This document shows, in pieces, positions 1 through 64,000 of a DNA stretch of 64,000 bases; positions within the stretch are counted from its first letter, which is position 1; each line of letters opens with the position of its first letter. Origin of the DNA: Epilithonimonas xixisoli (GTDB lineage Bacteria; Bacteroidota; Bacteroidia; Flavobacteriales; Weeksellaceae). The notes under the pieces were generated by a model that saw only the letters and a program-made list of their open reading frames with translations, had not been told where the DNA came from and searched no databases. Location of the stretch: assembly GCF_004365655.1 (NCBI RefSeq), contig NZ_SOEO01000002.1, forward strand, positions 620,001 through 684,000. The letters run 5' to 3'. The position numbers were made by a program, and so were the translations under genes.

Positions 1-54
1 GGTGTGGACTTTAAGTTTTAATTTAAAAATGTTAAATTTGATAAAATTAGAAAA

Positions 55-498
55 TTGAAAAAAATAACAATCCTTATAGCAAGCGTTGCACTTTTATATT
101 CGTGTGACAAAGCAAAGACGAGTGAAACCGTATCCGAAGCTCCGAAAAGTGATTCGGCAATTGTTGCAAATGATTCTGTAACTTCCGTCTCTGCAACAGA
201 AAATGCAGTAACTCCAGCTCCTTTGAATGCTTCTCCTATTGCTTCAACTTCTGGAAAACCAGCTTTGAATCCGGAACACGGGCAACCATATCATCGTTGT
301 GAAATCGCAGTTGGTGCGCCAATAGACAGTGCACCGACACAAAATGCGGCTCCTCAACAAGCAGCGCCATCGATTTTGAGTCCAAATGTTGCGCCTGCTC
401 CACAATCTCAGTCACTCGGACCAAAACCAGCTTTGAACCCAGCTCACGGCGAACCTCATCACCGTTGTGAATTGGCTGTTGGTGCGCCTTTGACTTAG
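55..498 (+). CDS. Putative lipoprotein with duplicated His/Cys motif
   Basis: Predicted 147-residue lipoprotein that begins with a TTG codon. The hydrophobic leader ends in a lipobox-like LLYSC (Cys 17), so the mature protein should be membrane-anchored. The body is low-complexity (Ala, Pro, Ser, Thr). A 22-23-residue motif, KPALNPxHGxPxHRCExAVGAP, occurs twice, at about residues 68-90 and 123-146. Each copy carries two or three His and one Cys, which would suit metal binding, but that is inference. I recall similar NPxHGxPxHRC motifs in other Bacteroidota proteins of unknown role. A hairpin terminator follows. No function can be assigned. Confidence 0.75.
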   Translation: MKKITILIASVALLYSCDKAKTSETVSEAPKSDSAIVANDSVTSVSATENAVTPAPLNASPIASTSGKPALNPEHGQPYHRCEIAVGAPIDSAPTQNAAPQQAAPSILSPNVAPAPQSQSLGPKPALNPAHGEPHHRCELAVGAPLT

Positions 499-522
499 AA
501 TTATTGAAAATTCAGATAAACG

Positions 523-556
523 AAATGCAACTTTTAGGAGTTGCATTTTTGTTTGT
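523..556. terminator. Hairpin terminator between convergent genes
   Basis: A 10-bp perfect stem (AAATGCAACT / AGTTGCATTT) with a 6-nt loop is followed by a T-rich run. It lies between the lipoprotein gene and the convergent DUF2007 gene. Confidence 0.75.
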
Positions 557-577
557 TTTAAATATTTGGAATAAAAT

Positions 578-802
578 TTAAGCTTCCTGATTATAGAAAC
601 CTTCCATCAATTCATTCGCTTTTTCGAAGTCATTTTCCGAGACTTTCAATTGAACTCCACCGCTTGTTGTGTTGAACAAGTTGTAAGTATTCGCCAAAAT
701 ATTCCCGAAAACAAAGGTTTCTACGCCATTGGTTTCCAAGAAAATCTTGAGCATTTCCGCTTCTATTTCTGTGTTGAATATTTTGAGTGTAACGAGTTCC
801 AT
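578..802 (-). CDS. DUF2007 small protein (putative signal-transducing)
   Basis: This 74-residue protein matches the DUF2007 pattern. It starts with a short strand (residues 1-8), then a helix that usually reads EAEMLKxxLExNGI, then a beta-rich part with a GGVQLKV motif and a C-terminal helix (FEKANELMEGF). The fold resembles PII/ACT-like small domains. The biochemical role of the family is unknown. It lies 90 bp downstream of pyrD on the same strand and may be cotranscribed, though functional linkage is not known. Confidence 0.8.
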   Translation of the reverse strand: MELVTLKIFNTEIEAEMLKIFLETNGVETFVFGNILANTYNLFNTTSGGVQLKVSENDFEKANELMEGFYNQEA

Positions 803-892
803 AATTGATGATTGATAAATGATGATTGATTTGGATTCAACTGATTTAAAGTAAAATTTAATTCAGATTTCATTGTTTCTTAAACCAAAAAA

Positions 893-1900
893 TTAGCCAC
901 GATTCAATATTTCTCGATTTATTTCATTAATCAATTCCGGACCTTCGTAAATGAATCCTGTATAAAGCTGAACCAAGCTTGCGCCAGCATCAAGTTTTTC
1001 TATCGCATCTTGTGCAGTATGGATTCCGCCAACGCCAATGATTGGAAATGCTTTTCCACTTTTTTCGGATAAAAATCTGATAACTTCCGTCGAGCGTTTT
1101 GTTAAAGGTTTTCCGGAAAGTCCGCCAGTTTCGGTTTTGTTTTCTGATATTAAATTTTCTCTTGACAAAGTTGTATTTGTCGCGATAACGCCTGCAATTT
1201 GAGTTTCTTTGATTATATCGATAATATCCAAAAGTTGCTCATCCGTCAAATCTGGTGCGATTTTTAGAAGAATTGGTTTTTGTTTCTGCTTTTTAAGATT
1301 GAGGTTTTGAAGCGTTGACAGCAATTCTGTCAATGGTTTTTTGTCTTGAAGTTCGCGAAGATTTGGTGTGTTTGGCGAGCTGACATTCACCACGAAATAA
1401 TCAACGTAAGGGAATAATTTTTCGAAACAGATTTTGTAATCGTTGACGGCTTCTTCGTTTGGTGTCACTTTATTTTTCCCGATGTTTCCGCCGATGAGAA
1501 CGTTTTTGTTTTTCTTCAAACGTTCGATAGCTTCGTCCACGCCACCATTATTGAAACCCATTCGGTTGATGATTGCAGAATCTTCTTTCAGTCTGAACAA
1601 TCTTTTTTTATCGTTTCCAGCCTGAGGTTTCGGTGTCAAAGTTCCGATTTCGATGAAGCCAAATCCGAGGTCAGAAAGTTCATTGAACAATTTAGCATCT
1701 TTATCAAAACCTGCTGCCAAACCAACCGGATTTTTGAATTTCAACCCAAAAACTTCACGTTCCAGACGTTTGTCTTCAATTGGTTTTGGTAAAAATAATT
1801 TGGCTAAAAATCCAAAATTCTTTAGAGCAGAAAAGGTAAAGTGATGAACTTCTTCTGGGTCGAATTTGAATAGAATCGGGCGAATTAAGCTTTTATACAT
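893..1900 (-). CDS. pyrD: Dihydroorotate dehydrogenase (quinone), class 2
   Basis: Oxidises dihydroorotate to orotate in pyrimidine synthesis and passes electrons from FMN to membrane quinone. The 335-residue length and the N-terminal helical segment ([17 protein letters not shown]) are typical of membrane-associated class 2 enzymes. Visible motifs are the FMN-binding [12 protein letters not shown], the catalytic-serine loop [27 protein letters not shown] and the phosphate-binding GVGGI plus LVQLYTGF. The ATG lies shortly after a TAAATTTG -7-like box at 1916-1923 (minus). The gene looks intact. Confidence 0.96.
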
Positions 1901-2025
1901 CGGAGAAAAGTTTTACAAATTTAGGTTTTTGTAATGATAATACGATATTATTATGAAAGATATCGTTTCGGAAATGATAAATGGAAATCTTTATTATCTT
2001 TACTTGTTTTTAGCCAAAAAAGTAA

Positions 2026-3681
2026 ATGATTTCAAAGTGTTTTCGTAGAAATTTAGTTTTTACAATATTCCTTTTCTTATTGCCTTTCCAGATTTTCGCC
2101 ATCGACCAGAAAGATTGCGAGAAAATGATCATTGAAGGCGTGGAGGCAATGAACAAAAAGGACTTTACAAAATCTCTTCAAATCCTTACCAAAACCCGAA
2201 AAATAGCTCAGGACAACAAATGGTACCGAGAGGAATTCTTAGCTACGAACAACATTGGCGCCAATTATTATATGCGATTGGATTATGGCGAAGCGCTCAA
2301 CAATTATCTTGATGCTTACAAAATTGCCGTTGCTCATTTGGATGAAAAATCGGAAATGACGGTTCTCAACAACATTGCGATTCTATATTCCCGAGACAGA
2401 AAAACTGAAAAAGCCGAGGATTATTTCTTGAAAGCTTATGAACTCGCTGGACAAGTTAACAACAACATTTCCAAAGGATTATACGCCATCAATCTTACCA
2501 TAGTTTCCAACGAAAAGAAAGATTATAAGACTGCAAAAAAATATATTGACGAGGCTTTGAAACTAACGTTAGACTCACCGTATTATCTTTTAGCGAGATC
2601 GACTTATGTCGAAACACTTGTCAATCTGAAGCAATTTGATGAAGCTGAGAAAATCTCTACCGAACTTTTGCCCAAGCTAAACGGCGTGGAACATTCGGAA
2701 TATAAAACTCAAATTTTCTACAATCTTTCCACCATCGCGGAACAAAAAAATGATTTGCAGAAATCTTTTCATTATTTAAAATTAGCGGAAGCGAGCAATC
2801 TGAATTACGATTTCAAGGAAAATATCTTTGAGAAGTTCAGCAATTTATACAAACAGAAGAACAATATTGAACGTGCTGTTTCTTACAAAGATTCCATTAT
2901 GGTAATCAAAGATTCTGTGAACAAAATCAAGAATGGACAACTTTTCGAGAATAGTAAGATTAAATTTGAGCTTCAAAATTCACAGAAGAATTTGGCGGAA
3001 AGTCAGGAGAAATTGACAACTGAACGTTCACTTTTCATCAAAGGAATTTTGCTTGCTATTTTTGTATTTATTATTGTTTTCTGGGCATTGAGAAATAGTA
3101 TTGTTAAAAATAAACAACAGAAAATCATCGAACAAAGCAATGCGGAAATCGCAAAATTGGAACTCGAAAAAGAGAAGAAAAATAAGGAAATCCTCGAAAA
3201 TCAATTAAAAGAAAAAGAAGTTCTGGCGTTGTTGGAAGAGGAAAAATACAAAAATGAAATCGAAGCCAAGAACCGGAAACTTACCACCAAAGCGCTTCAA
3301 TTGACCACAAAAATAGAATTGATAGACGATTTGGTGAAAACGCTATCCCGTCAAACGGATGATTTTGAGAATCAAGATGTCAGCAATATCATTAAGCAAC
3401 TTAAGATTTTCCAGAGACAAAGCAGGGAAGAAGAAAGTTTTTTCATCCATTTCGAAGAGGTGAATCAAGGCTTTATTTCGAAAATTAAAACCCTTCATCC
3501 GGATCTGAATTCCAATGACATTCGGTTTCTTTCGTATGTTTATATGAACTTGTCGATGAAAGAGATTTCTTCGCTTTTGAGCATCACAACCGAGGCTTGC
3601 AGGAAGCGAAAAGAACGAATCATCAAGAAAATGGAGCAAGATGACAACCTTGATCTATATGATTATATTACAAGTCTTTAG
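2026..3681 (+). CDS. TPR membrane protein with C-terminal LuxR-like HTH
   Basis: This 551-residue regulator-like protein begins with a signal peptide (to about residue 25). It continues with tetratricopeptide-like helices (about 35-300), one transmembrane segment (about 335-355, LFIKGILLAIFVFIIVFW), a charged coiled coil (about 360-440) and a C-terminal helix-turn-helix. The last part (LNSNDIRFLSYVYMNLSMKEISSLL, then SITTEACRKRKERI) has the LuxR/GerE-like layout. The architecture is common in Bacteroidota and suggests periplasmic sensing coupled to cytoplasmic DNA binding. Its target is unknown. The next gene on the same strand encodes a secreted T9SS substrate, a possible but unproven target. 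Confidence 0.8.
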   Translation: MISKCFRRNLVFTIFLFLLPFQIFAIDQKDCEKMIIEGVEAMNKKDFTKSLQILTKTRKIAQDNKWYREEFLATNNIGANYYMRLDYGEALNNYLDAYKIAVAHLDEKSEMTVLNNIAILYSRDRKTEKAEDYFLKAYELAGQVNNNISKGLYAINLTIVSNEKKDYKTAKKYIDEALKLTLDSPYYLLARSTYVETLVNLKQFDEAEKISTELLPKLNGVEHSEYKTQIFYNLSTIAEQKNDLQKSFHYLKLAEASNLNYDFKENIFEKFSNLYKQKNNIERAVSYKDSIMVIKDSVNKIKNGQLFENSKIKFELQNSQKNLAESQEKLTTERSLFIKGILLAIFVFIIVFWALRNSIVKNKQQKIIEQSNAEIAKLELEKEKKNKEILENQLKEKEVLALLEEEKYKNEIEAKNRKLTTKALQLTTKIELIDDLVKTLSRQTDDFENQDVSNIIKQLKIFQRQSREEESFFIHFEEVNQGFISKIKTLHPDLNSNDIRFLSYVYMNLSMKEISSLLSITTEACRKRKERIIKKMEQDDNLDLYDYITSL

Positions 3682-3782
3682 CTAATTTGTCACACTATTT
3701 CTGAACGCTCGTCCTACTATTTCCGCACAGAATTTTTGCATTGCTGATTTTTATCACAACATTTGAGTATAAAATTAGATAT

Positions 3783-6080
3783 ATGAGAAAATTTACTGTT
3801 TTAGCTGGCCTTTTGTTTGCGCTTTTCGCGACCAATGCCAACGCCCAAACTGATGTTTTGGGAAAAAACGAGTTCGGGAGAATCTTCGACCTTACTTATA
3901 GCGTACAAGAACAAAACACGATTTACGCCATTACCATTACAAGTCACATTGTGGTTTCTAAGGACAATGGGAACACTTGGGAGGTTTTCTACGCTCTTCC
4001 GGAAGTGGGCGGAGGCGTAAGTATTTCCAAATTAAACATCAGCAAAGACGGAAGTTTTCTGTCATTCACCACGGTGAAAAATGGTGTTGGTGTTTTGTAT
4101 ATTCTGGATATTCCGACCAAAACCATAACAAAGACTTACACTTTACCCAATTCATCGGAAGTTCCTTACGTAAGTGCTTACAATTTTTTCGAGAGTGATA
4201 AAGACAATTTGATCATTAGCTCTCAATTTCCTTATGGCTGGGGAACTGCCAACCGTGTTTACACAACCAACGACGGTGGAACAAACTGGAAAGAAATCTA
4301 TTATTCTGCGGAAGACAACAACAATATTATCACCAGTTACGTCGCATTTGCACCTACTGATAAAAACAAGATCTACCTTGCCAATGGAAATGGAAGCGAA
4401 GGTGTTTCTGGTGGATTGATGATTTCTAATGACGCTGGAGATACTTTCACAGAAAAATTGTCTGGAAGCGTTCTTAGCACTTTGGAAATTAATCCAACCA
4501 ATCCTAATGAAATCTATGCTGGAACCGGAATCAGTTTCGGAATGGCGCCGGAAAAAGTGCATCATTCCAAAGATGGTGGCGAAACTTGGGAAGATAAAAA
4601 CATCACGTTTGGAACCAATGGAATTCTGAATGACATTATTGCGATCAAATTCAATCCGCACGATACCAATCACGTGATCGTTCTTGAAGAAGATGAAATC
4701 ATCACTACAAAAGATGGTGGAAATACTTGGCAAAATGTAGAATATCCTTATGACAATCTGGACAGCTATTATTATGGAATCAAAGCGAGTTTCAATCCTT
4801 ATAAAGCGGGAGAGTTGGTTATCACGGCTAATTACAAACCTTTGTTTTCTTCTGATAATGCAGAAACTTTGACGCAAATCCAAACACCGTTTTACAGTTC
4901 CACCGGACGCGTAAATTTCTTTGAAAATGAGACTTCAAAACATTTGTTCTACAACGTTCAAAATGGTGTTGTTCACAGAAACCTTGCAGACAATAGCGAA
5001 GTGGCTCATAACATCCGTCCGCTAAACATTGTGAGTGTAGATGGTGGTCCTGCTTACATTTCAGATTCGAAAAAAGAAGGTCGTGTTTATTCTTTCGCTG
5101 GTGGATTTATGGGATCTACGCTTTCTGTGAGTGATGATTTTGGAGCGACTTACAAACCGATTTTTGAGAGTTTTACCAATGGACTTACAAACATAATCAC
5201 AGATCCTCAGGTAACGAATCAGGTTTGGACAACTTTTAACAATTGGGGACAAGGTGAGTTGAATAAGATTAATTTCAATGATGAAAATAACATCATTGTG
5301 ACTAATATTCAACTTCCCACACCCAATACAGTTTTTAAAATATTACATCAAAATAATAGTTCTAATGAATTCTTAATCTTAATTGGAAACGAAGTTTATT
5401 TGACCAAAGATGGTGGCGAAAACTGGACTCCGGTCTTTGTAGGAAACGAAATCACGCCAGAAACTGCAATTTTTGACATTACACAAGATCCAAATAACAC
5501 CAATCGTTTGGCTTTAGGAACTTCTGTCGGCGTTTTCACTTCTGTTGATAAAGGATTGACTTGGACCAATGTTTCGGATTTTGTGGCTAATCAAGTTTTC
5601 TATTCTGATGTCAACACTGGTGTTCTCATTGCAACGACTCATACGAGTCAATTGGATATCTTCAATATTCATTACTCTGTGAACAATGGTGAAAGTTGGA
5701 AAATAGTTGACCGAGCAGAGACTTTGCAAGCGGAAACCAACAATATCGCCATCGATTTCTCGGACAAAAAAGCTTACATCTACATCCCAAGTTTTGACAT
5801 CGGTCTTTTGGGCTACAATCTGAATCTGGATGTGCTTGCAAACGATGAAGTTCCAGCAGAAAAAGCGAAAGTTTTGGTTTATCCAAATCCTGCAGTGGAT
5901 ATTGTAAAAATTGACAGCAAAAACCTAAAATCTGCATCGTTATACGATATGAATGGCAAAAAACTATTGGAAAGCAACAAAACTGAAATCAATGTTTCTC
6001 AACTTCCAAAAGGTGTTTACGTTCTTCGAATTGTGACTTCTGACAATAGTATTGTAAGCAAGAAAATCATTAAGAAATAA
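3783..6080 (+). CDS. T9SS-secreted BNR/sortilin-like repeat protein
   Basis: Secreted 765-residue protein. I take the ATG at 3783, just before a clean signal peptide (cleavage after NANAQ), rather than the in-frame TTG 42 bp upstream. At least eight BNR/Asp-box-like motifs are spread along the chain, of the type S/TxDxGxTW (for example SKDNGNTWE, TKDGGNTWQ, TKDGGENWT). This implies a sortilin/VPS10-like beta-propeller. The last ~75 residues (VLVYPNPAVDIVKI to VSKKIIKK) are a type A T9SS sorting domain, so export and cell-surface attachment by the gliding-associated secretion system is expected. Substrate and role are unknown. A strong terminator follows. Confidence 0.9.
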   Translation: MRKFTVLAGLLFALFATNANAQTDVLGKNEFGRIFDLTYSVQEQNTIYAITITSHIVVSKDNGNTWEVFYALPEVGGGVSISKLNISKDGSFLSFTTVKNGVGVLYILDIPTKTITKTYTLPNSSEVPYVSAYNFFESDKDNLIISSQFPYGWGTANRVYTTNDGGTNWKEIYYSAEDNNNIITSYVAFAPTDKNKIYLANGNGSEGVSGGLMISNDAGDTFTEKLSGSVLSTLEINPTNPNEIYAGTGISFGMAPEKVHHSKDGGETWEDKNITFGTNGILNDIIAIKFNPHDTNHVIVLEEDEIITTKDGGNTWQNVEYPYDNLDSYYYGIKASFNPYKAGELVITANYKPLFSSDNAETLTQIQTPFYSSTGRVNFFENETSKHLFYNVQNGVVHRNLADNSEVAHNIRPLNIVSVDGGPAYISDSKKEGRVYSFAGGFMGSTLSVSDDFGATYKPIFESFTNGLTNIITDPQVTNQVWTTFNNWGQGELNKINFNDENNIIVTNIQLPTPNTVFKILHQNNSSNEFLILIGNEVYLTKDGGENWTPVFVGNEITPETAIFDITQDPNNTNRLALGTSVGVFTSVDKGLTWTNVSDFVANQVFYSDVNTGVLIATTHTSQLDIFNIHYSVNNGESWKIVDRAETLQAETNNIAIDFSDKKAYIYIPSFDIGLLGYNLNLDVLANDEVPAEKAKVLVYPNPAVDIVKIDSKNLKSASLYDMNGKKLLESNKTEINVSQLPKGVYVLRIVTSDNSIVSKKIIKK

Positions 6081-6101
6081 ATCTATTCTTCATAATTTGG
6101 A

Positions 6102-6133
6102 AAGCGTCTCGAAATTTCGGGACGCTTTTTTGT
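6102..6133 (+). terminator. Rho-independent terminator after T9SS gene
   Basis: A G+C-rich stem (AAGCGTC / GACGCTT, extended by CGAAATTTCG) is followed by T7, about 20 nt after the stop codon. Confidence 0.85.
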
Positions 6134-6243
6134 TTTGATGTGTGATATTTTCTGTTTCTAAAACTCCAAACAAGTCAATATTGGATTTAAAATTCGAAGA
6201 TATCTACCACAATCATCGTTGAAAGATGATGAAAACCTCAACA

Positions 6244-6350
6244 TAGCCCCGATAGGAACGGCATCCTTTTTTGGAATTGCGATGGTAGCGTGGATAAAAA
6301 AAATTTCGCCGTTCGCAATTACAAAAAAGATATAGTGGATAGCGGGTTGG
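6244..6350 (-). repeat. Dispersed intergenic repeat, copy A
   Basis: Read on the minus strand it runs from an AACCCGCTATCCACT arm through a TTTTTTG tract, a variable middle and AAAAAAGGAT to a CCGTTCCTATCGGGGCTA arm. The same layout is seen at 15033-15119 and, more degenerate, at 35363-35451. A spurious minus-strand reading frame spans it, but its encoded protein is only the repeat translated. Confidence 0.6.
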
Positions 6351-6382
6351 AATGGTGAAAAGAAAATGACACGTCTTGCTCC

Positions 6383-6410
6383 TAAAAAACAAAAGACTCT
6401 TGAACGAGTC
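6383..6410 (-). terminator. Terminator after fabG
   Basis: On the minus strand GACTC-N6-GAGTC is followed by TTTTGTTTTTT, 34 nt past the fabG stop codon. Confidence 0.65.
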
Positions 6411-6443
6411 AAAAGCCTTTGTAAAATCTTAATAATCAATATT

Positions 6444-7187
6444 TTAAGTTAACATTCCACCGTCCACATTTAGGACTTGGCCAGAAATGTAGGATGACAT
6501 ATTGCTACCGAAGAAAACGCACGCATTTGCCACATCTTCCGGCTGTCCGCCACGTTTCAACGGAATCCCGTCTCTCCAATTTTGAACTGTTTTTTCGTCT
6601 AATGCAGCCGTCATTTCAGTTTCGATGAAACCTGGTGCGATGGCGTTGCAACGGATGTTTCTGGAACCTAACTCCAACGCGATGGATTTTGTGAAACCAA
6701 TTACCCCGGCTTTTGACGCTGCATAATTCGCTTGTCCTGCGTTTCCTTTCACGCCAACCACGGAAGTCATATTGATGATTGAACCAGATTTTGCTTTCAT
6801 CATTGGTTTAATAACCGCTTTTGTCAGGTTGAAAACTGAATCTAAGTTCACTTTTATAATCGTGTCCCAATCGTCTTTTGACATTCTCATCAACAAGTTG
6901 TCGCGCGTAATTCCGGCGTTATTTACCAAAATATCAATTGCTCCGAATTCTGCCAAAACATCATCTACCAATTTCTGAGCGGCATCATAATCTGACGCAT
7001 CTGACTGATAACCTTTGATTTGAGTCGTTTTGCTCAATTCATTTTCCAATTCTTTGGCTTTGTCAACAGAACCGGCGTAAGTGAACGCAATTTTTGCTCC
7101 TTCTTTGGCAAAAACTTCAGCAATTCCTCTTCCGATTCCTCTGGTTGCACCTGTGATGATTGCAACTTTTCCTTCTAATAGTCCCAT
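6444..7187 (-). CDS. fabG: 3-oxoacyl-[acyl-carrier-protein] reductase FabG
   Basis: NADPH-dependent reduction of 3-oxoacyl-ACP in each cycle of fatty acid elongation (cytoplasm). The 247-residue SDR protein has the nucleotide-binding TGATRGIGRGIA (about residues 13-24), NNAGITRD, the active Ser in NMTSVVG and the catalytic YAASKAG (Tyr-x-x-x-Lys). The ending SYISGQVLNVDGGM is typical of FabG. It is the last gene of a probable minus-strand operon: acidic protein (7904-9271), rsmI, fabG. Confidence 0.94.
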   Translation of the reverse strand: MGLLEGKVAIITGATRGIGRGIAEVFAKEGAKIAFTYAGSVDKAKELENELSKTTQIKGYQSDASDYDAAQKLVDDVLAEFGAIDILVNNAGITRDNLLMRMSKDDWDTIIKVNLDSVFNLTKAVIKPMMKAKSGSIINMTSVVGVKGNAGQANYAASKAGVIGFTKSIALELGSRNIRCNAIAPGFIETEMTAALDEKTVQNWRDGIPLKRGGQPEDVANACVFFGSNMSSYISGQVLNVDGGMLT

Positions 7188-7231
7188 ATAGTTGTATCGT
7201 ATTTTCTATTTGTTATGGCAAAAATAGTATT

Positions 7232-7903
7232 TTAAGAATTATTCACAATCAAAACAATCTCGCCTTTCAAAGTTTTGCTTTTTGAGAATGCAATCAATTC
7301 ATCAATATTGCCTCGTTTTGTCTCCTCAAATTTTTTGGAAATCTCTCTGCTCAGGCTTACTTTGGTCTCATCACCGAAGAATTCTTTGATTTGCTCCAAG
7401 GTTGTGTTGATTTTATGAGGACTTTCGTAGAGAATGATGGTTTTCTTCTCTTCTGCCAGTTGTTTCAGTTTGGTTTGTCTTCCCTTTTTCTGAGGAAGAA
7501 ATCCCGCAAAATAGAAATCGTGATTCGGCAAACCGGAAACTACAAGCGCCGGAACAAAGGCAGTTGCTCCAGGTAAACATATCATTTCCAAATCTTTATC
7601 TGCACAAGCTTTCGCCAAAAGATAACCTGGGTCTGAAATTCCCGGTGTTCCTGCGTCTGTGATGATTGCAATCGTCTGCCCGTTTTCCAAATCATTAATG
7701 ACTTTCTCTGTCATATTGTGCTCATTGTGCAAGTGATAAGACTTCAAAGGTTTTGAAATCTCATAATGCTTCAGGAGAAATCCCGAAGTTCTGGTGTCCT
7801 CGCACAAAATATAATCTACTTCTTTCAGCACTTTTACCGCACGGAAAGTCATATCTTCCAGATTCCCGATTGGCGTTGGTACGAAATATAAAATTCCACT
7901 CAT
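7232..7903 (-). CDS. rsmI: 16S rRNA (cytidine(1402)-2'-O)-methyltransferase RsmI
   Basis: Methylates the ribose of C1402 in 16S rRNA using S-adenosylmethionine. The 223-residue protein is a tetrapyrrole-methylase-fold enzyme. It carries the family hallmarks FVPTPIGNLEDMTFRA near the N-terminus, EDTRTSG, ITDAGTPGISDPG, LPGATAFVPAL and ILYESPHKI. It is shorter than the E. coli enzyme, lacking much of the C-terminal extension. Its ATG directly follows the TAA of the upstream gene (TAAATG), suggesting translational coupling. Confidence 0.93.
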   Translation of the reverse strand: MSGILYFVPTPIGNLEDMTFRAVKVLKEVDYILCEDTRTSGFLLKHYEISKPLKSYHLHNEHNMTEKVINDLENGQTIAIITDAGTPGISDPGYLLAKACADKDLEMICLPGATAFVPALVVSGLPNHDFYFAGFLPQKKGRQTKLKQLAEEKKTIILYESPHKINTTLEQIKEFFGDETKVSLSREISKKFEETKRGNIDELIAFSKSKTLKGEIVLIVNNS

Positions 7904-9271
7904 TTATAAAAATCTATTTTCAACCAAAGTCCACAATCTCTGCGCGTAACTATCCACTTTTTTCCAATCTCTCTCGTAATAGATATCACTCAAAAACTCC
8001 TGAGCCTTATCCAATGAAGTGAAAGAATTAAGAACCGTAACCACTTGATTCAATTCACTCTGGCTTCCATCAAAAAGATGTTGAGAGAATGCAATTCTAT
8101 CATTCAAATCGAGTTTGAATTCCGGTTTTGGTTTTGGCGCTTCCATATAATCCGTCGGCACATTATTTTTCAAAAGGCTTCCGGAAGTTTGGACTGGCGC
8201 TGGTTTTTCAACTTCTTCCAAATGGTCATCATCGAAAAGTGATTTTGCGATTTTAAGACCTTTGATATTTGCTAATTTGAATTTTTTATCGTGATGTTCC
8301 TCATCATTTGAAGATTCATAAACTTGCTCAGATTTTTCTTTTGGCTGAGTATTTTCTTTGGAAAACTCTACGATTTTTCTTCTGTTTTCCTCCAGTTCTT
8401 TCAGCTTAGCTTCTTTTTCTGCAAGCCTCGCTTCATAATCATCTTCTTTCGGCGCCTGAACTTCTTCCCTATTCATCGCAAAAGAAAACTGACTGTCTTG
8501 CATCGGTTCTAATTTCTGAGAACTGTCTTGCAGTAGATTTTCCTCGATTTCAGAAACAAATTCATTTTCTTCAATTTTTTCCTCAACCTTATTATCTTCA
8601 GAATTTATTTCATTAAAATTCGAAACAGATTCAACAGATTCATTTTCAACAAATTGAGACTCTTCAGCTTGAATTTCTTCTTCAATCTCCTCTTCCTCAG
8701 AATCGATTTCAGCGAAGTTTGACACTTCTTCCACCGATTCATTTTCCTCAGAATCAATTTCTGAAAAACTGGAAACTTCATCTATAGATTCATCTTCTAA
8801 AACTGAAATTTCATCAGATTGAAATTCCTCTTCAACTTCATTTTCTTGAGATTGGATTTCAGCAAAATTTGAAACTTTCTCGACCGCATTTTCCTGAGAA
8901 TGCTCTTGCTCATCAATTTCTTTAAATGAATGAACTTCCTCAACTTCCGGAACATCATCAAAAATATCGTGAACCTCAGTTTCTGCCACTATGATTTCCG
9001 CAACTTTATTTTCATCCTCAAATTCCTCAACAGAAATCAAATTAGAATCAAGGTTTGTTTCTTGATTATCAATAACTTCTAAAACTTCATTTGTAGCTGG
9101 CGAAAAACCAAATTCATTCGAAATTTTCAGAAAAGAGAATTTTTGATAAAGCTCATTTAGTTGATTTTCTTTGGTCAAAAGATTTTCATAGGAATCGGAA
9201 TTCGACAATTCTGCCAATAGAATATGGATTTCACCGAAAATTTCTTCGTATGGATGTTGCAAGTTTTGCAT
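7904..9271 (-). CDS. Acidic repeat protein with conserved C-terminal domain
   Basis: A 455-residue protein of unknown function. Residues 1-60 form a helical head. Residues ~85-265 are extremely rich in Glu, Asp and Ser and contain at least four degenerate copies of a VSNFAEIDSEENE-type unit spaced about 30-40 residues apart. A Glu/Lys-rich coiled coil follows at ~275-330. The C-terminal ~75 residues (LNDRIAFSQHLFDGSQ to LWTLVENRFL) look like a compact helical domain that I have seen in other Flavobacteriia hypothetical proteins. There is no signal peptide. The stop codon abuts the rsmI start. The repeats suggest intragenic slippage. Confidence 0.8.
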   Translation of the reverse strand: MQNLQHPYEEIFGEIHILLAELSNSDSYENLLTKENQLNELYQKFSFLKISNEFGFSPATNEVLEVIDNQETNLDSNLISVEEFEDENKVAEIIVAETEVHDIFDDVPEVEEVHSFKEIDEQEHSQENAVEKVSNFAEIQSQENEVEEEFQSDEISVLEDESIDEVSSFSEIDSEENESVEEVSNFAEIDSEEEEIEEEIQAEESQFVENESVESVSNFNEINSEDNKVEEKIEENEFVSEIEENLLQDSSQKLEPMQDSQFSFAMNREEVQAPKEDDYEARLAEKEAKLKELEENRRKIVEFSKENTQPKEKSEQVYESSNDEEHHDKKFKLANIKGLKIAKSLFDDDHLEEVEKPAPVQTSGSLLKNNVPTDYMEAPKPKPEFKLDLNDRIAFSQHLFDGSQSELNQVVTVLNSFTSLDKAQEFLSDIYYERDWKKVDSYAQRLWTLVENRFL

Positions 9272-9396
9272 AATAAATCTTATTAATTTTTACTTAAATT
9301 TGATGTTTATAAATTTAAGAACAATTTTGTTCTGTAAAAGGATTTCGTTAAGTTTTTCTTAATTGAATTTTAAAACAATTTTTTGCTAAATTAATA

Positions 9397-9984
9397 ATGT
9401 TTTTAGAAAATACAATCAATCATTCCAAACAAAGTGGTTGGATGGAGGTTATTTGTGGCTCGATGTTTTCCGGCAAAACGGAGGAACTCATCCGGAGGCT
9501 TCGCCGTGCAGAAATGGCGGGTCAAATTGTGGAAATTTTCAAGCCGAAAATCGACACCAGATATTCTGATGAAGATGTTGTTTCTCACAACCAAAATAAA
9601 ATCAGAAGTACGGCCGTCGAAAGTCCTTCCGAAATACTTTTGCTCGGTTCCAATTGTCACGTTGTAGCGATTGATGAAGCTCAGTTTTTTGACGAAAGCA
9701 TTGTTGACGTTGCTAATCAATTGGCAAACAACGGAATAAGAGTCGTAATTGCCGGTTTGGATATGGATTTTCTTGGACGACCGTTCGGACCGATGCCAAA
9801 TCTAATGGCAACCGCAGAATATGTGACGAAAGTTCACGCAATTTGCCGACGAACAGGGAATTTAGCCAATTATTCTATGCGAACTTCCGCAGGACAAGAC
9901 CTTGTGGAATTGGGAGAAACCGAAGCTTATGATGCAGTGAGCAGACGTGTTTTTGTAGAAGAAGTTATTGAGAAAAATAAATAG
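9397..9984 (+). CDS. tdk: Thymidine kinase (type II)
   Basis: Phosphorylates thymidine to dTMP in nucleotide salvage. The 195-residue protein shows the Walker A motif GSMFSGKTEEL (about residues 22-32), the catalytic DEAQFF and the thymidine-binding lasso region (PFGPMPNLMATAEYVTKVHAICRRTGN). The usual zinc-binding pair near the lasso is reduced to one Cys (ICRRTG instead of CxxC). As I recall this is common in Bacteroidota homologues, so it is probably not a defect. It begins a run of plus-strand genes (tdk, murF-alr, patatin, ybeY) with tight spacing. Confidence 0.95.
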   Translation: MFLENTINHSKQSGWMEVICGSMFSGKTEELIRRLRRAEMAGQIVEIFKPKIDTRYSDEDVVSHNQNKIRSTAVESPSEILLLGSNCHVVAIDEAQFFDESIVDVANQLANNGIRVVIAGLDMDFLGRPFGPMPNLMATAEYVTKVHAICRRTGNLANYSMRTSAGQDLVELGETEAYDAVSRRVFVEEVIEKNK

Positions 9985-10002
9985 TTTATTCCTTGTAAAT
10001 CA

Positions 10003-12447
10003 ATGAATTACACCATCAAAGAAATTGCAGACATTACCAATTCCGAAGTCATCGGAAATGGCGAAATCAAAATCAAAAATATTGCTTTTGACAGTAGGAC
10101 GATTTATTCTACGAAGCATACTGCATTTCTTGCCATCAATTCCAAAAAAAATTCTGGTCAAAAATATATTGATTCCGTTATTGAAAAAGGAATTGAGACG
10201 ATTATTACTGAAAATCAAATTGATAATCCTTCTATCAATCAAATCATTACAAAAAATTCGGTTGAGTTTTTACAGACTTTGGCAAAATATCATTTCGAAC
10301 ATTCTGGCATCAATTCGATTGGAATTACCGGAAGCAACGGGAAAACGATTTTGAAAGAATGGCTTTATCAATGTTTGGCGAATGAATTTGTGACTGTGAA
10401 AAGTCCGAAGAGTTTTAATTCTCAAATCGGGTTGCCGTTATCATTACTTCAAATCGATAAAAAACACGATTTGGGAATCTTCGAAGTTGGGATTTCCAAA
10501 CCGGAGGAAATGCAAAATCAGGAGAATATTTTTCATCCGAAGATTGGATTGTTGACGCATATTGGTTCTGCGCATTCGGCGAATTTCAATTCTGGAGAAG
10601 AATTGATAAATGAAAAATTACAGCTTTTCAAAAATTCGGAAATCATTTTTTATAATGCTGATAATTCACTGACAGTCAAAATTATAAATCAATTATATTC
10701 AAGTAAAAAATTAATATCATACGGATTAGAGATTAATAATGACATTCATATTATTTCTGATGTGAATGACAGAACTCAGGATATTCAAATAAAATATTTT
10801 GATGAAATCATTACGCTTCCGATTTTCCAAAGAGACGAAGCGACTTTGACAAATGTTCTCGCCTTAATTGGAATTTTGAAAGAACTAAAAATTTCAAACT
10901 CAGACATCAAAGAAAAAATCGATGCTTTGAAAGCGATTGAAATGCGTTTAGAAAGTATTGAAGGAATTAGAAATAATCTGATAATCAATGATTCTTATAA
11001 TTTGGATTTGGATTCTTTGAAAATTGCTTTTCAATTTATCGGCGAATATAATAAGCCTAAAAAATCTTTGATTCTGACTGATATTTTGGATTCTAATGAG
11101 AATTCGGAGGAACTCTATTCTGAAGTTTCTGAATTGGTTAATGAACAAAAATTTGATAAGGTTTTCTTGATTGGAGAAGAAATAAGCAATTACCACGAAT
11201 TATTCTCATCTGAAACTTATACTTTTAATAATACAAATCAATTCATTGATAGTAAAGTCATTAATGAAATTGATAATCAAGTTATTCTTTTGAAAGGCGC
11301 AAGAAAATTCGAGATTGAAAAAATCAAAGAAATTCTTGAATTGAGGAAGCACGATACGGTTTTGGAAATTAACTTGAATGCCATTCTTCATAACATCAAT
11401 TTCCATAAATCATTACTTAAACCTGAAACCAAAATGATGGCAATGGTAAAAGCAAATGCTTATGGATTAGGAAGTTATGAGATTTCAGAATTTCTCCAAC
11501 ATCATCATATTGATTATCTGGGTGTTGCATTTGCTGATGAAGGTGTTGAGCTCAGAAAAAAAGGAATCACAACGCCGATTATTGTGATGAATCCTGAACA
11601 ACATAGCTATGATGCTGTGATTGAGTACAATTTGGAACCGGAAATTTACAGTTTAAGAGTTTTAGAATTATTCAATGAGCAATTGATAAAATCTGGAAAT
11701 CAGCAGAAATATCCGATTCACATTAAGCTCGAAACAGGAATGCATCGGCTTGGTTTTAAGGATTTTGAATTGGATGAATTAAATGAAAAATTAAATACGA
11801 TGAATGTCAAAGTTCAAAGTATTTTCAGCCATTTATCTTCGTCTGATGTACCTGAAGAAAGAGAATTTACATTAAACCAGATTGAGACTTTTGAGAAAAA
11901 TTCAAGTTTTCTCATCAATCAACTTGGTTACAAACCCTTAAGACATATTTTAAATTCAGCAGGAATTTCAAATTATTCTGATTATCAATATGATATGGTG
12001 AGAATCGGAATCGGAATGATTGGTGAATCTTCTAACAAAAAGATTAAAAAACAACTTCAGGATTCTGTTAGTTTCAAAACTGTCGTGTCTCAAATATCTG
12101 AGGTAAAATATGGCGAATCAGTTGGTTACAGCAGAAAATTCAAAGCGGAACACGATACAAAAATTGCAACAATTCCCGTTGGTTATGCAGATGGAATCCC
12201 GAGAATGGTCGGAAATAAGGTCGGAAATGTTGGCATTAACAAAAAACTTTGCCCAATTATCGGTAACATTTGTATGGATATGATGATGATAAATGTGGAC
12301 AATGCGAATGTAAAAGAAGGCGATTCTGTGGTGATTTTCAATTCGCATCCAACCTTGGAAGAATTTTCAAGATATTGTAATACAATTACTTATGAAGTTC
12401 TGACTTCTATTTCTCCGCGAGTAAAAAGAATTTATATAAAAAATTAA
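10003..12447 (+). CDS. Bifunctional MurF–alanine racemase
   Basis: This 814-residue fusion joins two consecutive steps of D-alanine handling in peptidoglycan synthesis. Residues ~1-445 resemble MurF, which adds D-Ala-D-Ala to the UDP-MurNAc-tripeptide, with the ATP-binding GITGSNGKT near residue 105. Residues ~455-814 are a PLP-dependent alanine racemase. Its Schiff-base lysine lies in MVKANAYGLG, it has SHLSSSD and the catalytic tyrosine region GESVGYSRKF, and then GYADGIPR. The fusion is known in Bacteroidota. It starts 18 bp after tdk and ends 1 bp before the next gene, indicating an operon. Confidence 0.93.
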   Translation: MNYTIKEIADITNSEVIGNGEIKIKNIAFDSRTIYSTKHTAFLAINSKKNSGQKYIDSVIEKGIETIITENQIDNPSINQIITKNSVEFLQTLAKYHFEHSGINSIGITGSNGKTILKEWLYQCLANEFVTVKSPKSFNSQIGLPLSLLQIDKKHDLGIFEVGISKPEEMQNQENIFHPKIGLLTHIGSAHSANFNSGEELINEKLQLFKNSEIIFYNADNSLTVKIINQLYSSKKLISYGLEINNDIHIISDVNDRTQDIQIKYFDEIITLPIFQRDEATLTNVLALIGILKELKISNSDIKEKIDALKAIEMRLESIEGIRNNLIINDSYNLDLDSLKIAFQFIGEYNKPKKSLILTDILDSNENSEELYSEVSELVNEQKFDKVFLIGEEISNYHELFSSETYTFNNTNQFIDSKVINEIDNQVILLKGARKFEIEKIKEILELRKHDTVLEINLNAILHNINFHKSLLKPETKMMAMVKANAYGLGSYEISEFLQHHHIDYLGVAFADEGVELRKKGITTPIIVMNPEQHSYDAVIEYNLEPEIYSLRVLELFNEQLIKSGNQQKYPIHIKLETGMHRLGFKDFELDELNEKLNTMNVKVQSIFSHLSSSDVPEEREFTLNQIETFEKNSSFLINQLGYKPLRHILNSAGISNYSDYQYDMVRIGIGMIGESSNKKIKKQLQDSVSFKTVVSQISEVKYGESVGYSRKFKAEHDTKIATIPVGYADGIPRMVGNKVGNVGINKKLCPIIGNICMDMMMINVDNANVKEGDSVVIFNSHPTLEEFSRYCNTITYEVLTSISPRVKRIYIKN

Positions 12448-12448
12448 A

Positions 12449-14605
12449 ATGATTAAGAAACTCTTTTATCTGGTAATTTTCTTGGCTTATCTGACGATAA
12501 ATTCTCAGGTAAAGGAAAATCTTGTCATCCCGAAAAATCCAAGAATCGGACTTTCGCTGTCCGGCGGTGGAGCCAAAGGTTTTACGCACGTTGGTGTTTT
12601 GAAAGTTTTGGATTCACTCGGCGTTAAAATCGATTACATTTCCGGAACCAGTATGGGCGCGATTGTCGGCGGTTTGTACGCTTCTGGCTACACGGGGAAA
12701 GATATTGAGAAAATTGTGATGGATACGGATTTCTACTCGTTGATTACCGACCCAAAAACGCGTCAGGAAACCAGCTTTTTCAATAAAAGCGTTGATAAAT
12801 ATCTTTTTTCTGTTCCACTTAAAAACGGAAAAATCAGCTTTCCTTCGTCGATTAGTACAGGGCAGAGAAACGTGTATCTACTGAAAGAACTTTTAAGAAA
12901 CGTCTCCAATATCGACGATTTTTCCCAGCTTCCAATTCCCTTTATGTGTATTGGAACCAATATAGAAAGCGGTCAAATGAAGATTTTTGAAAAGGGCGAT
13001 TTGGTATCATCCATTATGGCAAGCTCGGCATTTCCCTCGTTGTTAGAACCTGTAAAAATCGGCGATAGCATTTATGTAGATGGTGCGATGACGGTCAATT
13101 TTCCATCCAAACCTCTGAAAGATAAAGGAATCGATATTGTAATTGGCGTCGATCTCAATCAACCTTTGGCAAAACGAGATAATCTTAACAATATGATTTC
13201 AATTTTGAATCAAATCATTGATTTCGGAATTCAAAAAGAAACGATCCACCAATATAATTTTACTGATATTAACATCAAACCAGATCTTACCGGTATGACC
13301 GCCACAAGCTATGATAACAAGCGCAAAATCCTTGATAGTGGTTATGTGGAAGCTTTGAAATACACAGATATTCTCAACAAATTACCCAAACGAAATTTCG
13401 AAAGAATCCGTTCTTCCATCAATCCAATCTATTCCAGCGTTTACAAAATCGACAGCCTTGTAGTGGAAAACGGAAGAATCTACAAATCAAACTACGTTCG
13501 AGGAAAAATGGGGTTCAAACTGCCTTCTATGCAGACTTACGGGAGTATCAACAAGATGCTAGATAAACTCTATGCAACCAACAACTACAAATTCATTAAT
13601 TACGACATCATTCGGGAAAATAACAGTTCCTATCTGAAACTAATTGTAGAAGAAGATGAAACACGTCATTTTCTGAAATTCGGTTTGCATTATGATGAGA
13701 TTTTTAAAACTGGATTATTATTAAATTATTCTGCAAAACGATTGCTTTTCAGAAATTCCAATCTTTCCTTAGACGTTGTTGTGGGAGATAATCCTCGCTA
13801 TTATTTCAACTATTTCATTGATAATGGCTACATCCCAGGTTTCGGCTTATATTCTTCTGGAATGAGTTTTGACCTGAAAAATACAGACAATTATACCATT
13901 GAAACTTGGAAATGGTTCAGAAACGAAGCCTACATCCAGTCCGTTTGGAAAGACAAATTTGCAATCGGTGGTGGACTTAGTTACGACTATTTTGAAAGCG
14001 ACAGAAATGGTTTCGATGAAAAAACAGAAAAATACCTCAATCCTTATGTCTTCGTAAAAAGCGACACGCAAAATGATAAAGATTTTGCGACCAAAGGATT
14101 TTACTTAAATGCCGAAGGAAAAATTATCGACCTTTTCAATACAGATTTGGAGAAGAAACCAATTCTCATAAAAGCAGACATCAAAATGAATTTCTTCGTT
14201 TCAAAACTCTTCACCTACAGACTTAACCTTTACGGTGGAATTACAGTTGGTGAAACACTACCATCATTTTACCAATACAGGATTGGTGGAATATTTGAGC
14301 AATCTCTGGGCAATTTTAAGAGATTTGGCGGTTATCAATTTGCAGCGCTGAATGACAATAATATTTTCCTTGCTTCCAACGATTTTCAGTTTAGATTCGG
14401 GAAAAACTATTTCTTGGTCGGAAACTTCAGCATCGCCAATCTTTTCAGCTCCATCAAATTTGAGGATGCAGTGAAATTAAATTATAGTTCTCTTGGAATT
14501 ACCGCGGGATACAAATCCCCTTTCGGACAAATAAAATTGAACTACAGCAAATCACTCAACAAACACAAAGGCGTTTTCAGCGTCATCTTAGGACATTGGT
14601 TTTAA
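12449..14605 (+). CDS. Patatin-like phospholipase with BamA-like beta-barrel
   Basis: A 718-residue outer-membrane protein combining a lipid acyl hydrolase with a barrel, as in PlpD-type autotransporters. After a signal peptide (about 1-20) the patatin domain shows the oxyanion loop LSLSGGGAKGFTHVG, the nucleophile elbow GTSMG and the catalytic Asp in VDGAMTVNFPS. A POTRA-like stretch follows (~320-410). The last ~300 residues alternate as amphipathic strands and end in an aromatic residue (SVILGHWF), typical of an Omp85-like surface antigen barrel. The ATG follows the murF-alr stop by one base. Confidence 0.9.
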   Translation: MIKKLFYLVIFLAYLTINSQVKENLVIPKNPRIGLSLSGGGAKGFTHVGVLKVLDSLGVKIDYISGTSMGAIVGGLYASGYTGKDIEKIVMDTDFYSLITDPKTRQETSFFNKSVDKYLFSVPLKNGKISFPSSISTGQRNVYLLKELLRNVSNIDDFSQLPIPFMCIGTNIESGQMKIFEKGDLVSSIMASSAFPSLLEPVKIGDSIYVDGAMTVNFPSKPLKDKGIDIVIGVDLNQPLAKRDNLNNMISILNQIIDFGIQKETIHQYNFTDINIKPDLTGMTATSYDNKRKILDSGYVEALKYTDILNKLPKRNFERIRSSINPIYSSVYKIDSLVVENGRIYKSNYVRGKMGFKLPSMQTYGSINKMLDKLYATNNYKFINYDIIRENNSSYLKLIVEEDETRHFLKFGLHYDEIFKTGLLLNYSAKRLLFRNSNLSLDVVVGDNPRYYFNYFIDNGYIPGFGLYSSGMSFDLKNTDNYTIETWKWFRNEAYIQSVWKDKFAIGGGLSYDYFESDRNGFDEKTEKYLNPYVFVKSDTQNDKDFATKGFYLNAEGKIIDLFNTDLEKKPILIKADIKMNFFVSKLFTYRLNLYGGITVGETLPSFYQYRIGGIFEQSLGNFKRFGGYQFAALNDNNIFLASNDFQFRFGKNYFLVGNFSIANLFSSIKFEDAVKLNYSSLGITAGYKSPFGQIKLNYSKSLNKHKGVFSVILGHWF

Positions 14606-14609
14606 AAAT

Positions 14610-15026
14610 ATGATAAACTATTTCTTCGAAAATATCGATCAAAAAAACATCGATTCCAACATCTCAACTTGGTTGGAAGATTTAATTCTTTCCGAGAACA
14701 AAAAACCCGGCGACATCAATTACATCTTTTGCGATGATGAGTATCTGCTCAAGGTCAATCAGGATTATCTCGACCACGATTATTACACAGACATCATCAC
14801 GTTTGACTATGTGAAGGGAAAAACCATCTCAGGAGATATTTTCGTATCTTTGCCGCGCATTTTGGACAACGCTTCTACCCTATCTCAGGATTCCGAATCA
14901 GAATTTAGAAGAGTTTTGGCTCACGGTCTCCTTCATCTTTGCGGATACAAGGACAAAACCGAGGAAGAAGAATCCACAATGCGACAAAAAGAAGATTTCT
15001 ATATCAATCGGTATTTAAATTTTTAG
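14610..15026 (+). CDS. ybeY: Endoribonuclease YbeY
   Basis: Metal-dependent RNase for 16S rRNA 3'-end maturation and ribosome quality control. The 138-residue protein carries the metal-binding HGLLHLCGYKD motif near residues 111-121. The third ligand position is Asp instead of His, as in many family members. Another family signature is ITFDYVKGKTISGDIFVS. It starts 4 bp after the patatin gene and is the last gene of this operon. Confidence 0.93.
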   Translation: MINYFFENIDQKNIDSNISTWLEDLILSENKKPGDINYIFCDDEYLLKVNQDYLDHDYYTDIITFDYVKGKTISGDIFVSLPRILDNASTLSQDSESEFRRVLAHGLLHLCGYKDKTEEEESTMRQKEDFYINRYLNF

Positions 15027-15032
15027 GAGCTT

Positions 15033-15119
15033 AATCCCGCTTTCCACTGCAATCTTTTTGCAAGTCCTTGCTTTTCCCATCGCTTCTTACAAAAAGGATT
15101 TCCGTTGCAATCGGGGCTA
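15033..15119 (+). repeat. Dispersed intergenic repeat, copy B
   Basis: The left arm AATCCCGCTTTCCACTGCAA precedes CTTTTTG, a variable middle containing GCAAG-TC-CTTGC, then CAAAAAGGAT and the right arm CCGTTGCAATCGGGGCTA. The two arms share a direct repeat (TTTCCACTGCAATC / TTTCCGTTGCAATC), while the inner T and A tracts can pair. It fills most of the gap between ybeY and mnmG. Confidence 0.65.
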
Positions 15120-15153
15120 GTTACGCTTCTATTTTCGAATTAAGTTTGTGCAA

Positions 15154-15169
15154 TGTTTCACGTGGAACA
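15154..15169 (-). other. parS-like ParB binding site 1
   Basis: TGTTTCACGTGGAACA is the reverse complement of TGTTCCACGTGAAACA, a full match to the widely conserved parS consensus TGTTNCACGTGAAACA. It is intergenic, 65 bp before mnmG. Confidence 0.85.
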
Positions 15170-15233
15170 TTAAATTTAAAAAATTAAAATTTTATTGCTA
15201 CTAGTCTTGTGCTATTAGCCAAAAGCAAATAAA

Positions 15234-17096
15234 ATGATTACAGATACATACGATGTCATCGTCGTTGGTGCAGGCCACGCAGGTTGTGAGGCCGCAGCTG
15301 CAGCAGCCAATTTAGGTTCCAAAACCCTTTTGGTCACAATGAATATGCAAACCATTGGACAAATGAGTTGCAACCCAGCAATGGGTGGAATTGCCAAAGG
15401 ACAAATCGTCCGCGAAATAGACGCAATGGGAGGATATTCCGGTATCATTGCAGACAAATCTGCGATTCAATTCAAGATGTTGAATCTTTCCAAAGGTCCG
15501 GCAATGTGGTCACCAAGAACTCAAAATGACAGAATGCTTTTCGCTGAAGAATGGCGTCTAGCATTGGAAAATACACCAAATCTTGACTTCTTTCAGGATA
15601 TGGTCAAAAGCCTAATCATAGAAAATGGTAAAGCTGTCGGAGTTGTAACAGGACTAGGAATCGAAATCCGTTCTAAATCTGTGGTTCTCACAAACGGAAC
15701 ATTCCTAAATGGTTTAATCCACGTTGGAGACAAACAATTAGGTGGCGGAAGAATGGGCGAACCAAGAGCTTTTGGAATCACAGAACAATTGGTCTCTTTA
15801 GGTTTCGAATCAGGAAGAATGAAAACAGGAACACCTCCGCGTGTAGATGGAAGAAGCCTCGATTATTCCAAAATGGAGGAACAAAAAGGAGACGAAAATC
15901 CTCAGAAATTCAGTTATTTAGATACACCTAAATTAACAAAACAATTAAGCTGTCATATTGTTTATACCAACGAAACGGTTCACGATATTTTACGTGAAGG
16001 ATTTGATAGAAGCCCAATGTTCAACGGAACTATTCAAAGTACAGGACCAAGATACTGTCCAAGTATTGAAGATAAAATCAACCGTTTTGCAGAGAGAAAC
16101 AGACATCAACTTTTCGTAGAACCAGAAGGATGGAAAACCGTGGAAATCTACGTGAATGGATTCAGCTCTTCTCTTCCAGAGGATGTTCAAATTAAAGCAA
16201 TGAGACATATTCCGGGATTCGAAAATGTCAAAGTTTTCCGTCCTGGCTACGCTATCGAATACGATTACTTCCCTCCTACCCAACTCTATCATACACTTGA
16301 AACGAAGTTGATTCAAAATCTATATTTCGCTGGTCAAATCAATGGAACGACTGGCTATGAAGAAGCAGCAGGACAAGGCTTAATGGCAGGTATTAATGCG
16401 CATAACAAAGTTCACGACAAGGGTGAATTCATTCTCAACAGAGATGAGGCTTATATCGGCGTTTTAATCGATGATTTGATTACAAAAGGAACTGAGGAGC
16501 CTTACAGAATGTTCACTTCCCGAGCAGAATACAGATTGCTTTTGAGACAAGATAATGCAGACATTAGATTGACTGAAAAAGCTTACAATCTTGGTCTAGC
16601 AAAAGAAGAGAGATTGAGAAATGTTCAGGAAAAAATCACAAAAAGTGATGAACTTGAAGCCTATTTAAGAGAAACTTCTATTAAACCAGGCACTATCAAT
16701 CCAATTTTAGAATCAATTGAATCTTCGCCTGTTGACCAAGCTTACAGAGCTTCTCATTACTTAACTCGTCCAAATATGACGTTGGATAAATTAGATGAGA
16801 TTCAAACTATCAAGGACATTACTTCTGCTTACAAAGAAGAAGTAAGAGAACAAGCTGAAATCAATATCAAATACAAAGGTTACATCGAGAAAGAAAAGGA
16901 AAATGTAGCTAAACTTAATCGTTTGGAAACATTTAAAATTCCAATAGATTTCGATTACTCTAAACTATCATCTCTATCTACAGAAGCCAAGCAAAAGTTG
17001 ACCACAGTAAGACCAGTTACAATTGCTCAAGCAGGAAGAATAAGTGGTGTTTCTCCTTCTGATATCAATGTTTTACTGATTTATTTAGGAAGATAA
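15234..17096 (+). CDS. mnmG: tRNA uridine-5-carboxymethylaminomethyl enzyme MnmG
   Basis: FAD-dependent partner of MnmE that installs the carboxymethylaminomethyl group at wobble U34 of certain tRNAs. The 620-residue length is standard. It has the dinucleotide-binding VVGAGHAGCEAA at residues ~9-20, the GidA signatures GGRMGEPRAFG and GYEEAAGQGLMAG, the tRNA-binding stretch LTRPNMT and the C-terminal helical domain ending ISGVSPSDINVLLIYLGR. The gene, also known as gidA, often lies near replication origins. Here it is flanked on both sides by parS-like sites. A terminator follows. Confidence 0.96.
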   Translation: MITDTYDVIVVGAGHAGCEAAAAAANLGSKTLLVTMNMQTIGQMSCNPAMGGIAKGQIVREIDAMGGYSGIIADKSAIQFKMLNLSKGPAMWSPRTQNDRMLFAEEWRLALENTPNLDFFQDMVKSLIIENGKAVGVVTGLGIEIRSKSVVLTNGTFLNGLIHVGDKQLGGGRMGEPRAFGITEQLVSLGFESGRMKTGTPPRVDGRSLDYSKMEEQKGDENPQKFSYLDTPKLTKQLSCHIVYTNETVHDILREGFDRSPMFNGTIQSTGPRYCPSIEDKINRFAERNRHQLFVEPEGWKTVEIYVNGFSSSLPEDVQIKAMRHIPGFENVKVFRPGYAIEYDYFPPTQLYHTLETKLIQNLYFAGQINGTTGYEEAAGQGLMAGINAHNKVHDKGEFILNRDEAYIGVLIDDLITKGTEEPYRMFTSRAEYRLLLRQDNADIRLTEKAYNLGLAKEERLRNVQEKITKSDELEAYLRETSIKPGTINPILESIESSPVDQAYRASHYLTRPNMTLDKLDEIQTIKDITSAYKEEVREQAEINIKYKGYIEKEKENVAKLNRLETFKIPIDFDYSKLSSLSTEAKQKLTTVRPVTIAQAGRISGVSPSDINVLLIYLGR

Positions 17097-17103
17097 TTAG
17101 TAA

Positions 17104-17119
17104 TGTTCCACGTGAAACA
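17104..17119 (+). other. parS-like ParB binding site 2
   Basis: TGTTCCACGTGAAACA matches the parS consensus at every specified position. It lies 7 bp after the mnmG stop codon and is the mirror copy of site 1. Confidence 0.88.
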
Positions 17120-17124
17120 TATCC

Positions 17125-17157
17125 AAGAACAATGCAATTTCATTGTTCTTTTTGTTT
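17125..17157 (+). terminator. Terminator after mnmG
   Basis: A perfect 10-bp stem (AAGAACAATG / CATTGTTCTT) with a 6-nt loop is followed by TTTGTTT. Confidence 0.8.
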
Positions 17158-17174
17158 AAATAACAAATTTTAAA

Positions 17175-17996
17175 ATGAAAATTAAAGACCATTTTCTTTC
17201 TCAGGAAGAATTCGAAATTATAGAAACTGAAACAAAAGGTGTTTTCAAAACCACTCCTATTCCATCGAATATCTCCAAATATTATGAGAGTGAAGATTAT
17301 ATTTCGCACCATCAGGACACTGGAAGTTTGAAGGAGAAAGTTTATAAATTTCTACAATCATTCAATCTTCAATACAAGAAAACAATTCTAATCGATAGAA
17401 TAAAAAAAAATTCCAAAGTTTTAGATTATGGATGTGGCGCCGGAGAATTTGTAAAATATATTGAAAATGATTTTGAAACTTTTGGATTTGAACCAAATTC
17501 CGATGCAAGAAATGCGGCAATAAATAAGACATCAAAAGCTAAAATTATTGATGATTTAAGTGCAATCGAAAATCAAAGTCTGGATGCAATTACATTGTGG
17601 CACGTTTTCGAACACATCGAAAATCAGAACGAAATGTTGGATATTTTTCATTCAAAATTAAAGGAAAAAGGTTTGTTGATTATCGCAGTTCCTAATCCAA
17701 CTTCTTACGATGCGAAACATTATAAAGAATTTTGGGCGGCTTATGATGTACCAAGACACATCTTCCATTTTTCAAAAAATGGAATGGAAAATCTGATTTC
17801 AAAAAATTCAGACTGGAAATTAAGAAAAATTAAGCCTCTACTACTCGACTCATTTTATATCTCGATGTTGAGTGAAAAATATAAGAAATCACCTCTTTTT
17901 TGGCTAAAAGCAGTGGTTCACGGAACGATTTCTAACATAAAAGCACTTTTTAACACAGAATTTTCCAGTTTGATATACATTATCGAAAAAAAATAG
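17175..17996 (+). CDS. Class I SAM-dependent methyltransferase
   Basis: This 273-residue protein has a Rossmann methyltransferase core: the SAM-binding glycine loop VLDYGCGAGEFVKYI (motif I, about residues 80-94), an acidic residue after strand 2 (GFEPN), and the motif around LDAITLWHVFEHIEN with the Methyltransf_11/23-type proximal His. The N-terminal ~70 residues may contact substrate. The acceptor is unknown. Homologues often lie in cell-envelope or polysaccharide contexts, but nothing here fixes the substrate. Confidence 0.85.
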   Translation: MKIKDHFLSQEEFEIIETETKGVFKTTPIPSNISKYYESEDYISHHQDTGSLKEKVYKFLQSFNLQYKKTILIDRIKKNSKVLDYGCGAGEFVKYIENDFETFGFEPNSDARNAAINKTSKAKIIDDLSAIENQSLDAITLWHVFEHIENQNEMLDIFHSKLKEKGLLIIAVPNPTSYDAKHYKEFWAAYDVPRHIFHFSKNGMENLISKNSDWKLRKIKPLLLDSFYISMLSEKYKKSPLFWLKAVVHGTISNIKALFNTEFSSLIYIIEKK

Positions 17997-18125
17997 AAAA
18001 TCGATTTTTGAGTAGTTTCTGAAGGTCAATTTTCGATGTATTTAGATAAAATTTCTAATTTTTATTTAATAAATCTCAAATAATTTATTTTATCTAACTT
18101 TGAATTAAAGAAAACCAAATCCAAG

Positions 18126-18335
18126 ATGACAACTATAAAAGTAACTCCAAGAAATAAAAAAGAAAAACTTCTTATCAAAACTTTTTTCAAAGCAATGAAT
18201 TTGGAAATTGAGGAAGTTGAAGACAACGAAATTACAAATCCTGTGATTTTAGAAAGACTTGCTAGACTTCGTGAAAACAGAAAAGAAAATACTATCCGCA
18301 TAGACCCTAAGAATGTATGGAAAAGTATTATGTAG
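18126..18335 (+). CDS. Putative antitoxin of a YoeB-type pair
   Basis: A 69-residue, charged protein (MTTIKVTPRNKKEKLLIKTFF, then a Glu-rich linker and a C-terminal helix) overlapping the next gene by 19 bp. Size, order and overlap are those of a type II antitoxin. The N-terminal part resembles small Bacteroidota antitoxins of the DUF2683 type rather than YefM, but I am not sure of the family. In such pairs the antitoxin binds and neutralises the toxin and represses the shared promoter. Confidence 0.75.
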   Translation: MTTIKVTPRNKKEKLLIKTFFKAMNLEIEEVEDNEITNPVILERLARLRENRKENTIRIDPKNVWKSIM

Positions 18336-18601
18336 AAATAGAAAAAAGTGCCAGGAAAGACATTCAAAAAATTTATAAATCTGGAAATACACGAGATATA
18401 AAAAGATTTGAACAAATTATTATGGAACTTTCTGAAAATCCAAGAGAAGGAATTGGAAATCCTGAGAGATTAAAACATTTTGGTAATGAAGAATTTTGGT
18501 CAAGAGAACTAAACAAAAAAGATAGAGTTGTTTACCAAATAATTGATAATGAAATAATTGTAATCGTGGCTTCCGCTCTTGGACATTACAAAGACAAATA
18601 A
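18317..18601 (+). CDS. Txe/YoeB-family mRNA interferase toxin
   Basis: A 94-residue RelE-superfamily toxin predicted to cleave mRNA in the ribosomal A site. The pattern NPREGIGNPERLKHF, then EFWSRELNKKDRVVYQI and the C-terminal SALGHYKDK match YoeB (family hallmarks: GKPEPLKH, FWSRRI, RLVY and a C-terminal His-Tyr). The catalytic-type Glu, Arg and C-terminal His-Tyr pair appear present, so it is probably active. The last base-paired hairpin at 18602 separates it from pgk, which is convergent. Confidence 0.88.
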   Translation: MEKYYVEIEKSARKDIQKIYKSGNTRDIKRFEQIIMELSENPREGIGNPERLKHFGNEEFWSRELNKKDRVVYQIIDNEIIVIVASALGHYKDK

Positions 18602-18640
18602 AAATCCATTTCTAAAGTTTTTAGAAATGGATTTTTTATT
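18602..18640. terminator. Bidirectional terminator, toxin/pgk
   Basis: A perfect 14-bp stem (AAATCCATTTCTAA / TTAGAAATGGATTT) has A- and T-rich flanks and lies between two convergent genes. Confidence 0.8.
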
Positions 18641-18661
18641 TTATATATTATTGATATTCAA

Positions 18662-19852
18662 TTATTTATTAATCGCGGCAACACCTGGAAGTTCCAAACC
18701 TTCCAAACTTTCCAACATTGCTCCTCCTCCAGTGGAAACATAACTTACTTTGTCAGAATATCCGAATTGTTTCACAAAAGCAACACTATCTCCACCTCCA
18801 ACTAATGAAAATGCGCCAAGTTTTGTAGCTTCAGCAATACTTTCACCTAAAGCTTTAGTTCCATCAGCAAAATTTGACATTTCAAAAACTCCGATTGGAC
18901 CATTCCAAAGAATTGTTCTTGAATTCAATAAAACATCATTAAAGATTTCTCTTGATTTTGGACCTGCATCCAAACCTTGCCAATCTTCTGGAATCTCTCT
19001 GATATCAGCTACTTTCTTCTCAGCTTCATTATTGAAATCATCAGCAATTACAACGTCTGTAGGAAGATAAACTTCTACATTGTGTCCTTTTGCTTTTTCA
19101 AGAATTTCAAGAGCTAAACTTAATTTATCGTCTTCAACAATAGATTGTCCAATTTTCCCACCCAATGCTTTGATGAATGTGAAAGACATTCCACCACCGA
19201 TGATTAAGTTATCAATTGCTGGAAGAATATTTTCTATAATTGTAATTTTTGTAGAAACTTTAGAACCTCCAAGTATCGCAGTTACAGGCTTTTCACCAGA
19301 TTTAAGAACTTTATCAATCGCCACTAATTCATTTTCCATTAGTAAACCGAAAAATTTAGTAGAAGGAAAAAATTCTGCAATTACAGCTGTGGAAGCGTGC
19401 GCTCTGTGCGCAGTTCCGAAAGCATCATTTACATAAGCATCACCTAATTTTGATAATTTCTCAGCAAAAGCTTCATCACCTTTTTCTTCCTCATTATGAA
19501 AACGAAGATTCTCCAACAAAAGAATTTCGCCAGGTTGAAGTTCAGCGGAAGCCTGCTCAGCCTTCTCTCCTATTGATTCATCCACAAATTTCACTTCTTT
19601 ACCAAGAACTGAAGAAACTTCATCCAGAATATTTTTAAGCGAATATTTGTCGTTTACTTCGCCTTTTGGTCTTCCAAGGTGCGTCATTAAGATTACAGAA
19701 CCGCCATCAGCAAGGATTTTATCAACGGTAGGTTTTACAGAAACAATTCTGGTATTGTCCGTCACTTTTAGATTTTCGTCCTGAGGAACATTGAAGTCAA
19801 CGCGTACTAAAGCTTTTTTGTTTTTAAAATCGAAATCTTTTATAGTTTTCAT
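18662..19852 (-). CDS. pgk: Phosphoglycerate kinase
   Basis: Interconverts 1,3-bisphosphoglycerate + ADP and 3-phosphoglycerate + ATP in glycolysis and gluconeogenesis. The 396-residue protein has the N-terminal substrate-binding [19 protein letters not shown] and [13 protein letters not shown], the hinge region, and C-terminal nucleotide-binding [17 protein letters not shown] and GGGDSVAF. The gene is complete, on the minus strand and pointing away from the candidate origin. Confidence 0.97.
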
Positions 19853-20531
19853 TCAAAATATTATTTAAGGTTTTACAGAAAGAAGACAAAAAATCCTGCC
19901 CTCTTTGTTTCACAAATTTAAAACTTATTCTTCCCTTTCAAAAATTTAATTTGCAAAAAGAATCCACAAACTTTCATTACATTATTATACATCTTTTTTT
20001 CTTTTTATAAAAAAATAATATTGTAGTGTATTGTTGTAGTGCGGTAGTATGCGGAGAAATAAAACTTGATTTTTTCATCACACGAAATGTGGATTAATGA
20101 GTAGGTTTTTAACATTAATTTAATATTGATAATCAAATCATTAAGATTGTTATCAACAAATGTTTGTAATTAATTTCAAATCTCAATATTAGAAACCATT
20201 CTGGGGATAAACTTCCTCGAAGTGAATTAAAACTAATTTGAAATAAAGAATTGAAGTTGCCAGAAAATATTCCATTACTAAAATTTATCAGTTATCAAAA
20301 GAAATACTTGACAGAAGTTATCCACAGGTTTTCTAACAATTTCTAACATTCTATTATCTTTTTATTAATGATTGTAAAATTTGATTATTTAATTATCATT
20401 GTTAATTTTATATAGTTGATATTTAGATAATTAATTCGTTGTATTGTTATTAATTGTATTAAAATAGTATACCAACATTAATAAAATATGTATTAATTTT
20501 ATCCTTGAAATAAATCTATAATTTAAAAGAA
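19853..20531. other. Candidate chromosomal replication origin (oriC)
   Basis: A 679-bp gene-free stretch between divergent pgk and rpiB. It holds one perfect DnaA box, TTATCCACA at 20318-20326, and three one-mismatch boxes: TGTGGATTA at 20088-20096 (reverse), TTATCAACA at 20150-20158, and TGGGGATAA at 20202-20210 (reverse). Right after the perfect box lie two tandem 10-mers (TTCTAACAAT, TTCTAACATT; 20331-20350), then ~180 bp that are almost pure A+T, suitable as an unwinding element. Consensus parS sites lie 3-5 kb to the left. Bacteroidota origins are not always beside dnaA, so the absence of dnaA does not exclude this. Confidence 0.6.
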
Positions 20532-20963
20532 ATGAAAAAGATTGCAATAGCCTGTGACCACGCGGGTTTTGAGTATAAAGAACTAATAAAAAAATACCTC
20601 GACGGCAAGTATGAAGTCCAAGATTTTGGCACATACTCTGCTGATTCTGTTGATTATCCTGATTTTGTACATCCATCTGCAACGTCTGTAGAAAACGGAG
20701 AAAATGAACTTGGAATTTTGATTTGTGGAAGCGGAAACGGCGTACAAATCACGGCAAACAAACATCAGAAAATAAGATGCGCATTGTGTTGGATGCCGGA
20801 AATTGCTTCTCTTGCAAGGCAACATAACGATGCGAATATGATTTCGATTCCGGCAAGATTCATTTCAAAAGAACTGGCATTCGAAATTGTAGATAAATTC
20901 CTAACGACAGATTTTGAAGGTGGAAGACATCAAAACCGAGTTGATAAAATCGCATTTTGCTAA
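20532..20963 (+). CDS. rpiB: Ribose-5-phosphate isomerase B
   Basis: Interconverts ribose 5-phosphate and ribulose 5-phosphate in the pentose phosphate pathway. The 143-residue protein begins MKKIAIACDHAGFEYK, with the Asp-His pair typical of RpiB/LacAB. It has the active-site Cys in LICGSGNGVQITANK and the family's RCALCW and HNDANMISIPARF motifs. It is transcribed away from the candidate origin and ends at a strong hairpin. Confidence 0.95.
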   Translation: MKKIAIACDHAGFEYKELIKKYLDGKYEVQDFGTYSADSVDYPDFVHPSATSVENGENELGILICGSGNGVQITANKHQKIRCALCWMPEIASLARQHNDANMISIPARFISKELAFEIVDKFLTTDFEGGRHQNRVDKIAFC

Positions 20964-20969
20964 ACATAA

Positions 20970-21007
20970 AAAGCCTGTAATTGCTAAGATTACAGGCTTT
21001 ATTTTTA
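20970..21007 (+). terminator. Terminator after rpiB
   Basis: A perfect 12-bp stem (AAAGCCTGTAAT / ATTACAGGCTTT), loop of 7 nt, followed by ATTTTT. Confidence 0.85.
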
Positions 21008-21147
21008 AAGTTATATCTTTGCAACGCATTTCACAGAGAAAGTTCTTTCTCAAGAAACCATAAATTAATACAAAGGTTTCCCAAACTCCCCTATTTTATT
21101 TTATCTTTATTGATGATTAATTACTGCGAATCTCAGTAAATTTTAAA

Positions 21148-21930
21148 ATGATGAAAACTTTATTTTCTTTTCTGTTGGTTTTTATGTTTTTGCTTGGTTT
21201 TGGGCAGAAAAAAATGGATACTGCATCTTGTTATAATAAACAAATGATATGGAATCAAATTTCTGATACAGTAAAAAATGAGAAAAAAAAGATTAATTAT
21301 CAATCTTTAGTGAGTAAGATTATAGATGATTTTGATAAAGAAAACATTAAATCAGAAAATTTGGTTTTCATTTTAAGAGTAAATAATAGAAATCCACTTG
21401 ATGAAGAACCTCAAATGTATGTATGTGATATTGATAAAAAAATACTAGCATCTAATTTTAATGAAGAGATATTCTGGTCCAAAAAAAATATAAAATCTAT
21501 AAGCAATAAATTGAAGAAAAATCTAATTCTATCAAATCAAGATTTAGATTTTGTAAAACCAATCGACAAAACAAAAAAGGTTAATAAAAATAATTTGTAT
21601 AGTAATTATTTCAATTATCACAATAAATACTACGTTTATCTAAAAGAATTCTTTCGAAAACAAAAAATAGGCACTTATAGAAAAGGTGAAAAAGAACAAC
21701 AAACAATATATTATTTTCCTTATGATAAAGAAAACAATGTCAATTTGATTAATGATAATTCAAATGATATTAGAAACTTTAATACGTTAGAACTTTCATT
21801 TATAAATCTTCCAAACCGAATTGTTAAAGTTAGTTATATGTATAATATGAATTATGAAAATGTAGTAACAAAAACCTATCAATACCAAAACAAAAATTGG
21901 GTAGAAATCCCAACAAAACAAGAACACTAA
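21148..21930 (+). CDS. Secreted hypothetical protein
   Basis: A 260-residue protein with a signal peptide (MMKTLFSFLLVFMFLLGFGQ). The mature part is Lys/Asn/Tyr-rich with no motif I recognise. Secondary structure looks mixed. It lies 15 bp before the next gene on the same strand, so the two are probably cotranscribed. Function unknown. Confidence 0.7.
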   Translation: MMKTLFSFLLVFMFLLGFGQKKMDTASCYNKQMIWNQISDTVKNEKKKINYQSLVSKIIDDFDKENIKSENLVFILRVNNRNPLDEEPQMYVCDIDKKILASNFNEEIFWSKKNIKSISNKLKKNLILSNQDLDFVKPIDKTKKVNKNNLYSNYFNYHNKYYVYLKEFFRKQKIGTYRKGEKEQQTIYYFPYDKENNVNLINDNSNDIRNFNTLELSFINLPNRIVKVSYMYNMNYENVVTKTYQYQNKNWVEIPTKQEH

Positions 21931-21945
21931 TTTTAAAAAATACCA

Positions 21946-22422
21946 ATGAAAATCCAGCTTTCCTTTATATTATTTTTTGTTTTTCTGTTTTGTTCTTCGC
22001 AGGAGATTGCTGATAAAGAAAAATTCAAAAAATGCAGAAAAGAATTTAGTAAAAAGATTTGCCTTAGTGATGAGGACAAAGATTCTGTTTTATTTTATTT
22101 GGATGAATGTCCAAAAGTATTTGGAGTTGCAGAGAATAATGGCTGTGCTTGGAAAGATACCGATAATGATGGTATTGTTGATAAAGATGATGTGTGCGTA
22201 GATGTAGTGGGTCCATCTGAAAACAAAGGTTGTCCTTGGCCAGATACAGATGGCGATGGGATTTTGGATAAGGATGATAAATATCCTACTATTCCTGATT
22301 CTGCTGTAGGTAAAGGATTTATAGATACAGATAACGATGGAGTAGAAGATAGAATAGATAATTGCCCTGTTGTTCCAGGACCAAAAACTAATAACGGTTG
22401 TCCTGTCTGTACACAAGGATAA
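21946..22422 (+). CDS. Secreted thrombospondin type 3 (calcium-binding) repeat protein
   Basis: A 158-residue exported protein with a signal peptide (about 1-18). The body contains three to four thrombospondin type 3-like repeats: DTDNDGIVDKDDVC, DTDGDGILDKDD and DTDNDGVEDRIDNC, with interleaved Cys and GC(P/A)W spacers. Such DxDxDG loops bind calcium and commonly link OmpA-like domains to a barrel. No OmpA domain is present here, so the protein is either a stand-alone repeat protein or a truncated relative. It probably shares a transcript with the upstream secreted protein. Confidence 0.85.
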   Translation: MKIQLSFILFFVFLFCSSQEIADKEKFKKCRKEFSKKICLSDEDKDSVLFYLDECPKVFGVAENNGCAWKDTDNDGIVDKDDVCVDVVGPSENKGCPWPDTDGDGILDKDDKYPTIPDSAVGKGFIDTDNDGVEDRIDNCPVVPGPKTNNGCPVCTQG

Positions 22423-22470
22423 TAATGATAATAAAAGAGGAATAAAATTCCTATAGAAATTAGAAAAACA

Positions 22471-24621
22471 ATGAAAAACAAAAAAAATACATCTCATAAA
22501 AACGAACAGAAACTTTTGGATTTAGGAAGAACAATCCTTCGTTTTATGAATCAGAAAACATCCAAAATCTACAATTACAAACAGATTGCGGATGGCATAG
22601 ATTACAAGAATCCTAGACAGAGAGAACTTGTAATCCAGGCGCTTCACAGATTGCAGGCGCTACAGAAAATCAAAGAAACCGAAAAAGGAAAATATATCGT
22701 CAACCTCAATATTGAAGGGACTTTGACAGGTGTCATAGACTTCAACCAATCCGGAAATGCTTACGTAAAAGTAGAAGGAATGCCGGATGATATCTTTGTG
22801 CATCAGAAAAATGTGAAAGATGCTTTGCAAGGCGACAAAGTGCTTTTGGTAACTTACAATTTCAAAGGTAAAAAAGTAGAAGGTTCCGTTGCAGAAGTTC
22901 TGGAACGTGCGAAAGATACTTTTGTTGGGATTTTCCAACAGATTGCGGATAAGGATTTCGGATTTGTAGTTTTTGAAAAGAGAACGATGAATACGGATAT
23001 GTTCATCTCAAAAAATCATTTCAATGGCGCTCAAGATGGCGACAAAGTCATCGTCAAAATGCGCGAATGGCGACCAGGAAGCAAAAATCCTGAAGGAGAA
23101 ATCGTAACCGTTCTTGGAACGCCTGGCGACCACGAAACAGAAATCCACGCGATTCTTGCGGAATATGGTTTGCCTTACAATTTCGAACCGGAAGTGGAGC
23201 ACGACGCAGACCAAATCGACAGAAGCATCAACGATGAAGAAGTCGCTAAACGTTGGGATATGCGTGATATTTGCACATTTACGATTGACCCAAAAGATGC
23301 GAAAGATTTCGATGATGCGTTATCAATTCAGAAATTAGAAAATGGATTGTGGCAAATCGGCGTTCACATTGCGGACGTTTCGCATTACGTGAAACCTGGA
23401 ACTATTCTGGACGATGAAGCTTACAAAAGAGCAACATCAGTTTATCTTGTCGATAGAGTAGTGCCGATGCTTCCGGAGGTTTTGAGTAATGATGTTTGTT
23501 CACTGCGACCAAATGAAGATAAGTTCACATTTTCCGCTGTTTTCGAACTGGATGAAGATGCGAAAATCCACAAACAATGGTTTGGTAGAACCGTAATCCA
23601 TTCCGACAGAAGATTTTCTTACGAGGAAGCTCAGGAAAGAATCGAAACTCAGGAAGGTGATTTGACAACAGAAATTCTTCAGCTTGATAAATTGGCGAAA
23701 ATTCTAAGAGCCGAAAGAATCCGAAATGGCGCGATTACTTTTGATAGGAGTGAGGTAAGATTTAACCTTGATGAGAACAGCAAACCAATTGGTGTTTACT
23801 TCAAAGTCAGCAAAGATTCCAACCATTTGATTGAGGAATTTATGCTTTTGGCCAACAAAAAAGTATCCGAATTTATTTCATTAAACAAAAGAAACGAGCC
23901 AACCGGAAACACTTTCATTTACAGAATCCACGACGACCCAGACCCAGCGAAATTGACCGCTTTGAGAGATTTCGTAGGCACTTTCGGTTACAAAATGGAC
24001 TTGGCAAATACCCAAACAGTTGCTCAATCATTAAACAGATTATTGAGCGACGTCAAAGGAAAAGGCGAAGAAAATATGATTGAAACCTTGGCAATGAGAA
24101 GTATGAGCAAAGCTGTTTATTCCACAGACCCGATTGGTCATTACGGACTTGGCTTCGAATATTATTCGCATTTCACATCGCCCATCCGCCGTTATCCGGA
24201 TTTGATTGCGCACAGATTGCTTCAGCATTATTTAGACGGCGGAAAATCTCCTAACAGAGAAGTGGTGGAAGAACAATCCAAACATTGTTCGGCAATGGAA
24301 AGACTGGCTTCTGAGGCAGAAAGAGAAAGCATCAAATTTATGCAGGTCAAATTTATGGAAGACCACGTTGGAGAAGTTTTCTCAGGCGTTATTTCCGGCG
24401 TTGCAGAATACGGTTTCTGGGTAGAAATCCCTGAAAATGGTGCAGAAGGAATGATAAAACTCCGTGATTTGGTTGACGATTCTTACTCATTGGATGCAAA
24501 AAATTACTCAATTATCGGTTCCAGAACCGGGAATACTTTCCAACTTGGAGACGAGGTCAAAATCAAAGTGGTAAAAGCCAATTTGATTGCAAAACAACTA
24601 GATTTCAAAATTGTGGAGTAG
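22471..24621 (+). CDS. rnr: Ribonuclease R
   Basis: Processive 3'-5' exoribonuclease that degrades structured RNA. The 716-residue protein contains an N-terminal winged-helix-like segment, cold-shock domains (VEGMPDDIFVHQKNVKDALQ region), the RNB catalytic domain with DPKDAKDFDDALS and YEEAQERIE, EFMLLANKKV and HFTSPIRRYPDLIAHR, and a C-terminal S1 domain (GEVFSGVISGVAEYGFWVEI). The four metal-binding Asp of the RNB motif are present. The gene is followed by an unusually large inverted repeat. Confidence 0.95.
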   Translation: MKNKKNTSHKNEQKLLDLGRTILRFMNQKTSKIYNYKQIADGIDYKNPRQRELVIQALHRLQALQKIKETEKGKYIVNLNIEGTLTGVIDFNQSGNAYVKVEGMPDDIFVHQKNVKDALQGDKVLLVTYNFKGKKVEGSVAEVLERAKDTFVGIFQQIADKDFGFVVFEKRTMNTDMFISKNHFNGAQDGDKVIVKMREWRPGSKNPEGEIVTVLGTPGDHETEIHAILAEYGLPYNFEPEVEHDADQIDRSINDEEVAKRWDMRDICTFTIDPKDAKDFDDALSIQKLENGLWQIGVHIADVSHYVKPGTILDDEAYKRATSVYLVDRVVPMLPEVLSNDVCSLRPNEDKFTFSAVFELDEDAKIHKQWFGRTVIHSDRRFSYEEAQERIETQEGDLTTEILQLDKLAKILRAERIRNGAITFDRSEVRFNLDENSKPIGVYFKVSKDSNHLIEEFMLLANKKVSEFISLNKRNEPTGNTFIYRIHDDPDPAKLTALRDFVGTFGYKMDLANTQTVAQSLNRLLSDVKGKGEENMIETLAMRSMSKAVYSTDPIGHYGLGFEYYSHFTSPIRRYPDLIAHRLLQHYLDGGKSPNREVVEEQSKHCSAMERLASEAERESIKFMQVKFMEDHVGEVFSGVISGVAEYGFWVEIPENGAEGMIKLRDLVDDSYSLDAKNYSIIGSRTGNTFQLGDEVKIKVVKANLIAKQLDFKIVE

Positions 24622-24625
24622 GATT

Positions 24626-24723
24626 AACCACATAGGCACATAGGAATTAAAAGCCGAAATAGAAATCTCTATTTTGGCTTTTCTATTTTCAAACTTTAAA
24701 TAAAACTATGTGTCTATGTGGTT
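24626..24723. repeat. Nested inverted repeat downstream of rnr
   Basis: Outer arms AACCACATAGGCACATAG (24626-24643) and CTATGTGTCTATGTGGTT (24706-24723) pair over 18 bp with one mismatch. Inside sits a second stem, AAAAGCC-AAATAGA / TCTATTT-GGCTTTT, followed by CTATTTT, which can act as the rnr terminator (24649-24686). Confidence 0.75.
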
Positions 24724-24828
24724 CAAGATTTCAAGTTTATATTTTCAAATCACTTTATTTAAAAACTAAAATGTATTTTTGTCTTCGTCTTTCACAACAT
24801 ACATTTTGCTTTTCACAAAAAACTAAGA

Positions 24829-25506
24829 ATGTTAGAACTCATTTTATACGCAGTCGGCCTGGGAATTATGCTGAGTTTGGTGTTCATCGGACCCATCTTT
24901 TTCCTGCTCATAGAAACCAGTTTTTCCAGAGGTCCCAGACACGCGATTGCCTTGGATATTGGCGTGGTCACTGCGGATTTGCTTTGCATAGTTGTCAGTT
25001 ATTATGCCAGTGCGGACTTGGTGAGCCTTATCGACAAACATCCAGGATTTTACCGGATTTCCGCCTTTCTGATTCTTATTTATGCCATTTATATGCTTCT
25101 TTCGAGGACAAAAATGCACATCGAAGGCGAGGAAAAACTCATCGACCAAAACTACATCAAAACCTTTCTCAACGGATTTTTACTCAATTTATTGAATATC
25201 GGCGTCGTCCTTTTCTGGCTCGTAACCGTAGTTTCTGTCCGAAATGCCTATCCAAAAGTGGAGGATTTCGTTCTTTACATTGGGATTGTGATTGGAACAT
25301 ATTTGTTGATAGATTTATCCAAAATTATTTTAGCAAAACAATTCCACGACAGACTCAACCAACGTGTAGCCAACAAAATCCGAAAAGCTGTTGGTTGTAT
25401 CTTGATGATTTTCAGTGTTATTATCTTTCTTCAAAGTTTCAAAAAGTTCAATAAGTTCGAAGAAAAATTAGAAAAAGCCGAGAAGCAACAACCGAAAAAA
25501 AGATAA
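24829..25506 (+). CDS. LysE-family exporter
   Basis: A 225-residue membrane protein with about six transmembrane helices, predicted to export amino acids or related small molecules. The N-terminal GLGIMLSLVFIGPIFFLLIETSF matches the LysE/RhtB pattern (a Gly/Pro-rich first helix, then a PGP-like motif replaced by IGPIFF). Further helices lie at ~40-60, 68-88, 112-135, 145-165 and 185-205. A Lys/Glu-rich cytoplasmic tail follows. The exported substrate cannot be inferred. A possible TATTTTTG promoter box is at 24774-24781. Confidence 0.85.
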   Translation: MLELILYAVGLGIMLSLVFIGPIFFLLIETSFSRGPRHAIALDIGVVTADLLCIVVSYYASADLVSLIDKHPGFYRISAFLILIYAIYMLLSRTKMHIEGEEKLIDQNYIKTFLNGFLLNLLNIGVVLFWLVTVVSVRNAYPKVEDFVLYIGIVIGTYLLIDLSKIILAKQFHDRLNQRVANKIRKAVGCILMIFSVIIFLQSFKKFNKFEEKLEKAEKQQPKKR

Positions 25507-25516
25507 ATATAATTTT

Positions 25517-25603
25517 GGCGCCGATTTCCGCCCTCCGTTCCCGCTTTTTTTTGCCCTCACTTCTCCAGCTACAAAAAAAGAGCTCCACTCAGGTCGGGGC
25601 GCG
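25517..25603 (+). repeat. Dispersed intergenic repeat, copy D
   Basis: Layout: GGCGCCGATTTCCGCCCTCC, TTCCCGC, T-tract, TTGCC, variable middle, A7 tract, GAGCTCCACTCAGGTCGGGGC. Near copies are at 38301-38406 (minus) and 59118-59204. The remaining ~190 bp up to the next gene holds no gene that I can see. Confidence 0.65.
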
Positions 25604-25793
25604 CTTCGCAAAGTTGAAGATTTGCCACCAATCGACGCTCACCATAAAATTCAATTTTGCCAATCTTTAAAAATTTAAGAAAGGACAAAACTAAAAACTT
25701 CCCTGAGCAAAGCGTCTTTGCGAAACTTAAAACATTTTCAATAAAATAAAAAAAATCTTTGCGACCTTTGCGCTAAAATAAAAACTAACACAA

Positions 25794-26723
25794 ATGCGAA
25801 ACATCACTTTCCCAAAACCACTCAAAAAAGGAGACAAAATCGCCATCATTTCCCCCGCTGGCTCTGTTGAAGAAACTCAATTAGAAAAAACTTTAACTTT
25901 AATCAAAAGCAAAGGTTACGAACCAGTTTTAGGCGAAAATCTCTATACAAAATTCCAAAATGGCTATTCATACGCCGGAACAGAAGAACAACGGATTAAA
26001 GACATCAATTGGGCTTTGAACGACCCGGAGATTTCCGCAATCTGGGCTTCCCGAGGTGGTTACGGTTGTCAGCATTTGGTTCAGCATTTGGATTTGAAGG
26101 AATTTAAGAAAAATCCAAAATGGTTTATTGGCTATTCTGATAATACAGTAATCCAAAGTTATCTGTTGAAAAAAGGTTTTGCATCCATTCACGGACAAAC
26201 CATCAAAACGTCCAGCTTTGGCGTAACGGATGAAAGTTATGACTTAACCTTCGATATTCTGAAAGGAAAATTCCCAAACTACAAAATCGATTCCACAGAA
26301 AACAATAGAGTAGGAGAGGCTTCCGGAACTTTGGTTGGCGGAAATCTTGCGTTGATTTATGCACTTTTGGGAACCAAATATTCTTTCGATTTCACGGATA
26401 AGATTTTATTCATAGAAGACATTGGTGAGAATTTCTACGCAATGGACCGAATGATTATGAGCTTGGAATTAGCAGGTGTTTTCAAAAAAATCAAAGGACT
26501 CATCGTTGGCGGAATGACCAATATGGGAAAAGAAAATGAGAACAAAAGCTACGAAGAATCTTTCGACCCATTCGTCAATCAACAGATTTCAAATAGAGTT
26601 TCCAAATACGATTTTCCAACAGCATTCAATTTTCCAAACGGCCACATTTATGACAACAGACCGTTGATTATTGGTTCAGAAATTACAATGAAAGTAGGGA
26701 AAGATGTGAAGATTAAGTTCTAA
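25794..26723 (+). CDS. LD-carboxypeptidase (peptidase S66)
   Basis: Predicted to remove the terminal D-alanine from tetrapeptides during murein recycling. The 309-residue protein has the S66 features: LKKGDKIAIISPAG at the N-terminus, IWASRGGYG, the nucleophile Ser in WFIGYSDNT, the catalytic Glu in FIEDIGEN and the His in NGHIYDNRPLIIG near the C-terminus. No signal peptide is seen, which suits a cytoplasmic LdcA-type enzyme. Confidence 0.92.
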   Translation: MRNITFPKPLKKGDKIAIISPAGSVEETQLEKTLTLIKSKGYEPVLGENLYTKFQNGYSYAGTEEQRIKDINWALNDPEISAIWASRGGYGCQHLVQHLDLKEFKKNPKWFIGYSDNTVIQSYLLKKGFASIHGQTIKTSSFGVTDESYDLTFDILKGKFPNYKIDSTENNRVGEASGTLVGGNLALIYALLGTKYSFDFTDKILFIEDIGENFYAMDRMIMSLELAGVFKKIKGLIVGGMTNMGKENENKSYEESFDPFVNQQISNRVSKYDFPTAFNFPNGHIYDNRPLIIGSEITMKVGKDVKIKF

Positions 26724-26758
26724 ATCATTCATCAACTATCACTTATCATTTATAGCTT

Positions 26759-27127
26759 ATGGCGGACCACAACGAATTTGGAAAAATAGCAGAAGACTTG
26801 GCTGTAGATTTTTTGGTTAAGGCCAATTACAAGATTCTTGCCCGCAATTTTCGTTACTTGAAAGCTGAGGTGGACATCATCGCAGAATTCGAAAATCAAA
26901 TTGTGGTTGTAGAAGTCAAAGCCAGACACACAGATGCATTTTTGGAACCTCAGGAAGCGGTTAACAAAAAGAAAATCAAACTGTTAATATCAGCCACCAA
27001 TTATTACATCGAGGAAAATAACATCAATAAAGAAGTTCGTTTCGATATTATTTCTGTACTTCCCAACAAACAAAAAACTTTGGAAATCACACATATTATT
27101 GATGCATTTCAAAGCTTCGAAATTTAA
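26759..27127 (+). CDS. YraN-family (UPF0102) endonuclease-like protein
   Basis: A 122-residue protein with a restriction-endonuclease-like fold. The motif EVDIIAEFENQIVVVEVKAR supplies the D-x(n)-ExK catalytic signature of the PD-(D/E)xK superfamily, preceded by GKIAEDLAVDFL. The cellular role of UPF0102 proteins is unsettled. It lies 35 bp after the LD-carboxypeptidase on the same strand. Confidence 0.9.
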   Translation: MADHNEFGKIAEDLAVDFLVKANYKILARNFRYLKAEVDIIAEFENQIVVVEVKARHTDAFLEPQEAVNKKKIKLLISATNYYIEENNINKEVRFDIISVLPNKQKTLEITHIIDAFQSFEI

Positions 27128-27167
27128 TTTTATATTTAAATTATTAATAATCAGAATTTTACAAAAA

Positions 27168-27183
27168 TGTTTTACGTGAAACA
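27168..27183 (+). other. Degenerate parS-like site 3
   Basis: TGTTTTACGTGAAACA differs from the parS consensus at one position only (T for C at position 6). It is intergenic, about 7 kb from the candidate origin on the side opposite sites 1 and 2. Confidence 0.6.
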
Positions 27184-27186
27184 TTG

Positions 27187-27217
27187 ACCGTTCGGTTCAA
27201 TAAAATTACCGTTCAGT
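27187..27217. promoter_or_regulatory. Tandem TetR-like operators before TonB receptor
   Basis: ACCGTTCGGT (27187-27196) and ACCGTTCAGT (27208-27217) are 21 bp apart, two helical turns. ACCG-N2-CGGT is an inverted repeat of the kind bound by TetR/AcrR regulators. A similar pair precedes the gene at 29729. The regulator itself is not in this window. Confidence 0.55.
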
Positions 27218-27249
27218 CAGAATTAGTTTTTAATTAAGCTAAGCTCAAA

Positions 27250-27257
27250 TATCTTTG
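27250..27257 (+). promoter_or_regulatory. TANNTTTG -7 box of TonB receptor gene
   Basis: TATCTTTG fits the Bacteroidota -7 consensus and is followed by AATCA, the same extension as at 29686. No convincing -33 TTG is seen at the right spacing, in line with a regulated promoter. Confidence 0.6.
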
Positions 27258-27274
27258 AATCAAAATTATGAGAT

Positions 27275-29506
27275 ATGAAAACGCAACGTAAAATATTCGG
27301 CTTACTATCAATTTTAATGAGCATATGCATCTGGTCGCAAATCACGATTTCAGGAAAGGTAACTTTCAAAAACAAAGCTCTAAAAGATATAAATATCACG
27401 CTTAAGGATACTTATGATGGCGCAACTTCCGACGCCAATGGAAACTATTCTTTTACCACTACAGAATCCGGAAATCAAGTTTTAGTCTTCTCTGGTAACA
27501 ATTACGAATCCGTAGAAATCCCAATAAAAATCGATGGTAAAGACCTTTCTATTCCCGCAAATTTGAAATCGCAGATTAATGAAATCAATGCCGTTGTAAT
27601 TACAGCAGGAAGTATCGAAGCGAGCGACAAAAAAAGGGCGACAGCTTTGCTTACGCCTTTGGACATTTACACGACGGCTGGAGCGGACGGACAGATTTCT
27701 TCGGCTTTGGGCTATTTGCCGGGCGTTCAGAAAGTGGGAGAGACGGAAGGTTTGTTTGTGCGAGGCGGAACGGGTGCGGAGACCAAGATTTTTATGGACG
27801 GGAATCTCATCAACAATTATTTCACAAATTCGGTTCCTGGAATCGCGGGTCGAGATAGATTCAATACGTCGCTTTTCAAAGGAAATATTTTTTCAAGTGG
27901 TGGATATTCAGCGGTTTATGGGCAGGCTTTGTCATCGGTTTTGATTTTGGAAAGTGTTGATCTACCGGAAACTACATCATTTGATTTTGGCGTTTCTCCG
28001 ATTTTTATTAGTGCCAATTATCAAAAATTAAATCAAAATAAAACTGCTTCTTGGGGCGTTGCGGGGAGTTATTCTAATCTTGGTTTGATGGGAAAGTTAT
28101 TCAATTTCAATACAGATTTTGGTAAATATCCGCAGGGTTACGGCTTCGATGGGAATTTCAGAATTAAGACTAAAAAAGGCGGTTTCATTAAGTATTACGG
28201 AAGTGTGGACCAAAATCAATTATCCGTTGAATCCGAAAGTTTGGAGAAGGATTTTGATAGAAATAATGTGAGTTTGAAAGGTCAAAATATGTATCACAAT
28301 TTGTCTTACAAAGAGAAATTTGGCAAATATCTTATCAATATTGGCGGTTCCTACACTTTCAATTCTAATGATTTGAATTTCGCAAATCTTCTAAATGATG
28401 TGGAAATTAATCAAACACAAATCAACAGCCAATCCAATTATATTAATGGAAAGTTGGTGGTTGAGAGAAAAGTTGGAATCAATACCGTGAGAGCCGGATT
28501 TGAACTTAACAATGCGGATGAGAAAATGAATTATGGTTTTTACGAGAAGAATTACAAGGATTTGATTTCCTCAGCTTTTGCAGAAACCGATTTGATTTTC
28601 ACTAATGATTTATCAGCAAAAATTGGCGCAAGAACGGAACATTCTTCCTATCTCGACAAATGGAATTTCTCACCAAGAGTTGCTTTGGCTTTTCGGATTT
28701 CCAAAAATTGGACAACATCTTTAGCGTACGGAATGTTTTACCAAAATCCAGAAAGTAGATATTTGATTTCAAACAATTTTGATTTTCAGAGAGCTGACCA
28801 TTATATTTTTCAAGTTCAAAAAAATGCAGATGGGAGAAACTTGAGATTTGAGGCATTTTATAAGAATTATGATAAATTGATTAAAACTTCATCTGTATCC
28901 AACGAAAGTTCTTTATCGCCAAATAATCAATACACGCAGTTTGCAAGCAACAATTCTGGTGGCGGATTTGCAAAAGGAATCGAATTGTTTTGGAGAGACA
29001 AAAAAACCTTCAAAGACATTGATTATTGGATAACCTATTCCTACTTGGACTCGAAAAGGGACTTCTTAAACTATCCTTTTAGTTTAGCGCCAAATTTCGC
29101 TTCAAAACACACTTTGAATGTGGTGGCAAAGAAGTTTATTATGGATTGGAAAACGGGTTTTAATATGTCTTACACTTATGCAAAAGGTCGTCCTTACTAT
29201 GATATAATCTCAAACAATGGCGAAAATATTCTCAGAAATCAAGGCAAGTTAAAAGACTTCAGCGGACTCAATTTCAGTGTGAATTACGTTCCGAGTGTTG
29301 GGAAAAAAGACTCAAAATCGTTTACTGTATTTGTGTTGAGCATTAATAATATTTTGGGAAATAAAAATGTTTATGGTTTCAATTATTCCGCGGACGGAAA
29401 TACGAGAACTGCTGTGAGACCGCCAGTCAATACCTTTGTTTTTGTTGGTGTTTTCGTGAGTTTCGGTGTTGATAAGACGAATGATGCGATTAATAATAAT
29501 TTGTGA
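27275..29506 (+). CDS. TonB-dependent receptor with carboxypeptidase-like N-domain
   Basis: A 743-residue outer-membrane receptor for an unidentified substrate. A signal peptide (about 1-22) is followed by a carboxypeptidase regulatory-like domain (ITISGKVTFKN to ~residue 100), a plug domain (about 115-225, with VRGGTGAETKIFMDG) and a beta-barrel ending VFVGVFVSFGVDK. It is shorter than SusC proteins and no SusD follows. The next gene, a TPR protein, appears to share its operator and promoter type, so the two are probably one TetR-controlled unit. Confidence 0.9.
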   Translation: MKTQRKIFGLLSILMSICIWSQITISGKVTFKNKALKDINITLKDTYDGATSDANGNYSFTTTESGNQVLVFSGNNYESVEIPIKIDGKDLSIPANLKSQINEINAVVITAGSIEASDKKRATALLTPLDIYTTAGADGQISSALGYLPGVQKVGETEGLFVRGGTGAETKIFMDGNLINNYFTNSVPGIAGRDRFNTSLFKGNIFSSGGYSAVYGQALSSVLILESVDLPETTSFDFGVSPIFISANYQKLNQNKTASWGVAGSYSNLGLMGKLFNFNTDFGKYPQGYGFDGNFRIKTKKGGFIKYYGSVDQNQLSVESESLEKDFDRNNVSLKGQNMYHNLSYKEKFGKYLINIGGSYTFNSNDLNFANLLNDVEINQTQINSQSNYINGKLVVERKVGINTVRAGFELNNADEKMNYGFYEKNYKDLISSAFAETDLIFTNDLSAKIGARTEHSSYLDKWNFSPRVALAFRISKNWTTSLAYGMFYQNPESRYLISNNFDFQRADHYIFQVQKNADGRNLRFEAFYKNYDKLIKTSSVSNESSLSPNNQYTQFASNNSGGGFAKGIELFWRDKKTFKDIDYWITYSYLDSKRDFLNYPFSLAPNFASKHTLNVVAKKFIMDWKTGFNMSYTYAKGRPYYDIISNNGENILRNQGKLKDFSGLNFSVNYVPSVGKKDSKSFTVFVLSINNILGNKNVYGFNYSADGNTRTAVRPPVNTFVFVGVFVSFGVDKTNDAINNNL

Positions 29507-29622
29507 GAAGAATAAAGATAATAGAGAAAAGATAAAAGACTAAAATTCAGTTGTTCATTATCTCGCGAATTGAGATAATCAAATTAATCAAGATAATTTT
29601 AAATAAACAATCGTTTTTAATT

Positions 29623-29653
29623 ACAACTCAGTCATCAAAAATTACCGTTCGGC
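29623..29653. promoter_or_regulatory. TetR-like operator before TPR gene
   Basis: ACCGTTCGGC (29644-29653) is preceded, exactly 21 bp upstream, by a weaker ACAACTCAGT (29623-29632), mirroring the arrangement at 27187-27217. Confidence 0.5.
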
Positions 29654-29685
29654 AGAATAAAATTTTAATCGAATAAAACTCATTC

Positions 29686-29693
29686 TATCTTTG
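29686..29693 (+). promoter_or_regulatory. TANNTTTG -7 box of TPR gene
   Basis: TATCTTTG followed by AATCA is identical over 13 bases to the box before the TonB receptor gene. Confidence 0.6.
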
Positions 29694-29728
29694 AATCAGA
29701 AAATTAGAACAAACTAAAAATTTATATT

Positions 29729-30370
29729 ATGAAAAAATTAATCTTAACATTCAGTCTTTCTCTTTTAGGATTTACAGCATTCGCACAAACCGCTTATGAG
29801 AAAGCGATGACAGAAAAAATAACGAAAGTAGAAGGTCAAAAATCAGCAGAAGAATTCACAGCTTTGGCGAATGATTTTGATAGAATCGGAAACAAAGAAA
29901 AATCGCAATGGTTGCCTTATTATTATGCAGGATTTGCAACCATCCAAAAGGGCAGAAGTATGATGCAATCTGGAAAAACTGCAGAGTTGGATCCAGTGGT
30001 TGCGGAGGCAGAAAAGTATATTGCAAAAGCAGAAGAACTTAGCCCAAATAACGCCGAACTTTACATCCTCAAAAAAATGGCAAGCGGACTGAAAATGATG
30101 GTAGATCCGATGACCAGATATATGAGCGAAGCACCCGTAGCACAAAAGTCATTGGCAAAAGCGCAGGAACTTGATCCAAACAATCCCAGAATCACGCTTC
30201 TGAAAGCGGAAGATTTATACTTTACACCAGAGCAATTTGGAGGAAGCAAAGTGAAAGGCGCAGAATTATTCAAAAAAGCATTGGAGCAATTTGAAACTTA
30301 TAAACCGAAAACAGCTTTGGATCCGAATTGGGGAAAAGCGGAAGCTCAATATTTTCTGAGTCAAAAATAA
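29729..30370 (+). CDS. Periplasmic TPR-like protein
   Basis: A 213-residue exported protein (signal peptide ending FAQT at about 20). The mature part consists of helical pairs rich in Ala/Lys/Glu, with TPR-like units such as VAEAEKYIAKAEELSPNNAELYIL and AQKSLAKAQELDPNNPRITLL. TPR domains mediate protein contacts. The shared operator with the upstream TonB receptor suggests a joint role in a regulated uptake or efflux response. The substrate is unknown. Confidence 0.8.
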   Translation: MKKLILTFSLSLLGFTAFAQTAYEKAMTEKITKVEGQKSAEEFTALANDFDRIGNKEKSQWLPYYYAGFATIQKGRSMMQSGKTAELDPVVAEAEKYIAKAEELSPNNAELYILKKMASGLKMMVDPMTRYMSEAPVAQKSLAKAQELDPNNPRITLLKAEDLYFTPEQFGGSKVKGAELFKKALEQFETYKPKTALDPNWGKAEAQYFLSQK

Positions 30371-30395
30371 TTGCAAACATTCATATTTTATCAAG

Positions 30396-30425
30396 TTCCT
30401 TCGTCTTTGGCGAGGGAATTTTTAT
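30396..30425 (+). terminator. Terminator after TPR gene
   Basis: TTCCTTCG-N7-CGAGGGAA (one T-G pair) is followed by TTTTTATT. Confidence 0.65.
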
Positions 30426-30472
30426 TGAAATTCAGAATTCTGAGTAAATTTACAATTAGCAAAAATTGATAA

Positions 30473-30902
30473 ATGAAAATATTAAATAGAGACTACTTGG
30501 TTCTGATTTTATTCTTTTTTAATTGTTCAAGTACAAAAACTATCTACGAAAATGCTTTATCCGTTGATAGAGATGATAAAGGTTCAATTTTTTTATTAGA
30601 AAAAGTACAATTAAAAAAAGACCAGTCGATAATATTTTTTACCGAAACATTTGATAATATAGTTGAGATTAGGGAGGATGAGAAAATTGTATATAATAAA
30701 AAGGATACAAACTATTGCGCAGTTGGGATATTCTGGTTCTTATATTATTTCACATGATAAAGAGGTTACTTTGAAATTCGATTATAAGAAAAGAATAGTT
30801 TTAAATAAAGAAAAATTGCCAAAGTATAAGTTTATATATTTTGGAAGATATAAGAATAAATATACTATCGAGTATACAAATAGAGCTAGAGTCTTTTTAT
30901 AA
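30473..30902 (+). pseudogene. Frameshifted small lipoprotein gene
   Basis: Translation from 30473 gives a lipoprotein leader (LILFFFNCSST) and ~80 further residues before the frame drifts and stops at 30757. A second frame, one base later, continues sensibly from near 30724 (GYSGSYIISHDKEVTLKFDY onward) to 30902. Removing one base in the GTTGGGATATT stretch around 30721-30729 would give a single chain of about 143 residues. Either the gene is a recent pseudogene or there is a sequencing error. Family and function are unknown. Confidence 0.65.
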
Positions 30903-30923
30903 TTTAATTACGATAACTAAAAA

Positions 30924-31041
30924 TTTGGCGGAGGTCACAAAACCCTCGTTTTATAACAAAACGACTTTGGCGGAGGTTACAAAACCTATGTTGGGAAACA
31001 AATCGACTATTAGTTTAGATTACAAACCTACTAGAAATCGA
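30924..31041 (+). repeat. 42-bp tandem repeats
   Basis: Two adjacent 42-bp units start at 30924 and 30966. Both begin TTTGGCGGAGGT, continue with ACAAAACC and end with AACAAA-CGAC. A third, degenerate unit (ATTACAAACCTA to AAATCGA) follows. They lie just upstream of the promoter of the S9 peptidase gene. Confidence 0.75.
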
Positions 31042-31071
31042 TTTTGGAAGCTTTATTTTTTTGTATTTTTG
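31042..31071 (+). promoter_or_regulatory. Promoter of S9 peptidase gene
   Basis: TTTTGG (31042-31047), 16-bp spacer, TATTTTTG (31064-31071). This fits the Bacteroidota -33/-7 pattern and lies 22 nt before the chosen ATG. Confidence 0.6.
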
Positions 31072-31092
31072 AAAACATTCAAAAAATTAGAA

Positions 31093-33213
31093 ATGAAAGT
31101 AAAATCAATTTTTGCAACAGTCGCTGTTGTTTTCTATGTTGGTGCCAATGCTCAATCTATGTCAAAGTCAAATTATCCCAAAGCCGTAAAAGGAACTCAA
31201 GTTGACAATTATTTCGGAACTCAAGTTGCTGATGTTTATCGCGATTTAGAAAATGATTCCGAAGCGACCAAAAAATGGGTGGACGAGGAAGTAGCTTACA
31301 GCCAGAACTATCTCTCCAAAATCCCTTTCCGAGATCAAATCAAAGATCAACTGAGAACCATCTGGAACTATGAGAAAATCTCTGCGCCGTTCAAAGAAGG
31401 CGATTATACTTATTTCTCCAAAAACAACGGATTACAAGCGCAATCTGTGATCTATAGAACTGGTCTTAAAACCAAAAACATCGAAGTTTTCCTTGATCCA
31501 AACAAATTCTCGGAGAAAGGAACAACCTCGCTTTCCAATTTATCATTCAACAAAAAAGGAAATCTTGCCGCATATTCTATCTCAGAAGGTGGAAGTGACT
31601 GGAATAAAATCATCATTATCGACGCCATCACCAAAAAGCAAATCGATGAAACGATTGTAGATGTGAAATTCAGTGGAATCTCTTGGAAAGGTGATGAAGG
31701 TTTCTATTACTCAAGCTACGACAAGCCGAAAGAAGGAACTGTTTTATCTGGAATGACGGACAAACACAAGGTTTATTATCACAAATTAGGAACGAAACAA
31801 TCTGAAGATCAATTGATTTTCGGAGGTGAAAAAACACCGAGAAGATATCTTTCTGCTGGTGTTTCAGAAGATCAAAGATTTTTGATTATTTCTGGAGCCA
31901 ATGCAACCAACGGAAACGAACTGTACATCAAAGATTTAAAAAACGGAGGCGATTTTGTTCAGATCAACAAAGGTTTTGACATCAATGCCGATATTGTGGA
32001 TACGCAAGGAGACGACCTTTTCATCTTCACAGACAAAGATGCGCCGAATATGAGATTGGTAAAAGTGAGCATCAAAAATCCAAGTCCGGAAAACTGGAAA
32101 GATGTGATTCCAGAGACTGAAAATGTACTCGGAATCTCAGAAGGTGGTGGTTATTTCTTCGCAACATATATGAAAGATGCGATTGATATAGTAAAACAAT
32201 TCGATAAAACCGGGAAATTGGTGAGAGACATTTCACTTCCTGGAAAAGGGAATATTTCTGGTTTCGGAGGTAAGGAAAAAGAAAAGGATATTTATTATTC
32301 TTTCACCAATTACATAACGCCTGGAACGATTTACAAATACAATGTAGATTCTGGAAAATCAGAAGTTTACCAAAAACCGAATGTGAAATTCAATCCAGAC
32401 GATTACGTTTCTGAGCAAGTTTTCTACACTTCAAAAGATGGGACAAAAGTTCCGATGATGATCAATTATAAAAAAGGAACAAAGCTGGACGGAAAAAATC
32501 CAACAATCCTTTATTCTTACGGCGGTTTCAACATTAGTTTACAACCAGGCTTTTCGGTTGTGAATGCCATCTGGATGGAAAACGGCGGAATCTACGCGGT
32601 TCCAAACATCCGTGGTGGTGGAGAATACGGTAAGAAATGGCACGATGCAGGAACAAAACAACAAAAGAAAAACGTGTTTGAGGATTTCATCGCTGCTGGA
32701 GAATATCTACAGTCGAAAGGTTACACTTCGAAGGAATTTATGGCGCTTTCTGGCCGTTCCAATGGTGGACTTTTGGTTGGCGCAACGATGACGATGAGGC
32801 CAGATTTGGCAAAAGTCGCTTTTCCAGGCGTTGGTGTTTTGGATATGTTGAGATATAATAAATTCACGGCTGGTGCAGGTTGGTCTTACGATTACGGAAC
32901 GGCTGAAGACAGCAAAGAAATGTTTGAATATTTGAAATCTTATTCGCCAGTTCATCAAGTGAAAGCAGGAACTTGCTATCCTTCAACAATGATTATCACA
33001 AGTGATCACGATGATAGAGTAGTACCGGCGCATTCTTTCAAATTTGGAGCAGAGTTGCAGGAGAAACAGGCTTGTAGCAATCCAATTCTCTTGAGAATCG
33101 AGAAAAACGCAGGTCACGGCGCGGGACGTTCCACAGAACAAGTGATTGGTGAAAATGCCGATTTGCTGAGCTTTGCATTGTTCGAAATGGGAATTAAAGC
33201 TTTGAAGAAATAA
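31093..33213 (+). CDS. Prolyl oligopeptidase family protease (S9A)
   Basis: A secreted 706-residue serine peptidase that should cut peptides after proline. I take the ATG at 31093, which begins a signal peptide (MKVKSIFATVAVVFYVGANA). The longer in-frame start at 30841 reads through the tandem repeats and promoter. Residues ~75-430 form the beta-propeller gate, and the hydrolase domain holds GRSNGG with nucleophile Ser about 556, Asp about 641 in HDDRV and His about 675 in GHGAG. All three catalytic residues are present. It is monocistronic, with a terminator at 33233. Confidence 0.92.
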   Translation: MKVKSIFATVAVVFYVGANAQSMSKSNYPKAVKGTQVDNYFGTQVADVYRDLENDSEATKKWVDEEVAYSQNYLSKIPFRDQIKDQLRTIWNYEKISAPFKEGDYTYFSKNNGLQAQSVIYRTGLKTKNIEVFLDPNKFSEKGTTSLSNLSFNKKGNLAAYSISEGGSDWNKIIIIDAITKKQIDETIVDVKFSGISWKGDEGFYYSSYDKPKEGTVLSGMTDKHKVYYHKLGTKQSEDQLIFGGEKTPRRYLSAGVSEDQRFLIISGANATNGNELYIKDLKNGGDFVQINKGFDINADIVDTQGDDLFIFTDKDAPNMRLVKVSIKNPSPENWKDVIPETENVLGISEGGGYFFATYMKDAIDIVKQFDKTGKLVRDISLPGKGNISGFGGKEKEKDIYYSFTNYITPGTIYKYNVDSGKSEVYQKPNVKFNPDDYVSEQVFYTSKDGTKVPMMINYKKGTKLDGKNPTILYSYGGFNISLQPGFSVVNAIWMENGGIYAVPNIRGGGEYGKKWHDAGTKQQKKNVFEDFIAAGEYLQSKGYTSKEFMALSGRSNGGLLVGATMTMRPDLAKVAFPGVGVLDMLRYNKFTAGAGWSYDYGTAEDSKEMFEYLKSYSPVHQVKAGTCYPSTMIITSDHDDRVVPAHSFKFGAELQEKQACSNPILLRIEKNAGHGAGRSTEQVIGENADLLSFALFEMGIKALKK

Positions 33214-33232
33214 TCAAATAAAAATTACATTG

Positions 33233-33265
33233 AAATCCTGAAATTCGTTTCAGGATTTTTTTAAT
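33233..33265 (+). terminator. Terminator after S9 peptidase
   Basis: AAATCCTGAAA-TTCG-TTTCAGGATTT followed by T4 forms a perfect 11-bp stem with a tetraloop. Confidence 0.85.
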
Positions 33266-33315
33266 TTGGACAACATTTTGCTACAAAAACAGTCATCAAT
33301 TAAAATCTATAACAG

Positions 33316-33633
33316 ATGAAAACAACTATTATAATTTCCAGCTTTGCAATCGCTTTATCAATGATTTCTTGCACAAAAGAAAAACCAAAAACCGAAGTTT
33401 CTTATTCTTACAAAGCGGAGGATGGAAGCCGTGCAAAAGCTACTTTTATAGAAGAAGGAAAAGATAAAACCATTACTCTGGAATCCAATCACAACAAGTT
33501 TGTTCTGGATTTCAAAAAGAAAACTGCAGAAGGAGAATTCTACGAAAGAAGTACAATTTCTGCAGAAACCAAAGGCGATTCATTGCTGATATCGCAGGAC
33601 GATCAAGTGATTCATTTGGTAAAAGACAAATAA
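33316..33633 (+). CDS. Small putative lipoprotein
   Basis: A 105-residue protein with a lipoprotein leader (SFAIALSMISC, Cys at ~19). The mature part is predicted to be beta-rich with alternating charged and hydrophobic residues (YSYKAEDGSRAKATFIEE, ITLESNHNKFVLDF), like small periplasmic beta-barrel or lysozyme-inhibitor-like folds. That resemblance is only by eye. Function unknown. Confidence 0.75.
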   Translation: MKTTIIISSFAIALSMISCTKEKPKTEVSYSYKAEDGSRAKATFIEEGKDKTITLESNHNKFVLDFKKKTAEGEFYERSTISAETKGDSLLISQDDQVIHLVKDK

Positions 33634-33668
33634 AAAAATCCCGATTTAATAATCGGGATTTTTTTATT
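33634..33668. terminator. Bidirectional terminator, lipoprotein/glyS
   Basis: AATCCCGATT-TAAT-AATCGGGATT with A-run before and T-run after, between convergent genes. Confidence 0.85.
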
Positions 33669-33702
33669 TAAAATGACGTGTCAGTCAGAGGTTCTCAAAG
33701 AC

Positions 33703-35244
33703 TTAAATCTTCGCAAGCAAATTCCTGAAACTCGTTTTCTCATCAATGATTCTCCTCAAGTCAGCCACAGGAACTCTTTCCTGCTTCATTGTGTCTCTAT
33801 CTCTTATGGTTACAGTGTTATCCACCAAACTATCGTGATCTATCGTGATACAAAGTGGCGTTCCAATCGCGTCTTGTCTTCTATAACGTTTCCCAATCGC
33901 ATCTTTCTCCTCGTAGAACAAGTTGAAATCGTACTTCAGATCGTTGAAGATCGTCTCAGCATATTCAGCCAAACCATCTTTTTTCATCAATGGAAGAATC
34001 GCTGCTTTCACAGGCGCCAAAGCTGGTGGCAAACTTAGAACGGTTCTCTCAGAGCCATCTTCCAAAACTTCATCCTTGAGACAAGTCGAGAACAAGGCAA
34101 GGAACAATCTGTCCAAACCAACCGAAGTTTCTACAACGTAAGGCACATAATTCTCATTTCTTTCCGGATCAAAATACTGTAATTTTCTTCCTGAGAATTT
34201 TTCGTGCGCCTTCAAGTCAAAATCGGTTCTACTGTGGATTCCTTCCAATTCTTTGAACCCAAAAGGGAAATTAAACTCGATATCAGCTGCAGCATTCGCA
34301 TAATGCGCCAATTTCTCGTGGTCGTGGAAACGGTAATTATCTTCGCCCAATCCAAGCGCCAAATGCCATTTTAGACGTGTTTGTTTCCACTTTTCGTAGA
34401 ATTCAAGCTCCGTTCCAGGCGCTACAAAATATTGCATTTCCATTTGCTCAAATTCTCTCATTCGGAAAATAAATTGTCTCGCAACGATCTCATTTCTAAA
34501 TGCTTTCCCGATTTGTGCAATCCCGAAAGGTAATTTATGTCTGGAAGTTTTTTGAACATTCAGATAATTCACAAAAATTCCCTGAGCCGTTTCTGGTCTC
34601 AAGTAAAGATCCGTCGCGGTATCAGCAGAAGCACCCAATTTGGTCCCAAACATCAGGTTGAATTGTCGGACTTCCGTCCAGTTTTTAGAACCTGTATCCG
34701 GATCAGCAATTTCCAATTCCTCGATGAGAGATTTTACATCAGCAAGATCTTCGTTTTCCAAAGATTTCGCCATTCTTGTAAGGATCGCAGCTCTTTTCGC
34801 ACGATATTCTAAAACCCTTGGATTCGTAGCTTCAAATTCAGCTTTATCAAAAGCATCACCAAATCTCTTGGCTGCTTTTTCGATTTCTTTATTTTCTTTG
34901 TCCTCAATTTTTGCGCAATAATCCTCGATCAAGACATCCGCACGGAATCTTTTCTTAGAATCCTTATTGTCGATCAATGGATCGTTGAATGCGTCCACGT
35001 GTCCGGAAGCTTTCCAGATCGTTGGGTGCATAAAGATGGCAGAGTCGATGCCCACGATGTTTTCGTTCAGCTGAACCATCGCTTTCCACCAGTATTGTTT
35101 GATGTTATTTTTCAGTTCCGCACCGTTTTGTCCGTAATCGTAGATCGCAGAAAGTCCGTCATAGATCTCAGAACTTGGGAAAATAAAACCATATTCCTTT
35201 GCGTGAGAAATCACTTTCTTGAAAACATCTTCTTGCTTTGCCAT
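33703..35244 (-). CDS. glyS: Glycine--tRNA ligase (single-chain)
   Basis: Charges tRNA-Gly with glycine. The 513-residue chain is the alpha2-type class II enzyme (also called GlyQS) found in eukaryotes, archaea and some bacteria, not the alpha2beta2 type. Visible features are motif 1 near the N-terminus (FIFPSSEIYDGLSAIYDYG), the substrate loop PETAQGIFVNY, motif 2 (FRNEIVARQFIFRMREFEQMEM), motif 3 (VETSVGLDRLFLAL) and a C-terminal anticodon-binding domain (PPALAPVKAAILPL to the end). Complete. Confidence 0.95.
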   Translation of the reverse strand: MAKQEDVFKKVISHAKEYGFIFPSSEIYDGLSAIYDYGQNGAELKNNIKQYWWKAMVQLNENIVGIDSAIFMHPTIWKASGHVDAFNDPLIDNKDSKKRFRADVLIEDYCAKIEDKENKEIEKAAKRFGDAFDKAEFEATNPRVLEYRAKRAAILTRMAKSLENEDLADVKSLIEELEIADPDTGSKNWTEVRQFNLMFGTKLGASADTATDLYLRPETAQGIFVNYLNVQKTSRHKLPFGIAQIGKAFRNEIVARQFIFRMREFEQMEMQYFVAPGTELEFYEKWKQTRLKWHLALGLGEDNYRFHDHEKLAHYANAAADIEFNFPFGFKELEGIHSRTDFDLKAHEKFSGRKLQYFDPERNENYVPYVVETSVGLDRLFLALFSTCLKDEVLEDGSERTVLSLPPALAPVKAAILPLMKKDGLAEYAETIFNDLKYDFNLFYEEKDAIGKRYRRQDAIGTPLCITIDHDSLVDNTVTIRDRDTMKQERVPVADLRRIIDEKTSFRNLLAKI

Positions 35245-35362
35245 ATTTAGTTTAATTGAAGTGCAAAAATAAGGATTTTGCCGGAAGTGAGATGATGGAA
35301 GATGGAAGTTTTTTTAACCTTGAATTTTGAACCTCAAAACTTTGAATCTTTAGAAGCCGAGA

Positions 35363-35451
35363 ACCTGCTGTCCGTTGCAATTCCTCGCAAGCCAGCCTGT
35401 CCTGAGCCTGTCGAAGGGCTTGCTGTGGGATTTCCACTACCATCAGGGCTA
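35363..35451 (+). repeat. Dispersed intergenic repeat, copy C (interrupted)
   Basis: The outer parts (CTGCTGTCCGTTGCAATTCC and GGATTTCCACTACCATCAGG, then GCTA) resemble copies A and B. The middle contains the common CCTGAGCCTGTCGAAGGGCT palindromic element (35401-35420), apparently inserted in or replacing the variable core. The rest of the 480-bp gap (35245-35725) holds no gene that I can see. Confidence 0.5.
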
Positions 35452-35694
35452 TTTACGATTCTGCATTTGAATGACGTTTTTAATAATGATCGAAATGCCT
35501 AATTCTACTCTCTGAATTTTATTCAATCATTTTTACTAGCGAGCAAAGTTTTAATTTATAAGGAAAAAATCTGCCGATTTTTGAATTTTTTTATGGTCTT
35601 CGAGAACCTCAGACTGACAGTGACAAAATACTTTATAAATAAAAATCATACAAAAACCCACGATTTTTCTTGAAGAACCATTATTCCTAATGAA

Positions 35695-35721
35695 TTGATG
35701 ATGCGAAAATCTCTACTTTTG
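35695..35721 (+). promoter_or_regulatory. Promoter of truC, possibly leaderless
   Basis: TTG (35695-35697), 16-bp spacer, TACTTTTG (35714-35721). The ATG starts only 4 nt after the box, so transcription should start at or next to the start codon. Confidence 0.5.
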
Positions 35722-35725
35722 CCCA

Positions 35726-36427
35726 ATGTTAGAAATTCTTTATCAAGACGACTATCTTATTGCAATCAACAAACCGAGCGGACTTTTGGTTCATAAGTCA
35801 AAATATGCTGGCCCAGCAGACGAATACGCCGTTGAGAAATTGGCGAATCAAATTGGAAAAAAGGTTCATCTTGTTCATCGTTTAGACCGAAAAACTTCGG
35901 GTGTTTTGCTATTTGCATTTGATAAAGAAACCCTTAAATTGATAAGTGACCAGTTTATGAATCGCGAAGTAGAAAAGAAATATCTGGCGATTGTCCGAGG
36001 TTGGACAAAAGAGGAAGAAACGATTGATTATGATTTGACCAATGAAAATGAAATCGTCCAAAATGCCATCACTAATTATCGTCGTCTGCAAACTTCTGAG
36101 ATAGATTTACCATTTCTAAAACATCCAACTTCTCGTTATTCTTTTGTAGAAGCAATTCCCGAGACAGGTAGATTTCATCAATTAAGAAAGCATTTCAAAC
36201 ATATTTTGCATCCCATTTTAGGTTGCAGAAAACACGGTTGCAACAAGCAAAACAAATTGTGGCTGAATGCTTTTAATGTCACTACAATGCCCTTGCATTC
36301 TCATCAACTTAATTTCCAACATCCTATCACCAATCAAAACATTTCCATCAACGCAAGTTTGAATGTGAATCCTGATTTTTTACAAATCGGAAAAATATTG
36401 GGTTTTGATCTTGCTGAATATATTTAG
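35726..36427 (+). CDS. truC: tRNA pseudouridine synthase C-like (RluA family)
   Basis: A 233-residue pseudouridine synthase without an S4 domain. The catalytic Asp lies in HLVHRLDRKTSGVLLFA (HRLDxxTSG, ~residue 54). Other RluA-family motifs are the N-terminal ILYQDDYLIAINKPSGLLVH, VEKKYLAIVRG and FHQLRKHFKHILHPILG. The short length and sequence pattern fit TruC, which modifies U65 in tRNA. RluA-like specificity cannot be excluded by eye. Confidence 0.85.
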   Translation: MLEILYQDDYLIAINKPSGLLVHKSKYAGPADEYAVEKLANQIGKKVHLVHRLDRKTSGVLLFAFDKETLKLISDQFMNREVEKKYLAIVRGWTKEEETIDYDLTNENEIVQNAITNYRRLQTSEIDLPFLKHPTSRYSFVEAIPETGRFHQLRKHFKHILHPILGCRKHGCNKQNKLWLNAFNVTTMPLHSHQLNFQHPITNQNISINASLNVNPDFLQIGKILGFDLAEYI

Positions 36428-37165
36428 GCTTTTGATTGGCGCAAAATGTTTTCATATATTTTTTTGACTTGCAAATCTCCAAATCCAAAAACCCCCAGTT
36501 CTTCTTGAAATTTTTTAAAAACAGAATCAAAATTTGGCAATCCTTTTTCAATTTGATTTTTAATGAAATTTTCTGGATTAATATCGATAAACGAATCAAT
36601 AACTTCTTTCAAAAAATGAAAACTGTTTGATTCATTTTGGGCTAATTGTTTCAAAGAAGTAAGGTCATTATTTTGATAAGATTTCCAAAGATTCTGAGCT
36701 AATTCAATATCATTTTCACGCAACAAAATTTTGGAATGTAAACAGTCTTTCAATGTGAAATTATCGTTATCAGAAAAGCCTTTCCAATGATTTTCTTTTG
36801 AGCTTTTTTGGAAAATCCGATAGATTTTCAAATCATTTTTTATTTGTAAGTAAAGTGATACAAAACCACAAATTGACCTGACAAAACAGATCATCTTCAA
36901 ACCAAAGATGGACTTCAGAACCTTCCGGAATTTTCAGAATCTTTTCAAATTCCGAAACTGATTTTTCATAATAACTTTCCTCTGAAACATTGTAATCTTC
37001 CGAGATTGACTTTGCCCGCACTTTCCAAAATTCTTCCAAAGATTCGGATTTCAAATCTCCAGAAACCAAGGCTTCTCTACAAACAATGATCTCACCAACG
37101 ATCGGAATTTTCTTCAAATCATTGGTGAGATAATCGCCATTGGTAATATGAAATATTTGTCTCAA
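36424..37165 (-). pseudogene. DUF1835-type gene split by a frameshift
   Basis: Two minus-strand frames form one protein. The first (37165 to 36833) begins MRQIFHITNGDYLTNDLKK and carries the DUF1835 N-terminal pattern, including EIIVCREALVSGD and VHLWFEDDLFCQVNLWF. The second, one base out of frame, continues with NDLKIYRIFQKSSKENHWKG to the C-terminus at 36424. The join lies in a run of six A (plus-strand T6, 36836-36841). Deleting one A restores a chain of about 246 residues. It overlaps the truC stop codon tail-to-tail. Either a pseudogene by slippage or a homopolymer sequencing error. The family's function is unknown. Confidence 0.8.
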
Positions 37166-37168
37166 TTA

Positions 37169-38209
37169 TTATCCATTAAAAACCTGATTCTCCTGCTCCT
37201 GAACGCGGATAAAAGTTGTTCTCTTGGAAAGCTCTTTCAATTTTGAAGCACCAACATAAGTGCAAGTCGAACGTACGCCGCCAAGAATATCTTTCACCGT
37301 GTCAGAAACAGGACCTTTATATGCAACTTTCACAGTTTTTCCTTCGGAGGCACGATATTCTGCAACGCCGCCTGAATGTTTGTCCATCGCAGTTTGAGAA
37401 CTCATTCCGTAAAATAATCTGAAAGTTTTTCCATTTTCTTCCACTATTTCGCCGCCACTTTCGTCGTGTCCGGCAAACATTCCGCCGAGCATTACAAAAT
37501 CTGAACCGCCACCAAACGCTTTTGCCACATCACCAGGAACTTTGCAACCACCATCACCGATGATTTGTCCGCCCAATCCGTGCGCTGCATCGGCACATTC
37601 GATGATTGCAGAAAGTTGTGGATAACCAACGCCAGTTTTTACACGCGTTGTACAAACGGAACCTGGACCAATTCCCACTTTGATAATATCAGCACCAGCC
37701 AAAATCAGTTCTTCTACCATTTCGCCGGTTACGACGTTTCCTGCAATAATGATTTTATCGGGAAAATTTTCTCTTGCTTTTTTTACAAATTCTACAAAAT
37801 GTTCGGAATAACCGTTTGCAACATCAATGCAAAGAAACTGGATTTTCGGATTTTCATCCAGAATTGTTTTAATTTTTTCTTCGTCAGCCTTTCCTGTTCC
37901 GGTGCTGAGCGCAATGTATTGGTAAAATTCGTCGGATTTTCCGCCTAAGAATTGATTCCATTCTTCGATTGAATAATGCTTGTGAATGGCGGTGATTATT
38001 TTTTCTTTTGATAAAGCTTCTGCCATCTCGAAAGTTCCGACTGTGTCCATATTAGCAGCAATCAAAGGAACACCGCTCCATTTTTTCTGAGTGTGCAGAA
38101 AAGTGAATTCTCTTTCTATCGTGACTTCGCTACGGGATTTGAGTGTGGAACGTTTCGGGCGAAACATCACATCTTTGAACCCCAACTTGATTTCGTTTTC
38201 TATTCGCAT
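37169..38209 (-). CDS. guaC: GMP reductase
   Basis: Converts GMP to IMP with NADPH in purine interconversion. The 346-residue protein belongs to the IMPDH/GMPR family: [19 protein letters not shown] at the N-terminus, [14 protein letters not shown], the catalytic loop [17 protein letters not shown] with the active Cys, [30 protein letters not shown] and YGMSSQTAM. The absence of CBS domains and the motifs point to GuaC rather than GuaB. The adjacent broken DUF1835 gene lies 3 bp downstream. Confidence 0.95.
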
Positions 38210-38300
38210 ACTTCAAAATTAGGATATTTTTTTTTGAAAAGAGTGGTGTTTTGGGTTGAAAATTTGTTTTAAGACGGAACGTTGTTCTGGTATTGAATCT

Positions 38301-38406
38301 GCAGCCCGGCTTGAGTGGAGCTCATTTTTTGCGGACAGCTACCGTTCCTTTGGAATTGGTAATTTGTGGCAAAAAATAGCGGGAACGGAAGACGGAAAAG
38401 CTGCCC
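38301..38406 (-). repeat. Dispersed intergenic repeat, copy E
   Basis: On the minus strand: GGGCAGCTTTTCCGTCTTCC, TTCCCGCTATTTTTTG, variable middle, AAAAAATGAGCTCCACTCAA, GCCGGGCTGC. It is closest to copy F at 59118. It occupies most of the gap between guaC and the glycosyltransferase gene. Confidence 0.7.
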
Positions 38407-38428
38407 AAAATATTCGAATAAGAATTTC

Positions 38429-38436
38429 TATTTTTG
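38429..38436 (+). promoter_or_regulatory. -7 box of glycosyltransferase gene
   Basis: TATTTTTG ends 6 nt before the chosen ATG, implying a leaderless or nearly leaderless transcript. It overlaps the parS-like site by two bases. Confidence 0.45.
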
Positions 38437-38450
38437 TTCCACATGAAACA
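38435..38450 (+). other. Degenerate parS-like site 4
   Basis: TGTTCCACATGAAACA differs from the consensus by one base (A for G in the central CACGTG). It spans the start codon of the glycosyltransferase gene, about 18 kb from the candidate origin. Confidence 0.45.
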
Positions 38451-39645
38451 TCTCGTCGTTATTGGGCTCGTGATTCCTGAGCCGGCTTCTACTGCAGCTG
38501 GTCACAGAATGATGCAATTGATCCAACTTTTTTCTGAAGCTGATTTTAAAATTACTTTTCTGACAGCTTCCAATAATATCGAATTTTCAGAAAAAATCGA
38601 GATTGAGAAAATTGAAATTAATAATGAGAGTTTTGATGAAAAAATTAGAAATCTGAATCCTGACGTAATACTTTTTGATCGTTATATAACTGAGGAACAA
38701 TTTGGCTGGCGCGTTTCTGAGAATTGTCCAAATGTTGTGAAAATCATTGATACGGAAGATTTACATTTTCTAAGAGAAGCGAGAAGGAAAGCTTTTGTGG
38801 AAAAGAGAATTGTTGAAAGGGAAGATTTAATTAATGATATTTTTATGCGGGAAATTGCGGCGATTTTGCGTTGTGATTTGTCCTTAATCATTTCGGAATT
38901 TGAATATGATTTGTTGGTTAATGAGTTTAAAATTAGTCCAGATTTGCTGTTTTATATTCCATTTTTGACGGAAAAAATTGAGGAAAGTAAAACGCCTTTT
39001 GAAGAGAGAAAACATTTTGTAAGCATCGGAAATTTCCTGCACGAACCCAATTGGCAAACGGTTTTGAAATTGAAGCAGATTTGGAAATTAATCAAGAAAC
39101 GAATTCCGGAAGCAGAACTTCATATTTATGGCGCTTACACGAGTCAAAAGGTTTTGGAACTTCATAACCAAAAAGATGGTTTTCTGGTAAAAGGAAGAGC
39201 AAATTCTGTGGAAAAAATTTTTAATCAAGCTAAAGTTCTTCTCGCACCAATTCCTTTTGGAGCCGGATTGAAAGGGAAACTTTGGGAAAGTATGCAATTT
39301 GGATTGCCAAATGTGACAAGTTCTATCGGTGCTGAAGCGATGCATAAAGATTTGCCTTGGAATGGTTTTATAGAAGATTCTGATGAGGTTTTTATCGAGA
39401 AAGCGATTGAGCTTTATCAAGATGAAAATCTTTGGAATAAAGCTCAGGAAAACGGTTATCAGATTTTGGATTCTGTTTTTCGGAAAGATTTATTTGCGGA
39501 TTCTTTCATGAATAAAGTTTCGGAAATATCAGAAAACTTGGAAAATCATAGAACTGAAAATTATCTTGGAAAAATCCTGCAACATCATCAATTGAATTCG
39601 ACAAAATATATGAGCCGCTGGATCGAGGAGAAGAATAAGAAATAG
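38443..39645 (+). CDS. Glycosyltransferase (GT4-like)
   Basis: A 400-residue putative sugar transferase. I chose the ATG at 38443 over the in-frame TTG nine bases upstream. The N-terminal half contains the donor-fold entry VIPEPASTAAGHRMMQLIQLF, and the C-terminal half has FVSIGNFLHEPNWQ, AELHIYGAY, FLVKGRA and the nucleotide-sugar motif VLLAPIPFGAGLKGKLWESMQ (an E-x7-E-like region). It is a GT-B-fold enzyme of unknown acceptor. It is the last chromosomal gene before the mobile island, and its stop codon lies ~55 bp from the first att-like repeat. Confidence 0.85.
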   Translation: MKHLVVIGLVIPEPASTAAGHRMMQLIQLFSEADFKITFLTASNNIEFSEKIEIEKIEINNESFDEKIRNLNPDVILFDRYITEEQFGWRVSENCPNVVKIIDTEDLHFLREARRKAFVEKRIVEREDLINDIFMREIAAILRCDLSLIISEFEYDLLVNEFKISPDLLFYIPFLTEKIEESKTPFEERKHFVSIGNFLHEPNWQTVLKLKQIWKLIKKRIPEAELHIYGAYTSQKVLELHNQKDGFLVKGRANSVEKIFNQAKVLLAPIPFGAGLKGKLWESMQFGLPNVTSSIGAEAMHKDLPWNGFIEDSDEVFIEKAIELYQDENLWNKAQENGYQILDSVFRKDLFADSFMNKVSEISENLENHRTENYLGKILQHHQLNSTKYMSRWIEEKNKK

Positions 39646-39697
39646 GTATGCCTTTTTCTCCTGGATTTCTTCTTTAAAAGATATTAATAACTTCCCC

Positions 39698-39752
39698 AAA
39701 GTCTATAAAAAACAAAAACCACCACATTTCTGTGATGGTTTGCTCCTCTTGC
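39698..39752. repeat. att-like repeat 1 (left boundary of island)
   Basis: A 55-bp sequence (AAAGTCTATAAAAAACAAAA, hairpin ACCACCACA-TTTC-TGTGATGGT, then TTGCTCCTCTTGC) reproduces the tRNA-Asn 3' end and its terminator. It is identical to 41164-41218 except for one base. Confidence 0.85.
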
Positions 39753-39882
39753 CTGTATCTGTTCATAGATTTGTTATTGAAATTAAGTGTTACCTTTTTT
39801 TTATGTCTTTTTGGTATATAATTCACATTTGAAAAATACAAGAATGAGGCAATTGATTTTTTTAATTGAATCATAAATTAAC

Positions 39883-39916
39883 TATATTTGATGCAATTAA
39901 ATTTTATAATTGCATC
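39883..39916 (+). promoter_or_regulatory. fic promoter with overlapping operator
   Basis: A TATATTTG -7 box (39883-39890) overlaps by one base the perfect inverted repeat GATGCAATT-N9-AATTGCATC (39890-39916), which ends 3 nt before the ATG. Binding there would block transcription start. Confidence 0.65.
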
Positions 39917-39919
39917 ACA

Positions 39920-41023
39920 ATGTATAGCTGGCAACTTCCCGATTGGGCAACTTTCACTTATGATGATTCTATGATAGACTCATTAGTAATGGATTTTGCT
40001 CTTGATACTGGTGAATTAAAAGGACTTGTAGATTCTTTGCCAGAAGAGATTCAACAAGATACCATTATCCAGTTTATGATTTCAGAAGCCATTAAAACCT
40101 CTGAAATTGAAGGAGAATTTTTTAGCAGACAGGATGTAATGTCTTCCATAAAAAAACATTTAGGGCTTTCAAATGCAATTAGTAATATCAGAGATAAAAA
40201 ATCTTTAAGGGTTGCTTCTCTTATGGTAGAAGTAAGAAAGTCCTATCAAGAAAATCTTACAGAGTCTTTGATTAAAAATTGGCATCATACCTTAATGGGT
40301 AATAGTCCTTATGTCAATGCAGGAAAATACAGGATAGGAGATGAGCCTATGCAAGTGATTTCAGGCGCTTATGGCAGGGAAATTATCCATTATGAAGCTC
40401 CACCCTCTTATCAAGTTTCTGATGAAATGAAAAATTTTATTCATTGGTATAAAGGTTTTGAGGTTTCTCCTACTGAGATTAAAAAAATCCTTATTAAGAC
40501 TTCAATTTCTCACCTATATTTTGAAAGCATTCATCCATTTGAAGATGGGAATGGAAGAATAGGAAGAGCCATTGCAGAAAAATGTCTTTCACAATCTCTT
40601 GGAAGACCTGTTTTAATGAGCCTTTCTAGTACAATTGAAAAGAACAAAAAACAATATTACTCTGCTCTTAAATCAGCTCAAAAGACATTGGATATTACAG
40701 ATTGGATATTATACTTTTCCAAAACTATTCTAGAAGCCCAAAAGAGTGCAAAGCAAATTATCCTGTTCACTCTCAGTAAAACTAAATTTATGGACAAGCA
40801 TAAATTCCAGATGAATGAAAGACAGATAAAAGCTGTTCTGAAAATGTTTGATTCGGGGATTTCAGGTTTTGAGGGTGGAATGACTTCAAGAAAGTATGTT
40901 TCCATAACAAAATCCTCTAGAGCAACTGCTACAAGAGATTTACAAGACCTTACGGATAAAAATATTATGCTTCAAAAAGGAGAGGGTAGAAATGTTAGTT
41001 ATGAGCTGAATTTGGAAAACTAG
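39920..41023 (+). CDS. Fic family protein with C-terminal winged helix
   Basis: A 367-residue AMPylase-type enzyme. The N-terminal MYSWQLPDWATFTYDD is the DUF4172 signature found in a Fic subgroup, which decides the start. The inhibitory helix motif TSEIEG (T60-E64-G65) precedes the Fic core HPFEDGNGRIGR (205-216), complete with catalytic His, so this is a self-inhibited class II Fic. Residues ~295-367 (MNERQIKAVLKMF to NVSYELNLEN) look like a winged-helix DNA-binding domain. Together with the palindrome overlapping its promoter this suggests autorepression. Targets are unknown. Confidence 0.9.
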   Translation: MYSWQLPDWATFTYDDSMIDSLVMDFALDTGELKGLVDSLPEEIQQDTIIQFMISEAIKTSEIEGEFFSRQDVMSSIKKHLGLSNAISNIRDKKSLRVASLMVEVRKSYQENLTESLIKNWHHTLMGNSPYVNAGKYRIGDEPMQVISGAYGREIIHYEAPPSYQVSDEMKNFIHWYKGFEVSPTEIKKILIKTSISHLYFESIHPFEDGNGRIGRAIAEKCLSQSLGRPVLMSLSSTIEKNKKQYYSALKSAQKTLDITDWILYFSKTILEAQKSAKQIILFTLSKTKFMDKHKFQMNERQIKAVLKMFDSGISGFEGGMTSRKYVSITKSSRATATRDLQDLTDKNIMLQKGEGRNVSYELNLEN

Positions 41024-41072
41024 ATTTCTATAAAAAACCTATAGATTTGTTATTGATTAACAACTAGATGAA

Positions 41073-41303
41073 GTGATACCTTTTTGTATGCCTTTTTTAA
41101 CAGAATAGGTAGAAAATATCAGAATTACAGAAATCCCCTAAAACCAAGACAAACCCAATACACAAAGTCTATAAAAAACGAAAACCACCACATTTCTGTG
41201 ATGGTTTGCTCCTCTTGCTGGGCTAGAGGTATTTTGAGTTTTCCTTTATAGTATTGCTTTTACTGAGTGTCAAATTCTTGGGTGTGCCTAAAAGTGTGCC
41301 TTT
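41073..41303. repeat. Arm-type motifs flanking att-like repeat 2
   Basis: GTGATACCTTTTTGTATGCC (41073-41092) on the left, and GGTGTGCCT plus AGTGTGCCT (41281-41301) on the right, resemble the ATAGGTGTACCTTTT pair near the integrase gene. They are likely integrase arm-binding sites. Confidence 0.5.
41164..41224. repeat. att-like repeat 2 (internal)
   Basis: It matches repeat 1 over 55 bp with one mismatch, and extends further into the tRNA sequence (TCCTCTTGCTGGGCT) like repeat 3. It separates the Fic unit from the main island. The flanking sequences 41024-41163 and 41225-41317 hold only arm-type motifs. Confidence 0.85.
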
Positions 41304-41317
41304 AGTATTAAAAGCCA

Positions 41318-41737
41318 CTAGAACAATAGAGAATTGTAAATAGAACTAATTAGCAAATTATTCTTTCCATAGACTATAAAAACCTTAGCATCTAAAGGAT
41401 GAGTTAGTAACAATTCTATATTATTTATAATAAAAATATTACCTTTTAATTCTTTGTGATATGATTTTTCATATTCTCCAAGTTCTAAACTGATAATTTT
41501 TTCAAACTCTTTTAATTGTTCTAAAGAATCAAAACTCATTATGATAATTACAGCTTGTAAAATATCCCAAGAAAAAACTAATTCTATGTAGCTTGTACTT
41601 ATAGTTAAAAAATCTATTTTTTTGATATAAAAATAACTATCATATCCTCTGATTCTCTCAAAATCCGAAATCTCCAAATCAAACTCCCAATTTTCATATT
41701 CTTTGCCTATTTCAAAAGGCAGTTTTATTGGTTTCAT
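41318..41737 (-). CDS. Hypothetical protein (island)
   Basis: A 139-residue cytoplasmic protein with alternating strands and helices, no signal peptide and no motif I recognise. Size and acidity would be compatible with an immunity-type protein, but no partner toxin is adjacent. It lies next to att-like repeat 2. Confidence 0.6.
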   Translation of the reverse strand: MKPIKLPFEIGKEYENWEFDLEISDFERIRGYDSYFYIKKIDFLTISTSYIELVFSWDILQAVIIIMSFDSLEQLKEFEKIISLELGEYEKSYHKELKGNIFIINNIELLLTHPLDAKVFIVYGKNNLLISSIYNSLLF

Positions 41738-41753
41738 ATTAAATCTGAGTATT

Positions 41754-41778
41754 AAAAAACCACCTATTTTGAGGTGGT
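41754..41778 (-). terminator. Terminator after the small secreted gene
   Basis: ACCACCT-N6-AGGTGGT, followed on the minus strand by TTTTTTAA. Confidence 0.75.
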
Positions 41779-41801
41779 CAATTTATGTTTTTCTGATTAT
41801 A

Positions 41802-42254
41802 CTATTTGAACTTGAAGCTATTAGTAAAAGTATAATATAACTTATCAAGCACATCTTTTTTATCACTTACAATCATTATTGTATAAGCTATATTATTATG
41901 AAAGAATATTATTTGTCTTCCAAATGCATTGGGTTGAGTAATTTCTGCTAAGAATGCTAATTCTCCCGCAAACTGAATTTCTTGGTAAGAGAAAGTTTCA
42001 GAGTTTTTTATGGACAAAAGATAATCCTTTTGTTTTGCTTTATCTCTGTAGAGCATTTTACGAATAGCTAGAAGGTATCCAGAATTACTATTTTTTTCTC
42101 CATAACTATAATTGTAAGATTGATTTTTAGGATTGTAATAATTTTCATTCTGTGTACAATTGCAATTGAAACTAAAATAGTCTGTGCTAAATGTACTTTG
42201 CGCTTGCGTTATTGTGAGATAAAAGACAAGTAAGAATGCTATGAATTTTCTCAT
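41802..42254 (-). CDS. Secreted hypothetical protein (island)
   Basis: A 150-residue exported protein (signal peptide MRKFIAFLLVFYLTITQAQ). The mature N-terminus has a Cys pair (FNCNCTQN), and the rest is predicted alpha/beta, ending KLYYTFTNSFKFK. No family recognised. Its start overlaps the stop of the upstream gene by four bases (ATGA-type), so the two are translated together. Confidence 0.7.
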   Translation of the reverse strand: MRKFIAFLLVFYLTITQAQSTFSTDYFSFNCNCTQNENYYNPKNQSYNYSYGEKNSNSGYLLAIRKMLYRDKAKQKDYLLSIKNSETFSYQEIQFAGELAFLAEITQPNAFGRQIIFFHNNIAYTIMIVSDKKDVLDKLYYTFTNSFKFK

Positions 42255-42844
42255 TTTTTCCTTTTGTTAAGTTTAAATACTAAATAGAGCATTCCTAATG
42301 TTGCAAAAAATATTAGCCCCCACTTCAGATATTTTTCTCTGTCATATTCTTTTTGCATTTCTTGAAGAGCATATTCATCAGGCATAGCATAAGGATTTAA
42401 GCCATTAGATTCTGCCATTTCCTCGTATTCTTTAGGAAACCTTTTTATATCTTGGGTAGCACTTCCATAAAGACCAGATTTATCTTCTCCATATGCATCA
42501 GCAGGTGATGGTGGGTATATATCATTACTATCTCTAGCTTTTTTCCAAAAAGTATCTTGAGATGTAATCTTTTCACTAGATTTTTTCTTTTCAGAGTTAT
42601 CTCCAATTCTTAAAATATGATTGTGATTTTTAAACTCTTTTATTTTACTATTTTTAAAAGTAATACTTGCTATTCCATATTCTCCATATCTCCATATCTC
42701 TTTACCAATTTCATCATAGATTTCAATACTTGTAGGTTCTCCCTGTAATTTTTTCACTTGCTCTTTTGTTGAACCTATGTTAATATAATTTTGACATTGG
42801 TTTTGTTGAAATATTAATATAATAAGTAAAAGTAATTTTCTCAT
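42251..42844 (-). CDS. Exported membrane-anchored hypothetical protein (island)
   Basis: A 197-residue protein with an N-terminal signal sequence (MRKLLLLIILIFQQNQCQN) and a C-terminal transmembrane helix (about 174-192, WGLIFFATLGMLYLVFKL) followed by a basic tail. Residues ~20-75 (INIGSTKEQVKKLQGEPTS, EIWRYGEYGIASITFKNSKI) match the SmpA/OmlA-like pattern GxTxxxVxxxxGxP. Function unknown. It is co-transcribed with the next secreted protein. Confidence 0.7.
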   Translation of the reverse strand: MRKLLLLIILIFQQNQCQNYINIGSTKEQVKKLQGEPTSIEIYDEIGKEIWRYGEYGIASITFKNSKIKEFKNHNHILRIGDNSEKKKSSEKITSQDTFWKKARDSNDIYPPSPADAYGEDKSGLYGSATQDIKRFPKEYEEMAESNGLNPYAMPDEYALQEMQKEYDREKYLKWGLIFFATLGMLYLVFKLNKRKK

Positions 42845-42911
42845 AGATTAGTTTTTAATATTTAATAGTTGTCATATATGGCATTAATTTAAACAAATAT
42901 ATAAACCAAAT

Positions 42912-42932
42912 TTGACTTGTCAAATAAGTCAA
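42912..42932. promoter_or_regulatory. Putative XRE operator
   Basis: A perfect inverted repeat, TTGACTT-N7-AAGTCAA, ends one base before the start codon of the XRE gene. It lies between two divergent genes and could control both. Confidence 0.6.
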
Positions 42933-42933
42933 G

Positions 42934-43173
42934 TTGGAAAGTTCTGAAATATTTAAACTTGTTGGGTCAAGAATTAAAGAATTGAGATTACAGAAAGGTT
43001 TATCTCAAGTAGAGCTAGTAGGTAAAATGGAAGGAAATATTGATGCTACTAACATTTCAAGAATAGAAGCAGGTAGAACTAATCCAACACTATTGACTTT
43101 ATACAGAATTTCTCTAGCATTAGAAATTAGTCTATACGAACTACTAAAAGTAGAAACAAGTGAAAAACTATAA
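42934..43173 (+). CDS. XRE-family transcriptional regulator
   Basis: A 79-residue single-domain helix-turn-helix protein (lambda repressor/Cro type) beginning with TTG. The HTH reads KELRLQKGLSQVELVGKMEGN, then ATNISRIEAGRTNPTLLTLYRISLALE. It probably represses itself through the palindrome that touches its start codon, and perhaps the divergent secreted genes. It has no protease or sensor domain. Confidence 0.88.
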   Translation: MESSEIFKLVGSRIKELRLQKGLSQVELVGKMEGNIDATNISRIEAGRTNPTLLTLYRISLALEISLYELLKVETSEKL

Positions 43174-43467
43174 TTTGGCTATTTGATAGTTCTTGCTACA
43201 AATTCTAGAATTTTCTCTAGGACTATATAAATATCTATTAAACCCAATATTAATGAGTATTGTAATAATTTCAAAATTTAGCTATATTAATAATATCTAG
43301 AGTTAAAATGTGATATTATAATCTAGAAAGTAATACCAATTTATACCCTTTCATTCTCTCAATTAAAGCTTCTAGAATATAAAGAGTGTAATATTCAGGT
43401 AAAGAATAAAAATGTCCAATTTGGGAATTCATTGTATATATGACTCCCCATTTTGGACATTTTAAAT
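43174..43467. other. Gene-free stretch with terminator hairpin
   Basis: 294 A+T-rich bases. The only structure seen is a long hairpin at 43409-43463 (AAAATGTCCA-A-TTTGGGGA-type arms, loop ~18 nt), serving as terminator for the minus-strand gene that ends at 43468. Confidence 0.6.
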
Positions 43468-43875
43468 TTAATCTGCTAGGACAGCATCATACTTTCCATT
43501 TTTAGAGAAAGCTTCTAAATCTGATTCAAATTTTGTTATAGAATTTGAAATGCTAGATTTAATTATTGAATCTGAAACATTCTCTGGAACATATACAAAC
43601 CTATGTTGAAGAATAAGGGATACTCCTGTTTCTCTTACAACATATTCATAAGGTTCACATTCCTGTTTTTGAATGCTTCCAGACATTTCTGTACCTATAA
43701 GTGCTTTACAGGTTTCCTCATCAAATGTAGATGAAATGAAAGTCTTTTTTGCTGTAGCATAATATTGATTGGTCTTATGACTTAATACCATTTCAATACC
43801 TCCTTGAACTTCTAAAGCACAAAAAGAAGTTCCATCCTCTCTCTGTCTTGATTTGTAACTGATAATTCTTACCAT
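43468..43875 (-). CDS. Hypothetical protein (island)
   Basis: About 135 residues if the internal ATG at 43875 is used (MVRIISYKSRQREDGTSFCALEVQGG). The longer in-frame start at 43911 adds 12 residues and cannot be excluded. The sequence is beta-rich with no signal peptide. I have seen similar small proteins beside ATPase/DUF3871 modules in Bacteroidota mobile elements, but I have no family name for it. Confidence 0.65.
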   Translation of the reverse strand: MVRIISYKSRQREDGTSFCALEVQGGIEMVLSHKTNQYYATAKKTFISSTFDEETCKALIGTEMSGSIQKQECEPYEYVVRETGVSLILQHRFVYVPENVSDSIIKSSISNSITKFESDLEAFSKNGKYDAVLAD

Positions 43876-43911
43876 TGTTTTAAATTTTTGAGTTAGATTT
43901 TTTCCTTTCAT

Positions 43912-44178
43912 ACATCATACTTCTACTTATCAAACCTTGCTATCAACTAAAGTTTAATCTGCCTGAAATTTCTCTTTTTTTATAGGAAAAGTATGGGGGA
44001 GTTTCCCTCCAATATAAGTGGGGGGCCTTAGTACTGAGGTGGAGCAAGTGCATGGAAAGGTTTTGAAAAAAAAATTGAAAAATTTCTGTTACAATGAAAT
44101 ACCTAAACTTCATAAAAATAAAGCGGGATGTCTTTGAAATTATGTAATTTTGAAATATACCACGTAATCTACAGCTTT
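43912..44178. other. Gene-free stretch with a G-rich patch
   Basis: A 267-bp gap. Around 43994-44055 it turns G-rich (G5 and G6 runs) with a small hairpin CCTTAG-TA-CTGAGG, in contrast to its A+T-rich surroundings. Nothing coding is seen. Confidence 0.5.
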
Positions 44179-46131
44179 ATGAGTAAAATGTTTACAGAAA
44201 TTAGCAGAATTGTGAATGAAGATATTAGCTCAAGAGTAACACAATATGATGTTATTTTTGAGGCAATTACTAATGCTATCCATTCAAATTCTACTGAAAT
44301 CAAGTGTTTTTTAAATTTTAATGGAAACTTAATTAAAGATGGAGATATTGAGATTGGAAGAATAAAAGTAGATACTATAAAAGTAGTGGATAATGGAGAT
44401 GGCATCACAGATGATAACTACAAGTCTTTTTCAACATATAGAACTGAATTTAAAAAAGATTTAGGTTGTAAAGGGGTTGGAAGGTTTGTATTTTTGAAAG
44501 TATATAGTTCAGCAAAATACAGTAGTGATTTAAAAGAAGCTCAAGAGCAAAGAAAAATAAAATTTCACATAAATTTTGATACTGAGAAAGACCTTAAAAA
44601 GGAAAATAAAAAAGTAACTGCTAATGAAACTGAAGTTTTTTTAGATACATTAAACAGTCAATATTTAGATTGGGATAAAAAAATAGACAGGAGAATTGAA
44701 TTAGATATTTTTTCTATCAGAGATAAAACATTAATGAATCTGATACCTACCTTATATTTCTATAAGCAGAAGGGTAGAAATATAGAAATTACTTTTTTTG
44801 ATGAGTATAGTTCAAATTCTGTAAAAATTTCTTCAACTGACATTCCTGATTTTAAAACAGAGAATTTTAATGTCCTAAATAATCAAAGTTTTAATGTAAA
44901 ATTCAAGTTAAGTCATAGTATTGAAAATTCAAGTGGAAATTTATATGCTTTTTATTGTGCAAATAATAGAACTGTATGTGATTTTGAAGATAAAAACTTA
45001 AAAATCACCTTACCTTATGGATATTCTGGATTTTTACTTTTAGAATCTGATTACTTAAGTGGCAAAGTAAATCACGAAAGAAATGACTTTGATATTTTCC
45101 CTGTCAAAACAGATATGTATTCCACTATTTCTTGGGAAATGATTAATGTTGAATTAAAGAAAGCAATCAGTGAAATTATTAAAATTGGTGTTCCAAATAC
45201 AGTTAAACTGAATAAAGCCAAGATTAATGAAATTCAAGATGAAAGACCTTATTTGGTTAATTACATTGATGAAAATGATGTTGAGATAGCTGGTGTTTTA
45301 GACAAAAAACACATTATTGAAAAGGCTAAAAAGAAGTTTGATGAATCCAAAGAAACAGTATTGAGTAATGCAAACAAATCTGAATTTACAGATGAAGAAT
45401 TAACACAAGCAATTTTATTGGCTCAAAATGAATTAATCTCATATATCAATGATAGGGTTATTGTTATTGATAAACTTAAAAAACTAATTGATAAAGGAGA
45501 ACAGGTGGAGGCTATTATTCATAACATGATAATGGAAAAATACACTACAGATAGCAAGTCAAAAGATGATTTTTTAATTCTTAACAAGAATAATTTGTGG
45601 CTATTGGATGACAGATTTACTACCTATAGTTTTGCAGCAAGTGATAAAAGAGTAAAGGATATTTTGAAAGAACTTGATATTCCTGATGAAGACACTAAAA
45701 TAATAAATGATAAACCAGATTTTTCAATTTTTTTCTCTCACAATCCACACAACAATGATAGACTAAAATCTGTGCTTGTAGAACTAAAACCATTTGATTA
45801 TAAAAACAAATCTCATAGAAAAAAGCATCAAGGTCTGTTGCAATTAAGAGAGTATTTAGAAGCTTTTAAATCAAAAGAAAAAATAAAAGAAGTTTATGGC
45901 TACCTTATAACTGATATTGACGATGATTTTGCTGATACTTTAAAAAAGGATGAGTATGTAGCTATGTATTCATCTGAATATCCAATTTATCATAAATATT
46001 ACAAGAATCTTGACATATCAATATTTGTTGTTAGTGTTAAAACTATGATTTATGATGCTGAGGCAAGAAATAAAATGTTTTTAGAAATAATAAGAAAAAA
46101 TAGTAAAATAAATAAAATCTTTGGAAAATAA
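44179..46131 (+). CDS. GHKL ATPase fused to a predicted PD-(D/E)xK nuclease
   Basis: A 650-residue protein (ATG at 44179 chosen; a start 51 bp upstream is possible). The N-terminal ATPase of the Hsp90/MutL type shows the N-box EAITNAIHSN (29-38), DNGDGI (71-76) and GCKGVGRF (96-103). A middle domain and coiled coil (~380-470) follow. The C-terminal part has NLWLLDDRF, then KPDFSIFF (~512) and VLVELKPFD (~532), a PD-x(n)-ExK signature, and HQGLLQLREYL. This layout recurs among bacterial ATP-binding proteins found in mobile and defence contexts. Nuclease activity is inferred, not shown. Confidence 0.8.
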   Translation: MSKMFTEISRIVNEDISSRVTQYDVIFEAITNAIHSNSTEIKCFLNFNGNLIKDGDIEIGRIKVDTIKVVDNGDGITDDNYKSFSTYRTEFKKDLGCKGVGRFVFLKVYSSAKYSSDLKEAQEQRKIKFHINFDTEKDLKKENKKVTANETEVFLDTLNSQYLDWDKKIDRRIELDIFSIRDKTLMNLIPTLYFYKQKGRNIEITFFDEYSSNSVKISSTDIPDFKTENFNVLNNQSFNVKFKLSHSIENSSGNLYAFYCANNRTVCDFEDKNLKITLPYGYSGFLLLESDYLSGKVNHERNDFDIFPVKTDMYSTISWEMINVELKKAISEIIKIGVPNTVKLNKAKINEIQDERPYLVNYIDENDVEIAGVLDKKHIIEKAKKKFDESKETVLSNANKSEFTDEELTQAILLAQNELISYINDRVIVIDKLKKLIDKGEQVEAIIHNMIMEKYTTDSKSKDDFLILNKNNLWLLDDRFTTYSFAASDKRVKDILKELDIPDEDTKIINDKPDFSIFFSHNPHNNDRLKSVLVELKPFDYKNKSHRKKHQGLLQLREYLEAFKSKEKIKEVYGYLITDIDDDFADTLKKDEYVAMYSSEYPIYHKYYKNLDISIFVVSVKTMIYDAEARNKMFLEIIRKNSKINKIFGK

Positions 46132-46227
46132 TAGTAAGAACAAGACTTAACAATTTAAATATGTAGAAACGTAATTTCGAATAATGAACAATAATGATTT
46201 ACTAACTTAACAATATGAATTTATTTT

Positions 46228-47058
46228 ATGGATACATTTGAATTTTTAAAGAGCATAACAAGTCTTACAGATAAAATTAACAAGAGTATATATCCCTTTA
46301 AAACAAATGAGTGGCAACCTAGAATAAATTTAGGTATAGAATTTAATCAGCTTAGTAAAAGTATGAGTTACAATAAAAATCATTTACAGAATCATTTATT
46401 TCAATTATCTAATACTACAAATTTGGGATATGAATTAAACAAAACTATTTTTAATCAATTAAATAATAATATTGGGATAATTATTAATAATGGTATTTTA
46501 GATAAAATCAATTCTGTAGGGTATTGGGGTAATATTGCTAAACTTTCATTACTAAATATTACCCAAGTTTCCACTTATGAAGAAGATATAGCAGATTCAC
46601 AAATTATTTCAAATAATATTGAAGTTATAAATCAGACTATTGAAGAGATAGAAAAAAACCCAATTGAATTTTTTAACAATCTGGTTATTTTTATCAAAAC
46701 ATATATAGATAAAAATCCCTCTGTAAAGTATACTGCTAGATTTATATTATTTTTCATTTCACTATATATTACAGCTTTAATAACTAATGAAATGTCAAAG
46801 AATAGTGATGAGAAGCCTACAGTAAATAATATTACTATAAATAATTATTATAATAAGGATAATGAAAAATTTAAGATAAATTGTAAGTTTATTGACCTCA
46901 AAAATTTCCCAAGGGATAATTCTAAATCACTTCACAGATTAGTAAATAATGATAGATTAATAGTTTTAAAAGACAGCTTAAAATGGGCTTTCGTTATAAA
47001 AGAAAACTCTATAGAAACAGGATGGATTAGAAAAGAACATCTTAAAATTGTAAAATAG
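46228..47058 (+). CDS. Membrane protein with SH3-like C-terminal domain
   Basis: A 276-residue protein. Residues 1-165 are mainly helical. A transmembrane segment follows (about 169-188, ARFILFFISLYITALIT), then an Asn-rich linker (VNNITINNYYNKDN). The C-terminal ~60 residues (KINCKFIDLKNFP to GWIRKEHLKIVK) resemble a bacterial SH3 domain, with the WAFVI and GWI strands. It lies 96 bp downstream of the GHKL-nuclease gene on the same strand, and tail-to-tail (8 bp) with the YobI-like gene. It could be a membrane effector or anchor, but that is inference. Confidence 0.7.
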   Translation: MDTFEFLKSITSLTDKINKSIYPFKTNEWQPRINLGIEFNQLSKSMSYNKNHLQNHLFQLSNTTNLGYELNKTIFNQLNNNIGIIINNGILDKINSVGYWGNIAKLSLLNITQVSTYEEDIADSQIISNNIEVINQTIEEIEKNPIEFFNNLVIFIKTYIDKNPSVKYTARFILFFISLYITALITNEMSKNSDEKPTVNNITINNYYNKDNEKFKINCKFIDLKNFPRDNSKSLHRLVNNDRLIVLKDSLKWAFVIKENSIETGWIRKEHLKIVK

Positions 47059-47066
47059 AATCAACT

Positions 47067-50000
47067 TTATTCATTATAGCTAACTGTTATTACCGAATCT
47101 TTATCTTTTAAATAAGTTCTTTTTATAAAACCATATTGTTGCAAGATTTTCATAAAATCTGTATTTTCAGAGGAATTTGGGATTTCAATTTTTTCCTTTT
47201 GCAGAATTAGCGAATATGGAGGGTTTAATAGTTCCAGATAATCTTTAAGAAGAACATCTGTAATATTATCTTTATCAAAAATTAAAAGTTTAATTTTAAT
47301 TGTAGTATCAAGATTGGATTCAAGTACACTCTTAACAAAAAAATCAGAAAATGAATAAAACTTACTACTGAAAAAATTATTTATAATGGTAAGCAAAAAA
47401 ACATCTTCATCTGAATCATAAATTTCTTCGTTTGTTAAATAAACAAATATTTTCTTTTTCAAATCTCCATCAATATGGGATTTGAATATTGTTACCCATT
47501 TTATCAAGAGCAAATTTAAGGTTTCATACTCTTCTTCTAAATTTGCCTCATTCTTCTCAATAAATAATTCTAAATCTCCACCAACTAAATCTGTCAAATT
47601 CTTTTCATTGAAAACTATTAAATGTGATTCAATCAGATTTTTAATTCTGTCTGTTTTATTTACTACAGCAATATCATCAAAATTTTTTGTCATTGAATGG
47701 ACTAATGATTCAAATGATTCATTGGAAATTTCAGAATTAACTAGAGAAACATTAAATTTATCAATAATTATGGAATATTCTTTCTCATCTGTTTCGCTTT
47801 CATTTTCTAAAAAATCATTGATACAGCTCTTACCAAGCTCTTGATAATTTATTTCATTATCTAAAAATTCAACAAAACTGGCATCAATTTTTTCAGAATT
47901 GTAAGAATAATACAGTAAAACATTTTTCCAATTAGGTTCAATCTTCTCCCAAATAATAAGTGAAGACCAAAACGCATTATTTTCTATTTCTGACAGGTCA
48001 GAAATTTTAAAATTCATTTTTTCTATCAATGATTCAATGTTTTCTTCTTTAACATCAGTATTATTAATTAAATCTTTAACCACATTATTTTCTTCCTCAG
48101 TATTACTATCAAGTTTCAATAAAACCTGTTCAACATATTCATTAATATTATTTTTAATATTTTCTTTCAGATATGTCACATCAGATTTGAGTAAATATGA
48201 ATAATTAGAAGTCTTATAATCTAGAATATCAATATCCTTGAAATTAAATTTCTGTAAAAATAAATTGACATTATTTATATTTATCTTATACAAGTTATTT
48301 TCAATTATTTCTAAAACAATCTCAAATATGGAGTCTTCATATTTTATTTTGTTGAATTTAATTCCTATCGTCTTTAGCTTTTTAATTAATTCATCTTTGG
48401 TTTCTCTGTCAAAATTATTTATTAAAAAATCATCATAGTTATTTAGAAAAGCATTTATCTTTCTATCCTTGTTAAGGATTTTTATCTTGTCAATGTTCGT
48501 GTATTTGAATATTTTATCCAAGATTTTCTTTTTCTTTTCAGCATTAAATTCATCTCTAGAATGAATCAAATTCCAAAAGCCCTCCCAATAAGCCATTTTT
48601 CTAATAAATTCATTGCTTGTTCCAGTTAATTCTGAAAAATCAATATATTTTTCTATAAAATGAACAGATTTTTCTTTCCCATTAGTCAATGTATTAAGGA
48701 ATTCATCTAATTTGTTACTTACCTTTTCATTGTCTTTGTAATTGTAAAGTAGATAATCTAGAATATAGAAATTCAATATTGATTCTTTTTTGAAATTAGT
48801 GCTTCCTAGTTCAGTAACTAAATTTTTGATTTTGTCAATACTTTCATTGAAATGTGTTTCCCCGTCTTGAATAATTCTTAATTTAAGATTATTATCCTTT
48901 TCTGTAATTGATTCAGGGTAGAATAAAGAAACATAATTTGAATAGTTTTCATCAATATAGTTATTACTTATAAGAACTTTTAAAAGAGTGTAGTTATGTT
49001 TTATTTCTTCGATTTTAGCCTCTCTCTCATAATCATCCTTTGATTCAATATCTGTAAAAATATCACGAACAATTTTATCAAAATAACTGTCAAGTTTATT
49101 TTTTTCAGATTGCTTTAATAAATCATTTAATGATGAATTACTCAAATTATTTATCTGTGATTTTAATTTAAGAATTTCAGAATCATTTATTGCTTTTATG
49201 TTGTTTATTTTGTTTAATACAATTCTTCTTCTTTCAGCATATTTTTGTTGAGGGTTAATATCTTTCTCAACATCACTGAATTTTATAAACTTACTAATAT
49301 GATTCCTATAATAAGTTATCACATCACTTTTTATAAATTCTGAAAATTTTTGATCCTCCAATAAGCTTTCCAATTCAATAGTTTTATTATCAATATAATA
49401 ACTCGTAGCATCATTTGACTTCATTAATATTCCAGAAATATATACCCTACGTAATTCTAAAAGATTGTCTTGCTGTTCTTGAAGAATATCATCATTTTCT
49501 TGCTCTATTATTTCAATTTTTTTGTAGAGACTTTCTTCTAAGTCTTTATATAGCTCATTTTTATTTTCAAATATTTTATAAACAACACCCTCTTTATTCT
49601 GTAAAGATTTAAAATCAATAGGGTAAATATTTTTTAGTATAATAAGTCCAAATAGATAGTCTCCATTTATATTGTTGTTTTCATTGCTTTTGATTTTATA
49701 GTATGTTTTGAATTCATTAATAATATTAATAAGGCTTCTCATATCACTGATATAAGGAGAAATATTATAAATAATGTCTTCAGAGATAATCTTATTTTCA
49801 ATAAAATCTTTTTTTAATCTTTTAATAAATTGAGTGTTTGAGTTGCTATAATCTACAATTGGAATTATTGGTATAATCAAATCAAAAAACTTTGTTTTTT
49901 CATTATTTTTACTAAATAACTCATCTTTAACTGCGTATACAAAAGTTACTTTTTGATTAATGTCTTTTGAATTATTGATAATTATATTCAACTCTCTTAA

Positions 50001-50858
50001 TTTAATAAAAATGTCAACTGCATCATCAAATCTGTCAATATCTTCTATAAAGACAATTTGTGTTTTTGTCTTTTCAAAAAAGTAAACTAACTCATCAACA
50101 TGCTTATTTATAATTGAAATATCATTAGCTTTAGGTACAAATTCTGCATCACTGAAACTTACCTTGTTAATTTTTAGTTTAAAAATCTGCCTAAATAGCT
50201 TTTTTAAGATTAAAAAAATACCTGTCAAAAAAAGCAGTTTAATTATATAGTTATAAGAAGGAAGCTCAACTTTGTTAACCAAAGTTAGCTTATTATATAT
50301 TTTTTCAAAAAAAAGATATAATATTGAATAAATCCAAAGAATAAAAAGTAAGGCTTTTACTAAAATAAATTTGTCATAAGTAATTCTTTCAAACCTAGAA
50401 TCTTTTAAGTTTTTTTTCTTTTCAAAGTATAAAATTTGTTGAACAATGCTAGTTTCAATATCCACCTCATTTTGTTTATTTTTTCCTTCAAATTTCCCAA
50501 GATTTATATCTAGCGTTTTGAATTCAGGATTATTTTTTTTGAATAAATTCAGAATTGTGCTTTTTCCTGTACCAAAAGAGCCAGAAACAGCAACGTTTTT
50601 TACATTTTGATTTAACACTCCCCATTTTAAAGATTGCAAGTATGTATGTTGATTGTAATTATTTTCCTCTCTTTTTGTGATATAAGGAGTTAGATCTTCT
50701 AAGTCATTGGGATTTGGATTATTTTTTGTTAAAAGTTTGATTTTTTTCTCTCCAAGAAAAAAAATGAGCCTTGATAAAAAATCTAAATAGGAGCTATTTA
50801 AATTAGATTTAAGACACAAATATCTTTCATTGATTTTGTTTAAAAATTTACTTTTCAC
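47067..50858 (-). CDS. YobI/KAP-type membrane P-loop NTPase, 1263 residues
   Basis: A very large NTPase. After a short helical N-terminus comes Walker A GSFGTGKST (93-101). Two transmembrane helices are inserted in the NTPase domain (about 164-184 and 205-223), then Walker B IVFIEDIDRFDD (268-279). This insertion is the hallmark of KAP-family NTPases, and the YobI-ATPase subgroup is the best match. Residues ~400-1263 form a long, helical, repeat-like region with many Glu, Asn and Lys and no recognisable motif. KAP/STAND-type NTPases are frequent in antiphage systems. Sensor and effector parts cannot be separated by eye. Confidence 0.8.
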   Translation of the reverse strand: MKSKFLNKINERYLCLKSNLNSSYLDFLSRLIFFLGEKKIKLLTKNNPNPNDLEDLTPYITKREENNYNQHTYLQSLKWGVLNQNVKNVAVSGSFGTGKSTILNLFKKNNPEFKTLDINLGKFEGKNKQNEVDIETSIVQQILYFEKKKNLKDSRFERITYDKFILVKALLFILWIYSILYLFFEKIYNKLTLVNKVELPSYNYIIKLLFLTGIFLILKKLFRQIFKLKINKVSFSDAEFVPKANDISIINKHVDELVYFFEKTKTQIVFIEDIDRFDDAVDIFIKLRELNIIINNSKDINQKVTFVYAVKDELFSKNNEKTKFFDLIIPIIPIVDYSNSNTQFIKRLKKDFIENKIISEDIIYNISPYISDMRSLINIINEFKTYYKIKSNENNNINGDYLFGLIILKNIYPIDFKSLQNKEGVVYKIFENKNELYKDLEESLYKKIEIIEQENDDILQEQQDNLLELRRVYISGILMKSNDATSYYIDNKTIELESLLEDQKFSEFIKSDVITYYRNHISKFIKFSDVEKDINPQQKYAERRRIVLNKINNIKAINDSEILKLKSQINNLSNSSLNDLLKQSEKNKLDSYFDKIVRDIFTDIESKDDYEREAKIEEIKHNYTLLKVLISNNYIDENYSNYVSLFYPESITEKDNNLKLRIIQDGETHFNESIDKIKNLVTELGSTNFKKESILNFYILDYLLYNYKDNEKVSNKLDEFLNTLTNGKEKSVHFIEKYIDFSELTGTSNEFIRKMAYWEGFWNLIHSRDEFNAEKKKKILDKIFKYTNIDKIKILNKDRKINAFLNNYDDFLINNFDRETKDELIKKLKTIGIKFNKIKYEDSIFEIVLEIIENNLYKININNVNLFLQKFNFKDIDILDYKTSNYSYLLKSDVTYLKENIKNNINEYVEQVLLKLDSNTEEENNVVKDLINNTDVKEENIESLIEKMNFKISDLSEIENNAFWSSLIIWEKIEPNWKNVLLYYSYNSEKIDASFVEFLDNEINYQELGKSCINDFLENESETDEKEYSIIIDKFNVSLVNSEISNESFESLVHSMTKNFDDIAVVNKTDRIKNLIESHLIVFNEKNLTDLVGGDLELFIEKNEANLEEEYETLNLLLIKWVTIFKSHIDGDLKKKIFVYLTNEEIYDSDEDVFLLTIINNFFSSKFYSFSDFFVKSVLESNLDTTIKIKLLIFDKDNITDVLLKDYLELLNPPYSLILQKEKIEIPNSSENTDFMKILQQYGFIKRTYLKDKDSVITVSYNE

Positions 50859-50895
50859 TGACTTATAGTTTTTTGCAAATTACAAATTATTAAAT

Positions 50896-50920
50896 AAAAC
50901 CACCCTACATTTCTGTAGGG
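50896..50920 (-). terminator. Terminator after DUF3871 gene (att-like)
   Basis: CCCTACA-TTTC-TGTAGGG, followed on the minus strand by TGGTTTTATTT. The flanking bases (AAAACCACC before, TTCCTCTAAC after) resemble the att repeats. Confidence 0.7.
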
Positions 50921-50928
50921 CAGTTCCT

Positions 50929-52074
50929 CTAACTCAAAAACCAATGATAATCAGAATTACCATTGAGAGTTTTTTGAATACCTTTTGAAAATTCAAAGGC
51001 ATTCAAATTCCTATCTAGGAATGTATCTATGTAAGATGATTTATTAGCTTGGGTAAACAAGTTGTAAACATCCCACAAGTTTATTCTGCCATCTTCTAAC
51101 CTACAAAAGTTTTTATCCTCATAGTAATCCTTTGCCATTGTATTAATGTGGCTATCATTAAAACTGAGAACAGGAATATTTTCTCTCTCTAGCTTAGGTA
51201 AATGTTGGTATAATCTGCTTCTACCAATGAGCTGTGCAAACTGATGTTCTGACAAATATTCTTGAGAAAGTTCTTTCATTTCCATCAAATGATGTTCAGC
51301 ATTATAATTCTGAATAGTCTCTAGAACTTTTGAATATAACTCTTGTGTGCTGGAAACTTTCAACTCTGCTAAAAAACCATCTGTTGACACACATAGATTG
51401 CAACAAACCTTATTCTGAAAACCAATAAAGAATTTAAACCTCTCAAAAGTTTTTTTATTGTACAAATTTTCCAAGTTATAGCTCCTTACACCTCCAATAC
51501 ATAGAGATAAGTCATTACCATTTACTACATCTGTGATACTAGGAATTCTAATGATAAATGCCATTCTCTCATAATAAATAGTTTTCTGATGTTCTAACAA
51601 ATCTTTTACATTAAGATGTATTGCTTCAGGAGTTCTACCTTTAATCTGATGTGAAACCCTAATCTCAGGCTCTGAAATTGTTTGATATGGAAATGCTTTT
51701 TGTGTTGCAGTAATTACACATTCTATAAACTCTTGATGCGCTATAGTCTTTTCATTATCTTTAGAGAATACAGGAATTATACAATCATTTTTTAGATGAT
51801 GTAATGGAACTTCAAGTGTGTTAGCTAGAATAAATGGATTAGATTGATAATTGGAAGATATATTTTTTTCTCTAGGATTATTAGAATCAGATATTAAAAA
51901 AGCCTGAACTAGATTTTTAGTGTCAGGCTCTTTAATATCATTCATTTTACTAGGATAAAATACTTCAGCATTTTGAAAATCTCCATTGCTAAAATATAAA
52001 TCACTTATAGGCTTCCTTGTTTTTACATTCTGCAATGTCATATTGCTAGAATTATTGAAATTTTGATTGTCCAT
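50929..52074 (-). CDS. DUF3871 family protein
   Basis: A 381-residue protein matching the DUF3871 family that I associate with Bacteroidota mobile elements. Patterns such as SNPFILANT, VSHQIKGRTPEA, CIGGVRSYNLENLY and KFFIGFQNKVCCNLC are family-like. Its biochemical role is unknown. It overlaps the upstream ATPase gene by 23 bp, which implies tight co-expression with the RecA-like ATPase and suggests a shared role in element replication or recombination. Confidence 0.85.
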   Translation of the reverse strand: MDNQNFNNSSNMTLQNVKTRKPISDLYFSNGDFQNAEVFYPSKMNDIKEPDTKNLVQAFLISDSNNPREKNISSNYQSNPFILANTLEVPLHHLKNDCIIPVFSKDNEKTIAHQEFIECVITATQKAFPYQTISEPEIRVSHQIKGRTPEAIHLNVKDLLEHQKTIYYERMAFIIRIPSITDVVNGNDLSLCIGGVRSYNLENLYNKKTFERFKFFIGFQNKVCCNLCVSTDGFLAELKVSSTQELYSKVLETIQNYNAEHHLMEMKELSQEYLSEHQFAQLIGRSRLYQHLPKLERENIPVLSFNDSHINTMAKDYYEDKNFCRLEDGRINLWDVYNLFTQANKSSYIDTFLDRNLNAFEFSKGIQKTLNGNSDYHWFLS

Positions 52075-52987
52075 TTTTACTGAAGTTTTGATTAGGTAAA
52101 TGAATTAGGATTGATTTTCTAGCTTCAAAATCTGGTTTCAAAGAAATATGATATTGAGGAAATTGTTTGTATAAAGAAAGAAGTTCTGCTATGGAATTAC
52201 AATCCCTAATAGCATTATAAACCTCTTCCTCTGTAGCTTGAAATTGTTGTTCAGAGCTCTCAATAATCCCATTAACTCTAGAGGCTGATGAGGTTTGGGA
52301 TGAAGGTTGTATTTCAATTCCTGTGTTACACCAATCTAATATTTCCTTTCCTGTCTTATCAGAGATTATAAATTCTGGTTTTCCCATAAACAAGCCTGTT
52401 CTATCTTTACTTGACACAGTAAAATGCTTTATATCTACATCAAAGACTAGAGTAAACTCATAATCTAAACCATCTCTCTGAACAGATTTTAAACCCACTT
52501 TCTCTGGAATAAATTTTCCATCTTTTTGATTCAGAACATAATCCTGTTTGGTTCTCATTGTGACAATAATATGAGCATTTGCTTGCAAGATTTTATCTAC
52601 AAAAGCTTTTTGTCTTGGAGTAACTTTTGCCCAGTTTGTAAAACTGTTTCCTGCTAACTTAGAATGAAAATCTAATAGTTCATCCCAACAATGGGAAATA
52701 CTGTCTAAAATAATCACTTCCATTCCAGCATTGGCACAAATGTCAATAGCTTTTATGTAGTTTTCAGGAGTGAATGGGGGAGCAAGAGAAAGCACATTAT
52801 ATTCTCCCAAATGAGCATATAAGTCTGCACTCCCATTTTCTGTATCAATAATAGCTACTTTGGTAAAGTCTCCATTTGTAAGTCCTTTGGCAAGAAGTAA
52901 GCTTGAATAGGTTTTACCACTTCCTGAACATCCTTGTAAACCAATTTTTATCTTGGCTTGTTTTCTTTCTGATTGTCTTAATTGCAT
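52052..52987 (-). CDS. RecA-like AAA ATPase (Sak4-type)
   Basis: A 311-residue ATPase. Walker A is GCSGSGKT (19-26) and Walker B MEVIILDSISH (about 93-103). The ID-TENGSADLYAHLG motif and the RQKAFVDKIL region match the AAA_24/Sak4 phage single-strand-annealing-type ATPases. Such proteins assist recombination-dependent replication of phages and related elements, usually with an SSB. No SSB gene is visible in the window. It overlaps the DUF3871 gene. Confidence 0.82.
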   Translation of the reverse strand: MQLRQSERKQAKIKIGLQGCSGSGKTYSSLLLAKGLTNGDFTKVAIIDTENGSADLYAHLGEYNVLSLAPPFTPENYIKAIDICANAGMEVIILDSISHCWDELLDFHSKLAGNSFTNWAKVTPRQKAFVDKILQANAHIIVTMRTKQDYVLNQKDGKFIPEKVGLKSVQRDGLDYEFTLVFDVDIKHFTVSSKDRTGLFMGKPEFIISDKTGKEILDWCNTGIEIQPSSQTSSASRVNGIIESSEQQFQATEEEVYNAIRDCNSIAELLSLYKQFPQYHISLKPDFEARKSILIHLPNQNFSKNGQSKFQ

Positions 52988-53359
52988 AAATTTTAGTATT
53001 TAAAAAAGTTAATAAAAATGTGAATTTTAAAATTTGGCTATTTGCTTTAATCTTCTTCTAGTAGGGGCAAAACACTTGATAATGTCATAAAAAAATTGTA
53101 GCTTTGTGCATCAAATCACTTGATACAAAAAACTACAACTGAGTTGTCCTCCTCTGAATTCGTGCGTTGTTAAATCTTAGATTTTTAAGATGGGGGAGAT
53201 TTAAAAGAACCCCCTATTAGTTATAAGATTTTAGCTAGGTTCTTTTGAGAATATGATAAAACATCCATATGTTATGTTTTTTAATCCCACATAGAGTAGT
53301 GTAAAAATGTGTATTCTCCGTATAGATATATATTATATCTACGGGAAATACACATTTTT
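52988..53359. other. Gene-free stretch with two large hairpins
   Basis: A 372-bp gap in the replication module. At 53096-53138 lies a three-part stem: TTGTAG / CTACAA, TTTGT / ACAAA and ATCAA / TTGAT around a 5-nt loop. At 53303-53359 a second, ~57-bp near-palindrome (AAAAATGTGTATT arm, then CCGTA and AGATATA) abuts the helicase stop codon. The second may serve as terminator. Either might also belong to an origin. Confidence 0.65.
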
Positions 53360-55900
53360 TTATAAAGTAATACTTTTCAGTAATTTTTCTAGTTCTTCTG
53401 AAGAGTCTGTGGTATCTGGATAAGAATGTAAATAATCTTGACTTTCAATTAAGTTTATTGCAATTGCTTTGCTTGGAATAGTTTTAATGGAATTAATGAT
53501 TTTACAATTCCTTCTACTGCCATACAAAGTTATATATGGGTCTCGTACTTTCTTATCAATAAAAAGAAAATCTTCAAGTAAAATAGAGTAAAAGGTTTTG
53601 AGTTTACCATTTAGAGTTCTATTATCTATAAATCTTCTTTTAAATTCAAACATATTATCTCTCAAAATACTATCAGACTCCAAAAGCACTATTATTTCTT
53701 GGACTTTAGCTACATCTGATGTACTAAAAAAATCACCCCACATATTAGTTGGTGTACAAAAAAAGTGGTCTCTTCCTCTATGATATTCATACAAAGAGTT
53801 AATCAATTTTTCTCTAAAATAGTTGATATGTTGGTAGAGTTTTACTCTGTGTTTATAATCTCCTTCAGCAAGTGTAGATAAATCTATGTCTTTGGAATGA
53901 GAGATACATTCTAGAAAATAATCACTTCTAGTATAATCTTCATCATCTGTAGATTTTAAGCTAAAGTGTTTTAGCTTATATGTATAGAGTAATAGTTGTA
54001 GTTCAAATTTCTTAGCTACAGGTGAACCTTTTTCTATATTTTCATAATCTGAACTTCCCTCTTTTTTGAATTTTAGTTGATAATCTGCATAAAGAGAATT
54101 TCTAAAGTCCTGATAGAAGAGGTTAAAATTGGAATATTGTCCTAATGACTCTAGATAATCCTCTCCAAAGAAATTTTTATACACAAAATGAAGCATAGAC
54201 TGCACACTTCCCTCGTCAAAGGCTATAACAGGTTTAAAACTAATGCCCCTTAATCTACAATTTATAAATTGATTTGCAAGAGAAGCATATGTGGTATAAG
54301 CACTAATATCTTCTCCAAATATTGAGAATTTATTTGCTAGATAATCTTCTCCTGATTCAAGTTTAAATTCTTGAAAAGTTGGGAAACTTAGTTTGGGAAG
54401 AGTATTATTTCTGCCACTTGCAGACACGGCAGTAATTTCATTAAGTACATTTCCTTTTAGTTTGTTATCATAGAATTCTCTTAGAAAATAATCTTGTCTG
54501 TTGAGTTTGATATATTTAACAAACTTTTCAGGAGTCTTGTGATACTTTACTAATTCATAATGGTCTTTAAAAATGTCTTTCTGTAAAGGAGACATTCCTG
54601 AATGGTCTAAAGTGTCATAATCAAAATGATCAGGTTTAGGTAAAATAATATGAATTTCCCCTTTCTTTCTCTGTCTTGCAAGAGCTTGAATTATGGAATT
54701 TATGCCACCAGAAAATATACCATATTTATTTCTAAAAGTTAATCTTGAACTTCTAGGTGGTAAGATAATTACAAGAGCATGATTATCTTTTTTTATGCTT
54801 ACACCAGTTTTGAAGTTAGTTCCAATGTTGCATTTGTCATTATCATATTGATTGGTAGGTTCTTCATTTTCTTCTCTTTGATTTGAAATTAATTCTGATG
54901 TACAATCTTTAACTTCTCCAAAAGTGTCAAAAATAAGTTTCCCTATATCATTGCTGGTATTTAATAAATTTTTAGCTAAGTTTCTAGAATAAGATAGTAT
55001 ATCTATATTTTTATCTCTAGCTATTAAATCTTCAATAACATTAGATATTTCTTTGGTTTTATGTGTAAAAGAATATGAGCTTGAAAAGTGCAGATACAAA
55101 TCACTTTGCTTTTTGGGAAATCTTTTCCTTTCAGATTCTATGATTTTAATTCTGAAATCAGTTAATTCAGCTAAATACTCAATAACTATTTTAGATGCTT
55201 CATTATAGGTTGCACTTAGTACGAAGTTTTTATGAATAACACTTTTCCATTTCCAGAGATTAAAAATGTATTCCTGCTTAAAATTATGAAATGAGTCGTG
55301 AATTTCATCATAAATAAAAACAACTTTTATTGATTTTTCTTGACAATGTTTTACTAAGTCATTTATGTACTCCCTCTTGATATCAGAATTTTTAAAACCA
55401 TCTTCCCCTGGGTTGCCTAATAATGTGTTAACAGTTACTATTTGAACAGTTTTATTGATATAATCTTTGGTTGTATCCCTCCCCAATTTTTCATAACTAT
55501 ATATTTGACCAGAGTCAATTCCTGCCTTTATTACATCATTATGATATTGTTTAACTAAGCTAACAAAAGGAGATGCTATGAATATCAGGTATTTCTCCTT
55601 AGCATCAAAATATCTTTTAACTGTCTGAATAATTGCATGGGATTTACCTTGTCCCACAGCAGCATTAATAACCACAGTATTTTTATGTTCTAGCTCAATT
55701 AAACCTTGTAAAGTATCATTGATATATCCATCATCATTAGGTTCAATTAAAATTTTATCTCCACCATTCTCAATAATAAAATCTGACCTAGATATTCTAG
55801 TACCACTAGTATCAAAGACATATTGAAAATCTTCAGGATTTATTTCTTTGAATTCTATAGGAAATGAATCAAAATGGGCAAGGTCTACATCTATGTACAT
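53360..55900 (-). CDS. DEAD/DEAH-box (SF2) helicase-like protein
   Basis: An 846-residue protein with superfamily 2 helicase motifs. These are Walker A AAVGQGKS (80-87), motif II FIYDEIHD (195-202), motif III LSAT (228-231) and a motif VI-like QALARQRKKGE. The C-terminal ~400 residues have no recognised domain. It is likely the replication initiator/helicase of the island, by analogy with origin-binding-protein-like helicases in phage satellites. That role is inferred from its place between the integrase and the RecA-like ATPase. Confidence 0.78.
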   Translation of the reverse strand: MYIDVDLAHFDSFPIEFKEINPEDFQYVFDTSGTRISRSDFIIENGGDKILIEPNDDGYINDTLQGLIELEHKNTVVINAAVGQGKSHAIIQTVKRYFDAKEKYLIFIASPFVSLVKQYHNDVIKAGIDSGQIYSYEKLGRDTTKDYINKTVQIVTVNTLLGNPGEDGFKNSDIKREYINDLVKHCQEKSIKVVFIYDEIHDSFHNFKQEYIFNLWKWKSVIHKNFVLSATYNEASKIVIEYLAELTDFRIKIIESERKRFPKKQSDLYLHFSSSYSFTHKTKEISNVIEDLIARDKNIDILSYSRNLAKNLLNTSNDIGKLIFDTFGEVKDCTSELISNQREENEEPTNQYDNDKCNIGTNFKTGVSIKKDNHALVIILPPRSSRLTFRNKYGIFSGGINSIIQALARQRKKGEIHIILPKPDHFDYDTLDHSGMSPLQKDIFKDHYELVKYHKTPEKFVKYIKLNRQDYFLREFYDNKLKGNVLNEITAVSASGRNNTLPKLSFPTFQEFKLESGEDYLANKFSIFGEDISAYTTYASLANQFINCRLRGISFKPVIAFDEGSVQSMLHFVYKNFFGEDYLESLGQYSNFNLFYQDFRNSLYADYQLKFKKEGSSDYENIEKGSPVAKKFELQLLLYTYKLKHFSLKSTDDEDYTRSDYFLECISHSKDIDLSTLAEGDYKHRVKLYQHINYFREKLINSLYEYHRGRDHFFCTPTNMWGDFFSTSDVAKVQEIIVLLESDSILRDNMFEFKRRFIDNRTLNGKLKTFYSILLEDFLFIDKKVRDPYITLYGSRRNCKIINSIKTIPSKAIAINLIESQDYLHSYPDTTDSSEELEKLLKSITL

Positions 55901-55954
55901 ATTTCAAGTTTAACTGCCTTGTAAAAATAATACAAAGCAGTTAAAAAATTTAAT

Positions 55955-57157
55955 CTATGTTATCCTATTTTCCAATTTTTTCAGATTCTCACTTAGCTTC
56001 TCAGGCATCAACTCAGCATAATATTCTTGAGTAGTAGTAATTTTAGAATGACCTAAAAGTTTAGAGACTACTTCCATAGGAACATTGTTGTTAAGTAACA
56101 CAGTAGAAGCAAAAGTTTTTCTTGCTGTATGATGAGTAAGATTTTTGGGAATTTCTAAGACATTAGCTATTTCCTTTAGAAGCCTGTTAAAAGATTGATT
56201 TGAGATTCTTGGTAGGAGATAATCACTTTCAGATGAGTATTTCTCTATAACCTCTAATGCCTTAGAGAGAATTAAAGGAACTGAAAAATTTCTTTCAGTT
56301 TTTTCTCTCTTTTTGTAAATCCAGATAGTTTCATCAGGTTTAGTGATTAAATCTTCTTTTTTGAGTTCAAACATTTCCCTGTAAGCTAATCCTGTATAAC
56401 AGCAGAATAGATAACAATCTTTAACTCTTGTAAGTGCTTCTGATTTGAAATGATGATTTTCAAGCAGGTCTAATTCCTGCTGAGTAAGAAATATAATTTT
56501 AGGATAGACTTTCTTTGGTTTATGTTCTTCAAAAGGATTTTTATCCAAGTAACCATTAATTACAGATTGCTTTACAACTTTTTTTAATCTCTGTAAAGCC
56601 TTATTAATGGTAACTTGTTTATGTTTTAGTTCAGTTTTGGAGTAATACTCCAGTTCTGAAATAAAATTAAAATCCAAGTCCTTTAGCTTAACATCAGATT
56701 TCTTATAATTGTGTTTTATGAACTCTGAGACATCATCTTTGATATAGCTGAACTTATCCCAGGTTTGTTGTTTTATTTCAATTCCAATAAGCTTTTTAAG
56801 CCTTTCCAGATAGATTTGATAATATTCTATCAGCCCATATTCTTTAGCAAGAGTTTTACCTGCATATTGATTATAAATATCATTCACATCAAAAGGTTCT
56901 TCTTTGACTTGAAGCAATAAAAAAGCCTGATTAATTTTATTCTTAATCAGGCTTAGTTGGTTGTTTATGTAATTATTCTCCTCATTGGGTGGTTTGGAAA
57001 TCTGTTTAGAAGCAATCCAGTTATTGGTATTTATAAATAATCCTGTTGAGAATATCTTTCTTTCAGATTCATAAGTTATCCTACATCTAATAGGGACTTT
57101 ATTTTGTTTGTTAATCCTTATCTTATCTAAAAGGAAAAGAATTTTAATGTTGTTCAT
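55955..57157 (-). CDS. Tyrosine site-specific integrase
   Basis: A 400-residue integrase that would insert and excise the island at tRNA-Asn. I use the ATG at 57157 (MNNIKILFLLDKIRINKQNK), which begins the arm-binding domain. The longer frame upstream runs into the att region. A SAM-like core-binding domain follows at ~115-210. The catalytic domain keeps the full set: R260 (GLAYREMFEL), K286, H343 and R346 (HHTARKTFA), H370 (LLGHSK) and Tyr 379/380 (QEYYA). Probably active. Two 15-bp direct repeats lie just upstream. Confidence 0.93.
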   Translation of the reverse strand: MNNIKILFLLDKIRINKQNKVPIRCRITYESERKIFSTGLFINTNNWIASKQISKPPNEENNYINNQLSLIKNKINQAFLLLQVKEEPFDVNDIYNQYAGKTLAKEYGLIEYYQIYLERLKKLIGIEIKQQTWDKFSYIKDDVSEFIKHNYKKSDVKLKDLDFNFISELEYYSKTELKHKQVTINKALQRLKKVVKQSVINGYLDKNPFEEHKPKKVYPKIIFLTQQELDLLENHHFKSEALTRVKDCYLFCCYTGLAYREMFELKKEDLITKPDETIWIYKKREKTERNFSVPLILSKALEVIEKYSSESDYLLPRISNQSFNRLLKEIANVLEIPKNLTHHTARKTFASTVLLNNNVPMEVVSKLLGHSKITTTQEYYAELMPEKLSENLKKLENRIT

Positions 57158-57181
57158 AAATGTAGATTTAATGGGGATTAT

Positions 57182-57217
57182 ATAGGTGTACCTTTTCAAA
57201 AAATAGGTGTACCTTTT
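57182..57217. repeat. Arm-type direct repeats near the integrase
   Basis: ATAGGTGTACCTTTT occurs at 57182-57196 and 57203-57217, 21 bp apart, between the integrase start and att-like repeat 3. They are candidate arm sites for the integrase. Confidence 0.65.
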
Positions 57218-57301
57218 TATATGCCTAATTTTTAAAGAAATTGTTAAGAAATAAAAATCACAGAAACCTAGAAATTCCCACAAAACCAGCCTAACCCAAT
57301 T

Positions 57302-57364
57302 CACAAAGTATAAAAAACAAAAACCACCACATTTCTGTGATGGTTTTGCTCCTCTTGCTGGGCT
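57302..57364. repeat. att-like repeat 3 (right boundary, in tRNA-Asn)
   Basis: The copy at the intact tRNA gene. It includes the tRNA terminator hairpin and the last ~16 bases of the tRNA. It differs from repeats 1 and 2 by a 2-base gap (AGTATA for AGTCTATA) and one extra T. Confidence 0.85.
57311..57345 (-). terminator. tRNA-Asn terminator
   Basis: On the minus strand AACCATCACA-GAAA-TGTGGTGGTT is followed by TTTGTTTTTT. Confidence 0.8.
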
Positions 57365-57422
57365 CGAACCAGCGACCCTCTGATTAACAGTCAGATGCTC
57401 TAACCAACTGAGCTAAAGAGGA
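57349..57422 (-). tRNA. tRNA-Asn (GTT)
   Basis: A 74-nt tRNA without encoded CCA. The acceptor stem TCCTCTT pairs with AAGAGGA, with discriminator G. The D arm has AGCTCAGTTGGTTAGAGC. The anticodon loop CTGTTAA, within a TCTGA/TCAGA stem, gives anticodon GTT. The T arm reads GCTGGTTCGAGCCCAGC. It is the integration target of the island, whose right end rebuilds the 3' part of the gene. Confidence 0.97.
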
Positions 57423-57448
57423 ATGTTTCTTTTTGCTTTAAGCGTGTG

Positions 57449-57480
57449 CAAATATAGAAACTTTTTTAAAAACTCCAAAA
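57449..57480 (-). promoter_or_regulatory. tRNA-Asn promoter
   Basis: On the minus strand TTTTGG, an 18-bp spacer and TATATTTG make a textbook Bacteroidota -33/-7 promoter, 26 nt before the tRNA 5' end. Confidence 0.75.
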
Positions 57481-57507
57481 CTTTTTTTGAAACTTTTTTT
57501 AATTTTT

Positions 57508-59007
57508 TTAGCCCAAAGCTTGCACTATCAGCTTAACTATATCATTTCCAAATATTAACGCCATAAGTCCCAATAAGAAAATTACACCCACCATTTGTGC
57601 ATTTTCCAAGATTTTCTGTGGAACAGGTTTTCTTGTGATGATTTCCCACAATGTGAATAGGACGTGACCGCCATCTAAGCCTGGAATTGGAATCAAATTA
57701 AGAAATGCCAACCAAACCGAAAACATTGCCGTAAAGCTCCAGAAAAACTCCCAATTGATGGATAAGCTTCCGTCTTTACTTTTGTCAACGTGCATATTGT
57801 TTACAATTGCTATTGGACCTCCCACTTTTTTATAACCTTGTATTTTTCTATGGAAGATAAGCTTAAACTGTTTTACCTGCTTTGTCAGAGAAGCAATACT
57901 TCTGTCAAAACCTCTTGGAATAGCTTCTAAGAAAGTATAACTTTTAACGACTTCACTTTTCTTAAGATAACTTTGAGCAAGCAGAAGGTTTGGTGAAAAA
58001 CCTAATTTTCCGTCTTTGTCAATATCCGAATTAAGAGTCAAGGTTTGGTCATTTCTAACAACATCCAAAGAAACTTTCCCTCCTTTGTTAGCTTTAAGGA
58101 CATCTACAATCTGGTCGTAGAATTCTGTTTTTTGACCATTGATGCCTACTATTTTATCGCCTCTTTTCAATCCTGCTTTTATTGCAGGCATATTTGGAGC
58201 TACGCTGTCAACTACAGCTGGGAATCTTGGAGTGATGTAAGCCTTAGCTTCATTTGCACCTAAGATATGTGCAATTCCGTCCTCATTTGGAGCAAAACTA
58301 ACTTCTTTCCCATCTCTAAGAACCGTTATTTCGTTACTTAATAAAATATCGAGGAAACTATCTTCCAATCTTTCTTCCGGTTTACCATCGATTTTCAAGA
58401 TTTTATCTCCAGTTTTGAAACCTAAAAGTTGTGCAGGCTCAGAAACCGCAATTCCATTTTCGAATTTCGCATTATCGTGATAAGTTTCGCCATTGAAATA
58501 AGAGAGCGAAGAATAGATAGCCCAAGCCAAAAAGAAATTAACCGTTACACCACCAAGCATAATTATCAATCTTTGCCAAGCCGGTTTCGCACGGAATTCC
58601 CAAGGCTCTGCCGGTTTTTTCAATTGCTCGGTGTCCATACTTTCGTCCACCATTCCCGCGATTTTCACATAACCTCCGAAAGGAAGCCATCCGATTCCGT
58701 ATTTCACACCTTCGTGTTTTCTCCAGTCGTTTTCCGGAAGTGCAGAAATATCGATTGGTTGAAGCACTTTTTTTCCGTCTATTTCCACCTCTTCTTCAGT
58801 AGGTTGGTTTTTAGAAAGGAATTTATATTGCCATTTTCCATTGATTTTCTTCATTGCGAAGATGGAAAAATAAGGGTCAAAGAATAAAAAGAATTTGTCT
58901 ACTTTGGTTTTAAACCATTTCGCTGGCAAGAAGTGCCCGATTTCGTGTAAAGTTACAAGAATAGAGATGCTCAGTACAAACTGAAAAATCTTTAATGCTA
59001 ATTCCAT
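57508..59007 (-). CDS. rseP: RIP metalloprotease RseP (site-2 protease)
   Basis: An intramembrane zinc protease that cleaves anti-sigma factors and signal-peptide remnants. The 499-residue protein has the zinc motif HEIGH near residue 21 in the first transmembrane helix and the second-ligand motif NLIPIPGLDGGHVLF in the third. Two PDZ-like regions lie between (around ALLGFKTGDKILKIDGKP and AGLKRGDKIVGINGQ). A TACCTTTG -7 box at 59034-59041 (minus) with TTG 23 bp upstream precedes it. Confidence 0.93.
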   Translation of the reverse strand: MELALKIFQFVLSISILVTLHEIGHFLPAKWFKTKVDKFFLFFDPYFSIFAMKKINGKWQYKFLSKNQPTEEEVEIDGKKVLQPIDISALPENDWRKHEGVKYGIGWLPFGGYVKIAGMVDESMDTEQLKKPAEPWEFRAKPAWQRLIIMLGGVTVNFFLAWAIYSSLSYFNGETYHDNAKFENGIAVSEPAQLLGFKTGDKILKIDGKPEERLEDSFLDILLSNEITVLRDGKEVSFAPNEDGIAHILGANEAKAYITPRFPAVVDSVAPNMPAIKAGLKRGDKIVGINGQKTEFYDQIVDVLKANKGGKVSLDVVRNDQTLTLNSDIDKDGKLGFSPNLLLAQSYLKKSEVVKSYTFLEAIPRGFDRSIASLTKQVKQFKLIFHRKIQGYKKVGGPIAIVNNMHVDKSKDGSLSINWEFFWSFTAMFSVWLAFLNLIPIPGLDGGHVLFTLWEIITRKPVPQKILENAQMVGVIFLLGLMALIFGNDIVKLIVQALG

Positions 59008-59033
59008 TAATATGTTTTAAAATTATAGGTACG

Positions 59034-59067
59034 CAAAGGTAATCATTTCAGTCAGAAACTATACCAA
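59034..59067 (-). promoter_or_regulatory. rseP promoter
   Basis: On the minus strand TTG, 23-bp spacer, TACCTTTG, ending 26 nt before the ATG. Confidence 0.5.
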
Positions 59068-59117
59068 CGAAAAATCTTTGTCAAAAAGTCATTCATTGTC
59101 GAAATATTAATTTATTT

Positions 59118-59204
59118 GGGCAGCTTTTCCGCCTTCCACTCCCGCTATTTTTGCCTTTGCTTTCCAGCCACAAAAAAATGAGCTCCGTTCAAGTCGGGCT
59201 GCGG
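59118..59204 (+). repeat. Dispersed intergenic repeat, copy F
   Basis: GGGCAGCTTTTCCGCCTTCC, ACTCCCGCTATTTTTG, variable middle, AAAAAAATGAGCTCCGTTCA, AGTCGGGCTGCGG. It is closest to copy E and lies between divergent rseP and the pirin gene. Confidence 0.7.
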
Positions 59205-59279
59205 AAGATTCGATAAACAATTCACGTGTGAATCTAAATTTTAATCAGTAATTTTAAATCTTAAATTAAAATAGAAATT

Positions 59280-60179
59280 ATGTCAAATATTCAAATGATA
59301 ATTGAGGAGCGCGCCGCAGATATTGGTAACTTTTTGGTGGGAAGATTGTTGCCGTTTTCTCAGAAAAGAAGCGTTGGTCCGTTTGTTTTTATCGACCATA
59401 TGGGGCCGGCGGCGCTCAAAGATTATGAAAATCTGGATGTTCCACCTCATCCGCACATCGGACTTTCCACTTTGACTTTTCTCTTCGAAGGAAGCATAAT
59501 GCACAGAGATTCCATCGGGACAGAAATTGAAATCAAGGAAGGCGCAGTAAACTGGATGACTGCAGGAAAAGGCGTTGCACACTCCGAGAGAACGCCAGAA
59601 TATCTCAGAACCACAGACAAAAACCTTCACGGATTGCAAATTTGGGTCGCTTTGCCAAAAGAATTGGAAGATATGGAGCCAGAGTTTTTTCATATTAATA
59701 AAGAAGACATCCCAAGCTGGAAAGACAATGGTGTAGATTACAAATTGATTGCAGGAGAAATCCTTGGTCGCAAATCACCGGTTCCGACTTACTCACCACT
59801 ATATTTTCTTGAAGTGAAAAATACATCTGTGGACGATCAGGAAATCATTTTAGGCGATTATCTTTTCGGAGAATCGTCGCTTTATATTTTGGAAGGCAAC
59901 ATCGAAAGTGAAGGGAATCTTTACAATCCAAAACATATCTTGATTGCAAAAGATGCAAAACTCTGTCATTTCATTTTGAAGCCAGAATCGACGGTTTACA
60001 TCTTCGGAGGCGAGCCGTTTCCGGAAACTCGAAACATCTATTGGAATTTCGTTTCTTCAGAAAAAGAAAAAATCGAGGAAGCCAAAACCAGATGGGAAAA
60101 CAACGAGTTCCCAAAAGTCATCAATGATGATGGCTACGTTCCGCTTCCGCCACAGAATAGGAATCTGAAATTGAAATAA
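59280..60179 (+). CDS. Pirin family protein
   Basis: A 299-residue bicupin of the pirin group. The N-terminal cupin shows PPHPHIGLSTLTFLFEG with His 57 and His 59, and then GVAHSERTP with His 101 and Glu 103, which is the metal site. Some pirins have quercetin 2,3-dioxygenase activity, but the physiological role is uncertain. It is followed at 16 bp by a GLPGLI gene. Confidence 0.92.
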   Translation: MSNIQMIIEERAADIGNFLVGRLLPFSQKRSVGPFVFIDHMGPAALKDYENLDVPPHPHIGLSTLTFLFEGSIMHRDSIGTEIEIKEGAVNWMTAGKGVAHSERTPEYLRTTDKNLHGLQIWVALPKELEDMEPEFFHINKEDIPSWKDNGVDYKLIAGEILGRKSPVPTYSPLYFLEVKNTSVDDQEIILGDYLFGESSLYILEGNIESEGNLYNPKHILIAKDAKLCHFILKPESTVYIFGGEPFPETRNIYWNFVSSEKEKIEEAKTRWENNEFPKVINDDGYVPLPPQNRNLKLK

Positions 60180-60195
60180 AAAAAATACACAACAG

Positions 60196-61020
60196 ATGAA
60201 AAAAATTTTAGCCTTAAGCTCATTATTAATATTAATTTCTGTGAATTCCCAAGTTCATCGGTTTTATTATGAACTGACTTACAAGCCGAACAAAGATTCT
60301 GCAACAACAGAAAAAGAAATGATGGTTTTGGATGTTGCAAAAGATGAGTCACTTTTTCTGCCTTACAAACAGTTAGAATACGATTCGGTTTTGACTGCAA
60401 ATATCAAAAAAGCTAGAGAATTTGGAGCTGAGATAGATAAAGAATTAATGACGAAGAAACCGCCATTGCTAAGTTATAGAATTAGTAAATTCAAAGATGG
60501 GAATCTTGGTTTCAAAGATTTTATAGGAATCTCGGAATATTACATCTATTCGGAAAAGCCAAATTTAAAATGGAATATTACAAATGAAAAGGAGAAAATC
60601 GAAATTTACAATGCCCAAAAAGCAACAACTAATTTTGGAGGCAGAAGCTGGATCGCTTGGTTTACAACAGATATTCCAATCCAGGACGGACCATATAAAT
60701 TTTCCGGTTTGCCAGGATTAGTTATAAAACTGGAAGATTCCGGCAACAATTATTCTTGGATTTTAAAAGGCAATAAAAAACTGACTCATAATATTGAGAT
60801 AAACAAATTGAATTACTTGGAATCTCAAATGGGAGAGGCAAAAAAAATTCCCAAATCTGCTTTTGAAAAAAGATCAGCTGAATATCGAAAAAATCCGATG
60901 AGTCAAATGTTGCGATCGTTTGATGAGAAAGATGTTGAACTAATGAAAAAACTGAAGGAAGAAGAAACCCGACTCAAAAAGCAGATTTCATTTTATAACA
61001 ATCCAATTGAAGTTGATTAA
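60196..61020 (+). CDS. GLPGLI family protein
   Basis: A 274-residue exported protein (signal peptide ending VNSQ at ~19). It carries the motif for which the family is named, as FSGLPGLVIKLEDS (about residues 173-186), preceded by WIAWFTTDIPIQDGPYKF. GLPGLI proteins are restricted to Bacteroidota and have no established function. The C-terminus is helical and charged. A strong terminator follows. Confidence 0.93.
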   Translation: MKKILALSSLLILISVNSQVHRFYYELTYKPNKDSATTEKEMMVLDVAKDESLFLPYKQLEYDSVLTANIKKAREFGAEIDKELMTKKPPLLSYRISKFKDGNLGFKDFIGISEYYIYSEKPNLKWNITNEKEKIEIYNAQKATTNFGGRSWIAWFTTDIPIQDGPYKFSGLPGLVIKLEDSGNNYSWILKGNKKLTHNIEINKLNYLESQMGEAKKIPKSAFEKRSAEYRKNPMSQMLRSFDEKDVELMKKLKEEETRLKKQISFYNNPIEVD

Positions 61021-61056
61021 AAAAAAAGCATTCCTAACTAGGAATGCTTTTTTTTA
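61021..61056 (+). terminator. Terminator after GLPGLI gene
   Basis: AAAAGCATTCCT-AACT-AGGAATGCTTTT with T-run, immediately after the stop codon. Confidence 0.9.
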
Positions 61057-61132
61057 ATGAAAAATTACTTTTCCGATGTAATAAATGCTTCTTTTCAGTT
61101 GTTATGTCAATAACTAAAAAAATAGTTATAAA

Positions 61133-62551
61133 ATGAAAAAACTACATTTAATTTTGATCCTGCTTTTATCAATAAGCACTTTTGCACAAACCGTGAATGT
61201 CTTAGGCAACCGAGACAAATTGAAGAAAGAGTTATCGTATGCGAATCAAATAGATTCTTTAATGGCAAAATCTTATGAAAGAGGTTTGTTCACCGGCAAT
61301 GTTCTTGTCTCTAAAAATAATAAAATCATCTATCAAAAATCATTTGGTTTTACAGATGAAACGAAACAAACGGTTTTAAATAACAAATCGATATTCAACA
61401 TTGGTTCTATTGCAAAGGAATTCAATGCGGTTTCCATCATGATTTTGGTGGAACGCGGTCTTCTTAATCTTGATGACCCGATTTCAAAATTTAATTTAGG
61501 ATTACCAAAATGGGCAGAAAAAGTGACGACAAGACATTTGATTAATTATGCCAGTGGAATTCCTAAAATAGAGTCAGGCTTAAGTTCGGTAACTGATGAA
61601 GATGCTTGGAAAATTTTGAGAAGCAGCGATAACTTGTTGTTTGAACCCGGAACCAATTACAAGTATGACAATGGCAATGTATTCTTACAAAGAAGAATCA
61701 TTGAAAAGGTAAGCGGAATGTCATTTCAAGAATTTGTCATTAAAAATATCGTTAAACCTTTGAAAATGACCAATTCAGTGTTTGATCCAAAATTTGGTTA
61801 TAAAAATCGAACATCTTGTTATGATATGGACAATGTGCGATGTCCGGAAATGAATTTTCTTAGTGGCTGGCTTTGGGTCGATATCAATGACCTCTATAAA
61901 TGGATTGATGCGATGAATCATAACCGTTTAATATCAAAAGAATCCTTTCAAACGCTGTTGAATAATCCATACGCGAAAGACGAAGGCGGTTCACTCGGCA
62001 GATATTTTGAAAAAGAAGAATTACAAAGGCACAATGGCGTTTCGTATAAATTTGAATCCATCTTTTTAAATGATTTTAAAAATAATATTACGATAATTTT
62101 AGTATCAAACAATCTGAATAGAGTTTGGGATTTAGGACATCTGATTCATAATTTGATGTTAGGAAAAGATTACGAAGTTCCTAAAAAATCTGTCTATCAA
62201 GCAATAAGAAAGGAATCTCTAAATGATGTAAATAAAGCTGTTGAACATTATTATTCACTGAAAGAAAATTATAAAAATGAATATAGCTTTGAGAATCCCG
62301 GAGAACTGAATAAATTAGGATATGAACTACTAAGGAATGGAAAAAATATTGAGTCCATCATGATATTCAAATTGGCTACAAACGAGTTCCCGAAAGATGC
62401 TAATCTTTTCGATAGTTTAGGAGAAGCCTATTTTACAAATAAGCAATATGATTTAGCATTAGAAAGTTACAAAAAAGCGATCAGTCTTGGTGGAACCAAT
62501 GGAAATGCTGAAAAAATGATAGAAAAAATTGAGAAAGAGATGGGCAAATAA
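61133..62551 (+). CDS. Serine hydrolase (beta-lactamase family) with C-terminal TPRs
   Basis: A 472-residue exported protein (signal peptide to ~19). The class C beta-lactamase/penicillin-binding-protein-like domain has the SxxK motif in NIGSIAKEF (Ser 92, Lys 95) and a YxN-type motif in YKYDNGNVFLQ. After ~residue 355 come TPR-like repeats (FPKDANLFDSLGEAYFTNKQ, YDLALESYKKAISLGG). Such proteins often act as esterases or peptidases rather than beta-lactamases, and resistance should not be inferred. Confidence 0.88.
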   Translation: MKKLHLILILLLSISTFAQTVNVLGNRDKLKKELSYANQIDSLMAKSYERGLFTGNVLVSKNNKIIYQKSFGFTDETKQTVLNNKSIFNIGSIAKEFNAVSIMILVERGLLNLDDPISKFNLGLPKWAEKVTTRHLINYASGIPKIESGLSSVTDEDAWKILRSSDNLLFEPGTNYKYDNGNVFLQRRIIEKVSGMSFQEFVIKNIVKPLKMTNSVFDPKFGYKNRTSCYDMDNVRCPEMNFLSGWLWVDINDLYKWIDAMNHNRLISKESFQTLLNNPYAKDEGGSLGRYFEKEELQRHNGVSYKFESIFLNDFKNNITIILVSNNLNRVWDLGHLIHNLMLGKDYEVPKKSVYQAIRKESLNDVNKAVEHYYSLKENYKNEYSFENPGELNKLGYELLRNGKNIESIMIFKLATNEFPKDANLFDSLGEAYFTNKQYDLALESYKKAISLGGTNGNAEKMIEKIEKEMGK

Positions 62552-62573
62552 AACTGTCAAAATCTATTAAGTA

Positions 62574-62611
62574 AAAAGCTTCTGAATCTCAGAAGCTTTT
62601 CTATTTTTTAA
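62574..62611. terminator. Terminator between convergent genes
   Basis: AAAAGCTTCTGA-ATC-TCAGAAGCTTTT followed by CTATTTTTT. Confidence 0.85.
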
Positions 62612-62618
62612 TCAATAT

Positions 62619-63041
62619 TTAGAAAGAATAAGAAACCCCGAAACTTCCATTATTCCCAGCTTCTACAAACGCGCCCCAATTTTCTGTGAAGAAATATCTG
62701 GCACCAATGTAAACGCCCAAACCAAAGTTTCTGCCAGCAACGCCAACGTTAGCACCTGGATAGATGTCCAATTCTGGTGGCAACGCCAAAGTCTCTTGCA
62801 AGTGAAAGCCTACTCTGGCAAACACAAATGGATTGTCGTCCTTTTCATTAAAGTAAACATTGGCGCCTGCACCTACGGAAATCAAACTGTTGAGTCCATA
62901 GTCATAGGTCGCAGCAATTCCGGTTCCCAATCCCCAAACATTGATTCCAGCTTGTGCTTTTTGATCACCAGCGCCCGTCCAGGCTTGTGAAAATCCAAAT
63001 ACACTCAAATTAATTGCAACAATGGCAAGTATCTTTTTCAT
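62619..63041 (-). CDS. Small outer-membrane beta-barrel protein
   Basis: A 140-residue exported protein. I use the ATG at 63041, which begins a signal peptide (MKKILAIVAINLSVFGFSQA), rather than the in-frame start 30 bp upstream. Alternating hydrophobic strands with Gly turns and a C-terminal aromatic (GSFGVSYSF) indicate a small barrel of about eight strands. I think it belongs to a Bacteroidota-specific DUF (possibly DUF6646) but cannot confirm. A TAATTTTG box lies 3 nt before the ATG. Confidence 0.8.
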   Translation of the reverse strand: MKKILAIVAINLSVFGFSQAWTGAGDQKAQAGINVWGLGTGIAATYDYGLNSLISVGAGANVYFNEKDDNPFVFARVGFHLQETLALPPELDIYPGANVGVAGRNFGLGVYIGARYFFTENWGAFVEAGNNGSFGVSYSF

Positions 63042-63044
63042 ATG

Positions 63045-63052
63045 CAAAATTA
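63045..63052 (-). promoter_or_regulatory. -7 box of the beta-barrel gene
   Basis: TAATTTTG (minus) ends 3 nt before the chosen ATG, with TTTG 16 bp further upstream. This suggests a leaderless or very short leader transcript, or use of the upstream start. Confidence 0.4.
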
Positions 63053-63164
63053 TTATTGTTTTTAAAGTCAAATGGAATCTTCTTAATTTCTGTTTTTAGA
63101 AATTTTTGAAAAGACGATTTCATCAGTATTCAAATTAAAAATATAGATTCAGAAACGGAGATTT

Positions 63165-64000
63165 TTAATTTTTATTTCTTTTCGCACCGAATGAAAAAAG
63201 CAGATAAAACAAAAACGGAAGAATGAAAATACTTCCCAAAAGTAGTGCCCAGCCGAGAGCTTCAATTGTTTTTGGCGCCGCACTTTCATCAAAAAGAGAA
63301 AGCGAAGTTCCGTTGGCAAAAAGAATAATGTCGGGATTATGCTGATAGGTTGCCGCTACAAGAATCATTACAATTTGAAATCCACCCAAAACTCTTGCAA
63401 TTAGGAAGTTACTTTTTTTGATAGACTCGTTGGTAAAGAGTAAACTCACGGTTGCCAGTGTGATCGCAATGATTCCCAATGCTTTGGAGAAAATCCAATG
63501 CAACAGAGGAATGTCGGAATAATGAGCGCTTAGGAAAACCAAAATTCCTGTCACCACAACGTACAAAGCAGTTTGTCTGGTTTTGCGAATCATAATGGGC
63601 AAAGCATCGCTGTATCTCGCCTCGTGGAGAGAAAACAACGACGCCAGATATGCACAAAGTGAAACGGTAAAAAACCCGACACAAGCTCCAAAAAGATTGA
63701 ACCAACTGAAGATATAAAGACTCAGAAAATCTTTAGCTTCCGTATCTATCGAGCCGGAAATGGTTGCAGCAGCGATGATTCCTAGGAAAAAAGGCGTCAG
63801 CAAACTGGAGTAATAAAAAATCTGAGTGTACAGTTTTTGCCAGCTGTCTTCTACCGCGTCGTAATTTCGAAAGGTAAAAGCCGTTCCTCGAGCTATGATT
63901 CCAACCAGCATCAAAACCAAAGGAATGTGCAGATAGGTAGAAACCGTCGTGTAAATCGTAGGGAAACCCACAAATAAAATCACCACCGCAATGATGAGCC
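63165..64000 (-). CDS. cydB: Cytochrome bd oxidase subunit II (partial)
   Basis: The C-terminal ~278 residues of a CydB-type membrane protein. The 5' end lies beyond the window, and the frame stays open to base 64000. Visible are several transmembrane helices and the CydB-type stretches IIARGTAFTFRNYD and LFGACVGFFTVSLCAYLASLF. It ends with a basic tail. With CydA it forms the quinol-oxidising, high-oxygen-affinity terminal oxidase. cydA is presumably upstream, outside the window. Confidence 0.85.
   Translation of the reverse strand, partial: LIIAVVILFVGFPTIYTTVSTYLHIPLVLMLVGIIARGTAFTFRNYDAVEDSWQKLYTQIFYYSSLLTPFFLGIIAAATISGSIDTEAKDFLSLYIFSWFNLFGACVGFFTVSLCAYLASLFSLHEARYSDALPIMIRKTRQTALYVVVTGILVFLSAHYSDIPLLHWIFSKALGIIAITLATVSLLFTNESIKKSNFLIARVLGGFQIVMILVAATYQHNPDIILFANGTSLSLFDESAAPKTIEALGWALLLGSIFILPFLFYLLFSFGAKRNKN

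Follow-up and report, generated by a model that had tools for sequence, protein, structure and literature searches.

Tmn is a one-gene system, and its mechanism is reportedly the subject of a 2026 preprint by Wu et al. that has plasmolysis in its title. One study treats Tmn as a single protein able to inhibit several phages (PMC11846954). VcSduA, a GHKL-type Shedu protein (type I-D) of Vibrio cholerae, is described as blocking phages, as needing both the GHKL glutamate E27 and the nuclease lysine K557, and as lying in a genomic island next to a system unrelated to it (PMC12137116). A third relevant group, paraMORC3, combines a GHKL domain, an S5-like region and a C-terminal restriction-endonuclease-type motif; according to the relevant section of Iyer et al. 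2008 (PMC2292703), its genes in Bacteroidetes are found either within restriction-modification operons or standing alone.

The locus compared here with these systems lies in a window of 64,000 nucleotides from Epilithonimonas xixisoli, that is, the whole stretch of DNA that was analyzed, to which all coordinates below refer. A 16.2-kb integrative element spans positions 41161–57367 of the window, and its cargo slot probably holds two defence-type modules that are independent of each other and arranged tail to tail, not one three-gene system. The integration target is a tRNA-Asn gene (57348–57422, minus strand). A 66-bp repeat that overlaps the 3' end of this gene forms attR (57302–57367), attL (41161–41227) is identical to it in 63 of 68 columns, and a third copy (39697–39752), which agrees with attR in 54 of 57 columns, delimits a short segment carrying Fic on its outer side. 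The repeat alignments score 108 and 96; 60 mononucleotide shuffles of 27 kb scored 30 at most. On the minus strand, the element encodes a tyrosine recombinase (integrase; 55955–57304, PF00589, E 1.9e-19), a DEAD/DEAH helicase that belongs to the backbone in part of the elements (53360–55900, PF00270, E 4.6e-9), a backbone AAA_24 ATPase (52052–52987, PF13479, E 2e-17), a DUF3871 protein (50929–52074, PF12987, E 1.1e-146), whose gene forms the near border of the cargo slot, and, at the far border, the product of a small conserved backbone gene (43468–43911), here labelled ad hoc the 'MVRI' gene. Promoter scans of the element were uninformative: Bacteroidota-type sites numbered 6 in positions 39600–57450 versus 2.8 expected, with none at the starts of the GHKL, SH3 and Tmn genes described below, and sigma-70 type sites numbered 70 versus 55 expected.

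The backbone of integrase, AAA ATPase, DUF3871 and the small 'MVRI' gene, often accompanied by the helicase, recurs in other genomes, where it brackets changing, largely defence-type cargo. Each of 33 DUF3871 loci (31 sampled ones plus L002 and L009) had an AAA_24 homologue, 19 of the 31 sampled loci showed the slot, with an 'MVRI' homologue on the same side of it, and a helicase homologue was seen in 7 of the 19 elements that were followed beyond the integrase. The slot statistics were compiled without L002 and L009, both of which had been found via the GHKL gene. The largest cargo gene had a PADLOC match in 10 of 19 elements, versus 3 of 19 for the largest left-flank gene (E <= 1e-5, one-sided Fisher p 0.019); with a stricter limit of E <= 1e-20, chosen post hoc, the counts were 9 versus 1 of 19 (p 0.004). 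Nine of the 19 largest cargo genes lacked a PADLOC match, and some slots had no obvious defence gene. Among 104 cargo proteins, 538 PADLOC models were matched, versus 21 among 150 flank proteins, figures that count often redundant models and not proteins. Genes in the fetched loci were called with a simple ORF caller. Proteins of fewer than 90 or more than 1700 aa were excluded from the cargo scan, and the flank scan covered 150 of 171 proteins, excluding all 20 of L093 and L102 and one of L072; the largest-gene comparison took in the largest gene of L081 despite its length of more than 1700 aa, with the L105 protein excluded. At L105, which comes from another genus (genome G064), a Tmn protein 62.5% identical to that of the window is encoded directly next to DUF3871, in the same orientation and with different co-cargo, including one PADLOC PDC-M62A-like gene. 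The far ('MVRI') slot border of L105 falls outside the sequenced stretch examined, and its integrase is just 29% identical to that of the window. In a literature search, no paper was found that ties the DUF3871 backbone or slot to defence; the mention of DUF3871 that was found concerns the iron response.

The first of the two modules consists of a Tmn-type membrane KAP/YobI P-loop NTPase of 1263 aa, encoded on the minus strand with a GTG start (47067–50858). It matches the YobI-ATPase family PF20693 (E 5.8e-91) and the PADLOC Tmn model PDLC02220 (E 4.6e-87), with residues 52–1005 aligned to model positions 25–1016 of 1273. Two hydrophobic segments (164–182 and 204–222) sit between the Walker A motif at 93 and a Walker-B-like motif at 269. 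Judged by its sequence, this NTPase is a homologue of Tmn, an already named anti-phage protein.

The second module is built around a 650-aa GHKL ATPase with a C-terminal PD-(D/E)xK nuclease signature (44179–46131, plus strand), a layout similar to those of paraMORC3 and VcSduA. The full ORF (44128–46131, plus strand) encodes 667 aa, position 44179 being an internal ATG that corresponds to the start of most aligned homologues. Homologues of 78–96% identity exist. A match to HATPase_c_3 lies above the cut-off (E 4.2e-6), and the residues E28, N32, D71, G73, G75, G96, G99 and G101 are conserved in all 31 covering loci (32 examined; L016 was excluded because the N-terminal part is absent from the ORF used). 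The nuclease signature, composed of PD (513–514), 20 residues and ExK (535–537), is invariant in 14 aligned sequences; D514, E535 and K537 are kept in all 31 covering loci (32 examined, with L029 truncated) and P513 in 28 of the 31. The nuclease domain does not reach the cut-off of any family (PDDEXK_9, E 0.015; NucS_C, E 0.02), and sequence searches against solved structures yielded no usable result, with no relative for this domain. The AlphaFold model of the protein (pLDDT 70.5), which is weak in the nuclease domain (pLDDT about 45–80), matches Hsp90, SMCHD1, MLH1, MutL and MORC2, with whole-model TM-scores of 0.5–0.56 by target length against the MLH1 and MutL ATPase fragments. Carriage of the GHKL and SH3 genes by viruses was rejected, as no relative of either protein was found on viral contigs; plasmid carriage was rejected as well, with no plasmid match for the SH3 protein and 12 for the GHKL protein, all at just 21–36% identity.

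Downstream of the GHKL gene lies a gene for a 276-aa TM-SH3 protein (46228–47058, plus strand), which has one hydrophobic segment (168–186) and a match to SH3_3 below the cut-off (E 0.003). The structural prediction supports an SH3 fold at the C-terminus, where the model, poor elsewhere (pLDDT 54.9), is of good quality; its N-terminal part is helical at low confidence. The protein is rare, being found in 2 of 320 family genomes. Three further loci with the TM-SH3 layout (L068, L070 and L071) carry the gene no more than two genes away from unrelated defence genes, and no GHKL or Tmn homologue was detected in the stretches around these three relatives. Another candidate from a class-level SH3 search (L122) was dropped from the family, as its product is a generic SH3 protein of small size whose start is signal-like, with phage-like neighbours and a different architecture.

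The initial annotation described a tRNA-inserted island carrying as cargo a GHKL ATPase with a C-terminal PD-x(n)-ExK signature, a TM protein with an SH3-like tail and a 1263-residue membrane P-loop NTPase. This description is borne out by the tRNA-Asn gene with its overlapping repeat copies and integrase, the HATPase_c_3 match and invariant PD-x20-ExK residues, the single hydrophobic segment and modelled SH3 fold, and the PF20693 match, Walker A motif and two hydrophobic segments of the NTPase, which is encoded on the strand opposite to the other two. Its remark that such families are known from antiphage systems holds for the two large proteins, the GHKL-nuclease and Tmn. Its failure to match the set to a named system stands for the GHKL and SH3 proteins, neither of which matched a PADLOC model, but not for the NTPase. 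For the single-gene Tiamat system, which the annotation also mentioned for its Hsp90-like ATPase, the lack of a PADLOC match would be informative only if that library includes a Tiamat model.

In the loci examined, the three genes do not travel together. None of 11 close GHKL loci has an SH3 or Tmn homologue (up to 10 kb per side, less on short contigs), and none of 15 other Tmn loci has a GHKL or SH3 homologue (10–19 kb each). Of 316 family genomes, 22 have a PF20693 match that passes the cut-off, including that of the window; besides its own, 15 of these Tmn neighbourhoods were examined and 6 left out. Two more genomes of the family sample have both the Tmn and the GHKL families, with GHKL relatives that are distant and far from Tmn: G064 has the two genes on a single contig, at 1.10 and 3.91 Mb, and G205 has them on separate contigs.

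A lesser but real possibility is that the GHKL-nuclease and the TM-SH3 protein make up an obligate two-gene system, with Tmn separate from it. The two genes run in the same direction with a gap of 96 bases, and no terminator-like sites were found in positions 43900–51000 (1.2 expected). The TM-SH3 relatives at L068 and L070 are the last in same-direction gene runs that include a defence-type gene, and the GHKL gene of L008 is followed by one for a membrane protein of a different type (TIR-TM, E 1.2e-117), both of which are consistent with such a pairing. However, the SH3 protein is missing from all 11 close GHKL loci, where the downstream genes are varied, the SH3 relative of G095 has no GHKL homologue across 16.9 kb, and VcSduA acts alone (PMC12137116). 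It is doubtful that TM-SH3 is a portable membrane partner recruited by unrelated defence operons, which, together with a GHKL-nuclease freed from restriction-modification, would here constitute a two-gene, membrane-anchored defence system located where phage DNA enters. Besides the GHKL-nuclease in the window, a portable TM-SH3 would have as partners at other loci an AAA_13 system, AbiJ/Abi_C together with a GIY-YIG-type protein and perhaps a TIR-STING CBASS.

The standalone state of the GHKL gene may represent a broken habit, because 6 of the 11 close loci have a restriction-modification operon (methylase and helicase) upstream of it. Taken further, this would make the protein a stranded restriction-modification subunit, dependent on methylase and helicase partners and idle here, which we regard as quite improbable. 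In its favor, searches of the host genome yielded no match for the type III methylase of L002 (a positive control matched) or for the Eco57I-type methylase of L009 (a search run without a positive control), and the single PF01555 match in this genome (21.5 bits) is below the cut-off. Nevertheless, all catalytic residues are kept, close homologues exist at the identities given above, and there are reports of standalone paraMORC3 genes in Bacteroidetes (Iyer et al., PMC2292703) and a VcSduA that is active alone (PMC12137116). Finally, the single system proposed in the initial annotation, with the NTPases as sensors of infection and either the nuclease or the membrane protein as effector, is very unlikely: the genes do adjoin in one cargo slot, with 8 bases between the tail-to-tail Tmn and SH3 genes, but none of the other loci examined (11 GHKL loci, 15 Tmn loci, and L068, L070 and L071) combined two of the three. 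The homologues there are mostly alone or in unrelated neighbourhoods, the outcome that the initial annotation itself had named as a refutation, and Tmn is handled as a single inhibitory protein in PMC11846954.

With two independent modules as the preferred reading, Tmn alone would answer a phage signal and act at the membrane. In the second module, ATP binding would shut a dimeric GHKL clamp on DNA, and the closed clamp would license cutting by the C-terminal PD-(D/E)xK domain. TM-SH3, encoded in the same direction as the GHKL protein, is probably, at a guess, an accessory that would link either this module or the site being defended to the inner membrane. The guessed three-gene system is replaced by two separately testable modules, each with an experimentally studied relative. 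The elements also make up a family, inserted at tRNA genes and provided with a fixed cargo slot, in the order of the window, presumably Flavobacteriales, and further defence genes can be sought between the two marker genes of the slot.

Compared with the described systems, the NTPase resembles Tmn in matching its profile along most of the protein, in the YobI/KAP P-loop domain, in the two TM segments inside the NTPase domain and in the single gene; no difference in layout was seen. The GHKL protein shares with VcSduA an N-terminal GHKL ATPase and a C-terminal PD-(D/E)xK signature in one protein, as well as the location in an island beside an unrelated system, a likeness judged by layout. On the same footing, we take the invariant E28 and K537 as the counterparts of E27 and K557 of VcSduA. 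In contrast to VcSduA, the nuclease domain is not recognizable as DUF4263, and a TM-SH3 gene lies downstream; SduA_C (DUF4263, PF14082) had no match in the window genome even at E 1, nor was there a PADLOC SduA match, and sub-threshold PF14082 matches (13.5 and 12.3 bits) were seen at the C-termini of distant relatives in L023 and L025, placed by coordinates and frame length. With paraMORC3, the protein has in common a GHKL domain with intact ATP-binding motifs and C-terminal ExK-type residues that are kept, and it may share the S5-like region, but its gene has no adjacent restriction-modification partner and is followed by a membrane protein gene. The element as a whole resembles defence islands, with an integrase at a tRNA gene, a conserved backbone and variable defence-type cargo.

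The three genes that the initial annotation had joined into one defence system were all found as open reading frames where it had placed them: the gene for the GHKL protein (44179–46131, + strand), that for its downstream neighbour, the transmembrane (TM)-SH3 protein (46228–47058, + strand; Pfam SH3_3 sub-threshold), and the NTPase gene (47067–50858, − strand; Pfam YobI-ATPase, E = 5.8e-91). The description of the first as a GHKL ATPase with a C-terminal PD-x(n)-ExK signature also held: HATPase_c_3 is above cut-off, and the signature, PD-x20-ExK, is invariant across 14 aligned sequences. Of 32 loci examined, 31 cover the signature; the D, E and K are conserved in every one of these and the P in 28. 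Chance is not a realistic source of the observed genes and the conserved signature.

The proposal that these genes are cargo of a tRNA-inserted island agrees with the borders. An att repeat (57302–57367) overlaps the 3' end of a tRNA-Asn gene (57348–57422), which adjoins a tyrosine recombinase gene, and copies align to it at 41161–41227 and 39697–39752, with scores of 108 and 96; the highest score among 60 shuffled 27-kb sequences was 30. From the repeat at the tRNA end and the copy at 41161–41227, the element is therefore delimited as 41161–57367. The G+C content of the three cargo genes is 23–26%, that of the flanking chromosome about 36% on either side. A Fic-family gene (39866–41023; PADLOC SoFic, E = 1.4e-49) lies alone between two repeat copies (39753–41160), as if this segment were a tandem insertion, a small cassette or a remnant, next to the main element.

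Two independent defence-type modules share one cargo slot in this element; we infer their function and mechanism throughout. Homologues of the GHKL protein were found at 32 loci, 11 of them close (L002–L012, 46–63% identity), and no SH3 or Tmn homologue lies in the flanking DNA examined around any of these 11 (at most 10 kb per side; two of the 11 lie on contigs shorter than 7 kb). In the family sample, PF20693 was above cut-off in 22 of 316 genomes, and at the 15 Tmn loci covered among these besides the window's own (10–19 kb each) no GHKL or SH3 homologue was found nearby. With homologues standing without their partners, the reading of the three genes as one system is not supported, and among the loci examined the proposed check of co-occurrence found the three families together in the window only. 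In the proposed PADLOC check the NTPase is matched to a named system, Tmn (E = 4.6e-87), and the GHKL and SH3 proteins to none.

A methylase and helicase operon precedes the GHKL gene in six of the 11 close loci, as type III-like mod and res (L002, L003, L011) or as a helicase and an Eco57I-type methylase (L005, L006, L009); L002, L003 and L009 were assigned by Pfam, and L005, L006 and L011 by BLASTP comparison with these. The type III methylase has no match in the window genome, while the same query matches the L003 genome as a positive control; in the window genome PF01555 gives a single match, below cut-off, and the L009-type methylase none, in a search run without a positive control. In two of these contexts a protein of 154–161 aa (L003:10544–11008 and L009:11953–12438, 63% mutual identity; the L009 copy without Pfam match, the L003 copy without PADLOC match) is encoded from the end of the GHKL gene onward, and is possibly a conserved partner in restriction-modification contexts. 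At another locus, a TIR-TM protein (L008:11997–13019; PADLOC E = 1.2e-117) lies directly 3' of the GHKL-nuclease gene.

The vehicle recurs with other contents. DUF3871 was detected in 37 of 395 genomes of the order sample (36 above cut-off), and in 19 of 31 loci examined it brackets, with the small backbone gene that we label MVRI (43468–43911 in the window), a slot of 2.1–12.1 kb and variable content; this arrangement was not seen in the other 12, in five of which MVRI lies on the other side. The slots contain, among others, restriction-modification of types IIG and II, a Hachiman HamB helicase and a Lamassu-like LmuB. The largest cargo gene has a PADLOC match at E ≤ 1e-5 in 10/19 slots, versus 3/19 for the largest left-flank gene (p = 0.019); at E ≤ 1e-20, a threshold picked after inspection of the matches, the counts are 9/19 versus 1/19 (p = 0.004). 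Twelve of the 19 elements carry an integrase with 45% or more identity to that of the window. A tRNA gene (Met, Val or Ser) lies no more than 500 bases past it in ten of these, but not in L129 and L133 (the latter integrase 84% identical). Six elements have a distant integrase (<31%) and no tRNA gene within 500 bases, and one yielded no integrase. L002 and L009, reached through the GHKL gene, have the same backbone with restriction-modification and GHKL cargo. A second type of DUF3871 locus (L094–L101) occurs in a further two families of the order (f3, f8), with MVRI on the other side of AAA_24 in 5/8 and, by eye, methylase-like cargo in some.

The SH3 protein is rare, being found in 2 of 320 family genomes; the only strong match in the order sample (395 genomes) is the window's own, beside two weak ones (20.4 and 20.6 bits), and the class sample (247 genomes) adds one generic match. 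At three other loci an N-terminal part, a TM segment and a C-terminal SH3 domain are combined with defence-type genes at most two genes away. At L068 the genes ahead of it, in the same direction, encode a T5orf172 protein (PDC-S57) and an Abi_C/AbiJ protein; at L070 they encode a protein that matches no family and, farther upstream, an AAA_13 protein (PDC-S06, E = 4e-274), again in the same direction; the L071 gene converges with two genes, the farther encoding a TIR-STING CBASS effector. No GHKL or Tmn homologue was found in the stretches examined around them. Several points argue against a firm claim for this layout beside defence-type genes: the loci number only four including the window; identities to the window protein are low (L070 23%, L071 18%); the L070 protein was not recovered in a profile search at E 0.1, and the L071 protein has another hydrophobic segment, weaker than the first; and near L068 there is also a gene of a type VI secretion-like or phage baseplate-like kind.

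Tmn is described as an NTPase of the KAP family in which two transmembrane domains of unusual kind are present; it can inhibit phages T2, P1, phiVi and phiX, its mechanism being termed unexplored in that source (PMC11846954). The window NTPase, identified as Tmn, fits this layout, with Walker A at residue 93, hydrophobic segments at 164–182 and 204–222 and a Walker-B-like motif at 269. A preprint by Wu et al. (2026), whose title refers to plasmolysis, reportedly deals with the mechanism of Tmn. In G064 (L105), DUF3871 has a 62.5%-identical Tmn as its immediate neighbour, oriented as in the window; the co-cargo differs, and the far slot border lies beyond the stretch examined. This Tmn belongs to a cassette with genes for 389-aa, 685-aa (PDC-M62A-like) and 476-aa proteins (L105:9104–17600, L106:8936–17429; 97.7–99.7% protein identity, two genomes of one genus), whose other copy has no DUF3871, AAA_24 or integrase homologue in the 19 kb examined. 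At L110:8602–12255 a Tmn homologue is present as two open reading frames (490 and 673 aa).

The predicted structure of the GHKL protein (mean pLDDT 70.5) matches the ATPase regions of Hsp90, SMCHD1, MLH1, MutL and MORC2. In another element's cargo slot, beside methylase-like and Vsr-like genes (by eye), a 971-aa protein (L083:5919–8831) without PADLOC match has, by eye, a GHKL/MORC ATPase-like start. VcSduA, which is laid out like the window protein, with GHKL domain and nuclease signature, has been demonstrated to block phage, protection being abolished by change of the GHKL glutamate or the nuclease lysine, and was placed in Shedu by its authors because of DUF4263 (PMC12137116). The window protein has a VcSduA-like layout but is not filed as Shedu: a search for SduA_C (DUF4263), the defining feature, gave nothing in the window genome even at E 1. 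The same search covered five further genomes, of which the two with the distant relatives L023 and L025 gave sub-threshold matches (13.5 and 12.3 bits); judged from coordinates and frame length, these fall where the GHKL gene encodes its C-terminus. In layout the window protein also resembles paraMORC3; this GHKL family has a restriction-endonuclease-type domain at the C-terminus and is described both as standalone in Bacteroidetes and within restriction-modification operons (Iyer et al., PMC2292703).
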